DNA of 41,015 nt from Elusimicrobia bacterium LH_S2. GTDB lineage: Bacteria; CG03; SLGR01; JAGXOG01. Each line of letters opens with the position of its first letter. Position 1 is the stretch's first letter. A program made the position numbers and the translations under genes. Positions 1 to 41,015 of the stretch are shown piece after piece. Location: contig JAGXOG010000006.1 of NCBI GenBank assembly GCA_023660015.1, forward strand, positions 1 through 41,015, given 5' to 3'. The notes under the pieces are model-generated. The model had not been told where the DNA came from and ran no database searches. It saw only the letters and a list, made by a program, of their open reading frames with translations.

Positions 1-300
1 TTAAATAATAAGGGAAGCGCACTTCTTTTAACGCTTATAATAGTAATGCTCGTCGGCGGAATAGGGGTGGCTTTTATTTACTGGTTAGCCGCAGAGTCCC
101 GCCATTCCACGCAGAAAGAACTTCACTCTAAAGAGATTGCACTCGGTGAGGCGGGAGTGCAGCGGGCAATAAGGGGGATGAAGTCCGACGACCCCGACGA
201 CTGGATTAAAAATGAATGGGAGGCGGGCTACACTACATCTTTTACGCTTAACATGGATACTTCTATTAAGGTTGAAATAGAACATCTGGGTGCTGAATAA
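1..300 (+). CDS. PilX/GspK-like minor pilin, 3' part (5' end outside window)
   Basis: The reading frame is open from base 1, so the gene starts upstream. The first visible residues are basic and polar and are followed by a GS-A-LLL stretch and a hydrophobic segment of about 20 residues. This is the layout of a class III (prepilin-type) signal with processing expected between Gly and Ser. The position that carries Glu in major pilins is not acidic here, as in GspK/PilX-type minor pilins. After the helix come ES and KEIALGEAGVQRAI, a typical amphipathic continuation of the pilin helix. Only about 100 residues are present, so it is a very short member or a truncated one. It lies 16 nt before a TPR gene. 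The pilin-like class is fairly secure; the exact system (type IV pilus or type II secretion) is not. Confidence 0.6.
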   Translation, partial: LNNKGSALLLTLIIVMLVGGIGVAFIYWLAAESRHSTQKELHSKEIALGEAGVQRAIRGMKSDDPDDWIKNEWEAGYTTSFTLNMDTSIKVEIEHLGAE

Positions 301-316
301 ACTTTTTTATATTTAG

Positions 317-784
317 ATGGCCCTTATTAAAAAGAAAAAATTTATTCTGTTCATATTAATAATTCTGGCTGCTGCGGGATTTTTTGTCTATTCTTCGTAT
401 CGCAGGGTGGTTGCCGAAAAAAACTATATCCGTGGCGAAAAGCTTTCCCGGGATAAAAATTACCTTGAGGCAAATATGGCTTTACTGAAAGCTCTTAAAC
501 TTGACCCCGTCTCCGAAAGGGCGCCTTACGGCAGGTTTCTCCTGGCTTCTAATTATGTAGCCATGACCACCTACAGCCAGGCCATTGCCGAATATAGGAA
601 GCTAATTGAAGAGTTTCCCGGCCACGAAAATGCAGCTAACGCCCAGTTTATGATAGGAATGGTCTACAAGAACGCCATTGGGGACAAGAAAAAGGCTTTA
701 GAAGAGTTTGAAAAGTACCGTAAGAATTATCCTTCAGGCAAAAGTTCGGGTGAGGTAAGGATGTATCTAAAGAGAATGAGATGA
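317..784 (+). CDS. Membrane-anchored TPR protein
   Basis: The 155-residue protein has a lysine-rich start and one N-terminal membrane segment (about residues 8-26). Tetratricopeptide-type helices follow, visible as repeated patterns with small residues and a closing proline (for example YSQAIAEYRKLIEEFP and KKALEEFEKYRKNYP). The protein is probably anchored in the inner membrane with the TPRs in the periplasm. TPR proteins are scaffolds and no enzyme motif is seen. It overlaps the next TPR gene by 4 nt (ATGA), so the two are probably translationally coupled and may act together. The pilin-like gene upstream and the amidase downstream suggest an envelope or pilus assembly role, which is inference. 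No clear Shine-Dalgarno precedes the ATG. Confidence 0.72.
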   Translation: MALIKKKKFILFILIILAAAGFFVYSSYRRVVAEKNYIRGEKLSRDKNYLEANMALLKALKLDPVSERAPYGRFLLASNYVAMTTYSQAIAEYRKLIEEFPGHENAANAQFMIGMVYKNAIGDKKKALEEFEKYRKNYPSGKSSGEVRMYLKRMR

Positions 785-1599
785 AGAAACTTCCGTTGAT
801 TTTAATAAGTTTAATAATAGCGCTGGCACTGGCGGTAATGATTATATTATTAATTGAACCTTACAGAACTAAAAAGCACCAGCGTCTGGCCGGGCCTCTC
901 TTTAAAGAGGCTAACCGGCTATATGAGAGAGGCAAATACGCCCGTGCCCTGGAGAGATATAAGAGTATCGTTGATAAATATTATAAAAGCAGCTATACCT
1001 TCGGAGCTCTTGAAAAAACCGTGGAAATTTACGACAGATACCACCGTCGGGGGCTCCAGGTAGAGTATCTTGAAAAATTCATAGAGCTCTTTCCGAAGAG
1101 GCCCTCTTCGTCCCCCCATATTTACAAATTAGGGGAGATAACTTTTATGCTTAAAGGAAACCACGAAAAGGCGTTAAAATATTACAGCCGGGTTATAGAA
1201 GATTTCCCCGCCACTCAATGGGCAAAAAAATCTCAAGACCGGGTAACCGATATTGCAATTCAGTATTTTCCAGCTGAAAAAGCATTAAAATATATTGATA
1301 ATGCCTTGGAATCTATGCCGGACGGCAAGAGACGGGATTACCTTCTGCTAAAGAAAATGGAGTTTTTATGGAAACGCGGAAAAATCCAGGAAGCCTATGA
1401 ACTTACCGCTGAAATCACCCGGCCGTTAAGGAGTTTTATTGATAATAATATCATATTCCATCAGCTGCAGGTAAGAGAAGAACCTACCTATGATAATCTT
1501 ATCTCCCTCTCTGAAGTTTATGGCCGGCTGGGATTTGACCGTAAGGCTGAAGAGGCTAAAAGAAGAGCAGAACGCATAAAAGGGAAACCGGAAGAATAA
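781..1599 (+). CDS. Membrane-anchored TPR protein (second)
   Basis: This 272-residue protein has an N-terminal hydrophobic segment (about residues 5-26) and then several TPR-like helix pairs. Examples are NRLYERGKYARALERYKSIV near residue 45 and the HEKALKYYSRVIEDFP pattern near residue 130, which resemble the outer-membrane YfgL/YbgF type of TPR. It starts inside the stop codon of the preceding TPR gene (ATGA overlap) and ends 4 nt before the amidase. The pair look like paralogous scaffold proteins in an envelope operon. No catalytic residues are evident and the partner is unknown. Confidence 0.7.
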   Translation: MKKLPLILISLIIALALAVMIILLIEPYRTKKHQRLAGPLFKEANRLYERGKYARALERYKSIVDKYYKSSYTFGALEKTVEIYDRYHRRGLQVEYLEKFIELFPKRPSSSPHIYKLGEITFMLKGNHEKALKYYSRVIEDFPATQWAKKSQDRVTDIAIQYFPAEKALKYIDNALESMPDGKRRDYLLLKKMEFLWKRGKIQEAYELTAEITRPLRSFIDNNIIFHQLQVREEPTYDNLISLSEVYGRLGFDRKAEEAKRRAERIKGKPEE

Positions 1600-1603
1600 A
1601 ATC

Positions 1604-3163
1604 GTGTGGTTATTGTATAAAACATTTCTATTTTCAATATCTATCGGAGTATTAACTTTTTCTCCTGCCCGGGCAGTTACTTCCATTGATATTAATATAG
1701 TAAAAGACGGCACCCACATTAAAACTATAGAGCTTATCCTCATTAAAAAAATGGGATACTTAAAAGGGATCGATATAGCTGAAATTTTTAATGCTGATAT
1801 AGATTACAAAACTTCTACTAAAGAGGTATTCTTACGCTGGCCGGTGCCTAAAGAGGAAAGGCGGGCGGATGATTATGTCTCTGCGGACATTAAATTTAAA
1901 ATCGGCAGCGATATAGTAGTTATGGAAGGCATAAAACGGAAAATGATGAAGACACCGAAAATTATTAAAGGAAAGGTTTACCTTCCTCTTGAAGCCGTAA
2001 TAACGAGGGCTTTTAAAAGCATTGCCGGCGCCCAGATACAATGGAGTTTCAAGGACCGGACCTTATGGATATCTTATGAAGGAAATATAGCAGACAGCCG
2101 TTATTATACTTACAATGATTATACCCGTTTTGTAATTGAGTTAACCCGGAAATTAGAATATACCACAAAAGTTTCCGGTGATTTGATTGAAGTTATGATA
2201 AAAAAGGCTAAATTAAGCGTTCCCACCGAAGAAATTAAAGTAAATGACGGGGTAATAAATAAAGTTGAGGTTAACGTCTCCGGCCGGGGGGTGGAATTTA
2301 CATTAAAGACAGGAAAAGACGCCGGCAACTCCGATATTAAAAATTATCCCAGTCCTCCCCGTATAGTTATGGACATCAAAAATAAAAGTGCGTCGGAAAA
2401 AAGCAGAGAAGCAAGCCGGAAGATGGATAAGCTGCCGCCGCATCCGGCCGGCCCGGCCAAACGGGACAAGGTCGATATAGATAATATTAACCTCGTAGTT
2501 GTAGATCCGGGCCACGGGGGCAAAGACCCGGGAGCTATCGGTCCCCGGGGAACGAAGGAGAAAGATGTGGTGCTTGCCATTGCCAAAAAGACCGCGACAT
2601 ATATAAAGAAAAATTTAAAGGCCCGGGTTTTGCTTACCAGGACAGACGATTATTTTGTCCCTCTTGCCGGCAGGATTAAAATGGCCAACGACAAAGAGGC
2701 CGATATCTTTATTTCAATACACGCAAACGCTTCATTCAACCCCGAATCCGAAGGGTTTGAAATATATTTTCTTTCGGATTCGGCTTCAGACGAAGAAGCG
2801 CAGTCTGTAGCCAATATGGAAAATTCGGTTGTGGCTATGGAGCAGGGGACAAAGAATTTAAGCAACGTAAACTCCATATTGTGGTCTCTTACCATGAATC
2901 AATTTCTCAACGAATCCAGCGAGTTGTGCTCTTTTATTAATAAAGAAGTAATCGGGGCTACCGGGCTTGTGGAGAGGGGGGTTAAACAGGCCGGTTTTTA
3001 CGTTATGAAAGGCGCCCGGATGCCGGCTGTGCTTGTGGAGACGGCTTTTATATCCAATAAGAGAGAAGAAAGACTTTTAAATGATAAAAATTTTCAGGAT
3101 AAGATAGCCAGGGCCATAAGTACTTCTCTTAAGGGTTACCGGGACTGGATAAAGAAAAGATGA
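1604..3163 (+). CDS. N-acetylmuramoyl-L-alanine amidase (Amidase_3) with copper-amine-oxidase-like and AMIN domains
   Basis: The enzyme cleaves the amide bond between MurNAc and the stem peptide during cell separation or peptidoglycan remodelling. The 519-residue protein starts at a GTG 4 nt after the TPR gene, giving a signal peptide that ends near the PARA sequence. Residues of about 25-150 resemble the copper amine oxidase N-terminal (stalk) fold, about 160-270 an AMIN domain, and a charged linker leads to the catalytic domain from about residue 295. The zinc-site motifs are visible: DPGHGG with His304, the Glu in KEKD, SIHANAS, and the catalytic Glu in VLVETAF. It overlaps murI by 4 nt, a sensible peptidoglycan pairing. 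AMIN domains usually target the protein to division sites or secretins, and secretin targeting would fit the pilin-like gene upstream. Confidence 0.93.
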   Translation: MWLLYKTFLFSISIGVLTFSPARAVTSIDINIVKDGTHIKTIELILIKKMGYLKGIDIAEIFNADIDYKTSTKEVFLRWPVPKEERRADDYVSADIKFKIGSDIVVMEGIKRKMMKTPKIIKGKVYLPLEAVITRAFKSIAGAQIQWSFKDRTLWISYEGNIADSRYYTYNDYTRFVIELTRKLEYTTKVSGDLIEVMIKKAKLSVPTEEIKVNDGVINKVEVNVSGRGVEFTLKTGKDAGNSDIKNYPSPPRIVMDIKNKSASEKSREASRKMDKLPPHPAGPAKRDKVDIDNINLVVVDPGHGGKDPGAIGPRGTKEKDVVLAIAKKTATYIKKNLKARVLLTRTDDYFVPLAGRIKMANDKEADIFISIHANASFNPESEGFEIYFLSDSASDEEAQSVANMENSVVAMEQGTKNLSNVNSILWSLTMNQFLNESSELCSFINKEVIGATGLVERGVKQAGFYVMKGARMPAVLVETAFISNKREERLLNDKNFQDKIARAISTSLKGYRDWIKKR

Positions 3164-3966
3164 ATTTTTCCGACAGGCCTATAGGGATTTTTGATTCCGG
3201 AATGGGGGGGCTTACCGTATTTAACGAGGTTAAAAAAAATTTACCCAGGGAAAATTTAATTTATTTCGGCGATACCGCCCATCTTCCTTACGGGAATAAA
3301 TCTCCCGAATCGGTAGTTAAATTTTCGCTGGGGGTCAGGGATTTTTTTGTTAAAAAGCAGGTAAAGCTTATGCTGGTGGCCTGTAATACTGCTTCCGTAT
3401 ATGCAATTGATGAGTTAAAAAAAAGTTTAGATATACCTGTGCTGGGGGTAGTGGATGCCGGAGTGAGAGCATCTTTAAAATCCGCCCCGGAGTCCATAGG
3501 TATAATAGGCACCTACGGCACCATAAAGAGCGGCTCCTACGAGGAAAAATTAAATGCCGCTGCCGGCAGAAGCATTAATCTCCTTTCTCGTGCCTGTCCG
3601 CTTTTTGTCCCTCTGGTTGAAGAAGGATGGACAGACAATGATATAACCAGGGCGGTCGCCAGCCGGTATCTTAAGGATTTTAAGGGGAATATAGATTTAC
3701 TTATACTGGGCTGTACCCATTATCCGCTGTTGACAGATGTTATTTCCGAAGTGGTCGGAGATAAAGTAAGGGTTATAAATTCCGCAGTGGAGATTGCTTT
3801 TCAGGTAGCCGAAAAGATAGAGAAGATTGGGAGTGCAGCCCGCAAAAAAACTTCGGCGGCATACAGTTTTTATGTAAGCGATTCCCCGAAATTGTTTAAA
3901 GAGCAGAGTTCAATCTTTATGGCCGGCGCTACGAATAATGTTAAGCATATAGAATTAAACGGATGA
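3160..3966 (+). CDS. murI: Glutamate racemase
   Basis: It converts L- to D-glutamate for peptidoglycan stem peptides in the cytoplasm. The 268-residue length is normal. Family motifs are intact: FDSGMGGLTV with Asp12, VACNTAS with catalytic Cys75, and LGCTHYPLL with catalytic Cys185 and His187. The ATG overlaps the amidase stop region by 4 nt. The TGA stop (3964-3966) lies within the left copy of the target duplication of the MITE-like element that follows, so the insertion just spared the reading frame. Confidence 0.97.
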   Translation: MNFSDRPIGIFDSGMGGLTVFNEVKKNLPRENLIYFGDTAHLPYGNKSPESVVKFSLGVRDFFVKKQVKLMLVACNTASVYAIDELKKSLDIPVLGVVDAGVRASLKSAPESIGIIGTYGTIKSGSYEEKLNAAAGRSINLLSRACPLFVPLVEEGWTDNDITRAVASRYLKDFKGNIDLLILGCTHYPLLTDVISEVVGDKVRVINSAVEIAFQVAEKIEKIGSAARKKTSAAYSFYVSDSPKLFKEQSSIFMAGATNNVKHIELNG

Positions 3967-4084
3967 TTTTTGGTTCTTTGTAAATATAGTGCAGTTATCG
4001 TTTGAAAGTTGTTTTAAGTTGTAAAAAGTATTTATTTATTACAATAGTTCTTTTGTCTTTGGCAGATAAAAGTCAGTCCTAAAT

Positions 4085-4138
4085 CTCAAAAACTCACCTG
4101 ATTTATCGTCAGGGTCAAAAAGTTTGAGCTTTTTCTTT
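4085..4138 (+). terminator. Terminator-like double hairpin inside the MITE-like element
   Basis: CCTGA (4097-4101) pairs with TCAGG (4109-4113) around a 7-nt loop. An outer arm CTCAAA/TTTGAG (4085-4090 with 4123-4128, plus CT/AG inside) encloses it, and a T-rich run (CTTTTTCTTTT) follows at once. It would stop transcription coming from murI. The internal mismatches make it weaker than the groEL terminator. Confidence 0.5.
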
Positions 4139-4154
4139 TAAACTGGATTGCCTT

Positions 4155-4181
4155 TTGACAGAAGGACTAAGGCACTAAAAT
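4155..4181 (+). promoter_or_regulatory. Outward sigma70-type promoter candidate at the right edge of the MITE-like element
   Basis: TTGACA (4155-4160) and TAAAAT (4176-4181) are separated by 15 bp, slightly short. A start near 4188 would give a leader of about 58 nt to the yjbQ ATG, which is preceded by a good AAGGAGG. It could drive yjbQ-surE-uvrB-nadC-birA/coaX. Confidence 0.45.
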
Positions 4182-4245
4182 ATTTTTGCAACATAAATAC
4201 GAAAGAACCTAATTTTTCAGACGTATTATAAGGAGGACAACAAAG

Positions 4246-4650
4246 ATGAGTTTTCATAAAATAAAAGTATCTACTTCAGGCAGGACGGATATAATAGATA
4301 TTACTATTAAGATAAAGGCGGCACTGGATAAGTCGGGGATTGCCGAAGGTGTATGCAAGGTTTTTGTCCCTCATACAACCGCGGCGGTAACTATTAATGA
4401 GAACGCCGACCCGGCGGTTATAAAAGATATTGCTATGATTTTAGACGAAAAAATACCCTGGGACCATTCTAAATACCGCCACGGCGAGGGTAATTCGGCA
4501 GCCCATATAAAATCATCGCTTATAGGGTCTTCCGTTGATGTCATAGTTTCCGGGGGGGATCTAAATCTGGGAACTTGGCAGTCGGTTTTTCTCTGTGAGT
4601 TTGACGGGCCGAGAACCCGTAGCGTATGGGTTAAGATAATTAAAGGGTAA
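4246..4650 (+). CDS. yjbQ: YjbQ/UPF0047 family protein (first copy)
   Basis: A 134-residue single-domain protein of the widespread UPF0047 family, which has been linked to a secondary thiamine-phosphate synthase activity; the true physiological role is unsettled. The conserved family stretches are present: HTTAAVTINENADP, the histidine-rich HGEGNSAAHIKSSLIG, and the C-terminal LGTWQSVFLCEFDGPR. A strong Shine-Dalgarno (AAGGAGG) precedes the ATG. It lies 2 nt upstream of surE and heads a run of overlapping genes. A second paralog occurs at 22007-22420. Confidence 0.88.
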   Translation: MSFHKIKVSTSGRTDIIDITIKIKAALDKSGIAEGVCKVFVPHTTAAVTINENADPAVIKDIAMILDEKIPWDHSKYRHGEGNSAAHIKSSLIGSSVDVIVSGGDLNLGTWQSVFLCEFDGPRTRSVWVKIIKG

Positions 4651-4652
4651 AA

Positions 4653-5399
4653 TTGAAAAAAATTTTAATTACAAATGACGACAGTATAAAGGCACCGGGC
4701 ATAGAGATTCTCCGGGATGCGCTATCCGGGCTGGGAAAGGTGATTACCGTCGCACCCGCGCGCCCTATGAATGCAACGGGGAATTCGCTGACTCTTCATA
4801 AACCGGTCAGAATAAATAAGATAAGCAAAGATAAATACTCGGTGTCCGGAACTCCGGCGGATTGTTCGCGGATTGGAATACTGACAGTAATGGAAGATGA
4901 TGTTGACCTAATTGTCTCCGGAATAAATGACGGGGCTAACCTTGGAGATGATGTAAACTATTCGGGTACTGTAGCCGGAGCCCGGGAAGGTGCGCTTTTG
5001 AAAATTTCTTCTCTATCTGTATCGCTTCTTTCCGGAGATAAACGGAATTTTTCGCAGGCAGCGGATATAGCCGTAAAAGTTGCCAAAAAGTTATTAGAGG
5101 AAAATATGCCCGACCGCAAGCTCTTAAATTTAAATGTGCCCGATTTAACCGACGGGAAAGTAAAGGGGATAAAAGTGACCAACCTCGGTATAAGAATATA
5201 CGAAAGAAAGGTTCGCCGCCGGCAAGATCCTCTCGGACGAGACTATTACTGGATTATGGGTGAAAAATTGGACGGCCATACGACTCCGAAGACGGATTTT
5301 GAAGCAGTTTCAAAAGAATATGCTTCACTTACACCCCTGACCCTCGATGCTACCGACAAAAAACTTTTAAAAACTCTTGAAAATTGGGATTTAAATTAA
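4653..5399 (+). CDS. surE: 5'/3'-nucleotidase SurE
   Basis: A stationary-phase survival nucleotidase that dephosphorylates nucleoside monophosphates. The N-terminus carries the metal-binding ITNDD motif, then GxxxxAPxxxxSATGxSLT-like residues (PARPMNATGNSLTLHKP), the SGTPADC stretch and VSGINDGANLGDDVNYSGTVAGA, all diagnostic. The length (248 residues) is normal. The start is TTG, 2 nt after the yjbQ stop and behind a weak AAAGGG; the protein must begin here because the metal motif lies at residues 6-10. It overlaps uvrB by 16 nt. Confidence 0.96.
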   Translation: MKKILITNDDSIKAPGIEILRDALSGLGKVITVAPARPMNATGNSLTLHKPVRINKISKDKYSVSGTPADCSRIGILTVMEDDVDLIVSGINDGANLGDDVNYSGTVAGAREGALLKISSLSVSLLSGDKRNFSQAADIAVKVAKKLLEENMPDRKLLNLNVPDLTDGKVKGIKVTNLGIRIYERKVRRRQDPLGRDYYWIMGEKLDGHTTPKTDFEAVSKEYASLTPLTLDATDKKLLKTLENWDLN

Positions 5400-7354
5400 A
5401 AACAGATTTTATAGACAAGGGCTCCCAGGGTAAAGCTATCCGCAAACTGTCGAAAAATATCGCACGGGATAAAAAATTTCAGGTCTTACTCGGGGTAACA
5501 GGTTCCGGAAAGACTTACAGCATGGCCCGGGTCATTGAAGAAGCGGATATGCCGGTTTTGGTTATTACCCATAATAAGACCCTCTCAGCCCAGCTTTACA
5601 GTGAGTTTAAGGCTTTCTTTCCGGATAATGCCGTAGAATATTTTGTTTCATATTATGATTATTATCAGCCGGAGGCTTACATTCCGCAGAACGATACCTA
5701 TATAGATAAGGATTCTTCAATAAATGACCGTATTGACCGGCTGCGTCTTAAAGCGGCAACGTCGCTTTTAAGCAGAGGCGATGTAATAATAGTTGCTTCG
5801 GTCTCCTGTATCTACGGGATAGGCAGCCCCACCCAGTGGCAGGAATCGCTTATAACTTTAAAAAGGGGGCAGTCTTATCCCCGGCGGCAGCTGATATCAG
5901 ACCTCGTTCTGCTCCAATACGAAAGAAACGATATAGAATTTCAAAATAAAAAGTTTCGGGTTCGGGGAGGGACCATAGATATATTTCCCGCTTATAACCG
6001 AGAGGAGGCAGTAAGAGTAACCCTGATGGGGGGTAAGATTGCCTCTATCGGCACGATAAATCCACTTACAGGAAAGAAGATAAAAAATTTCAAAAAATAC
6101 ATAATATATCCGGCTACGCATTTTATTGTCCAAAGAGAGACTGTAAAGAGGGCCATCCCGGCCATCAGGGACGAACTTTCCGGGAGATTGAAAGAATTAA
6201 AGTCTGCTGAAAAATATCTTGAAGCCCAAAGGCTTGAGATGAGGACAGAATACGATATAGAAATGTTAAAAGAGACCGGCTACTGTAAGGGAATAGAAAA
6301 TTATTCGCGCCATCTTTCCGGCCGTCGTCCGGGACAGCCTCCGTTCTGTCTTATAGATTATTTTCCAAATAAATTTCTTACAATTATAGATGAATCGCAT
6401 ATGACCATACCCCAGGTAAAAGGAATGTATGCCGGAGACCGGGCTCGTAAAAGAACTCTTATAGAACATGGATTCCGGTTGCCTTCGGCTCTTGATAATC
6501 GGCCGTTGAAAATAAATGAGTTTGAAGAAATAACTAACTATACAGTTACAGTATCCGCTACTCCGGCTGACTACGAAATAAATAAAGCCGGCGATGCAGT
6601 TATAGAACAGATAATACGTCCTACCGGTCTCCCGGACCCGGAAGTGGAAGTAAGGCCGGTTGCCGGCCAGGTAGATGATCTGCACCGGGAGGTCATAACG
6701 AGGGCAGAGGCAGGAGAACGGGTCCTGGTAACGACATTAACTAAAAAGATGGCTGAAGACCTTGCCGAGTATTTTACCAAAAAAGACCTGAATGTACGCT
6801 ATCTTCATTCCGAGATAGATACGTTAGAAAGGATAAATATACTTCGTGATTTAAGAAAAGGGGAGTTTGATTGTCTTATAGGGGTAAACCTTTTAAGGGA
6901 GGGGCTTGACCTTCCTGAAGTGAGCTTGGTGGCGGTTCTTGACGCGGATAAAGAGGGTTTTTTAAGGAGCGAAACTTCGCTTGTCCAGGTAAGCGGGAGG
7001 GCGGCGCGAAATGTAGAAGGCAAAGTCATAATGTATGCCGATAATATTACCGGCTCCATGGAACGTGCCATCGGCGAGATGGACCGGCGGCGCAAGATTC
7101 AGATAGAATATAATAAAAAGCACAATATTACCCCTATCTCCATAGTGAAGGCCATAAGTGACGAAGAAGAGTTCAAAGAGGAGAAAAAGAAGGAGTCGGT
7201 AAGCTATATCAAAGAGGCCGGGTGGGATTATATAGACGAAAAATCAAATTATAATATAATAAATAAACTTGAAGAAGAGATGAAGGAAGCCGCAGACCGG
7301 CTTGATTTTGAGCTGGCCGCAGCAATAAGGGACAGGATAAATGAAATTAAATAA
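5384..7354 (+). CDS. uvrB: Excinuclease ABC subunit B
   Basis: The damage-verification helicase of nucleotide excision repair, acting with UvrA and UvrC (neither is in the window). The 656 residues include Walker A GVTGSGKT (37-44), the beta-hairpin region rich in Tyr (YYDYYQPEAYIP, about 90-105), the DESH box (336-339), the C-terminal helicase motifs including GVNLLREGLDLPEVSLV and the QxxGRAAR motif (QVSGRAARN), and a UVR domain in the last 35 residues for UvrC binding. The start is TTG without an obvious Shine-Dalgarno, inside the end of surE. The FKL start matches the family N-terminus, so translation is probably coupled to surE. Confidence 0.97.
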   Translation: MGFKLKTDFIDKGSQGKAIRKLSKNIARDKKFQVLLGVTGSGKTYSMARVIEEADMPVLVITHNKTLSAQLYSEFKAFFPDNAVEYFVSYYDYYQPEAYIPQNDTYIDKDSSINDRIDRLRLKAATSLLSRGDVIIVASVSCIYGIGSPTQWQESLITLKRGQSYPRRQLISDLVLLQYERNDIEFQNKKFRVRGGTIDIFPAYNREEAVRVTLMGGKIASIGTINPLTGKKIKNFKKYIIYPATHFIVQRETVKRAIPAIRDELSGRLKELKSAEKYLEAQRLEMRTEYDIEMLKETGYCKGIENYSRHLSGRRPGQPPFCLIDYFPNKFLTIIDESHMTIPQVKGMYAGDRARKRTLIEHGFRLPSALDNRPLKINEFEEITNYTVTVSATPADYEINKAGDAVIEQIIRPTGLPDPEVEVRPVAGQVDDLHREVITRAEAGERVLVTTLTKKMAEDLAEYFTKKDLNVRYLHSEIDTLERINILRDLRKGEFDCLIGVNLLREGLDLPEVSLVAVLDADKEGFLRSETSLVQVSGRAARNVEGKVIMYADNITGSMERAIGEMDRRRKIQIEYNKKHNITPISIVKAISDEEEFKEEKKKESVSYIKEAGWDYIDEKSNYNIINKLEEEMKEAADRLDFELAAAIRDRINEIK

Positions 7355-8222
7355 AAAATATATCATAAAAAAGATAGACGAAGCCATAAAGGAGGATATC
7401 TCATCGGGAGATATAACCGGGGGTTTAATAGAAAATAATACAAAAAAAATATCTTCCGAAATAATTGCTAAAAGCCCGGGGGTGGTATGCGGGGTTGATA
7501 TAGGGTCTATGGTATTTAAAGAATTATCCGAAAAGGGAAAGGGAGAGGGGGAAGGAGAGATTAAAATCAAAAAGTTTAAAGAAAACGGAGAGAGTATAAG
7601 GTCAAACGACATCTTGATGAAAGTTTCCGGGCCGGCTTCGCAGATACTGGCCGGAGAAAGAATTGCTCTGAATTTTCTGGGGCATCTTTCGGGAATAGCG
7701 ACATTAACTTCAAAATTTGTAGCTAAAGCCCGCACCGCAGATAGCACTGTAGAAATATATGATACCAGAAAGACTTTACCCGGGTTAAGATTCTTTGAAA
7801 AATACGCTGTCACGGTGGGAGGAGGTAAAAATCACCGGATGAACCTTTCCGACCAGGTTCTGATAAAAGAAAATCACATAGCGCTTTCCGGCAAGTCGCC
7901 GGGAAATTTAATAAGTAAGATTGTAAAGGACGTTAAAAAAAATATTTTAGTTGAAGTAGAAGTGGAAACACTTAGCCAGTTAAAAGAAGTCCTGGAAACC
8001 GGGGCGGATATAATTATGCTGGATAATTTTGCCATAGGTGATATAACAGAAGCCAGAAAGATGGCCCGATTGATAAACGGGGATGTTAAACTTGAGGTTT
8101 CCGGGGGGATAACCTTAAATGATGTAGCAACTTATGCTTCTGCCGGAGTGGACAGAATATCAGTGGGGATGCTTACATCTTCGGCCCCTGCGCTTGATTA
8201 TTCGCTGCTTATGGAAGTATAG
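7341..8222 (+). CDS. nadC: Nicotinate-nucleotide pyrophosphorylase (carboxylating)
   Basis: It converts quinolinate and PRPP to nicotinate mononucleotide, CO2 and PPi in NAD synthesis. The 293 residues contain the family motifs LNFLGHLSGIATLT, DTRKTLPGLR, the GGGKNHRMNLSD segment binding quinolinate, EVEVE, IMLDNF and the C-terminal SGGI..GVDRISVGMLT. Its ATG lies 14 nt inside uvrB. nadA and nadB are not seen nearby, so quinolinate must be made elsewhere. NadC, BirA and CoaX activities sit side by side here, a small cofactor block. Confidence 0.96.
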   Translation: MKLNKKYIIKKIDEAIKEDISSGDITGGLIENNTKKISSEIIAKSPGVVCGVDIGSMVFKELSEKGKGEGEGEIKIKKFKENGESIRSNDILMKVSGPASQILAGERIALNFLGHLSGIATLTSKFVAKARTADSTVEIYDTRKTLPGLRFFEKYAVTVGGGKNHRMNLSDQVLIKENHIALSGKSPGNLISKIVKDVKKNILVEVEVETLSQLKEVLETGADIIMLDNFAIGDITEARKMARLINGDVKLEVSGGITLNDVATYASAGVDRISVGMLTSSAPALDYSLLMEV

Positions 8223-8231
8223 AACTATAAT

Positions 8232-9704
8232 ATGAATAAAAAAGCATTACAGGAATTTACGGTTTTCGGCACCCGGGTCGAGGTTTACCGCTCTTTAAAT
8301 TCAACGCAGAAGAGGGCCCGCCGGATTTTTGCCGATAAAAAAGAAGAAGCGCTTATTGTTTCTTCCGGCCAAACGGAAGGGGAGGGGCGCAGGGGCCGCC
8401 GCTGGCATTCACCCGAAGGCGGACTTTATTTTTCATTAATAATAAAGGATAATCCGGACAGTCTCTTGCCGGCAAGTATAAAGGCGCTGCTGGCCGCCCT
8501 GAAGGCCGCCGAAAAACAGGGAGTAGCAATGGAGTGGAAATGGCCCAATGACCTGATTTATGGCGGCAAAAAAAATGGTGGGATACTCTGCGAAAAGCCC
8601 GAGCCCGGCTGGATAATTGCGGGATTCGGTATAAATACCGGTATTAAGTTAAATGAATTGCCCGGCTCACTGCAGAATAGATCTGCAGTATGCGATATTA
8701 AAAGAGGCCGTTTTGTCAAAGATCTCATAGGACTATTTAAAAAATATATGCCGCTGGAAAAATTATCCGGGGAGATTAAAGAATATCTTGAAGAACGTCT
8801 GGTGCTTAAAGGGAAAAATATAATAGTAGGGTTATACGAAGGAGCGGTTCTGGGAGTAGAAAACGACGGAAGCATTAAGCTGGATGTGAATGGAGATATA
8901 AAAAAAATTTCTCACGGTTCTCCTGCGGTCTTAAATTCTCCGCCCAATATAGATAAAAATATAGTGGTAATTGATATCGGAAATAGTTCTGCCCGTATTG
9001 GTTATGCGGCGGGAGGAAATATTTTGAATGCGGCCGATATTGTCGTGGAGCCGGAAAAAACTTTTCCCGCCCGGCTCGTAAAACAAGCCCGAGAGCTTAT
9101 TGCCGGACGAAGCAAGCCGGATGCGGTGGGGTTAAGCTCGGTGACAGACCGGGTAAGAAAAAGTTCGATTAATAAGTTAGAGGTGGAATTTGACCTGAAA
9201 GTATCTGAAGTAAACAGGGATAACTGCGCGGGGCTGAATTTGGATATAAGTAAGGATACCGCAGTGGGCGCCGACAGACTGGCTAATGCCGTCGCTGTCC
9301 GTGATTATTACGGGGGTCCGGCGATAGTGGTGGATTTGGGAACAGCCAATACATTTGACGTCATTGACCCCATCGGTGTTTACTTGGGGGGAGTTATATC
9401 TCCGGGCATAGAATCAATGAAAGACGCCCTGGCGGCCCGGGCAGACAAACTCGGCAATTTTAAAAATAAAATTCCTGCTGCGGCAATAGGCAAAGATACG
9501 CTCTCTTGCCTTAATTCCGGTTTTTACTATACGCTCACCGGTCAGATAAATGAAATTCTCAGTCAATTGAAGAAAGAAATTGACGATAATTTTAAAATAA
9601 TATTTACCGGTGGCGGAATTAAGATGCTAGACAGAGAATACCTTCAGGATTTTATAGTTGACCCTGATATAACCCTAAAAGGCCTTGTCGCAATAACGGG
9701 ATAA
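8232..9704 (+). CDS. birA-coaX: Fused biotin-protein ligase / type III pantothenate kinase
   Basis: Two enzymes in one 490-residue chain. Residues of about 10-235 form a BirA-type ligase that attaches biotin to carrier proteins: the nucleotide loop GEGRRGRRW, KWPNDLIYGGKKNGGIL with the catalytic Lys, and an SH3-like C-terminal piece. The N-terminal DNA-binding wHTH of E. coli BirA is absent, so it should not be a repressor. From residue 241 a complete CoaX follows, the first step of CoA synthesis: DIGNSSARIG, the GADRLANA motif, DLGTANTFDVI and GGVISPG. BirA-CoaX fusions are known in a few bacteria such as Neisseria; I infer the same arrangement arose or was inherited here. It ends in a hairpin overlapping the groES promoter. 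Confidence 0.93.
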   Translation: MNKKALQEFTVFGTRVEVYRSLNSTQKRARRIFADKKEEALIVSSGQTEGEGRRGRRWHSPEGGLYFSLIIKDNPDSLLPASIKALLAALKAAEKQGVAMEWKWPNDLIYGGKKNGGILCEKPEPGWIIAGFGINTGIKLNELPGSLQNRSAVCDIKRGRFVKDLIGLFKKYMPLEKLSGEIKEYLEERLVLKGKNIIVGLYEGAVLGVENDGSIKLDVNGDIKKISHGSPAVLNSPPNIDKNIVVIDIGNSSARIGYAAGGNILNAADIVVEPEKTFPARLVKQARELIAGRSKPDAVGLSSVTDRVRKSSINKLEVEFDLKVSEVNRDNCAGLNLDISKDTAVGADRLANAVAVRDYYGGPAIVVDLGTANTFDVIDPIGVYLGGVISPGIESMKDALAARADKLGNFKNKIPAAAIGKDTLSCLNSGFYYTLTGQINEILSQLKKEIDDNFKIIFTGGGIKMLDREYLQDFIVDPDITLKGLVAITG

Positions 9705-9712
9705 CCGTTATT
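9692..9712. promoter_or_regulatory. 8-bp inverted repeat over birA-coaX stop and groES -35
   Basis: AATAACGG (9692-9699) and CCGTTATT (9705-9712) flank a 5-nt loop that includes part of the stop codon, and TTT-like bases follow. It touches the first base of the groES -35 hexamer. It may be a weak terminator for the upstream operon, an operator for groESL, or both. It does not match the CIRCE consensus. Confidence 0.4.
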
Positions 9713-9739
9713 TGACAAACCGGATATAATTTTTATAAT
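9712..9739 (+). promoter_or_regulatory. groESL promoter (sigma70 type)
   Basis: TTGACA (9712-9717), 16-bp spacer, TATAAT (9734-9739). A start near 9746 gives a leader of about 45 nt ending in AAGGAGG before groES. Confidence 0.75.
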
Positions 9740-9790
9740 AAGAAAATCAAAGGAAAGTTTGTTATTGTTGTAGTATAAGGAGGTATTTCA

Positions 9791-10078
9791 ATGAACCTTA
9801 AACCTTTAGGTGATAGAGTTTTAGTAAAGCCCGAAGAGGCAAAAGAAGAGAAAAAAGGCGGTATAATTATTCCCGACACCGCTAAGGAAAAGCCCCAGGA
9901 AGGAACCATCGAAGCAGTTGGCGAAGGTAAACTTACCAATGGTGGTAAAAGACTTCCTATGAATGTTAAAAATGGGGACAAGGTAATTTACGGAAAATAT
10001 TCGGGCAATGAGGTAAAAATAGGCGATCAGGATTATCTCATAATGCGCGAAGACGACATATACGGTATAGTTAATTAA
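9791..10078 (+). CDS. groES: Co-chaperonin GroES
   Basis: The 95-residue lid of the GroEL chaperonin. It starts [14 protein letters not shown], has the mobile loop region with [18 protein letters not shown] and the C-terminal [14 protein letters not shown], all standard. AAGGAGG precedes the ATG. The gene stands 28 nt ahead of groEL in the usual groESL operon with its own promoter. Confidence 0.98.
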
Positions 10079-10106
10079 TTAAAGAATAAGTTAAGGAGGA
10101 TAAAAG

Positions 10107-11786
10107 ATGGCTAAATTATTAAAATTCGGGGATAACGCTTCGAACGCACTGCTTAAAGGAGCTCACAAAATGGCTGATGCTGTTCAGCTGACATTAGGCC
10201 CTAAAGGCCGTCAAGTGATTATGGAGAAAAGTTTCGGCGCGCCGACTATATCTTCGGACGGTGTTACCATCGCCAAAGAGATTGAAATTGAGGATAAATT
10301 TGAAAATATGGGCGCTCAGCTTTTAAAAGAAATAGCGTCCAAGACAAATGACGTTGCCGGAGACGGAACAACTACTGCTATAGTTCTCGGGCGTGAAATG
10401 ATTAAAGAAGGGTATAGAAATATAACCGCAGGAGCTAACCCCCGTCATATAAAAGTAGGTATAGACAAAGCGGTGGCAAAAGTTGTTGAAGAGATAAAGA
10501 ATCAGTCCCATCAGATAAAGAATCAAGATGAGATAGCGCAGGTAGCTTCGCTTTCCGCCGCAGACCGCCAGGTCGGTGATCTTATAGCACAGGCAATTGA
10601 TAAAGTCGGAAAGGACGGAGTTATTTCTGTTGAGGAAGGAAAGACCTCGGAAACGCACCTTGATGTAGTAGAAGGGATGCAGTTTGACCGGGGTTATCTT
10701 TCTCCTTATTTTGTCACTGATTCGGAAAGGATGGAGGCGGTTCTTGAAAATCCCTACATTCTCATAACCGACTCTAAGATATCAAACATGCAGGACCTGC
10801 TGCCCCTTCTGGAAAAAATAGCTAAATCAGGCAAACCGCTTGTAATCTTATCAGAAGACGTGGAAGGCGAAGCCTTGGCCACTTTGGTAGTAAATAAGCT
10901 TAAAGGAAGCCTTAAGACCATGGCTATAAAGGCGCCGGGTTTCGGGGACAGAAGAAAATCTATGCTTGAAGATATAGCAGTTCTTACCGGCGGCCAGGTT
11001 ATATCCGAAGACCGCGGGATGAAATTGAAAAGCGCAGATGTAAATATGATGGGAACTGCCAAACGGGTAGTTTCTGATAAAGAAGATACTAAAATAATCG
11101 GCGGAGCAAGTGAAAAAGCCGATCTCAAAGCAAAAGTAGCTCGGATAAGAAAACAGATTGAAGTCTCTGACTCGGATTACGACAGGGAAAAACTTGAAGA
11201 ACGCTTGGCTAAACTTGTCGGAGGAGTAGCAGTTATTAAAGTAGGTGCTGCGACCGAAACCGAGATGAAATCCAAAAAGTTCAAGGTCGAAGATGCGGTA
11301 AATGCAACTCGGGCGGCAGTTGCCGAAGGTATAGTCGACGGCGGCGGGGTAGTACTTCTTCATGCGGTTTCCGCTCTTGACGGATTAAAAGTTAACGACA
11401 AAGACGAGGAAGTCGGAATCAATATAGTCCGGAAAGTCCTGGAAGCGCCTCTAAGGCAGATTGTCTTTAACGCCGGCGCCGAAGGTTCCATAGTTGTAGA
11501 TAAGATACGTAATTTGGAAAAAGGGACCGGATACGACGCAGAAGCTAATGAGTACACAAATATGGTAGAGAGAGGCATCATAGATCCCGTAAAAGTTACC
11601 CGTTCAGCTATTGAAAACGCTGCTTCGGTAGCTTCTACCATACTTACCACCGAAAGTCTCATAGTCGAGAAACCTGAAGAAGATTCAGGCGGCGCCGCGC
11701 CTGGAGGTACGCCCGGAGGTGCGCCTGGAGGTATGCCCGGAGGTATGGGGGGAATGGGTGGCGGCGGTATGCCGGGCATGATGTAA
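10107..11786 (+). CDS. groEL: Chaperonin GroEL
   Basis: The 559-residue ATP-dependent folding chamber subunit. Visible hallmarks are the ATP site LGPKGRQV and GDGTTTA, the apical-domain stretch around [16 protein letters not shown], the [15 protein letters not shown] helix, and a Gly/Met-rich tail ending in GGMPGMM that projects into the cavity. The tail is longer than in E. coli, with repeated GGAPGG/GGTPGG units encoded by imperfect short DNA repeats. A strong Shine-Dalgarno (AAGGAGG) lies before the ATG and an intrinsic terminator follows the stop. Confidence 0.98.
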
Positions 11787-11824
11787 AACTGTTCGGGAAC
11801 GGTTCTTAAAGCCGTCTATAGTTA

Positions 11825-11869
11825 TAAAACCCCTTCACGGTAATTTAAAATTCGTGGAGGGGTTTTTTT
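11825..11869 (+). terminator. Intrinsic terminator of groESL
   Basis: AAAACCCCTTCACG (11826-11839) pairs with CGTGGAGGGGTTTT (from 11853) with one mismatch around an AT-rich loop, followed by a run of seven or more T. It is the clearest terminator in the window. Confidence 0.92.
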
Positions 11870-11889
11870 GATAAAAAGCTAATTTGAAT

Positions 11890-11918
11890 TTGACAAAAAG
11901 GATTACAAATAATTAAAT
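11890..11918 (+). promoter_or_regulatory. purH promoter candidate, leaderless layout
   Basis: TTGACA (11890-11895), 17-bp spacer, TTAAAT (11913-11918). The purH ATG at 11926 lies where transcription would begin, and no Shine-Dalgarno sequence is present. Confidence 0.5.
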
Positions 11919-11925
11919 GTAAATT

Positions 11926-13425
11926 ATGGGTAAAAAATCTATAGCATTAATAACGGTATCCGATAAAAGTAGACTAAAAGAATTCGCGGGCAGTCTTATA
12001 AACCTGGGATATGATATTCTTTCTACTGGGGGCACATACGAATATTTAAAGAACAACGGAATCAATGCTCGCCGGGTTTCGGATTATACAGGGGGACCGG
12101 AGATTTTAGGCGGAAGGGTTAAGACACTTCATCCTAAAATACATGGCGGCTTACTTGCCAGGAGCGACCAAGAAAAAGAATTAAAAGGCCTCGGAATTCC
12201 CCGGATTGGACTTGTCTGCTGTAACCTCTATCCGTTTGACAAAGTTTTGGGTAAAGACCCTAAAAACTATGATGCGATAATTGAAAATATAGATATAGGG
12301 GGGGTGACAATAATACGGGCTTCAGGTAAAAATTACCGGAATGTGATAACTGTTACTTCGCCGGACCAGTATAATGATACCGTTGAAAGTCTGTCGAATG
12401 GGGGTTTTGATGACGAAAAACGGAAAAGATACGCTGCGCGGGCGTTTGAAATCACTTCGGGATATGATAATAATATAGCGGATTATTTTGCGGGCCCGGA
12501 CCGGGCAGAAACTCTCAAGATTAACCTTAAAAAAACCATGGAACTAAGATACGGTGAAAATCCGCATCAGAAAGCAGCGCTTTACGGTGATATCCCTTTT
12601 GAAAAACTTGCCGGGGAAAAGGAACTCAGTTTTAATAATATATATGATCTCAATGCGGCGGTAAATATTGTCAAAAACTTTTCCGGTGTTCCAGCCGTGG
12701 CTATAATAAAACACGCTGTTCCCTGCGGAGCCGCTCTTGCCGAAGATATTGAGACCGCCTACAGTAAAGCGTTAAGGTCCGATTCAATGAGCGCATTCGG
12801 GGGTATAGCGGGACTAAACCGGCCACCTACGGTAAAAACGGCCCAAATGATTACTGAACATTTCTTTGAAGTAGTAGCCGCCCCTGATTTTTCAAAGGAA
12901 GTTTTAGGGATTCTTAAATCAAAAAAGAATCTACGAATTATTAAGTATCAATCTTTTACGCAAAAGAAAGATTACCGAAAAGTTGCAGGCGGGCTATTGG
13001 TGCAGGACTATGATTTTTTTGATATGGAAGGATGGAAAACAGTAACACAGAAAAAACTGTCCGGCAGCCGGATGGAAGACCTAAAATTCGGCTGGAAGAT
13101 AGTTCGGTTTTTGCGTTCTAACGCCGTCGCCATAGTTTCCGGGCTCCAGACTAAAGGGCTGGGGGCCGGCGAGACCGCCCGGGTCGGCGCGGTTGATGTG
13201 GCTGTAGCAAAATTAAAACAGTTTTTTCCGGAAGAAAAAGAAGGGCTGGTTATGGCCAGCGATGCTTTTTTCCCTTTTCCGGACGCAGTTGAAAAAGCCG
13301 CCGTCGCAGGGGTCAGCGCAATAGTTCAGCCGGGGGGCTCGAAAAATGACAGCAAGGTAACCGAAGCTGCCGACAGTTTAGGGATAGTTATGATATTTAC
13401 AGGACGCAGGCATTTTCTCCATTAG
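11926..13425 (+). CDS. purH: Bifunctional AICAR transformylase / IMP cyclohydrolase
   Basis: It catalyses the last two steps of purine synthesis. The N-terminal cyclohydrolase domain (about 1-190) shows VSDKS, LSTGGTYEYL, GGRVKTLHPKIHGGLL and IDIGG. The transformylase domain shows ELRYGENPHQKAALY, the catalytic KH (in IKHAVPCGAAL, where most bacteria have KHxNPCG), SAFGGI, SDAFFPFPD, QPGGS and the C-terminal RRHFLH. At 499 residues it is slightly shorter than the usual 510-530. It has no Shine-Dalgarno and a promoter ends just before the ATG, so leaderless translation is possible. The aminotransferase follows 17 nt downstream. Confidence 0.96.
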   Translation: MGKKSIALITVSDKSRLKEFAGSLINLGYDILSTGGTYEYLKNNGINARRVSDYTGGPEILGGRVKTLHPKIHGGLLARSDQEKELKGLGIPRIGLVCCNLYPFDKVLGKDPKNYDAIIENIDIGGVTIIRASGKNYRNVITVTSPDQYNDTVESLSNGGFDDEKRKRYAARAFEITSGYDNNIADYFAGPDRAETLKINLKKTMELRYGENPHQKAALYGDIPFEKLAGEKELSFNNIYDLNAAVNIVKNFSGVPAVAIIKHAVPCGAALAEDIETAYSKALRSDSMSAFGGIAGLNRPPTVKTAQMITEHFFEVVAAPDFSKEVLGILKSKKNLRIIKYQSFTQKKDYRKVAGGLLVQDYDFFDMEGWKTVTQKKLSGSRMEDLKFGWKIVRFLRSNAVAIVSGLQTKGLGAGETARVGAVDVAVAKLKQFFPEEKEGLVMASDAFFPFPDAVEKAAVAGVSAIVQPGGSKNDSKVTEAADSLGIVMIFTGRRHFLH

Positions 13426-13431
13426 GAGAAA
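13414..13431 (+). promoter_or_regulatory. Hairpin at the purH stop masking a GGAG
   Basis: TTTCTCC (13414-13420), loop ATTA, GGAGAAA (13425-13431): a perfect 7-bp stem that contains the purH stop codon and a Shine-Dalgarno-like GGAG. A second GGAGAG lies free just after it. Translation of purH would open the stem, so it may couple translation of the aminotransferase to purH. Confidence 0.4.
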
Positions 13432-13442
13432 GGAGAGACAGA

Positions 13443-14570
13443 ATGATAAAAAAACAGCTTTTTACACCGGGCCCGACAGAGGTTCCGCCGGAAACATTAG
13501 CCGCCACAGCAAGACCGGTTTTACACCACCGTAAAGAGGGATTTAAGAAACTTTATTTTTCCGCTGTAAGTAATTTAGGAAAAATTTTCAGAAGTTCCGG
13601 GGAGATATTTATATTGGCAACTTCCGGTACCGGAGCAATGGAGACAGCGGTATGTAATTTCACATCTTCGGGGGATAAGGCTCTCGTTGTTGTCTCGGGA
13701 AAATTCGGCAAGCGCTGGAAAGAATTACTTAATACTTTCGGAGTCGAGGCCGAGGTCTTAAATTATGAGTGGGGAAGACCTGCCGACCCGGGCGACATTA
13801 AAGAGAAACTTGAAGGCCGCAAAGATATAAAAGCGGTCTTTACGACTTTAGTAGAAACTTCAACCGGAACGCTCCATCCTATAGAAAAGATAGCTTCCGT
13901 AGTTAAAGAATCCCCGGCTGCTCTTATAGTTGATGCTGTAAGCGGGCTGGGCTGTGATGTTATAGAAACCGATAAGTGGGAAATAGATGTCGTGGTATCG
14001 GGGTCTCAGAAAGCATTGATGACTCCGCCGGGCCTCGGCTTTATTTGCGTAAATAAAAAAGCTAAAGAACTATATGAGAAAAATGAGAGAAAAAACTATT
14101 ACTGGGACCTGAAAAAGGCCTCCGGCCGACATAAAAATAATCAGGTCCCTTATACTCCGGCGGTTAACCTTATAGCTGGGTTGGAACAATCAGTAAAGAT
14201 GATAAATAAAGAGGGGATAGAAAATGTCTGGGAGAGGCACAAAATGTTTTCCGAGGCCACCCGGGCTGCCATGGATAAATTGGGCATAGAGGTTTTTTCT
14301 GAATCACCCGCCCGCGGACTTACTGCGATTAAAATCCCGGAAGGCAAATCTTTTATAATTAAAGAATTAAAAGAGAAATTCGGAATAGTGGTAGCCGGCG
14401 GACAGGCACACCTTAAAGGCAAAATAGCCCGGCTGGGCCATATGGGGTATGCGGATAAGTCGGATATATTAAAACTAATAACTGCTTTAGGAGTTATAGT
14501 TGAGGATTTTTCAGGCCTTTCGGCTGCGCTTAAAGCCGCTAACGAAATATTTAAAAAATACGCTAAATAA
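13443..14570 (+). CDS. Class V aminotransferase (serine/alanine-glyoxylate type)
   Basis: A 375-residue PLP enzyme of the SPT/AGT/phosphoserine-related group. It begins with the characteristic FTPGPTEVPPE and contains ATSGTGAMETAV, the Asp of the cofactor site in DAVSGLG, and the Schiff-base Lys190 in GSQKALMTPPG. Such enzymes transfer amino groups between serine or alanine and pyruvate or glyoxylate, and in many uncultured lineages stand next to serA for serine synthesis. serA is not seen here, so the substrate cannot be fixed. AGGAGAAAGGAG upstream provides the ribosome site, partly inside a hairpin. Confidence 0.9.
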   Translation: MIKKQLFTPGPTEVPPETLAATARPVLHHRKEGFKKLYFSAVSNLGKIFRSSGEIFILATSGTGAMETAVCNFTSSGDKALVVVSGKFGKRWKELLNTFGVEAEVLNYEWGRPADPGDIKEKLEGRKDIKAVFTTLVETSTGTLHPIEKIASVVKESPAALIVDAVSGLGCDVIETDKWEIDVVVSGSQKALMTPPGLGFICVNKKAKELYEKNERKNYYWDLKKASGRHKNNQVPYTPAVNLIAGLEQSVKMINKEGIENVWERHKMFSEATRAAMDKLGIEVFSESPARGLTAIKIPEGKSFIIKELKEKFGIVVAGGQAHLKGKIARLGHMGYADKSDILKLITALGVIVEDFSGLSAALKAANEIFKKYAK

Positions 14571-14608
14571 TTAATAGTTTAATAAAACAAATAAACTGCA
14601 GGGAGGAT

Positions 14609-16111
14609 ATTAAAGGGCTCTATACTGTCTTCTTTTCTGTCCTCGTCATCAGGTTTGTAATTGCTGCCTTGATGTGGCCCGGCGCCGACGAGGCCTACTA
14701 CTACCTTTATACTTTAAACCCGGCGCTCAGTTATTTTGACCATCCGCCTATGGTAGCTTTAGTCGGCGGCCTCATACCTGCAATTTTTAACCGGATAACT
14801 CCCTTAAGCCTCAGGTTGGGGCCGATAATGCTTTTCAGCGGGGCAATAATATATTTCTACAAGGCAGCGGGAATTTTTCTGGATAACGCAGCCCGAAATA
14901 CAGCGACAATTATATTTATGACCGTACCGATGTTTTTTATATCGGGAACGCTGCTTTTGCCTGATGCGGCATTAATACTTTTCTGGAATATGGGTATTTA
15001 CTATTTTATAAAAGCAATCCGCCAAAATCGTACTTCGGATTGGGTACTCTTTGGTACGGCAGCCGGATTTGCCCTTCTTTCCAAATATACCGGGGGTCTG
15101 CTTTATATAGCTGGGCTTATATATCTTTTTTCTGTGAAAGAGAAAAGAAAACTGCTCTTATCTTTCGGGCCTTTGCTTGCGGTCGCAATCAGCCTGGCGG
15201 TATTTTCGCCGGTTATTATCTGGAACATAAATAACGGTTTTGCATCTTTTGCCTTCCAGGCCGGGCGAACGGGTTTAAAAGGGATAAATCTCAGATATTT
15301 TTATCAGAGCTTTTTCGGGCAGTTGGGGTATCTTCTGCCGTTTTTCTTTATACCGGCGATTTACTATGCCTTTAAAAGTATAGGCGGGTTAAAAAAAGGC
15401 AATGACTTCCAAAAGTTTGTTTTCTCGTTTGGGGCTCTGCCGGTAATTCTTTTTATGTTTATGGCGCTTTTTACAAAAGTACTTTCCCACTGGCCGGTTA
15501 TCGGCTATATTATACTGGCTTTGCCGGTAGGAAAATTTTACAAGAAACTTTTAGACTCGCGCCCGAAACTTTTTAAATCTTATGCCCTTTTGCATTCCGG
15601 ATTAGTTCTTGCTGCCGTAGTCGTAGTTTTAATCCAGATCCATACCGGATTTATTTTTAATCGGGAAGTTAAAGCCGGCATGAAAGCCGAAAAAGAAGAT
15701 ATCCGGGATATAACCGTTGATATAATAGGATGGGATAAACTTAGAAGTTATGTTAAAGAGAACCGGCTTCCGGGCAGTTTTATATTTACAAATAAATGGT
15801 ATCTGGGAGGCCAGATTGGTTTTGCCCTCAGAGGCAGTTATCCGCTCATGGTGCTTTCTAATCCAAAAGACGCCCGGGGATTTATATTCTGGCAGGACCA
15901 AAAGAGGTTTATCGGCAAAGACGGTATATTTATAACTACCAGCAAGTTTTTTAAAGAGCCCGCAGAAAAATACAAGGATTATTTCGGCAAAATTGAGCTT
16001 TTAAAGAGCATTAATGTAGAAAGAAGGGGCATAACTGTGAAGATTATATATCTATACAAATGCTGGGATTTTAAAAAACCTTATCCTGTGAATTCTAAAT
16101 CTGAAAGCTAA
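14609..16111 (+). CDS. GT39/ArnT-type membrane glycosyltransferase (non-canonical start)
   Basis: A polytopic transferase of the protein-mannosyltransferase/ArnT fold, moving a sugar from polyprenyl phosphate to a lipid, glycan or protein in the periplasm. The signature comes right after the first membrane helix: PGADEAYYYLYT with the Asp-Glu pair and YFDHPPMVAL. About ten further hydrophobic segments and a soluble C-terminal domain follow. The first ATG/GTG/TTG in frame (TTG 14669) would remove the first helix, although the frame is open with a good hydrophobic helix back to about 14618. No ATG, GTG or TTG exists between the in-frame stop at 14564 and 14669. I place the start at ATT 14609, just after GGGAGG (14601-14606), but the 2-nt spacing is too short to be comfortable. 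It converges with the GT2-PAP2 gene, stops overlapping. Confidence 0.85.
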   Translation: MKGLYTVFFSVLVIRFVIAALMWPGADEAYYYLYTLNPALSYFDHPPMVALVGGLIPAIFNRITPLSLRLGPIMLFSGAIIYFYKAAGIFLDNAARNTATIIFMTVPMFFISGTLLLPDAALILFWNMGIYYFIKAIRQNRTSDWVLFGTAAGFALLSKYTGGLLYIAGLIYLFSVKEKRKLLLSFGPLLAVAISLAVFSPVIIWNINNGFASFAFQAGRTGLKGINLRYFYQSFFGQLGYLLPFFFIPAIYYAFKSIGGLKKGNDFQKFVFSFGALPVILFMFMALFTKVLSHWPVIGYIILALPVGKFYKKLLDSRPKLFKSYALLHSGLVLAAVVVVLIQIHTGFIFNREVKAGMKAEKEDIRDITVDIIGWDKLRSYVKENRLPGSFIFTNKWYLGGQIGFALRGSYPLMVLSNPKDARGFIFWQDQKRFIGKDGIFITTSKFFKEPAEKYKDYFGKIELLKSINVERRGITVKIIYLYKCWDFKKPYPVNSKSES

Positions 16112-17496
16112 AATTTTTTAATAGTAATAATAAGACCGGTAAGAAAACCTACCGCCATACCGGCCAGAACATCCAGGGGATAGTGCGAACCCACAAAAAT
16201 TCTGGAAATTCCTATAAGCATGGAAAATCCGAAAGCTAAGAAAGAAAATAAATAAGATGATAGGAAACCCCACAGGACGCCGGCGGAACTAAAAGCGTCG
16301 GTAGTATGGCCGGAAGGGAAAGATTTGTATTCAGAGCTTTCGGTAAAAAAGTCATGTTTAAAACTTTTATATTTAGCGGCCGGTTTGGGTCGAGGGCGGC
16401 CCACGGCAATCTTAAGCCCCCCTGTAATTATACCCGAAGCGATAACCTGGACCAAGATATATATTAAGGCAAGTTTTAATATTCTTTTTCTTTTCTTAAT
16501 AATACCGTACAATAAAATAAATATAAATATTGCATAATAGAGCGGATTGCCGTAATCGGTTACTATCCTGAAAAAGGATTTTAGTCCGGGGTTTTGGGCA
16601 GTGACAGCTCTCAGATAATCTGAAATTGCAATGTCCCCGTAAATAAAAATCAGGGTTAAACCGACAGCCAGTGTAATTAAAAAGAGCAGAAGGCCTGAAT
16701 ATAATTTAGTAGTCTTAGGAGTAAATACGGATTTAAAGAAAACGCACATCTGTTTGAAACCTATCTTTGATTCCCCGCGGGAGCGCATCTTAAATTCGTA
16801 GCCGGTTTCTCCTATCCTTACCGAATTAGGCAGTATTTTTAAAAGGTCAAAAAGCACTTTAAAACCTTCGCCTTTAAATGCCGGGGTATTAAATATATGG
16901 CGCCGGATATACGCTGTTTTTCCGGCAAAAGCTCCGCTTAGAGGGTCTTTTACCCTGCTGTGGGGGGGAAGGGCGCTTTTAGCAATAAAAGTACCTAATT
17001 TTGTTATAAGTTTTCTGTAAAATGGGAATCCTTTCAGCTTAGCCCTATAGGCGGTAATCAGTTCGTTATTTTTAAGCTTTGAAGACATTTTATCTATCAG
17101 TTCTAAAGGGTGCTGGAAATCGGCGTCTATTACCGTAAAGTTTTCGGTTTCTACCATGGCGAGGCCGTCAAGGACGGATGCGGTAAGACCGGCGGTGTTT
17201 CGCAAGTTAAGCCGGTCACGGTTAAAGTTTTCCCGGTCAAAATCAGTGTCGTTTGTAAGTATAATATTTTTATCGCGGGATAAAAAATATACCGGGTTCT
17301 TAAATGACGGGCCGGTAACTTTACCCGTGGTAATTTTTTCCATATAGCCGTAAGTGCCGTCCGTGGAACCGTCGTCAAGTATATAGAGCGAGGCTCCCGG
17401 ATAGCGGTTCCTGAGTTCCGGAAGCATCTTTTTTAAATTATCCCTTTCGTTAATTGTGGGGATTAATATTGATAAATTTTTATAGTTAGTTTCCAT
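16108..17496 (-). CDS. Fused GT2 (DPM1-like) glycosyltransferase and PAP2 phosphatase
   Basis: Residues 1 to about 235 are a GT2 transferase of the polyprenol-phosphate-mannose synthase type: LIPTINERDN, DDGSTDGT, the DxD region VIDADFQHP and the late R..GESKIGF motif. From about residue 260 there are membrane helices and a complete PAP2 lipid-phosphatase site: KIAVGRPRP, PSGHTTDAFS and SRIFVGSHYPLD. The likely joint job is to load a sugar onto polyprenyl phosphate and to regenerate the lipid by removing phosphate. The convergent GT39 enzyme is the type that consumes polyprenyl-phosphate sugars. The fusion is seen directly; the cycle is inference. It ends with a 4-nt overlap with the GT39 gene. 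No good Shine-Dalgarno is visible. Confidence 0.9.
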   Translation of the reverse strand: METNYKNLSILIPTINERDNLKKMLPELRNRYPGASLYILDDGSTDGTYGYMEKITTGKVTGPSFKNPVYFLSRDKNIILTNDTDFDRENFNRDRLNLRNTAGLTASVLDGLAMVETENFTVIDADFQHPLELIDKMSSKLKNNELITAYRAKLKGFPFYRKLITKLGTFIAKSALPPHSRVKDPLSGAFAGKTAYIRRHIFNTPAFKGEGFKVLFDLLKILPNSVRIGETGYEFKMRSRGESKIGFKQMCVFFKSVFTPKTTKLYSGLLLFLITLAVGLTLIFIYGDIAISDYLRAVTAQNPGLKSFFRIVTDYGNPLYYAIFIFILLYGIIKKRKRILKLALIYILVQVIASGIITGGLKIAVGRPRPKPAAKYKSFKHDFFTESSEYKSFPSGHTTDAFSSAGVLWGFLSSYLFSFLAFGFSMLIGISRIFVGSHYPLDVLAGMAVGFLTGLIITIKKF

Positions 17497-17518
17497 AATC
17501 TTTTTTATTTTATCCGGG

Positions 17519-17530
17519 TTCGAATTCGAA
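17519..17530. promoter_or_regulatory. 12-bp perfect palindrome in a divergent promoter region
   Basis: TTCGAATTCGAA is a perfect palindrome between the GT2-PAP2 start and the ferredoxin promoter. It is a candidate operator for one or both divergent genes. No known regulator is assigned. Confidence 0.35.
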
Positions 17531-17550
17531 ATAGCGCCGGGATATTTTAT

Positions 17551-17579
17551 TTGACATAAATTTATAGAATAAATACCAT
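17551..17579 (+). promoter_or_regulatory. Ferredoxin-amrS promoter candidate
   Basis: TTGACA (17551-17556), 17-bp spacer, TACCAT (17574-17579). The leader to the ferredoxin ATG is about 60 nt. Confidence 0.55.
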
Positions 17580-17645
17580 AAATTTAAAGGATAGTCAATA
17601 ACCGGTTAAAAATTTATAAACTTCCGGACTAAGAAGAGACCTAAA

Positions 17646-17834
17646 ATGAAAGTTAAGATAGATAAAGAATTATGTATAGGATGTGAACTCTGTGTTCAGA
17701 TTGCCGGCGATGTCTTTGGTATAGACGATGACGACAGTGCCGAAGTAATCGGAGAAATTACCGAAGATAACGAAGACGATGTCAGAGACAGTATCCAAAG
17801 CTGTCCAACAGAAGCAATTATTGAAAAGACTTAA
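17646..17834 (+). CDS. Single-cluster [4Fe-4S] ferredoxin
   Basis: A 62-residue ferredoxin with Cys10, Cys13, Cys16 and Cys53-Pro. This pattern binds one [4Fe-4S] cluster, as in the small Thermotoga and Desulfovibrio ferredoxins. The middle is very acidic. It is directly followed (no gap) by the radical SAM enzyme, which needs an electron to cleave SAM, so it is a natural candidate for the electron donor. That pairing is inference from position. Confidence 0.93.
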   Translation: MKVKIDKELCIGCELCVQIAGDVFGIDDDDSAEVIGEITEDNEDDVRDSIQSCPTEAIIEKT

Positions 17835-18845
17835 ATGAAACATCCGGCGTTACTTTATGATAAACTTCAACAGCATAAAGTAAAATGCAAGCTTTGCCCT
17901 AACGAATGCCTGATAGCAGACGGCGGGGCCGGGATATGCCGGGTCAGGAAAAATATCGGGGGAGATTTGTACTCTTTAAATTACGCCGACGCCATTACCG
18001 CCTCCGTCGATCCAATAGAAAAAAAACCCCTCTACCATTTTTTGCCCGGCTCTTCGGCATATTCCATAGCTACCCCCGGCTGCAACTTCCGCTGCCCTTT
18101 CTGTCAGAACTGGCGGATATCCCAGGTTAACGGCGATTATGATACCGGCGCAGTATCCGGTAAACTTATGCCTGATGAGGTAGTGGCTAATGCTTTAAAA
18201 TCCGGAGCGGAAACTATTGCCTATACTTACACTGAGCCTACAATATTTTTTGAGTATGCGCTGGATACGGCTAAGATAGCCTCGCAGAGGGGTCTGAAAA
18301 ATATATTTGTAACTAACGGATATATAACCCCGCGGGCCCTGGAGATGGCTTCTCCTTATCTTGACGGGGCAAATGTGGATTTAAAATATTTTTCTGACAA
18401 CTCCTACCGTAAAGTCTGCGGGGGCAGTCTTGAGCCTGTTTTAGAAACTATAAAAAAAATGAAGGAACTCGGTATATGGGTGGAGATAACTACTTTAATT
18501 ATTCCCGGCGAGAATGATTCCGGTCGGGAATTGACTCAAATAGCTGAATTTATATATTCGGTGGATCCTGCCATCCCCTGGCATATATCCGCATTTACCC
18601 CTCAATATAAATACAGTGACCACAACGCGACAGGGATAGAACTACTCCGCAAAGCGGAAAATATAGGCAGCCGGGCCGGTTTAAAATATATTTACATGGG
18701 AAATGTAATGGCAGAACCCGACACAGTATGTCCTTCCTGTAAGAAGAGTCTTATTTCAAGAAGCAGTTTTCGGGTAAAGGCCAATAATATAAAATCCGGC
18801 AACTGTGTAAGTTGCGGTGAAAATATTGAAGGGGTCTGGGCGTAG
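17835..18845 (+). CDS. amrS: AmmeMemoRadiSam system radical SAM enzyme
   Basis: A 336-residue PflA-like radical SAM protein of the AmmeMemoRadiSam family, whose reaction is unknown. The SAM cluster motif is GCNFRCPFCQNW with Cys83, Cys87 and Cys90. An N-terminal Cys group (18, 21, 25, 35) and a C-terminal CPSCKK...CVSCGE pair suggest extra metal or zinc sites. The sequence around YTYTEPTIFFEYALD is the usual family signature. The Memo partner (amrB) lies about 1 kb downstream past one reverse gene, while the AMMECR1 partner (amrA) is not in the window. No gap separates it from the ferredoxin. Confidence 0.93.
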   Translation: MKHPALLYDKLQQHKVKCKLCPNECLIADGGAGICRVRKNIGGDLYSLNYADAITASVDPIEKKPLYHFLPGSSAYSIATPGCNFRCPFCQNWRISQVNGDYDTGAVSGKLMPDEVVANALKSGAETIAYTYTEPTIFFEYALDTAKIASQRGLKNIFVTNGYITPRALEMASPYLDGANVDLKYFSDNSYRKVCGGSLEPVLETIKKMKELGIWVEITTLIIPGENDSGRELTQIAEFIYSVDPAIPWHISAFTPQYKYSDHNATGIELLRKAENIGSRAGLKYIYMGNVMAEPDTVCPSCKKSLISRSSFRVKANNIKSGNCVSCGENIEGVWA

Positions 18846-18859
18846 GCCAGGCGCCAAGT

Positions 18860-19603
18860 TCAGATAGAGTAACTGCTTAGGTCCCGGGGTATAATAACCT
18901 TGCCGGAATAATTTCTTCTGATTTCTTTTATAAGAGAATCATCAGAAAAGTTTACCTCACCTGAAAAATGTACGCAGAAAAGTTTTTTCACCTCGGCTGC
19001 GGCTGCAATTTCGCCGACCTTTAAAGCCGAAGAGTGAGTTTTGTCCAGTTCGGGTATCTCTTTTTTAAATTTGGAAAGAGCATAACAGTCATGGATTAGA
19101 GCATCGGCGCCGCTGAAAATAGAAGTTCCGTCTTTGACCGGGCCGGTATCAGCGGTATATATTAAAATTTTCTCTTTTGTTTCTACCTTGATGCCCAGAG
19201 AATCAGGGGTGTGGTTTGTTTTAAAAAACTTCATGTTGAGCTTTGCTATTGTACCGCCTGCACTTATCGGGGTAATTTCGGCGGTTTTGTCCGGATTGAA
19301 TATTTTCAGCAGGTCTGATGTCTTTTGGTAAAGTTTTTCTGGTACAAATATTTCCGGGTAGGTTCCGCCGGGTTTGAGAGAGTGAATAAGAGAGGGGAGG
19401 CCGTAGACGTGATCGGGATGAAAATGGGATATGAATACGGCGTCGATATTGCGAAAGTCCGTATTTAACCCGGCCAGCTTGCTTACTACGCTTCCCGGAC
19501 AATCAAAAAGTATTTTCCTGCCGTTATATTCAGCCAGCAGAGAGGTATTGTCTCTGCGGGATGTCGCAATTGCCGCGCCTGTTCCTAAAAATTTAATTTT
19601 CAT
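18860..19603 (-). CDS. MBL-fold hydrolase, ribonuclease Z-like
   Basis: A 247-residue metallo-beta-lactamase fold enzyme. MKIKFLGTGAAIATSRRDNTS and the metal motif HFHPDH (His60, His62, Asp64, His65), followed by YTADTGP and IHDCY and a late His (CVHFSGEV), resemble the RNase Z/ElaC and phosphodiesterase branch. The tRNA-exosite arm of RNase Z is not evident, so the substrate (tRNA 3' end, cyclic nucleotide or other phosphodiester) is open. It is transcribed away from the Memo gene and toward amrS. Confidence 0.88.
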   Translation of the reverse strand: MKIKFLGTGAAIATSRRDNTSLLAEYNGRKILFDCPGSVVSKLAGLNTDFRNIDAVFISHFHPDHVYGLPSLIHSLKPGGTYPEIFVPEKLYQKTSDLLKIFNPDKTAEITPISAGGTIAKLNMKFFKTNHTPDSLGIKVETKEKILIYTADTGPVKDGTSIFSGADALIHDCYALSKFKKEIPELDKTHSSALKVGEIAAAAEVKKLFCVHFSGEVNFSDDSLIKEIRRNYSGKVIIPRDLSSYSI

Positions 19604-19696
19604 AAGTTTAGTAAATTAAGAATTTCCTTTTAAAATATATATCAATATTATATAAAAAAAACTAAAAATTAAAAAAAATCAGACGCTCTGTAACTT
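19604..19696. other. AT-rich divergent spacer
   Basis: No gene is seen. It contains A/T tracts. On the minus strand a TATAAT lies at 19652-19647, a possible -10 for the MBL-fold gene, but with only a poor -35. Confidence 0.4.
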
Positions 19697-19725
19697 TTGA
19701 CATTTCCTGGGCCTCTTTATATAAT
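19697..19725 (+). promoter_or_regulatory. Perfect-consensus sigma70 promoter for the amrB string
   Basis: TTGACA (19697-19702), exactly 17 bp, TATAAT (19720-19725). Both boxes are perfect, the strongest promoter in the window. It would start transcription near 19732. Confidence 0.85.
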
Positions 19726-19731
19726 TTTATA

Positions 19732-19857
19732 ATATAAAATTTTTTTTCTTTTTTCTATTTTCTCTAAATTGTTTTTAAAATTATCGCATTAGAGGTTGAA
19801 AGGGCAACGGCCCCGCCGAAGATGAGTTAATTTATAATTAGACCGGGAGGTATTAAG
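19732..19857 (+). other. About 125-nt leader with hairpins, unassigned
   Basis: A T-rich stretch is followed by a CTCTAA/TTAGAG pair (19762-19767 with 19789-19794) and a GGGC-AACG-GCCC hairpin (19802-19813), then GCCGAAG and the GGGAGG ribosome site. The GGTTGAAAGG...GCCGAAG string resembles one piece of the lysine riboswitch core, but the other conserved parts are missing, so I do not call a riboswitch. It may be a regulatory leader. Confidence 0.4.
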
Positions 19858-20673
19858 ATGCTCAGAAAACCGCAGGTAGCCGGAAGTTTTTATCCCGATT
19901 ACCCAGAAGCTTTGAAAGAATCAGTAAAAAGTTTTATTGGCGAGCCGTCCCCCGCCCCGGCGGTAGGGATTATGGTTCCCCACGCAGGATATATCTATTC
20001 GGCAAAAACTGCAGGGCTTACTTATAGTAAGGTAAGAATTACCGATACGGTAATTCTTATAGGCCCCAACCATACCGGCCGCGGGAAAGCAGTAAGTGTG
20101 ATGAAAGAAGGCCGCTGGCAGATTCCCGGAGCCGAAATTGAAATTAATTCAGAGATTGCCGGTAAACTAATAAAGGAAAGTCAATTTGCCGAAGATGACG
20201 TTGAGGCCCATAGCGGCGGTTTTCCCCGGGGAGAACACTGCCTTGAAGTGCAGCTGCCGTTTCTTTATTTTTTAAATCCGGAAGTACGTATCGTTCCCGT
20301 GGTAATGGGAGTGCAGGATAAATACATTGTTGAAGACCTTGCCGACGCTGTCGTCGGGGCAATAAAAAAGAGTTCAAAAGAAATTCTTATTGTCGCTTCC
20401 TCTGATATGTCCCATTTTATAAGAGAGAGTAAAGCCCGAAGGAAAGATAAACTTGCCATAGATGAAATTATAAAACTTGATTACGCCGGCCTGCTTGATA
20501 CTGTCGATCAAAACGCGATAACTATGTGCGGCGCCGCTCCGGCAGCGGTTATGGTAAAGGCCTCTGCCGCCCTTGGCGGGAAAAAAGCCGAACTTATAGA
20601 TTACAGCACCAGCGCAGAAGTTACCGGAGACAGTTCTAATGTAGTAGGGTATGCGGGCATAACGGTGAGATAA
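19858..20673 (+). CDS. amrB: AmmeMemoRadiSam system protein B (Memo family)
   Basis: A 271-residue member of the Memo/Mho1 family, a fold related to extradiol dioxygenases. Family motifs are present: RKPQVAGSFYP at the start, VPHAGYIYSAKTAG with His42, GPNHTGRG, EHCLEVQLPFL, SSDMSHF and MCGAAPAAVM with the conserved Cys. In eukaryotes the homolog binds iron or copper; the bacterial role with AmrA and AmrS is not known. GGGAGG precedes the ATG. It opens a long run of same-strand genes under the perfect-consensus promoter. Confidence 0.93.
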   Translation: MLRKPQVAGSFYPDYPEALKESVKSFIGEPSPAPAVGIMVPHAGYIYSAKTAGLTYSKVRITDTVILIGPNHTGRGKAVSVMKEGRWQIPGAEIEINSEIAGKLIKESQFAEDDVEAHSGGFPRGEHCLEVQLPFLYFLNPEVRIVPVVMGVQDKYIVEDLADAVVGAIKKSSKEILIVASSDMSHFIRESKARRKDKLAIDEIIKLDYAGLLDTVDQNAITMCGAAPAAVMVKASAALGGKKAELIDYSTSAEVTGDSSNVVGYAGITVR

Positions 20674-20702
20674 TATTTTAGGAGATTTTTTTGGAGAATA
20701 AT

Positions 20703-21173
20703 ATGATAGGAATTATTGCAGATACACATGATAATCTGGATGCGATAAAAAAGGCTGTAGATTATTTTAATCGTATTGAGATAGGCCTTGTGTTGCACGC
20801 CGGGGATTATGTATCTCCGTTTACCGCAGATATATTTAAAAAGCTCAATGCACCCATGAAGGGTGTATACGGCAATAATGACGGAGATTTACCGGCCCTG
20901 GCCAGAAAGTATGAAGGGATAGCCGAGATTTCTTCCGGATGGTTGAAAATAGAAAGAGGGGGGAGAATAATCATACTTACCCATCTTCCCTTGCCCGAGC
21001 CACCGTCCGGCTGCGATTTATATATTTACGGACATACTCATCAATCTTTGATTGAAAACAGCGACAGTTGTCTTACTTTAAATCCCGGGGACTGTTCCGG
21101 GTGGGTTTCGAACCGGGCGACGGTGGCGACAGTGGATTTAGAAAAAAGAAAGGCAGAGATAATTGAAATCTAA
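20703..21173 (+). CDS. YfcE/MJ0936-type metallophosphodiesterase
   Basis: A calcineurin-like phosphoesterase of about 156 residues. The metal ligands are in IIADTHDN, HAGDYVSPF, YGNNDGD, the TH of the HLPLPEP region and YGHTHQS; the fold fits small bacterial cyclic nucleotide or phosphodiester hydrolases. The ATG at 20703 has GGAG 6 nt upstream; a TTG at 20691, 12 nt earlier in frame, is a second choice. It overlaps the methyltransferase gene by 11 nt. The natural substrate is unknown. Confidence 0.9.
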   Translation: MIGIIADTHDNLDAIKKAVDYFNRIEIGLVLHAGDYVSPFTADIFKKLNAPMKGVYGNNDGDLPALARKYEGIAEISSGWLKIERGGRIIILTHLPLPEPPSGCDLYIYGHTHQSLIENSDSCLTLNPGDCSGWVSNRATVATVDLEKRKAEIIEI

Positions 21174-22011
21174 AAAGAAAGTTGACTGGGGTTTAAAGTT
21201 TTTTCACGATGTGCTAAATCTGGACAGCTTTCACCTGGGGTTCTGGGAAGAAGACGACCCTTTTACATTGGAAGGGGCTCGTACTGCCCAGGCCCGATAT
21301 ACAAAAGAATTAATAAGTATGATACCGGGGGAAGTTCGCAACGTGCTTGATGCCGGCTGCGGAACCGGAGTGACGGCAAAAGAATTAACGGATCGCGGAT
21401 TCCATACAGTCTGTCTTAATCCTGACCGGTACCAGGAAGATTTATTTAAGGCAAAATTTGCCGACACTATAGAATTTCACAAGGTAAAGTTTGAAGATTA
21501 CATTCCGGAAAATAAAAAAACAAAATACGGACTTATCCTGATGTCCGAAAGTTCACAGTATATGGATACGGAAAAAATGCTGACAAAAGCCGCCAGGCTT
21601 TTAAAATCAGGCGGGTATCTTTTAATTGCGGATTATTTCAGGAAAACAGATACAGAATTTTATAAGACCTGTAAGATAAAAGATGAATTTTTGAACCGGA
21701 TTAAAAAAGCAGGTTTTGAGCTTATAAATAAGAGAAATATAACTGAAAATGTAATACCAAATTTTACCCTGGGCAAGGATATATATTTTAATTACGGTCT
21801 TCCCGTGATTGAGATAATTGCAGGCTACGCCCGTCAAGAAAAGCCGGTGCTGACTTCAATAGTAAAATGGCTTTTCTCATCCGAGTTAAAAAAAGTAAAC
21901 CATTATCTTCACAGCCACACAGAGGAAAAGTTAGACGAAGATAAATTTATGAATAATATGGAGTATCTATTTCTTTTATATGAAAATAAAAAAGGAGGTT
22001 CCCAAAATTAA
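21163..22011 (+). CDS. Class I SAM-dependent methyltransferase
   Basis: A 282-residue Rossmann methyltransferase. Motif I is [15 protein letters not shown], then acidic motif II (CLNPD), and a post-I stretch with [11 protein letters not shown] near residue 125. The N-terminal [23 protein letters not shown] is like the methyltransferases acting on small-molecule or quinone-like substrates, but no substrate can be named. TTG start, overlapping the phosphodiesterase end; the stop TAA overlaps the ATT proposed as start of the next gene (ATTAA). Confidence 0.85.
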
Positions 22012-22420
22012 AGCCCACACTTATTACCATACCTTTAATACAGAAAACAAAAGAGAATATATAAATATGACCGATATAGTCCGCCGGCAACTGAAAGAAA
22101 GCGGTATTACCGAAGGAATGATGCTGGTCTCTGCCATGCATATAACTGCCTCGGTATATGTCAATGACGCCGAATCCGGGCTCATAGAGGATATTGATAA
22201 TTGGCTCCAAAAACTTGCTCCGGAAGGCCCGGATTATAATCATCACAGGACAGGGGAAGTAAATGGTGATGCTCACCTAAAAAATCTATTAATGCATAAC
22301 CAGACAGTCCTTCCGGTAACCGGAGGCCGCCTTGACCTCGGGCCCTGGCAACAGATTTATTACGCTGAATTTGACGGCCAGAGACCCAAAAAAGTTATTA
22401 TTAAAATTATCGGAGAATAA
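22007..22420 (+). CDS. yjbQ: YjbQ/UPF0047 family protein (second copy), AUU start proposed
   Basis: A 137-residue UPF0047 protein with [17 protein letters not shown] at the start, the usual family opening, the paired HH of [18 protein letters not shown] and [20 protein letters not shown]. It is closer to the classical YjbQ than the copy at 4246. The in-frame ATG at 21980 lies inside the methyltransferase gene and lacks a ribosome site, whereas AAAGGAGG (21991-21998) is 8 nt before the in-frame ATT at 22007, exactly where family members begin. I therefore place the start at ATT. The ATTAA overlap with the upstream stop suggests coupling. Confidence 0.85.
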
Positions 22421-22439
22421 TTTATCGGAAAAAACAATA

Positions 22440-24050
22440 ATGATAAAAGGGCTTAAAGCGGTAAGTTATACAGCAGCGGTTATTTTGGCCTTAATATTTT
22501 TACCCTCCTGCCGAGATAAACCGGGCGGTATTAAAAAATCGCAAGGCAGTATGATAGTCAGGGGTTCCATAGGGGATGCGACTTATCTTAACCCCGTACT
22601 TTCGGCCGACTCGTCGTCTTCGGATATAAACGGCCTGGTTTTTAACGGGCTTGTAAAATATAATAAAGACCTGCAGTTGGTCGGAGACCTTGCAAAGGAT
22701 TTTTCGGTATCGGCTGATAACCTGAAGATAACTTTTAATTTGAGGGAAGGAGTAAAATGGCATGACGGTCGGGAGTTTACTTCCGCCGATGTAATCTTTA
22801 CCTATAACGCTATAACCAGTACTTCCACCCGTACTCCCCATTCAAGTAATTTTGATAAGGTGAAAAAAGTTACCGCTCCCGGGCCGTATAGAGTAATTGT
22901 GGAATATGTAGAACCTTATGCGCCGGCGCTGGAAAGCTGGGGCATGGGTATAATTCCCGAACATCTTTACCGGGGAAGCGATATAAATAATAATCCGCAC
23001 AACAGAAATCCGGTGGGTACCGGGCCTTACAAGTTTATTAACTGGCGAACAGATGACCGTATAGTTCTTGAAGCCTTCGACAAATATTTTGAGGGGCGTC
23101 CTAATATAGGGCGGTTTGTCTATAAGATTATTCCCGACCAGTCCGTGCAGTTCATGGAGCTCAGGAGGGGGACCATAGATTGGATGTCTCCTACCCCGGA
23201 CCAGTGGGTAGCGGAGACTTCCGGGCAGGAGTTTGGCAGCAAATTTAACCGGTTCCGGTATCCGTCGTTCGGGTTTACTTATATGGCTTATAATCTTGAT
23301 AATTCTCTCTTTAAATCAGAGAAAGTGCGCAGAGCCATAAGTTACGCAGTGGATAAAAAGAAAATGATAGATTCCGTGCTGCAGGGCCTGGGCACTGTAG
23401 CTACCGGCCCTTATCCGCCGGTCTCCTGGGCTTACGATGAGGGAATTAAAGATTACGGTTATAATCTCCGGGAGGCTAAGCGGTTTTTGCGGGAGGCCGG
23501 ATGGGAGAAAGATAAGGCCGGCGGAATCTTAACTAAGGACGGCCGGAAATTCAGATTTACCCTTATGACCAACCAGGGCAATGAAACAAGGAAGTTGGCC
23601 GCTGAAATAATACAGGCGCAACTAAAAGATATAGGTATAGATGTAAACGTCAGGATACAGGAATGGAGTTCTTTTATAAACCAGTACATAGATAAGCGGC
23701 AGTTTGATGCTGTCCTTTTAGGCTGGAGCCTGTCGGTGGATCCCGACCAGTATCCGCTCTGGCATTCCTCGCAGGTCGCAGAAGGGCAATATAATTTTAC
23801 GGGTTTTAATGATAGAAGAGTTGATAAACTGTTGGAAGAGGGACGCCGTACATTTGATTTTAAGAAGAGGAAGGAGATATATAAAAATATACATAGGATA
23901 CTGCATAATAAACAACCGTATCTTTTCCTTTATTTCTCAGATGCAAAACACGTTATTGATAAAAGATTTAAAAATATTGAGTCGGCAAAAGCAGGGATAA
24001 GATATAATTTTACTAAGTGGTATGTTCCTGTGGAATTAAGGAAGTACTGA
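22440..24050 (+). CDS. Lipoprotein substrate-binding protein of peptide/nickel ABC transporter (SBP_bac_5)
   Basis: A 536-residue extracellular binding protein. It starts MIKGLKAVSY, has a hydrophobic signal and a lipobox LPSC with Cys24, then the SBP family 5 features: the LNPVLSADSSS opening, VKWHDGREFTSADVIFTYNAI and the GTGPYKF..W motif. The C-terminal half has VRRAISYAVDKKKMIDSVLQG and the AKRFLREAGW repeat region. DppA/OppA-type proteins bind peptides, nickel or sugars. No permease or ATPase genes are adjacent, so the rest of the transporter must lie elsewhere. An earlier in-frame TTG at 22332 lies inside yjbQ and is not the start. The stop overlaps the next gene by one base (TGATG). 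Confidence 0.93.
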   Translation: MIKGLKAVSYTAAVILALIFLPSCRDKPGGIKKSQGSMIVRGSIGDATYLNPVLSADSSSSDINGLVFNGLVKYNKDLQLVGDLAKDFSVSADNLKITFNLREGVKWHDGREFTSADVIFTYNAITSTSTRTPHSSNFDKVKKVTAPGPYRVIVEYVEPYAPALESWGMGIIPEHLYRGSDINNNPHNRNPVGTGPYKFINWRTDDRIVLEAFDKYFEGRPNIGRFVYKIIPDQSVQFMELRRGTIDWMSPTPDQWVAETSGQEFGSKFNRFRYPSFGFTYMAYNLDNSLFKSEKVRRAISYAVDKKKMIDSVLQGLGTVATGPYPPVSWAYDEGIKDYGYNLREAKRFLREAGWEKDKAGGILTKDGRKFRFTLMTNQGNETRKLAAEIIQAQLKDIGIDVNVRIQEWSSFINQYIDKRQFDAVLLGWSLSVDPDQYPLWHSSQVAEGQYNFTGFNDRRVDKLLEEGRRTFDFKKRKEIYKNIHRILHNKQPYLFLYFSDAKHVIDKRFKNIESAKAGIRYNFTKWYVPVELRKY

Positions 24051-24538
24051 TGGCCATTACTTATATAATAGACGGGTATAATCTTATAGAAACCCATAGA
24101 AAATATTTCCCCGGCAGTTTGCTGGCGGCCCGCGAAAAATTAATAGCTGAAATTAAAAAAAACCGGCCGGAAGGCGGAGCAAGAAATAAAGTAATTATTG
24201 TATTTGACGGCCAGCCGGGGATAACTTTTCCGCCGGTAAAAAATCTTGATGTAAAGTTTACCGCCGGCCGGGAAGCGGACTCTTTGATTGAAGACATCGT
24301 CAGAAAAGAGAGGAACCCGGCATCAATTATAGTCATTACCGATGACCGCCGTCTGGGTCGTTTTGTTAAAACGGACGGGGCAAAGGTGGAAGCTACCGCG
24401 AAGTTTATAAAAAAAATATTTAAAAAACGCAAGAGAAATAAAATGTACGGAACTGATTTTAAAGATGATATGAAACATGCCCAAAAGATCACTAAAGAAT
24501 TAAAAAAACAATGGGTAAAGAAAAATAAAATGGAGTAA
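24050..24538 (+). CDS. NYN/YacP-like PIN-fold ribonuclease
   Basis: A 162-residue NYN-domain protein of the YacP (DUF901) type. It opens with YIIDGYNLI, carrying the first metal-binding Asp, has IIVFDGQ, READSLIEDIV with the central acidic residues, and IIVITDDRRLGR. These acidic residues form a PIN-type nuclease site; YacP relatives (Rae1) cleave mRNA on ribosomes. The last 30 residues are very basic. The ATG overlaps the SBP stop. Its link to the phosphoglycerate genes downstream is only positional. Confidence 0.88.
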   Translation: MAITYIIDGYNLIETHRKYFPGSLLAAREKLIAEIKKNRPEGGARNKVIIVFDGQPGITFPPVKNLDVKFTAGREADSLIEDIVRKERNPASIIVITDDRRLGRFVKTDGAKVEATAKFIKKIFKKRKRNKMYGTDFKDDMKHAQKITKELKKQWVKKNKME

Positions 24539-24547
24539 TTATATATT

Positions 24548-25435
24548 ATGGCCCGAAAAAAATCAGTCCAGATAGTTGGTAAGGATTTTAGACTGCCGTT
24601 TTCAGTAGCTATTCTTACCGGCTCGTTGGAAACTATCGGTATTAAATATAGAAAAGCTTTCCAAATAGCCGACAGGATAGGAGAATATTTAGAAAAAAAA
24701 GCGTTCCACACTATAAGCAGAAATAAATTAAGAGGTCTGGTTTATAAACAGATAGAAAAAGATGTAAATAAAGTTACGGCAGATAAATATAAAAAATTTC
24801 GCAATATCATGCAGCTTAAAAAACCGCTGATAATTCTTTTGGGTGGATCTACCGGATCGGGCAAAAACACGGTCTCCGTTGATTTGGCTCGCCGTCTGGA
24901 TATAACATCGGTTATAACCACTGACTCGGTTCGGGAAGTTATGAGGACTATACTTTCTAAAAAGATATCCCCTTTGGTACATACCTCCTCCTATCTGGCA
25001 AAAGACAACCTGTGGATGCCCATAAGCAAAGATAAGGTGGGAAGCGTGGTTGCTTTCAGGGAGCAGGCCCTTAGGGTAAATGCAGGGATTGAAGGTATAA
25101 TTCAAAGAAGCATAAAGGAAAAGAGATCCCTGCTAATAAACGGTGTGCATATAATCCCGGATATAATAAATGAAGAAGCTTATAAGAAAGCGGACATAAT
25201 AAAAGTTTTTATCTATGTAAAAAAGAAAAAAGAACATAAAGAGCGATTCTATATGCGAGGCCGGTCCAGTGAGGACAGAAATGTTGAGCGTTACCTTAAT
25301 AATTTTAAACGGATAAGAAATATACAGAAATATATTGTTAAATCCGCCCGAAAAGAGGGTTATCCGTGCATAAATAACATGAAATCAAGTAAGACTGCCC
25401 AAAGGGTAGTGGACCATATAATAGAAAAACTCTAA
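24548..25435 (+). CDS. 2-phosphoglycerate kinase with ATP-cone
   Basis: It makes 2,3-bisphosphoglycerate from 2-phosphoglycerate and ATP. The N-terminal 90 residues are an ATP-cone-like regulatory domain (VGKDFRLPFS, TGSLETIGIKYRKAFQIADRI). The kinase domain starts with the P-loop GGSTGSGKNTVSVDLARRL, then TTDSVREVMR, which is the combination seen in the archaeal 2-phosphoglycerate kinase characterised from Methanothermus fervidus. The length (295) is close to that enzyme. It sits 31 nt before the CBS gene and is followed by a GpmI-like mutase and a cyclic diphosphoglycerate synthetase, which use and extend the same chemistry. Confidence 0.88.
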   Translation: MARKKSVQIVGKDFRLPFSVAILTGSLETIGIKYRKAFQIADRIGEYLEKKAFHTISRNKLRGLVYKQIEKDVNKVTADKYKKFRNIMQLKKPLIILLGGSTGSGKNTVSVDLARRLDITSVITTDSVREVMRTILSKKISPLVHTSSYLAKDNLWMPISKDKVGSVVAFREQALRVNAGIEGIIQRSIKEKRSLLINGVHIIPDIINEEAYKKADIIKVFIYVKKKKEHKERFYMRGRSSEDRNVERYLNNFKRIRNIQKYIVKSARKEGYPCINNMKSSKTAQRVVDHIIEKL

Positions 25436-25466
25436 AATTAATAAACGTTGCCAGTAAGGAGGTTGT

Positions 25467-25895
25467 ATGAAAGCAAGAGAAATTATGATAAAGGAAGTGA
25501 TATTCGCAAACGAGAACGATACTATAAGAAAGTTTATAAAGATGCTTAACGATAACCGTATTACCGGAGCCCCTGTTTTAAATGATGACGGGCAGCTGGT
25601 GGGGATAGTATCTGTAAAAGATATTATAAATGCGCTGGATAATCTCTTAAAAGTAAGACTAAGCGCCGAAGAAGTAAAGGATATCCGTGGAAAATTTAAC
25701 TGGGTAAGCGGAATCATGACTGAAAATGTTATGACCGTAAGCCCGGTTACGGAAGTTATAGACGTATTTAAACTCATGGTTCAAAAACATATCCACAGGG
25801 TGCCGGTAGTAAAAAAAGGCAAAGTGATAGGCATCATAAGCACTTCCGACGCCCATAACGCTATTATAAAGTATCTTTGGGAGGCAAAAAGATAA
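25467..25895 (+). CDS. CBS-domain pair protein
   Basis: A 142-residue protein with two CBS domains (about 7-60 and 86-137). The patterns VIFANENDTIRKFIKMLNDN, GAPVLNDDGQLVGIVSVKDI and VPVVKKGKVIGIISTSDA are typical. Tandem CBS pairs bind adenine nucleotides and often act as energy sensors for neighbouring enzymes. AAGGAGG precedes the ATG. It lies between the 2-phosphoglycerate kinase and GpmI genes and could tie their activity to ATP status, which is inference. The stop is overlapped by the next gene. Confidence 0.9.
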   Translation: MKAREIMIKEVIFANENDTIRKFIKMLNDNRITGAPVLNDDGQLVGIVSVKDIINALDNLLKVRLSAEEVKDIRGKFNWVSGIMTENVMTVSPVTEVIDVFKLMVQKHIHRVPVVKKGKVIGIISTSDAHNAIIKYLWEAKR

Positions 25896-27532
25896 CTACT
25901 GAAACTAAAAGTAGATATCCCGGGGTCCTGCTTATATTAGACGGTTGGGGACTTGGGGAGCAGAGAGATAATAACCCCATATATCTGGCAGATACCCCCT
26001 ATTTTGACAGCCTGGATTATCGAGCCATCGAAGCTGTAGGCCCTGTGGTAGGCATGCCGGAAGACGCCAAGGGCTCAACTGCGGTCGGACACGAAGTCAT
26101 CAGCGGTGTGGATTATATACATCCGATGAAAAGAATTCAAAAAGATATAAAAGAGAGGGTTTTTATAAATAACCTTACCGATACTGCATTTGAAGAGACC
26201 GCTGATAGAGGGGGAGCGCTTCATCTTATGGGACTGGTTTCCAATAATAAGGAACATTCCGATATCAGACATTTATATGCCTTGATGCGCCGCGCAGTAG
26301 ATAAGGGTATAAAAAAAATATATATTCATTTCTTTTCCGACGGGCGGGGAACGCCTCCGTTTTCTGCGGTAAGGTTTGCCGAAGACCTTATAGAAAAAGC
26401 AGAAACCATAGCGGGCAATACCGCTGATATTAAGATAGCGACAGTGGGAGGCCGGGATATAACTATGAATCGCTCGGTAGATTCTTTCCATAAATCCATA
26501 GCCGCCTACAGGGCAATTATAGACGCCGCCGGAGAAAGGGATAAAGATATCTTCACTGTTTTAAAAAAGGCCTACGATAGAGGGATAACCGACCAGTATA
26601 TAGATGTAACTGTCCTTGGGGATTACCGGGGCGCCTCTGATAACGATACTTTAATGCACTGGAATTTCCGCAAAGACCGGGCATGGATGCTTATGTATCT
26701 TCTGAGCGAGCCGGTAAAAAGAATCCGGAAAAAAGTTGAGTTGCCTGAATTTAAAAAGACCGCAAGCAGTACTCTAAATTACGACACGCTTAATTTTCTT
26801 ACCTTAATAGAGGTTTATAAAGATATTCCCTGCAAAGTGGTCTATCCGGATAAAAAACAGAAATATTCCATGGGCAGTGTCCTTGAGGAATTCGGATACA
26901 GACAGTACAGAATAAGCGGGGTAGATAAGGCCCATGCGGTTCTGCTTTTATCGGGAGGCAGCCGGATAAAACCGTTTAAAGGTGAAAAACGGATTACAAT
27001 ACAGCTCCCGGAAGAGATGAGAAAATACCGGGATGCTTACGATAAAAACAAGGGTGAAGAAGGATATAAACTCGACCCTTATGAAAAATATCCCAAATTA
27101 GAGTTAACCGAACTCACCCAAAAGATAATTAAAGTTGTAGAAAAAAGCAGGGGCAGAGAATTTATAATTGTAAATATTTCCAACGGCGATATGGTGGGCC
27201 ATACAGCCGGTCGGGATGCTTCCGTGAAGGCCGCCTCTGTTGTGGACCGTGCGCTGAAAAAAATCAGCCGGGCGGTAAAAGAAAAAGGAGGTACGCTTTT
27301 TGTCATCGCCGACCACGGTAACCTCGAAGTATTAAAGACCGAGGACGGCACCGCATCCACTTTCCATACAAAAAACAGAGTTCCATTTGCGGTGGTTTCA
27401 AAAGATAAAGTAAAACTTAAAGAAGGCGGATGCCTTAAAGATGTAGCCCCGACAATTCTTGCGATTATGGAGCCGGAAAAGAAAGATATTGTCGCGGAAA
27501 GATTTAATGGTAATATAATTACAGATGAATAA
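25877..27532 (+). CDS. gpmI: Divergent 2,3-bisphosphoglycerate-independent phosphoglycerate mutase
   Basis: A 551-residue alkaline-phosphatase-superfamily mutase. It begins VLLILDGWGLGEQ, and shows the VSNNKEHSDIRHL, HFFSDGRGTPP, NFRKDRA, NGDMVGHT and ADHGNLE segments that line the metal and substrate site of GpmI. Two sites differ: the usual GNSEVGH with catalytic Ser reads GSTAVGH, so Thr aligns with the nucleophile, and DGRDTPP reads DGRGTPP. It is about 40 residues longer than usual. The first TTG (25877) has no ribosome site, but GGGAGG (25879-25884) lies 7 nt before an in-frame ATA (25892) that overlaps the previous stop (ATAA). It probably interconverts 3- and 2-phosphoglycerate for the cyclic-diphosphoglycerate route. 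Confidence 0.85.
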   Translation: MGGKKITTETKSRYPGVLLILDGWGLGEQRDNNPIYLADTPYFDSLDYRAIEAVGPVVGMPEDAKGSTAVGHEVISGVDYIHPMKRIQKDIKERVFINNLTDTAFEETADRGGALHLMGLVSNNKEHSDIRHLYALMRRAVDKGIKKIYIHFFSDGRGTPPFSAVRFAEDLIEKAETIAGNTADIKIATVGGRDITMNRSVDSFHKSIAAYRAIIDAAGERDKDIFTVLKKAYDRGITDQYIDVTVLGDYRGASDNDTLMHWNFRKDRAWMLMYLLSEPVKRIRKKVELPEFKKTASSTLNYDTLNFLTLIEVYKDIPCKVVYPDKKQKYSMGSVLEEFGYRQYRISGVDKAHAVLLLSGGSRIKPFKGEKRITIQLPEEMRKYRDAYDKNKGEEGYKLDPYEKYPKLELTELTQKIIKVVEKSRGREFIIVNISNGDMVGHTAGRDASVKAASVVDRALKKISRAVKEKGGTLFVIADHGNLEVLKTEDGTASTFHTKNRVPFAVVSKDKVKLKEGGCLKDVAPTILAIMEPEKKDIVAERFNGNIITDE

Positions 27533-29030
27533 GAAAGCATTATTTTTAATAGACGGAGTGCATAAACCGGACAATACTGTTTTTTCCATAAAAGAACTCA
27601 GCCGCCGCTATGGGGTTAAGGTATCTGCTCTTTTATGGATAGGGGGCACAGAAAAAATAAAAAGCAGAGAGGATTTCAGCGCCATATTTAAAGAAGAGTT
27701 CAACAGGGAGGTCTATTACTGCGAAGAGAAAGCAGGAAAATCTTTTCCCGAGAAAGGGATAAGAAAAATTCTTCAAAAAGACAGTTTAATAAAGAAAGTA
27801 GTCCAGCTTTCCGGCGCACCTCAGATATTCAGGAAAAAAACCAACCGCTATGCTTCTGTAGCGGTCTCTTTAGGGGCAGAATATATTGCCGGGGGGACGG
27901 TATTTAAAGAATACCATGTAGATACTCGCCACCGGAAACCCACCGTCGGGTTATATGCAACCAACAAAAGGGTGGGAAAGACATCCTTCGGGTCATATAT
28001 TGGTAGCCTTATATGCGGAATAAGAGGGATAGCCACAAAATGGAAACCTGTAATAATTACCCATTCTCGTGGCGGCCCGCCTGACCCACCCCTTATTGAA
28101 GTATATAAACCTTCAGCGGATAAGCCGGCGCAGAAATTAACGAGGCTGGAACTTCTTACTTCCCGGTTTAAGCCCGAATATCTCCGCCGTCTTCTTGATT
28201 TCGGACTTCACGGCGCTTCGGATGTCTTTGAAGACGCACTCATTGTCTCGGCTTATCTCGATAGTTGGGAAGAATCACACAGAGAGGTTCCCTATATCTC
28301 CATGATAGGGTGCCGTCGGGCCGGAGCGGGATATTTCAACGAATTTGTAGTATCCAATGCGGATAAAGGCATTAAAAAAGCTAATAAATCAGAGGCGGAT
28401 ATCATTATACATGAGGGGTCGGGTGCCGAATATCCCCCGGTAGAAGTTGACGGCATAATATTTTTTATTCCCTCCGATGTGAATCTGGAACTCCTCGATG
28501 ATTTTCCGGGACTTGAAAAGTCGTTGCTCTTTATAGTAGCAAATTGCCAGCAAGAGACAGCCGCGCCCAAACGGATCTCAAAGATAAGAGATATTCTTAA
28601 AAGCCGGGCTCCGGAGACAGAGATTATCCTAACCCGGTTTGTCCCCGAGGTAGTTGCTGAAAATCCCGGACTGGAAGGTAAAAAAACGGCTTTCTTTACT
28701 ACCGCTCCCGGTTATATAGTGGATAAACTCTCCGGTTATATAGAAAAAACTTACGGCTGTATGGTCTTAGGGACTTTTAATAATTTGGATAGCGATAAAG
28801 ATATGAAAAGCGCCATAGATAAACTTGAAAAAGAAGGCGGTGTAGATAAATACCTCTTTGAAATAAAAGCCCGCGGTGTGGAAGGGGCGGGGTATGTAAC
28901 TAAAAAATATAACTCAGAGTACCTCTATATTAATAATATCCCCCAAACAGTGGACAAAGATTTTAAATCCCTGGAGAATAACAACGCGCTGGACAATGCA
29001 ATCATTAACGCAGTTAAAAAAATAAGCTAA
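27525..29030 (+). CDS. Cyclic 2,3-diphosphoglycerate synthetase
   Basis: A 501-residue homolog of the archaeal synthetase that closes 2,3-bisphosphoglycerate into cyclic 2,3-diphosphoglycerate with ATP. The N-terminus KALFLIDGVHKPD..ALLWIGGTEKI closely follows the archaeal enzyme as I recall it (LIDGEH.. and FIGGTEK), and a Walker-like ATNKRVGKTS lies near residue 152. It has an 8-nt overlap with gpmI and follows the 2-phosphoglycerate kinase gene, so all three steps from 3-phosphoglycerate to the cyclic compound lie together. The archaeal product is a thermoprotectant and phosphate store in methanogens; in bacteria I know of no characterised case. Family assignment is by recognised motifs, not by search. 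Confidence 0.8.
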   Translation: MNKKALFLIDGVHKPDNTVFSIKELSRRYGVKVSALLWIGGTEKIKSREDFSAIFKEEFNREVYYCEEKAGKSFPEKGIRKILQKDSLIKKVVQLSGAPQIFRKKTNRYASVAVSLGAEYIAGGTVFKEYHVDTRHRKPTVGLYATNKRVGKTSFGSYIGSLICGIRGIATKWKPVIITHSRGGPPDPPLIEVYKPSADKPAQKLTRLELLTSRFKPEYLRRLLDFGLHGASDVFEDALIVSAYLDSWEESHREVPYISMIGCRRAGAGYFNEFVVSNADKGIKKANKSEADIIIHEGSGAEYPPVEVDGIIFFIPSDVNLELLDDFPGLEKSLLFIVANCQQETAAPKRISKIRDILKSRAPETEIILTRFVPEVVAENPGLEGKKTAFFTTAPGYIVDKLSGYIEKTYGCMVLGTFNNLDSDKDMKSAIDKLEKEGGVDKYLFEIKARGVEGAGYVTKKYNSEYLYINNIPQTVDKDFKSLENNNALDNAIINAVKKIS

Positions 29031-29184
29031 AACATCTCTTTTCTTTTCTTTTTTCCCAGGGCCGGGTTATTATCTGCTGACTTGCCGGGGTTTCCCGAAA
29101 CTTTTCTGTTTTCCGCAAAGCATTGCGCTGCCCGGAAGGGTTCCCGCCTTTGCAACTTAAAAAATACAAACTTTTCAAATCTTC
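29031..29184. other. Spacer with clustered short hairpins after the long operon
   Basis: No gene is seen. A pyrimidine-rich start is followed by several small inverted repeats: CGGG/CCCG in CCGGGGTTTCCCG (near 29085), CGCAA/TTGCG in CGCAAAGCATTGCG (near 29117), GCAAAG/CTTTGC enclosing a GGAA-GGG-TTCC stem (near 29118-29155). Local G+C is higher than around it. It may be the operon's terminator or a REP-like element. Confidence 0.35.
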
Positions 29185-29212
29185 TTGACAATTTTGTTAA
29201 TTTATGTATGAT
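29185..29212 (+). promoter_or_regulatory. Promoter candidate for mini-MerR genes and the giant gene
   Basis: TTGACA (29185-29190), 16-bp spacer, TATGAT (29207-29212), with a leader of about 40 nt to the first mini-MerR gene, which has GAGGAG before its ATG. Confidence 0.6.
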
Positions 29213-29258
29213 TTAAAAATAAAAATATTGGATTATCTAAAGTTATTGAGGAGAAATT

Positions 29259-29486
29259 ATGTTTAACAAAAATGAAGAATTTGTAAAAATTGGTGCCATA
29301 GCCGGTAGGTCAGGCCTGTCGGTATCTACACGCAGGTATTATACCGAACTCGGATTGCACTGTGAAACTTACAGAACGCCGGGAGACATTTGCATCTACG
29401 ATAGGTCCGAAACTCTGAAGAGGATTGATGAGATAGTTTCCATCTCCAACGACAAAACTTTAAAAGAAGTCGCCGCGGCTGTCTGA
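29259..29486 (+). CDS. Miniature MerR-type DNA-binding protein A
   Basis: A 75-residue protein that contains only the winged-helix DNA-binding part of MerR regulators: FVKIGAIAGRSGLSVSTRRYYTELGL and a second wing with YRTPGDICIYDR. The long dimer helix and effector domain of true MerR proteins are absent. Two relatives lie at 29511-29744 and 39989-40216, bracketing the giant secreted protein. It departs most from the common GG-V-R-x-F wing pattern. Good ribosome site. Function is unknown: a regulator of the giant gene, or an excisionase-like protein, are possible. Confidence 0.8.
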   Translation: MFNKNEEFVKIGAIAGRSGLSVSTRRYYTELGLHCETYRTPGDICIYDRSETLKRIDEIVSISNDKTLKEVAAAV

Positions 29487-29510
29487 GAAAATTGCGGGTA
29501 AAACTTAAAC

Positions 29511-29744
29511 ATCAAAGATAAAGATAATTTAAAGATAGGCGAACTATCTAAGGATACGGGGCTTCCCGTATCTACACTGCAGTATTATGCCCGGTTGGGC
29601 CTGCTTAAAGAACTCTACCGCACGCCCGGAGGGGTAAGGATATTTGACCGGGATAAAACGGGAAAAAAACTTAAAACTATAAAAAAGAAAAGCAGGACCA
29701 GTTCGCTGAAAAAGATTAAAAAGCTTTTAGAGGAAAAAATATAA
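29511..29744 (+). CDS. Miniature MerR-type DNA-binding protein B (no canonical start)
   Basis: The frame 29502-29744 encodes LKIGELSKDTGLPVSTLQYY, then ARLGLLKELYRTPGGVRIFDRDKT and a basic Lys-rich tail, so it is a clear paralog of the proteins at 29259 and 39989. There is no ATG, GTG or TTG between the in-frame stop at 29499-29501 and the conserved region. I place the start at ATC 29511 for want of a better one; it has no good ribosome site. It is either a gene with an unusual start or one that lost its start recently. It lies 24 nt after gene A and stops 1 nt before the giant gene's ATG. Confidence 0.55.
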   Translation: MKDKDNLKIGELSKDTGLPVSTLQYYARLGLLKELYRTPGGVRIFDRDKTGKKLKTIKKKSRTSSLKKIKKLLEEKI

Positions 29745-29745
29745 A

Positions 29746-32700
29746 ATGAATAGTTTTAATGCTGAAAATAAATATTATAAAAATGAAGCCGCCGGCGAGC
29801 TTCAATTATCCGAAAAAATCACCTCAGTCCTTTTTAACGTGGTGGCAGGAATATTTATCAGTTTTATTCTTCTTACTCTTATACCTGCGAAAGGGCATGC
29901 AAGAACATATAACACTTTGACGAACATTGACACTGATGTGACCAACAGCGGATGGGATACTTTTGATGAAGTTGTCTCTACACAAACAGTTACTACTGAC
30001 TGGGGAGTTAGTGCGTCAACAAATCTTTATGTGACATGGGACAGCGAAAAAATATATATCGGACTTCATGCTGGACTGGAATCTAAAAACGAAATTCTGA
30101 TTTATTTTGATATGGATTATCAAGCGACAGATTCAACGGGCGCGGCCAGTCTTGACGAGTTGACAGATAATACAGGTTCAATAGATAATACTGCCTCTTA
30201 CTGCGATGTCGATTGGACGGATACCGATTTCAAACCGGATTTCTGTATCGGCTGGTCAGCAGATGTTGATGACAATGTGGAGGGGGTGAGGGGTTGGGTC
30301 GGTTCAGGGGAAAATACGGAATTTTCAGGCACTTCATTTAGCGATTTCGGCTGGTATACCCCATATTCTATAAGTAATGATGGAGCAAACACGGGAGATT
30401 TTGAAGTTGTTCTTTGTTCAACTATGGTGTGGACGACCGCACCGGCTGACGCTAAAATCGCATTGCTTGTTGTTATAGCCAATGATGGGTCTTTATCAAA
30501 TCAGTTTCTTCCGCCCGGAACAAGCGGTTCGGACCTTACGCCCTATGTTGTTCAAGTTACAAACAGCGCGAGCGAGCTTTTTAATAAATGGAATCCCGCG
30601 AAAAATCTCCCGGGAAGAAATTCGGTTACTATCTCCGAGGTTTTTTATAACGATTCCGAAACGACCGATATAGATGACTGGGTTGAGTTGTATAATGCGG
30701 CGAATTACCCCGTTAATCTTGAAAACTGGATACTAAAAGCATGGGATGAAGCCAGAACTTCGACATACACAATGAAATTGCCAGATGTGAATATTTCTTC
30801 AGGTTCATGGATAACCGCTCATCCAAAGTCAGGCACAGACCGAACAAATTACTGGGGCATCAAACAAATTTTCAAAGGAAGTGATGAGGACTGGTTTGGC
30901 TCGGGCGCAGGTACTTGCGAGCTTTACGACTCAAGTTATACAATAACAGGTAAGAGTATTATTGATTTTTTTACGTGGGACTGCGATGGAACAGTTCCTT
31001 CTATTGATGTTGACACCAACGCTGTTACGGCAAATATATGGGTTGAAGATGATTTTTATGATGGGACAGGAACTTCAAACAGGTCAATTGAAAGAATTGA
31101 TAATTCATCTGAAACATACAAGAATGTGGCTCCGCTTTCATGTTTTTCCGAAGAAGATTTGAGCGGCGCTTCCGAAGCGGTTGACAACAACGGGGATGAT
31201 GGACCTACGGCATCAAAAATTCTGGGAGTTGTTACCACAGAAAGCGATTTTACAACCAATACGCAAGAAGTCATCGAAGGCGCGACAGTCTATTTTAAAA
31301 TAGATATGGATGGGGCTCAGGATAATGCGTCCTATAAGCAGGCAGTTATTTGCAAAGCAACATCAACAAGTGACCAAACTGGGATTTTTGTAACTGCAAG
31401 AGAAGACGGAATTAGTTCAAATGATTATCAAGGTCTGATAAAACTTACGCTTACTTCGCCTTCTACCAGCGCCATGGATGCTTTATGGGCTCCGTTAAAG
31501 GATACGGTTACAGTCCGCACCATTGTAGATGACGTCTATTATGATACGGTGACGGTAGTAGCGGGACCAAACACTGAGCCGGATGCTCCGTCAAAACTTG
31601 CGCAATACTCAGAGGACTGGACTGTATTAGATTGGGGCGACTGGACAAATTACAATGTAATAAGAGCAAGTTTTACATTATCTGATCCGGATACAGATGA
31701 GCAAATGCAGTTTAATATTCAGTTTTCAACATACAGTGATTTTTCGTTTTATTACATAAATTCGACCGCACCGGCTACGGCGACTCTCGATGAAGGAGCG
31801 ACAAATTTTCTGACAACAAGAGCAGTTGATCTTCTTCCTGAAGGAACCTGGTATTGGAGGGTTATGGCAACAGATGATGATGGTTTATCAAGTGCTTATG
31901 CTTCTTCGGATACAGCAAACGGTTATCATTTGAGAATTGATGTTTCAACACCGAACAATGTGGGCTGTTCAAAGCCGTTAAATAATTCATTTGACCTTGA
32001 GACGTCAACATCGCTTACAGCACTTACAGCAACAGATTCTTTAAGTGGTGTTTCTGATTATCAGTTTAACGCTTCCACGAGTTCATCCTTTGACGGAGGA
32101 GATGATATTGATTCCGGTTGGCAGACTGGAGTAACATACAGCCCATCGCTTGAAGGTAACACAACATATTACTGGCGGGTGAGAGTGAAGGATGTCGTGG
32201 GGAATATATCGGAATGGTGCGGTGACGCGGATACGGCTGGCTGGTGGAAATTCAAGACGATAAACAGTACGCCGGACGCTCCTACGAAATTAGGGCAGTA
32301 TTTAGAGGACTGGACAGAGTTGGAGTGGAGCACATGGACAAAGTATCAGCATATTAGAGCCACATTTACGCTAACCGACCCCGACAGAGACGATAAACTG
32401 AAATTTAATATAAAATTTTCTACACATTCGGATTTTTCATATTGTTATGTAAATTCCACTCAGCCATCCTCGGCAACGCTTGAGGAAGGCGCGACAAACT
32501 ATATAACAGCGCTTCTGCCTGAAGGAACATGGTACTGGAAAGTAAAAGCCGTTGACGCGGGGGGGCTTTCCGGTCTTTACGCCTCTTCGGATACGGCAAA
32601 CGGTTATCATTTGAGAATTGATACGCATACACCAACGAATGTGGGATGTTCTTCTCCTTCAGATGATGAAGAATGTATTGCTGTCAAGACATCTTTGGAT

Positions 32701-35700
32701 GCTCTAACAGCAAGTGATTCTTTAAGCGGTGTCTATCAGTATCAATTTGATATTTCGACTGCAACAACTTTTGATAAACCGGGTGACCAAACATCCGCCT
32801 GGCAATCGGGGAATTCATGGACTCCAGGAACACAGTTGAAAAACGACACAACTTATTACTGGCGGGTCAGGGTAAAGGATAAAGCCGAAAATATATCCGA
32901 ATGGTGCGGCAATGCTGACGAGTCCGGCTATCACAAATTTATAACGGAACTGCGGGGAATTGACGGGGACTCTTCCGATTGGACAGGAAGCCCGACGACA
33001 ATAGACAATACTTCTCAAATCAGTGACATAGAATGGATTTGGCGTGATAAGTCATGGGAGGAGAGGGAAGACAGCTCCAATGATGATGATGTTGATTTGA
33101 GGGAAGTAAGGATTTGTGCGGATTCAAATGCGGTCTATTTTCTCGTTGAATTTGCGGATATAACAGATACGCAGTATCCATATGTCGCTGTTGGAATAGA
33201 CACAGACACGGCAGATTCAGGAATGGACTGGGTTGCGGATGAGTCAGATGTGACAATGGGAGACGAATACGGCAGAGCAGAAGATAAATATCATAATCCG
33301 GAACAAAACATTATTGTCCATTACACAGACGCGGATTCTCTTGTCCAAATTGAGAAGGCAACAGGAGCATTTACTAATAACTGGTATGCCCCGGACACTT
33401 ACGGAGGGGGCGTATGTAATTTCAGCGATACAAATGATGTTGCGGAATTTAAAATCGCACGGGCTGATATCGGTCTTGATGGAGATAAATCCGCAAGATT
33501 TACGGTTTCTCTCTATGATAATTATGGCGACTGGGCAAACGATGCTAACACGACCACTGGTTATGATACCTGTGATGCTTTGGATGCAATGAGTATTGTC
33601 CGTATATCAACAGAAGACAATACTTATAATGACACTGATGATGATATGAGCGCCTGGGACGAGGATATTAGCGATGCCGATATTGATTTCTGGACAGAAC
33701 TGAGTTTTATATCAACGGGAATCGCCGGGAACAAAGAGCCAGAGGCGCCCACAACCGCGGATTCGCCTGCGGATGATTCTGCGATTTACGATCTCACGCC
33801 GACTCTTTCCTGGAGCGGAGCAACGGATGCCGATGGTGAAACGGATATAACTTCTTATAAACTGATAATAGATACAACTTCCACCGCAGATGCTCCTTAT
33901 ACTTATAAGGTAAATGTTGCGACATCTACTGAATTTACAATTCCTTCAAATCTTACACCTGATGTTACATATTACTGGTATGTTTATACAAGAGATAAAT
34001 CAGGTGATTGTTCGCCAAAATCAACGACATGGGAATTTTATGTTCATGGGAGAACAATTGACGGAGATATTTCCGATTGGGGGACAGAAACTGCTTTTAA
34101 GATAAATTCTTCAACTTTTAATGCTTCAAAGAACGAATTCATCTGGAGAGATAAACTTGGAAACGAAAGAACAGATTCTTCAAACCCTGATTGTAATTTT
34201 GATATTGATGAGGTAAGAGTTACGGCAAACGACACTTATATTTATTTTCTCTTCAAGTCATCGGATATCACAAACATTGATTATCCACATTTTGCTCTCT
34301 CGATTGACACAGACACGGATTTAACAGATGATTCTCTTGACTGGATTGATGATGAATCAGACGGCGCGGATTCAATGAAACTTGGAACAGATTACAATTC
34401 AAAAATAAGAGCAGAAAGGAATATAATAGTTTGTTCAAGTGAGAGTGCAAATACCCATATTTTTCTTTATGCAGATGATGGGACATCTTGGTATGATCCT
34501 TCTTCTGGTGATTGGGAAGCATATGCTTCAGATACAAATGAAGTTTTTGAAGTAAAAATTAATCGCTCAGATATTGTTCTTGAAGGAGAAAAAAAATTTA
34601 GATTTTCTTTAGAAAGTCCTGAAAATTTTGCAGGCGACCCGGAGACACTAGACACGACAGTGGACTATGATCCTGATGCTTTGGATGCAATGACGATTGT
34701 CCGTCTTTCAACAGGTTCAGGGGCAGGACAATATTACAACGATACTGCTAACGATATGAGTGCATGGGATGAAGAAATTTCAGATTCTGATATCGACTTT
34801 TGGTCTCAGATAAAAGTTTCAGAAGATGGAATTATTTCAAATAATTATCCTGACAAACCGATAAATCCTGATCCTGCTGATAATGGAAAATATTCTTCAG
34901 ATGTAAAACCAACATTATCCTGGGATGCTGCAACAGATCCTGATACAGGAGATTTTATAACATCATATTTAATTGAATTTGCAACTCATTCTGATTTAGG
35001 AGGAGATTTATCTCAAACAGATGAATATGGATATAGGATAAATATTGCTTCTTCGTCAAGCCCGTCGTGGACGATACCAGAAGATTTGAAAAATGACCTG
35101 ACTTATTACTGGAGAGTTTTCTCACGAGATGCCTGCGGAACTCTTTCTCCGGGTCCTGACATCTGGGCTGTAAAGGTTGATTCTGTGCCGCCTGCTTCAG
35201 TAACAAATTTATCTGCTTTAACAGGGACATCTCCCGGAGAAATTGACCTCACCTGGACTGCGCCGGGGGACAACAATTCAATTGACGCGCTCGATACGGG
35301 CAGTAAATTCAGACTTGAATACGCTTCTTGGACAACGGTTGTCTGGAGCACAGACACATCTGTTGGAGACGGATATTATGATGATATAGAGACAACGGTA
35401 AGTCCGGGTGTAAGTTCTTCTAAAACAATTGACTCGCTTTTGGAAGGGGTGACATATTATTTCAGGATATGGACAGCGGACGAAATTCCAAATTGGTCGG
35501 CCCTTTCAAATGCGGCAACCACTTATGCTTGTGTAAATCCGGTACCTTCGGCAGAAGCGCAGATGGTTTATTATTCCTCATCAACGGTTGCTGCAGATCA
35601 ACAGTTTCCGTCATTTAGAAACTGGACAGGGACGGAGTGGTCGGATGAGTTTTCGGCAGAAGGCGTAACTTCGACCGCGTCGGGATGGTATGTTCTGAAA

Positions 35701-38700
35701 AAAGCGCCGTCGAGAGACGAATGGATACTGGGAATTGAAGACGCCGACGGTCATCTGAATGTTCAGATTTACGACAACACGACAAAAACCTGGGGAAACA
35801 TAAAAGAACTTTCGACTTACGGAAGTTATGAAGACAGAAGATGGTTTGATATTGCCTATGGTCAGAGTTCGTCGAGTGCGGTTATTGTGTTCAAAAATCC
35901 CGATGTTACGGACGAAGTTCAGTGTGTTACATGGGACGGGTCTGTTTATTCGTCCGTTTACACCCTGACCTTGTCTACTCACGGAGCGGGGACAATCAAC
36001 TGGCTCCGTCTGGAAGCAAAACCGAGTTCCGACGAGATGATTTTAGGGATTCAGGATGATTCGTCAGATATTTCATTTCATGTTATGGACGGGACTTCCG
36101 TGGTGAGTGATTCAGGCATTGTCGCAGAATGGGCGACGGAGGGTACAGGAGTTCGATGTTTTGATATCGCATGGGAGCAGACAACGGGCAAGGGAATGGC
36201 TCTATGGGCGGGCGCCGATGCGGACAACTATTACAGAACATGGGACGGAAGTATCTGGAGTTCGTCGGCGACTGTCGATATGGGGGCGTTGGACATTTCT
36301 GTTTCAAATGGTTATTGGATTCGTCTTGCCGCCTGTCCGAATTCAAAAAATATTTTGATGGGAACGGTTGAAAGTTCAACGCTGGATTTGGATGCTGTCC
36401 TGTGGGACGGAACTTCATGGGGGAGTGATGTTGAATTAAACGCTGATTTGCCTGACTACGACGGACAGTATTATGACCTTGCGTGGGAGAGTTCTTCAGA
36501 AGACGGAATTGCCACCTATACTGTAAATACAGAGACCGCCGCATACAGAACTTATTCTGCGGGTTCATGGGGTAGTGAATTGCAAGCATCACCCATTGCC
36601 GACGGCGCTTATGTTAGATGGATGCGCCTTTCACCGGATGACGACTCAGATGAGATAATGCTTGTTCATTCCGATACCCACAGCGCCGTAAATGTCCAAA
36701 AATGGGACGGCTCCGCCTGGGGAAGCATAACTGAAGCAGAAGACAATTCTTTGTTAAATTATCAGTGTTTTGATGTTGCTTATCCGCTGAAATTAACGGT
36801 GCCGGACACAACCGCACCGGCGGCAATTTCGGATCTCACGGCAATTGCGGGTTCTGATGATGAAGAAATTGATTTGAGATGGACTGCTCCCGGAGACGAC
36901 GGAATGAGCGGGGATATTTCTGAAGGCGAGATAAAGATTCTTGCATCAACTTATAACATAACTTCCGCGAATTTTGACTCAATAACTGAAAACCCTTATT
37001 ACACATATTTAAGAGGCGGGGCGACAAGTTATTCAACGCAAGGGACAGAGCACACATACACAATGACAGGGCTTTATGCAGGCACGACTTATTATTTTGC
37101 AATAAAAGTAAGAGATGATGTTGAAAACTGGTCTTCGTGGTCTGATACGGCAAGTTCCTCAGATACAGTAGCCGCTCAGGATTTAGAGCCCAAAATAATT
37201 TTAGATCTCCAGGCAACTGCCGAATATAGCAAGATAACGCTCGACTGGAGCGAACCATCAGGAGAGCCAGACCTTGACTTTTATAAGTTTTACAGAGATT
37301 CAACAACAGCCACTCTCTGGGATGATGCTTACACTTTTAATGTTGACATAGGAAATGATTCTTATCAAGACTCAGGTCTTGAAAATGGTGTCACATATTA
37401 CTACAGATCTGAAACATTTGATTATGGCTCAGTAGGAGATGATCTTTACAGTATCGCTCTTTCAAGCGCTTATTCAAATGTTGTTTCCACCTGTCCTACT
37501 GCAACTCCGTCCGAAATTATAATTGTTTATTCATCCGGAACTTTAAATTACCCGTGGTTTAGAGAAATTGCTTCCGGAACAACTTACTGGGGGACTCAAC
37601 AGTCAGGAATTCCTCACATGAATTCGGAAATTCAGCATATAAGTGTGAAAGAAAATTCGATCGAAGATGAAGAAATTTTAATGGCTGGAATTAATGCCGA
37701 AACAGACGATTATGAAATTTGGGTTACAACCCGGATAGATGACAGCTGGGCAAATTCTGCGATTCAAATCGCTGATGCTCTTTCGACCGGTGGACCCGGT
37801 ATGGATGACTGCAGGGGTTTTGATCTTACTTATGAAGACCAGTCAGGTCTTGGCCTTGTTGCTTATACAAAAGAAACTGACGACACTCTTTATTACAGAA
37901 CCTGGGATGGTTCATCTTTTTCAGCCGAGGCATCAACAGCAGGTCTTCCGACAGGCGATTTGCTAACTCCCTACTGGATAAAAATGGCTCGTCGTCCCGG
38001 ATATGACGATATTGCTTTAATTTATCTTGCTTCTGATGGAACAGATAATGAAATAGGTACTTTAATCTGGGATGGAGCAAATAATAAGTTTTCCGAGCAG
38101 TTATTACTTGAAAATAGCGCTTCAAGTTTCAGTAAAGAAAGTTTAGATGTTTCTGCGATGAATGAGTCAAGGGATTTTATGTTTGTATGGGGCTCAGGGA
38201 CAGTTCTTGGCGTTACAAATCTTGAATCAAGAAGATGGGATGGGGACTTTTTAAGTGAAGTTTCTGTGGGGACAGGAGGAGATGCTCTTGATGATGTTCC
38301 GGAATTTTTATCTTTAAAATCTAACACAACAGACCAGTTAATGCTTGGAATAACAGATGCAGGTGCTGCTGTAAGTGCTATAAGATATGATGGTTCAAAC
38401 TGGGATAATTCCATTCACAGCTTTGATGCTGCTGCAAGAGATATTGACAATAAATATGTTGACATAGAATGGGAAGATGATGGAGATGGGAATTACTCTA
38501 TACTTGTTTTTGGAGATGGCGCAGATACTGACTGGGCTTACTGGGATGGTTCCGGGTGGACAGAATCAGGTGGTCTTTACGGAGATGAAAGCAACAGGGT
38601 GGAACTTACAAAACAACCCGATGGAAATATCTGGCTTTGTAATTATCTCAATACCGATGCAGTTTATAAAATGAGAAGATGGGACTCATCAGGTGATGTT

Positions 38701-39975
38701 TGGAATTCTTCCACAACAATTTTTAATGTCGTAGATGGTTATACGGGTTATTATCAAAAATTCTGTTTTTCACCAAAAACAGAGTCCACATCACCACCCC
38801 CAGACGAAACAGCTCCTGCGGCAATTACGACAATTGCAGCTTCGACTTATACTTTAACAGGTCAGATTAAACTTGAATGGGAATCGCCCGGAGATGACGA
38901 CTGGAATAATGCTCTTGATCCAGATTCTCAATACAAAATTCAACATTCAACTTATAATCTTACCTGGGATAAAGATAATGCACAGATAACGATTTCAACT
39001 TCCGGAACTTCTCCTCACACAGTTGTTTCAAAAATTACCACATTAAGTAAAGAAACAACATATTATTTCAGAATCTGGACAGCGGATGAAGTTCCGAACT
39101 GGTCTGATATTTCCAGCGGCGCGACCTGCTGGGCAAGAATTGCGCCGGCAGCAATCACAACACTTTCATCGCTTGCCGAAGATGACGGCGATGTTTCTCT
39201 TTCCTGGACAGCCCCCGGCGACGACGGCACGACGGGGAGCATTGCGGACGGTCAATGGAAAATAAGATATTCAACAATTGCGACGGTTGACTGGGCGACG
39301 GCATCCGCGGAATGGACTGACATTGATGACAAATATGAACTTTTAATTGATACTTCCTGCGACCCGTTAAGTAAACACACAAATACAATAACACCCCTTC
39401 ACGGCGGTGTCACATATTATTTCAGAATATGGACCAGAGATGAGGACACAAAAGTAAACGCTCCCGGGAACTGGTCTGATATATCAAACGGCTCCACCGA
39501 TACAGTAACAGAGGTTATAAGCGTATCTCTATCAACAGATACTTATGATTTCGGCGAACTTGAAGTAAACCTGTCAACTGTCTCTCTTTCTACAATAACC
39601 ATAACAAATGATGGTAATGTAACCGAAAAATATTCAATGCTTATTGCTTCAATAACAAAACTTGACGGAAGTCATTCCAACTGGAAATCAACAGATACAA
39701 CAGTGGGAGAGGATAGATTTATTTTACATGAAATATTCCATAATGTCCAGACATCAACTGATAATTATCAGTTAAATGATGCAGTAATTGATACTTCAAA
39801 AACAAGCAGCGATACAATATTTACTGATGATGATGAGCCACCTGAATATCAAGAGGGAATTGATGTGCTAAAAGGAGATGACAGAAAATTGTGGTTTCGC
39901 CTTGATACACCAACAGGAGTAACTCAGTCAGCATCACATAAAATAACAGTAAGGATAGATGCAGCAAAACAATAA
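29746..39975 (+). CDS. Giant secreted mosaic protein (3409 residues)
   Basis: A secreted protein with a long N-region, hydrophobic signal (about residues 28-47) and a plausible cleavage site at GHA/RTY. Visible modules in order: CBM9/DOMON-like domain (about 55-275); lamin-tail-like domain (about 290-480, TISEVFYNDSETTDIDDWVE); a tandem pair of about 230 residues (612-842, 843-1070); two IDGD..SDW modules (from 1072 and 1438); FN3-like domains (about 1330, 1702, 1815, 2355, 2479, 3021, 3129), several with TWTAPGD or similar and TYYFRIWTADE; two propeller-like regions (about 1931-2350 and 2583-3015) built on WDGS.W units; and a final DFGELEVNLS..ITITNDGN Ig-like domain (from 3256). No C-terminal anchor is evident. 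It probably acts at the surface in binding glycans or proteins; the ligand is unknown. It follows mini-MerR B by 1 nt. Confidence 0.8.
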   Translation: MNSFNAENKYYKNEAAGELQLSEKITSVLFNVVAGIFISFILLTLIPAKGHARTYNTLTNIDTDVTNSGWDTFDEVVSTQTVTTDWGVSASTNLYVTWDSEKIYIGLHAGLESKNEILIYFDMDYQATDSTGAASLDELTDNTGSIDNTASYCDVDWTDTDFKPDFCIGWSADVDDNVEGVRGWVGSGENTEFSGTSFSDFGWYTPYSISNDGANTGDFEVVLCSTMVWTTAPADAKIALLVVIANDGSLSNQFLPPGTSGSDLTPYVVQVTNSASELFNKWNPAKNLPGRNSVTISEVFYNDSETTDIDDWVELYNAANYPVNLENWILKAWDEARTSTYTMKLPDVNISSGSWITAHPKSGTDRTNYWGIKQIFKGSDEDWFGSGAGTCELYDSSYTITGKSIIDFFTWDCDGTVPSIDVDTNAVTANIWVEDDFYDGTGTSNRSIERIDNSSETYKNVAPLSCFSEEDLSGASEAVDNNGDDGPTASKILGVVTTESDFTTNTQEVIEGATVYFKIDMDGAQDNASYKQAVICKATSTSDQTGIFVTAREDGISSNDYQGLIKLTLTSPSTSAMDALWAPLKDTVTVRTIVDDVYYDTVTVVAGPNTEPDAPSKLAQYSEDWTVLDWGDWTNYNVIRASFTLSDPDTDEQMQFNIQFSTYSDFSFYYINSTAPATATLDEGATNFLTTRAVDLLPEGTWYWRVMATDDDGLSSAYASSDTANGYHLRIDVSTPNNVGCSKPLNNSFDLETSTSLTALTATDSLSGVSDYQFNASTSSSFDGGDDIDSGWQTGVTYSPSLEGNTTYYWRVRVKDVVGNISEWCGDADTAGWWKFKTINSTPDAPTKLGQYLEDWTELEWSTWTKYQHIRATFTLTDPDRDDKLKFNIKFSTHSDFSYCYVNSTQPSSATLEEGATNYITALLPEGTWYWKVKAVDAGGLSGLYASSDTANGYHLRIDTHTPTNVGCSSPSDDEECIAVKTSLDALTASDSLSGVYQYQFDISTATTFDKPGDQTSAWQSGNSWTPGTQLKNDTTYYWRVRVKDKAENISEWCGNADESGYHKFITELRGIDGDSSDWTGSPTTIDNTSQISDIEWIWRDKSWEEREDSSNDDDVDLREVRICADSNAVYFLVEFADITDTQYPYVAVGIDTDTADSGMDWVADESDVTMGDEYGRAEDKYHNPEQNIIVHYTDADSLVQIEKATGAFTNNWYAPDTYGGGVCNFSDTNDVAEFKIARADIGLDGDKSARFTVSLYDNYGDWANDANTTTGYDTCDALDAMSIVRISTEDNTYNDTDDDMSAWDEDISDADIDFWTELSFISTGIAGNKEPEAPTTADSPADDSAIYDLTPTLSWSGATDADGETDITSYKLIIDTTSTADAPYTYKVNVATSTEFTIPSNLTPDVTYYWYVYTRDKSGDCSPKSTTWEFYVHGRTIDGDISDWGTETAFKINSSTFNASKNEFIWRDKLGNERTDSSNPDCNFDIDEVRVTANDTYIYFLFKSSDITNIDYPHFALSIDTDTDLTDDSLDWIDDESDGADSMKLGTDYNSKIRAERNIIVCSSESANTHIFLYADDGTSWYDPSSGDWEAYASDTNEVFEVKINRSDIVLEGEKKFRFSLESPENFAGDPETLDTTVDYDPDALDAMTIVRLSTGSGAGQYYNDTANDMSAWDEEISDSDIDFWSQIKVSEDGIISNNYPDKPINPDPADNGKYSSDVKPTLSWDAATDPDTGDFITSYLIEFATHSDLGGDLSQTDEYGYRINIASSSSPSWTIPEDLKNDLTYYWRVFSRDACGTLSPGPDIWAVKVDSVPPASVTNLSALTGTSPGEIDLTWTAPGDNNSIDALDTGSKFRLEYASWTTVVWSTDTSVGDGYYDDIETTVSPGVSSSKTIDSLLEGVTYYFRIWTADEIPNWSALSNAATTYACVNPVPSAEAQMVYYSSSTVAADQQFPSFRNWTGTEWSDEFSAEGVTSTASGWYVLKKAPSRDEWILGIEDADGHLNVQIYDNTTKTWGNIKELSTYGSYEDRRWFDIAYGQSSSSAVIVFKNPDVTDEVQCVTWDGSVYSSVYTLTLSTHGAGTINWLRLEAKPSSDEMILGIQDDSSDISFHVMDGTSVVSDSGIVAEWATEGTGVRCFDIAWEQTTGKGMALWAGADADNYYRTWDGSIWSSSATVDMGALDISVSNGYWIRLAACPNSKNILMGTVESSTLDLDAVLWDGTSWGSDVELNADLPDYDGQYYDLAWESSSEDGIATYTVNTETAAYRTYSAGSWGSELQASPIADGAYVRWMRLSPDDDSDEIMLVHSDTHSAVNVQKWDGSAWGSITEAEDNSLLNYQCFDVAYPLKLTVPDTTAPAAISDLTAIAGSDDEEIDLRWTAPGDDGMSGDISEGEIKILASTYNITSANFDSITENPYYTYLRGGATSYSTQGTEHTYTMTGLYAGTTYYFAIKVRDDVENWSSWSDTASSSDTVAAQDLEPKIILDLQATAEYSKITLDWSEPSGEPDLDFYKFYRDSTTATLWDDAYTFNVDIGNDSYQDSGLENGVTYYYRSETFDYGSVGDDLYSIALSSAYSNVVSTCPTATPSEIIIVYSSGTLNYPWFREIASGTTYWGTQQSGIPHMNSEIQHISVKENSIEDEEILMAGINAETDDYEIWVTTRIDDSWANSAIQIADALSTGGPGMDDCRGFDLTYEDQSGLGLVAYTKETDDTLYYRTWDGSSFSAEASTAGLPTGDLLTPYWIKMARRPGYDDIALIYLASDGTDNEIGTLIWDGANNKFSEQLLLENSASSFSKESLDVSAMNESRDFMFVWGSGTVLGVTNLESRRWDGDFLSEVSVGTGGDALDDVPEFLSLKSNTTDQLMLGITDAGAAVSAIRYDGSNWDNSIHSFDAAARDIDNKYVDIEWEDDGDGNYSILVFGDGADTDWAYWDGSGWTESGGLYGDESNRVELTKQPDGNIWLCNYLNTDAVYKMRRWDSSGDVWNSSTTIFNVVDGYTGYYQKFCFSPKTESTSPPPDETAPAAITTIAASTYTLTGQIKLEWESPGDDDWNNALDPDSQYKIQHSTYNLTWDKDNAQITISTSGTSPHTVVSKITTLSKETTYYFRIWTADEVPNWSDISSGATCWARIAPAAITTLSSLAEDDGDVSLSWTAPGDDGTTGSIADGQWKIRYSTIATVDWATASAEWTDIDDKYELLIDTSCDPLSKHTNTITPLHGGVTYYFRIWTRDEDTKVNAPGNWSDISNGSTDTVTEVISVSLSTDTYDFGELEVNLSTVSLSTITITNDGNVTEKYSMLIASITKLDGSHSNWKSTDTTVGEDRFILHEIFHNVQTSTDNYQLNDAVIDTSKTSSDTIFTDDDEPPEYQEGIDVLKGDDRKLWFRLDTPTGVTQSASHKITVRIDAAKQ
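31579..32955 (+). repeat. Tandem coding duplication of about 690 bp
   Basis: Residues 612-842 and 843-1070 of the giant protein are clearly homologous: both open PDAPxKLxQYxEDWT, both contain EGTWYW, a shared DTANGYHLRID, a PTNVGCS-like turn, DSLSGV and TYYWRVRVKD..NISEWCG. The copies differ at many codons, so the duplication is not recent. Confidence 0.85.
32956..34853 (+). repeat. Duplicated IDGD/SDW-plus-FN3-like unit
   Basis: Modules beginning at residues 1072 and 1438 share IDGD.SDW, the segment IWRDK..ER.DSSN, DEVR/REVR, SIDTDT or GIDTDT, and a closing D.DALDAM.IVR.ST with MSAWDE.ISD.DIDFW. Each is followed by an FN3-like domain. The second copy is visibly more AT-rich. Confidence 0.8.
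35535..38800 (+). repeat. Two propeller-like WDGS.W regions
   Basis: Residues of about 1931-2350 and 2583-3015 each contain repeated blades with a RxWDG or KWDG strand, a W.W closing pattern and a repeated line ending in DIAW or DLTY-type strands followed by a variable AxxW stretch. They are separated by two FN3 domains. The two regions are similar in layout but differ in codon use. Confidence 0.65.
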
Positions 39976-39988
39976 GAGAGGAGGAATT

Positions 39989-40216
39989 ATGAAAAGTTCA
40001 AAGAATGGATTTGCAAAGATTGGGAAGATTGCTAAGGATAGCGAATTGCCGGTATCGACAATCCGTTATTACAACCAATTTGGTCTCATTAATGAGATAT
40101 TTAAGACACCGGGTGGTGTGCGGCTATTTGAGGAAGATGAGACAGTAAAAACAATAAAAAAGATTAGAAATATCAATCATGGTAGGTCATTAGAAGATAT
40201 AAAAGAACTGGTATAA
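39989..40216 (+). CDS. Miniature MerR-type DNA-binding protein C
   Basis: A 75-residue protein with FAKIGKIAKDSELPVSTIRYY, then FGLINEIFKTPGGVRLFEEDET and a final short basic and acidic helix. It is the third mini-MerR in the window, closer to copy B than to A. Its ATG (39989) has a strong GAGGAGG; an in-frame ATG at 39959 lies inside the giant gene and lacks a ribosome site. It sits 13 nt after the giant gene, completing a bracket of mini-MerR genes around it. Confidence 0.82.
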   Translation: MKSSKNGFAKIGKIAKDSELPVSTIRYYNQFGLINEIFKTPGGVRLFEEDETVKTIKKIRNINHGRSLEDIKELV

Positions 40217-40243
40217 GCATAGTTCTGAAAAAGGAGAATAAAA

Positions 40244-40735
40244 GTGAATATATTTAAAAATATTTCTTTATTTCTTGCTGTTATATTCTATGCATTTTCC
40301 TATGTATATCCAATTGGCATACTTACTCCGTTTACTGAACAGAGAGTTGAAAATATTAAGTTAGGTAAAAAATATTTAATTAAGCCGCTTAAAGTAAAAA
40401 ATACAGGAAAAGATAAAGTAAAAGTGAAAGTAGAAGTCCTGAAACCTTCACTATCAGAACTTAAAGAAGATTATGAACAAATTTCTGATATTTCCTGGAT
40501 AATAATAGAAAAGACAACATTTACTATAAAATCAGAAGAATGGGCAAAAACAGATATTTTTATAAGGATACCAAAAAATAAACTCTATTATGGAAAGAAA
40601 TATCAAGTATGGTTATTAACACAGACAGTAAGTAAAACAGGTCTTATTCAGGCAGGACTAAAGAGCCGGCTGCTTTTTTCAACAGCAAGAAAAAAAGGAT
40701 TTTTTAAAAGGATTTTCGGATGGATATTAAAGTAA
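40244..40735 (+). CDS. Small secreted protein, Ig-like
   Basis: A 163-residue protein with a signal or anchor segment (about residues 5-22) and an Ig-like body: VENIKLGKKYLIKPLKVKNT (sharing the pattern of bacterial Ig-like and DUF916-type domains), then TKTxIFIRIPKNKLYYGKKYQVWL. A basic hydrophobic end (GFFKRIFGWILK) could be a membrane anchor. GTG start with AAGGAG. It lies 27 nt after mini-MerR C; the position next to the giant gene suggests a partner role, but no function is recognised. Confidence 0.7.
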   Translation: MNIFKNISLFLAVIFYAFSYVYPIGILTPFTEQRVENIKLGKKYLIKPLKVKNTGKDKVKVKVEVLKPSLSELKEDYEQISDISWIIIEKTTFTIKSEEWAKTDIFIRIPKNKLYYGKKYQVWLLTQTVSKTGLIQAGLKSRLLFSTARKKGFFKRIFGWILK

Positions 40736-40739
40736 TATA

Positions 40740-41000
40740 TTAAATGAATTTAAAAACAGTAATTAAGACAATAATGATAGTTCCAAAGCCAAAAAGAAGT
40801 TTATTTTGCGTATCAAATCGAGCTTCTATTTGGGTAAACCGCTGGTTTATATTATTCTCAAGATTGTTGATGCGCCCTTCCAAATGGTTTACTCTTTCTC
40901 CTACTTTGGAAAGGCCATCTTCCAGTTTTCTAACATCATTTTCAAAGTTATCAGCTTTACCTTCTAAATATGAAACTCTTTCTTCTAATGCTTGTGCCAT
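40740..41000 (-). CDS. Coiled-coil protein with C-terminal membrane helix
   Basis: An 86-residue protein with a regular heptad-like run (EERVSYLEGKADNFENDVRK, then LEGRINNLENNINQRFTQIEARF) followed by a C-terminal hydrophobic helix (LLFGFGTIIIVLITVFKF). The layout resembles small coiled-coil anchors such as haemolysin XhlA or phage-tail-associated proteins. AGGAG precedes the ATG on the reverse strand. It converges on the small secreted protein and nearly touches it. Its role is unknown. Confidence 0.72.
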   Translation of the reverse strand: MAQALEERVSYLEGKADNFENDVRKLEDGLSKVGERVNHLEGRINNLENNINQRFTQIEARFDTQNKLLFGFGTIIIVLITVFKFI

Positions 41001-41015
41001 TTGTTTCTCCTATAG

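Follow-up and report, generated by a model that had tools for sequence, protein, structure and literature searches.

A putative bacterial gene cassette for cyclic 2,3-diphosphoglycerate with an unusual mutase-like member

Introduction

Do bacteria carry a gene set for cyclic 2,3-diphosphoglycerate (cDPG)? The compound has been reported only in methanogens, where its level correlates with growth temperature (PMC10690619); cDPG and its synthetase are stated to be confined to hyperthermophilic methanogens (PMC10690619, PMC12136491), and the role of cDPG is also open for mesophilic methanogens (PMC2686161). No description of a cDPG route in bacteria, and no biochemical or metabolite report of one, was found in the open-licence literature. 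The question is raised by a 41,015-nucleotide stretch of Elusimicrobia bacterium LH_S2 (contig JAGXOG010000006.1; the window), in which an initial annotation had proposed adjacent genes for a 2-phosphoglycerate kinase (2PGK), a CBS pair, a GpmI-type phosphoglycerate mutase and a cDPG synthetase (cDPGS), together leading from 3-phosphoglycerate (3PG) through 2-phosphoglycerate (2PG) and 2,3-diphosphoglycerate (2,3-DPG) to cDPG. With a probability of roughly two in three, we read the locus as a bacterial cDPG cassette in which 2PGK and cDPGS make cDPG, the GpmI-like protein supplies 2PG and the CBS pair tunes the pathway.

Results

Layout of the locus

All four reading frames are present on one strand, with spacings of +31, -19 and -8 bases (Table 1); the GpmI-like frame is counted from a TTG, and its start codon is uncertain. 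Ten co-oriented genes (19858-29030) could plausibly form a single operon behind the promoter-like sequence at 19697. The YacP-like NYN gene has an equivalent position in four other genomes of the phylum (G001, G004, G005, G006); that of G002 lies at a contig end. Elsewhere in the window, one protein (8232-9704) joins a biotin/lipoate ligase domain to a type III pantothenate kinase, and a single 3409-aa frame (29746-39975) with repeated fibronectin-like segments probably encodes a secreted or surface protein.

Table 1 Features of the cassette and of permuted GpmI proteins. L and G numbers denote loci and genomes.
Feature	Position	Strand	Basis or remark
TTGACA-17-TATAAT, perfect sigma-70 consensus, possible promoter	19697..19725	+	ahead of ten co-oriented genes
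YacP-like NYN-domain protein, directly upstream of cassette	24017..24538	+	PF05991; conserved neighbour
2PGK homologue, 295 aa	24548..25435	+	PRK04220 full length; AlphaFold model; invariant residues
Walker A of 2PGK, GGSTGSGK, residues 99-106	24842..24865	+	alignment with bacterial and archaeal 2PGKs
Two CBS domains, 142 aa, presumed to sense adenylates	25467..25895	+	PF00571 twice; GxxSxxD motifs
GIVSVKD, CBS adenosyl-binding GxxSxxD motif	25602-25622	+	motif read in CBS half
GIISTSD, CBS adenosyl-binding GxxSxxD motif	25830-25850	+	motif read in CBS half
GpmI-type phosphoglycerate mutase homologue, 551 aa, divergent catalytic site	25877..27532	+	TIGR01307; collinear with PDB 1EJJ
Thr68 codon, replaces nucleophile Ser62 of the Bacillus stearothermophilus enzyme	26078..26080	+	alignment
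Gly158 codon, replaces substrate-binding Asp154	26348..26350	+	alignment; D154 role from PMC3886921
Divergent cDPGS homologue, 501 aa	27525..29030	+	8ORK/8ORU match; AlphaFold and Foldseek
Glu43-Lys44 = Methanothermus fervidus Glu45-Lys46, reach partner subunit's 2,3-DPG (PMC10690619)	27651..27656	+	alignment
P-loop ATNKRVGKT, residues 145-153 = M. fervidus GTGKRIGKT	27957..27983	+	K145, R146, K149, T150 kept; two first glycines replaced
Asp233 = Mg ligand Asp208	28221..28223	+	alignment
Glu446-Ile-Lys448 = Glu404 and Lys406	28860..28868	+	alignment
Permuted GpmI, Bacillota	L037:6376-7962, L038:5405-6985, L042:11232-12812		
Permuted GpmI, Thorarchaeota record	L073:4298-6004		overlaps cDPGS frame
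Permuted GpmI, further places	G057:C1, G055:C90, G113:C2, G116:C160		

The kinase homologue

The 24548 protein is matched from end to end by NCBIfam PRK04220 (293.7 bits, E 1.6e-87) and misses the curated equivalog cut-off of 343 bits, so that we class it as a homologue of 2PGK rather than an equivalog. Other bacterial 2PGKs adjoining cDPGS also stay below 343 (Aquicultor 323, Omnitrophota 299, Gemmatimonadota 340 bits); methanogen 2PGKs score 410-443 bits. An N-terminal ATP-cone-like helical part precedes a P-loop NMP-kinase-like domain, and the best PDB folds for the AlphaFold model (pLDDT 89.7) are NMP/adenylate kinases. Full-length homology, the P-loop and the residues invariant over 20 family members (G99, G100, G103, G105, D126, R129, P142, R187, H201, P204, H230) place the protein in the 2PGK family. 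As a separate observation, the Walker A lysine is present in bacterial 2PGKs and absent in those of methanogen loci L132, L133, L136, L138 and L139, where the P-loop reads GGASGVGTSS or GGASGVGSST.

The synthetase homologue

No Pfam or NCBIfam model matches the 27525 protein, and it had been considered that a profile search might assign it to a different P-loop family. Its best match is the M. fervidus cDPGS by sequence (PDB 8ORK/8ORU, E 1.3e-47, residues 3-484, nearly full length) as well as by predicted structure (AlphaFold pLDDT 86.4; Foldseek 8ORU E 5e-34, TM 0.70-0.75); PDB 9SXB is matched at E 8e-43, also nearly full length. Besides 8ORU and 8ORK, Foldseek gave no match below 1e-3, the next unrelated one lying at 3e-3. 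The protein is thus a family member by full-length homology and by the 8ORU fold, a novel N-terminal domain followed by a P-loop domain.

In the M. fervidus complex with 2,3-DPG and ADP, the reported residues are E45 and K46, contributed by the partner subunit, and K145, R146, K149, T150, D208, E305, T353, E404 and K406 (PMC10690619). The alignment retains 10 of the 11 in the window protein (E43, K44, K148, R149, K152, T153, D233, T393, E446, K448), among them all those for 2,3-DPG, Mg and charge (E45, K46, K145, R146, K149, T150, D208, K406). At the nucleotide site T353 and E404 are kept, the first P-loop Gly is Ala, the third position is Asn, and E305 is Gln342. Nucleotide binding could thus be altered, with the 2,3-DPG site apparently intact. 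The Gln was not accepted as proving a loss of function: the deposited cDPGS 9SXB likewise lacks Glu at this position. By alignment, then, neither the kinase homologue, with its family invariants, nor the synthetase homologue appears to lack the active-site residues whose absence would have spoken against the proposed activities.

The window cDPGS belongs to a very divergent subfamily (identity 26-32% outside its order) and, compared with other cDPGSs, has two insertions, each about 16-17 residues long. These insertions, the P-loop and E305 changes and a very long branch in the tree (below) would suit a shift of this clade to another product, as a cyclase or kinase for a related bisphosphorylated acid, whether or not 2PGK feeds it; we consider such a shift unlikely, as the residues described as touching 2,3-DPG or shielding its phosphates are retained and the partner 2PGK is of an ordinary bacterial type.

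The CBS pair

CBS domains bind adenylates in general. The 25467 protein contains PF00571 twice (E 3.2e-30), and a GxxSxxD motif in both halves fits adenylate binding. A CBS protein also occurs in the cassettes of loci L020, L017, L205 and L206; wherever a mutase was seen directly beside 2PGK and cDPGS (the window's order, G039/G186/G324, L020), the CBS gene is there too.

The mutase slot

Against TIGR01307 the 25877 protein scores 339.4 bits, above the curated cut-off of 330.65, and all metal ligands are present in alignment with 1EJJ (D12, D403, H407, D444, H445, H462). In each of the four copies in the clusters, Thr68 and Gly158 take the place of Ser62 and Asp154, two of nine substrate-touching GpmI residues (PMC3886921), and the protein is therefore not classed as a plain mutase; in the same four copies, N61-S62-E63 has become S-T-A. 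The control GpmIs (the B. stearothermophilus enzyme and 61 from sampled genomes) have E63 and D154 in 62/62 and S62 in 60/62, with Thr in one. The annotation as a GpmI-type enzyme thus holds for the family, whereas a plain 3PG-to-2PG mutase is made less probable by S62T, E63A and D154G, and with this altered catalytic site the first pathway step becomes uncertain.

Within the phylum, GpmI (PF06415) occurs in exactly four of 16 genomes, the four with cDPGS, and ApgM (PF10143) in 14 of the 16; among these are G001 and G005, each with a housekeeping ApgM away from the cassette. The two without ApgM are G000 (67% complete) and G004 (86% complete). The cassette GpmI therefore looks like an extra enzyme and not the glycolytic one.

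In cassettes of three other genera (G039, G186, G324) and of Omnitrophota L020, ApgM stands instead of GpmI, in the order 2PGK-cDPGS-ApgM-CBS (the CBS gene of G039 being cut by the contig end); judged from sequence, GpmI and ApgM are non-orthologous replacements of each other between cassettes. The nucleophile motif of these four ApgMs is GTDVGH, with Thr where 51 of 51 other aligned ApgMs have Ser, a weaker control than that for GpmI, as few of the 51 resemble the PRK04024 subfamily. G039 has two more ApgMs outside its cassette; the 2PGK within that cassette has a doubled ATP cone.

The GpmI-like protein may be no mutase: it may dephosphorylate 2,3-DPG or open cDPG and return carbon and phosphate to 3PG, which would close an adenylate-gated make-and-break cycle. 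The three substitutions shared by all cluster copies, the independent Ser-to-Thr change in ApgM and the separate ApgM of phylum members point this way; however, Thr nucleophiles serve mutases too, e.g., phosphopentomutase, the cassette GpmI and ApgM score above the curated mutase cut-offs (TIGR01307, PRK04024), and the metal ligands and other substrate residues of the GpmI-like protein are all retained. A cDPG hydrolase activity, described in Methanothermobacter (PMC1224877) and for which no gene was found in the literature consulted, lends this alternative further weight; we hold it possible, with a modest chance of being right.

Some GpmIs are circularly permuted, with the C-terminal half first and the N-terminal half (with GNSExGH) last (Table 1); no description of this arrangement was found in the open-licence literature. 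Asp154 is absent from all those examined. A general tie between loss of Asp154 and cDPGS, suggested by Bacillota and Thorarchaeota mutases near cDPGS, was rejected, because these mutases are permuted GpmIs and permuted ones in the absence of cDPGS lack Asp154 as well.

Distribution of the cassette

Four of the 16 phylum genomes encode cDPGS: that of the window, its sister species G001 (same genus), and G004 and G005 from two other families of the order; 2PGK is also found in G006, on a short contig. The order NYN-2PGK-CBS-GpmI-cDPGS lies on single contigs in G004 and G005, and in G001 2PGK-CBS-GpmI-cDPGS is split across two contigs. Genes for SBP, UPF0047, a methyltransferase and Memo precede the cassette as one run in the window, G004 and G005. 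The recurrence of the cassette across three families of the order shows that the arrangement is not a chance one.

A cDPGS profile scan of one genome per species gave 445 encoded relatives. The best 80 of these 445 comprise Methanobacteriota (49, many of them Methanobrevibacter), Actinomycetota (17), Bacillota (6) and Coatesbacteria (2), and also Gemmatimonadota, Omnitrophota, Cloacimonadota and one Thorarchaeota record; six named bacterial phyla are among them. Among the same best 80, 16/17 Actinomycetota loci have 2PGK next to cDPGS, as do those of Gemmatimonadota, Omnitrophota and Cloacimonadota, and 0/49 methanogen loci have it within the examined cDPGS flank. In Aquicultor-type Actinomycetota the cDPGS-2PGK pair is of the ordinary kind. 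A spread of 386 genomes held 12 full-length cDPGS matches. When 21 distinct genomes with cDPGS were searched whole (22 entries, of which G049 and G401 share a 39727-base contig), a clear 2PGK appeared in 15, including each of the five methanogens; none was found in four Bacillota genomes or G049/G401, and the Thorarchaeota record gave a weak match only (E 1.6e-9). A single-protein scan of genome contigs with the window cDPGS gave no matches, which, against 445 by profile, marks this type as rare and divergent. No cDPGS was found in viral contigs. Proteins of about 440 aa with weak profile matches (E 1e-5 to 1e-10) resemble the family in part only and were left out of the cDPGS count.

The gene set had been taken as essentially archaeal. 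Homologues of cDPGS and 2PGK are instead widespread in uncultivated bacteria, as judged by profile and alignment, and the published confinement to hyperthermophilic methanogens therefore fails at gene level.

In one Bacillota locus (L037:266-7965), a GntR-type regulator stands on one side of cDPGS and an ABC transporter (binding protein, permease, ATPase) on the other, with a permuted GpmI after the transporter; the genome has no 2PGK. This gene set looks like an uptake operon and may mean that the cell uses cDPG, or a related compound, from outside.

Origin and host temperature

The cDPGSs of the window's order group in a single clade (100/100) whose stem, about 7 changes per site long, sets it apart from all others; the tree is midpoint-rooted and, with so long a branch, its position is informative only as not nested in methanogens. 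The window 2PGK clade, less divergent than cDPGS, has the Omnitrophota 2PGK as its sister (100/99) and lies with bacteria, apart from methanogens. Recent transfer from archaea, for which phylogeny had been named as the check, appears unsupported, since both window proteins fall outside the methanogen clade. The 16S G+C of the same-order genome G005 is 53.9%, and IVYWREL over ten window proteins is about 0.40, which implies an optimum of about 42 C; 2PGK alone and the CBS protein alone are higher, at 0.44. These values suggest a mesophilic host, so that thermoprotection, one of the roles first proposed, becomes unlikely, and a regulated phosphate or energy store or an osmolyte fits better. A recently acquired methanogen pathway retained as thermoprotectant would agree with the known occurrence of cDPG in methanogens only and its rise with growth temperature there (PMC10690619); given both trees and the temperature signals, we regard it as highly improbable.

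Discussion

The enzyme families, the adjacency of the genes and the pathway logic first proposed for the locus are supported, the family matches being to PRK04220, PF00571, TIGR01307 and 8ORK/8ORU. The reading as a bacterial cDPG cassette is founded on homology, active-site conservation, predicted fold and conserved linkage; activities, direction, CBS ligand and physiological role are inferred. The 2PGK would convert 2PG and ATP to 2,3-DPG; closure of the phosphoanhydride ring by the cDPGS homologue would consume another ATP and yield cDPG together with ADP and Pi. As an extra enzyme specific to the cassette, the GpmI-like protein would most likely supply 2PG from 3PG, and the CBS pair would bind adenylates and tune the pathway to the energy state of the cell. 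In a mesophilic bacterium, cDPG would most likely store phosphate, carbon and anhydride energy or act as an osmolyte, as the counter-ion of potassium. This cassette reading is weakened by the cDPGS stem of about 7 changes per site, the changed P-loop glycines and E305, the 2PGK score below cut-off and the altered GpmI site.

More speculatively, and with rather low probability, the locus may be a phosphagen-like module: 2PGK and cDPGS would charge cDPG with two ATP, the CBS pair would gate, and a GpmI or ApgM relative would twice have been converted, with Ser to Thr, to discharge cDPG or 2,3-DPG.

If the bacterial enzymes work, cDPG would be far more widespread among microbes, its explanation as a thermoprotectant would be too narrow, and the role of cDPG in mesophiles would become testable. 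The parallel Ser-to-Thr change in two cassette-bound mutase families points to an uncharacterised enzymatic step. Non-thermophilic cDPGSs could also aid enzymatic production of the extremolyte cDPG.

Comparison with known systems

What appears new here is a bacterial four-part cDPG-type cassette with an unusual mutase-like member. With the cDPG pathway of M. fervidus, Methanopyrus and Methanothermobacter (8ORK, 8ORU) it shares two homologous enzymes, an equal predicted order of steps and nearly all ligand-contacting residues; it differs in that its genes adjoin within a single cassette, alongside a CBS pair and a mutase-like enzyme, unlike the methanogen loci without nearby 2PGK among the best 80 of 445, in that its cDPGS is only about 28-32% identical, and in its probably mesophilic host. 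The 2PGK-cDPGS-ApgM-CBS cassettes (G039, G186, G324, L020) have the same four functions, overlapping or adjacent genes and the Ser-to-Thr mutase nucleophile, but ApgM in place of GpmI and a cDPGS of ordinary type. With GpmI of known structure (1EJJ), the window protein is collinear and shares the metal ligands, R153, R185, R191, R261, R264, K336 and H123; it differs by S62T, E63A and D154G and is about 40 residues longer.
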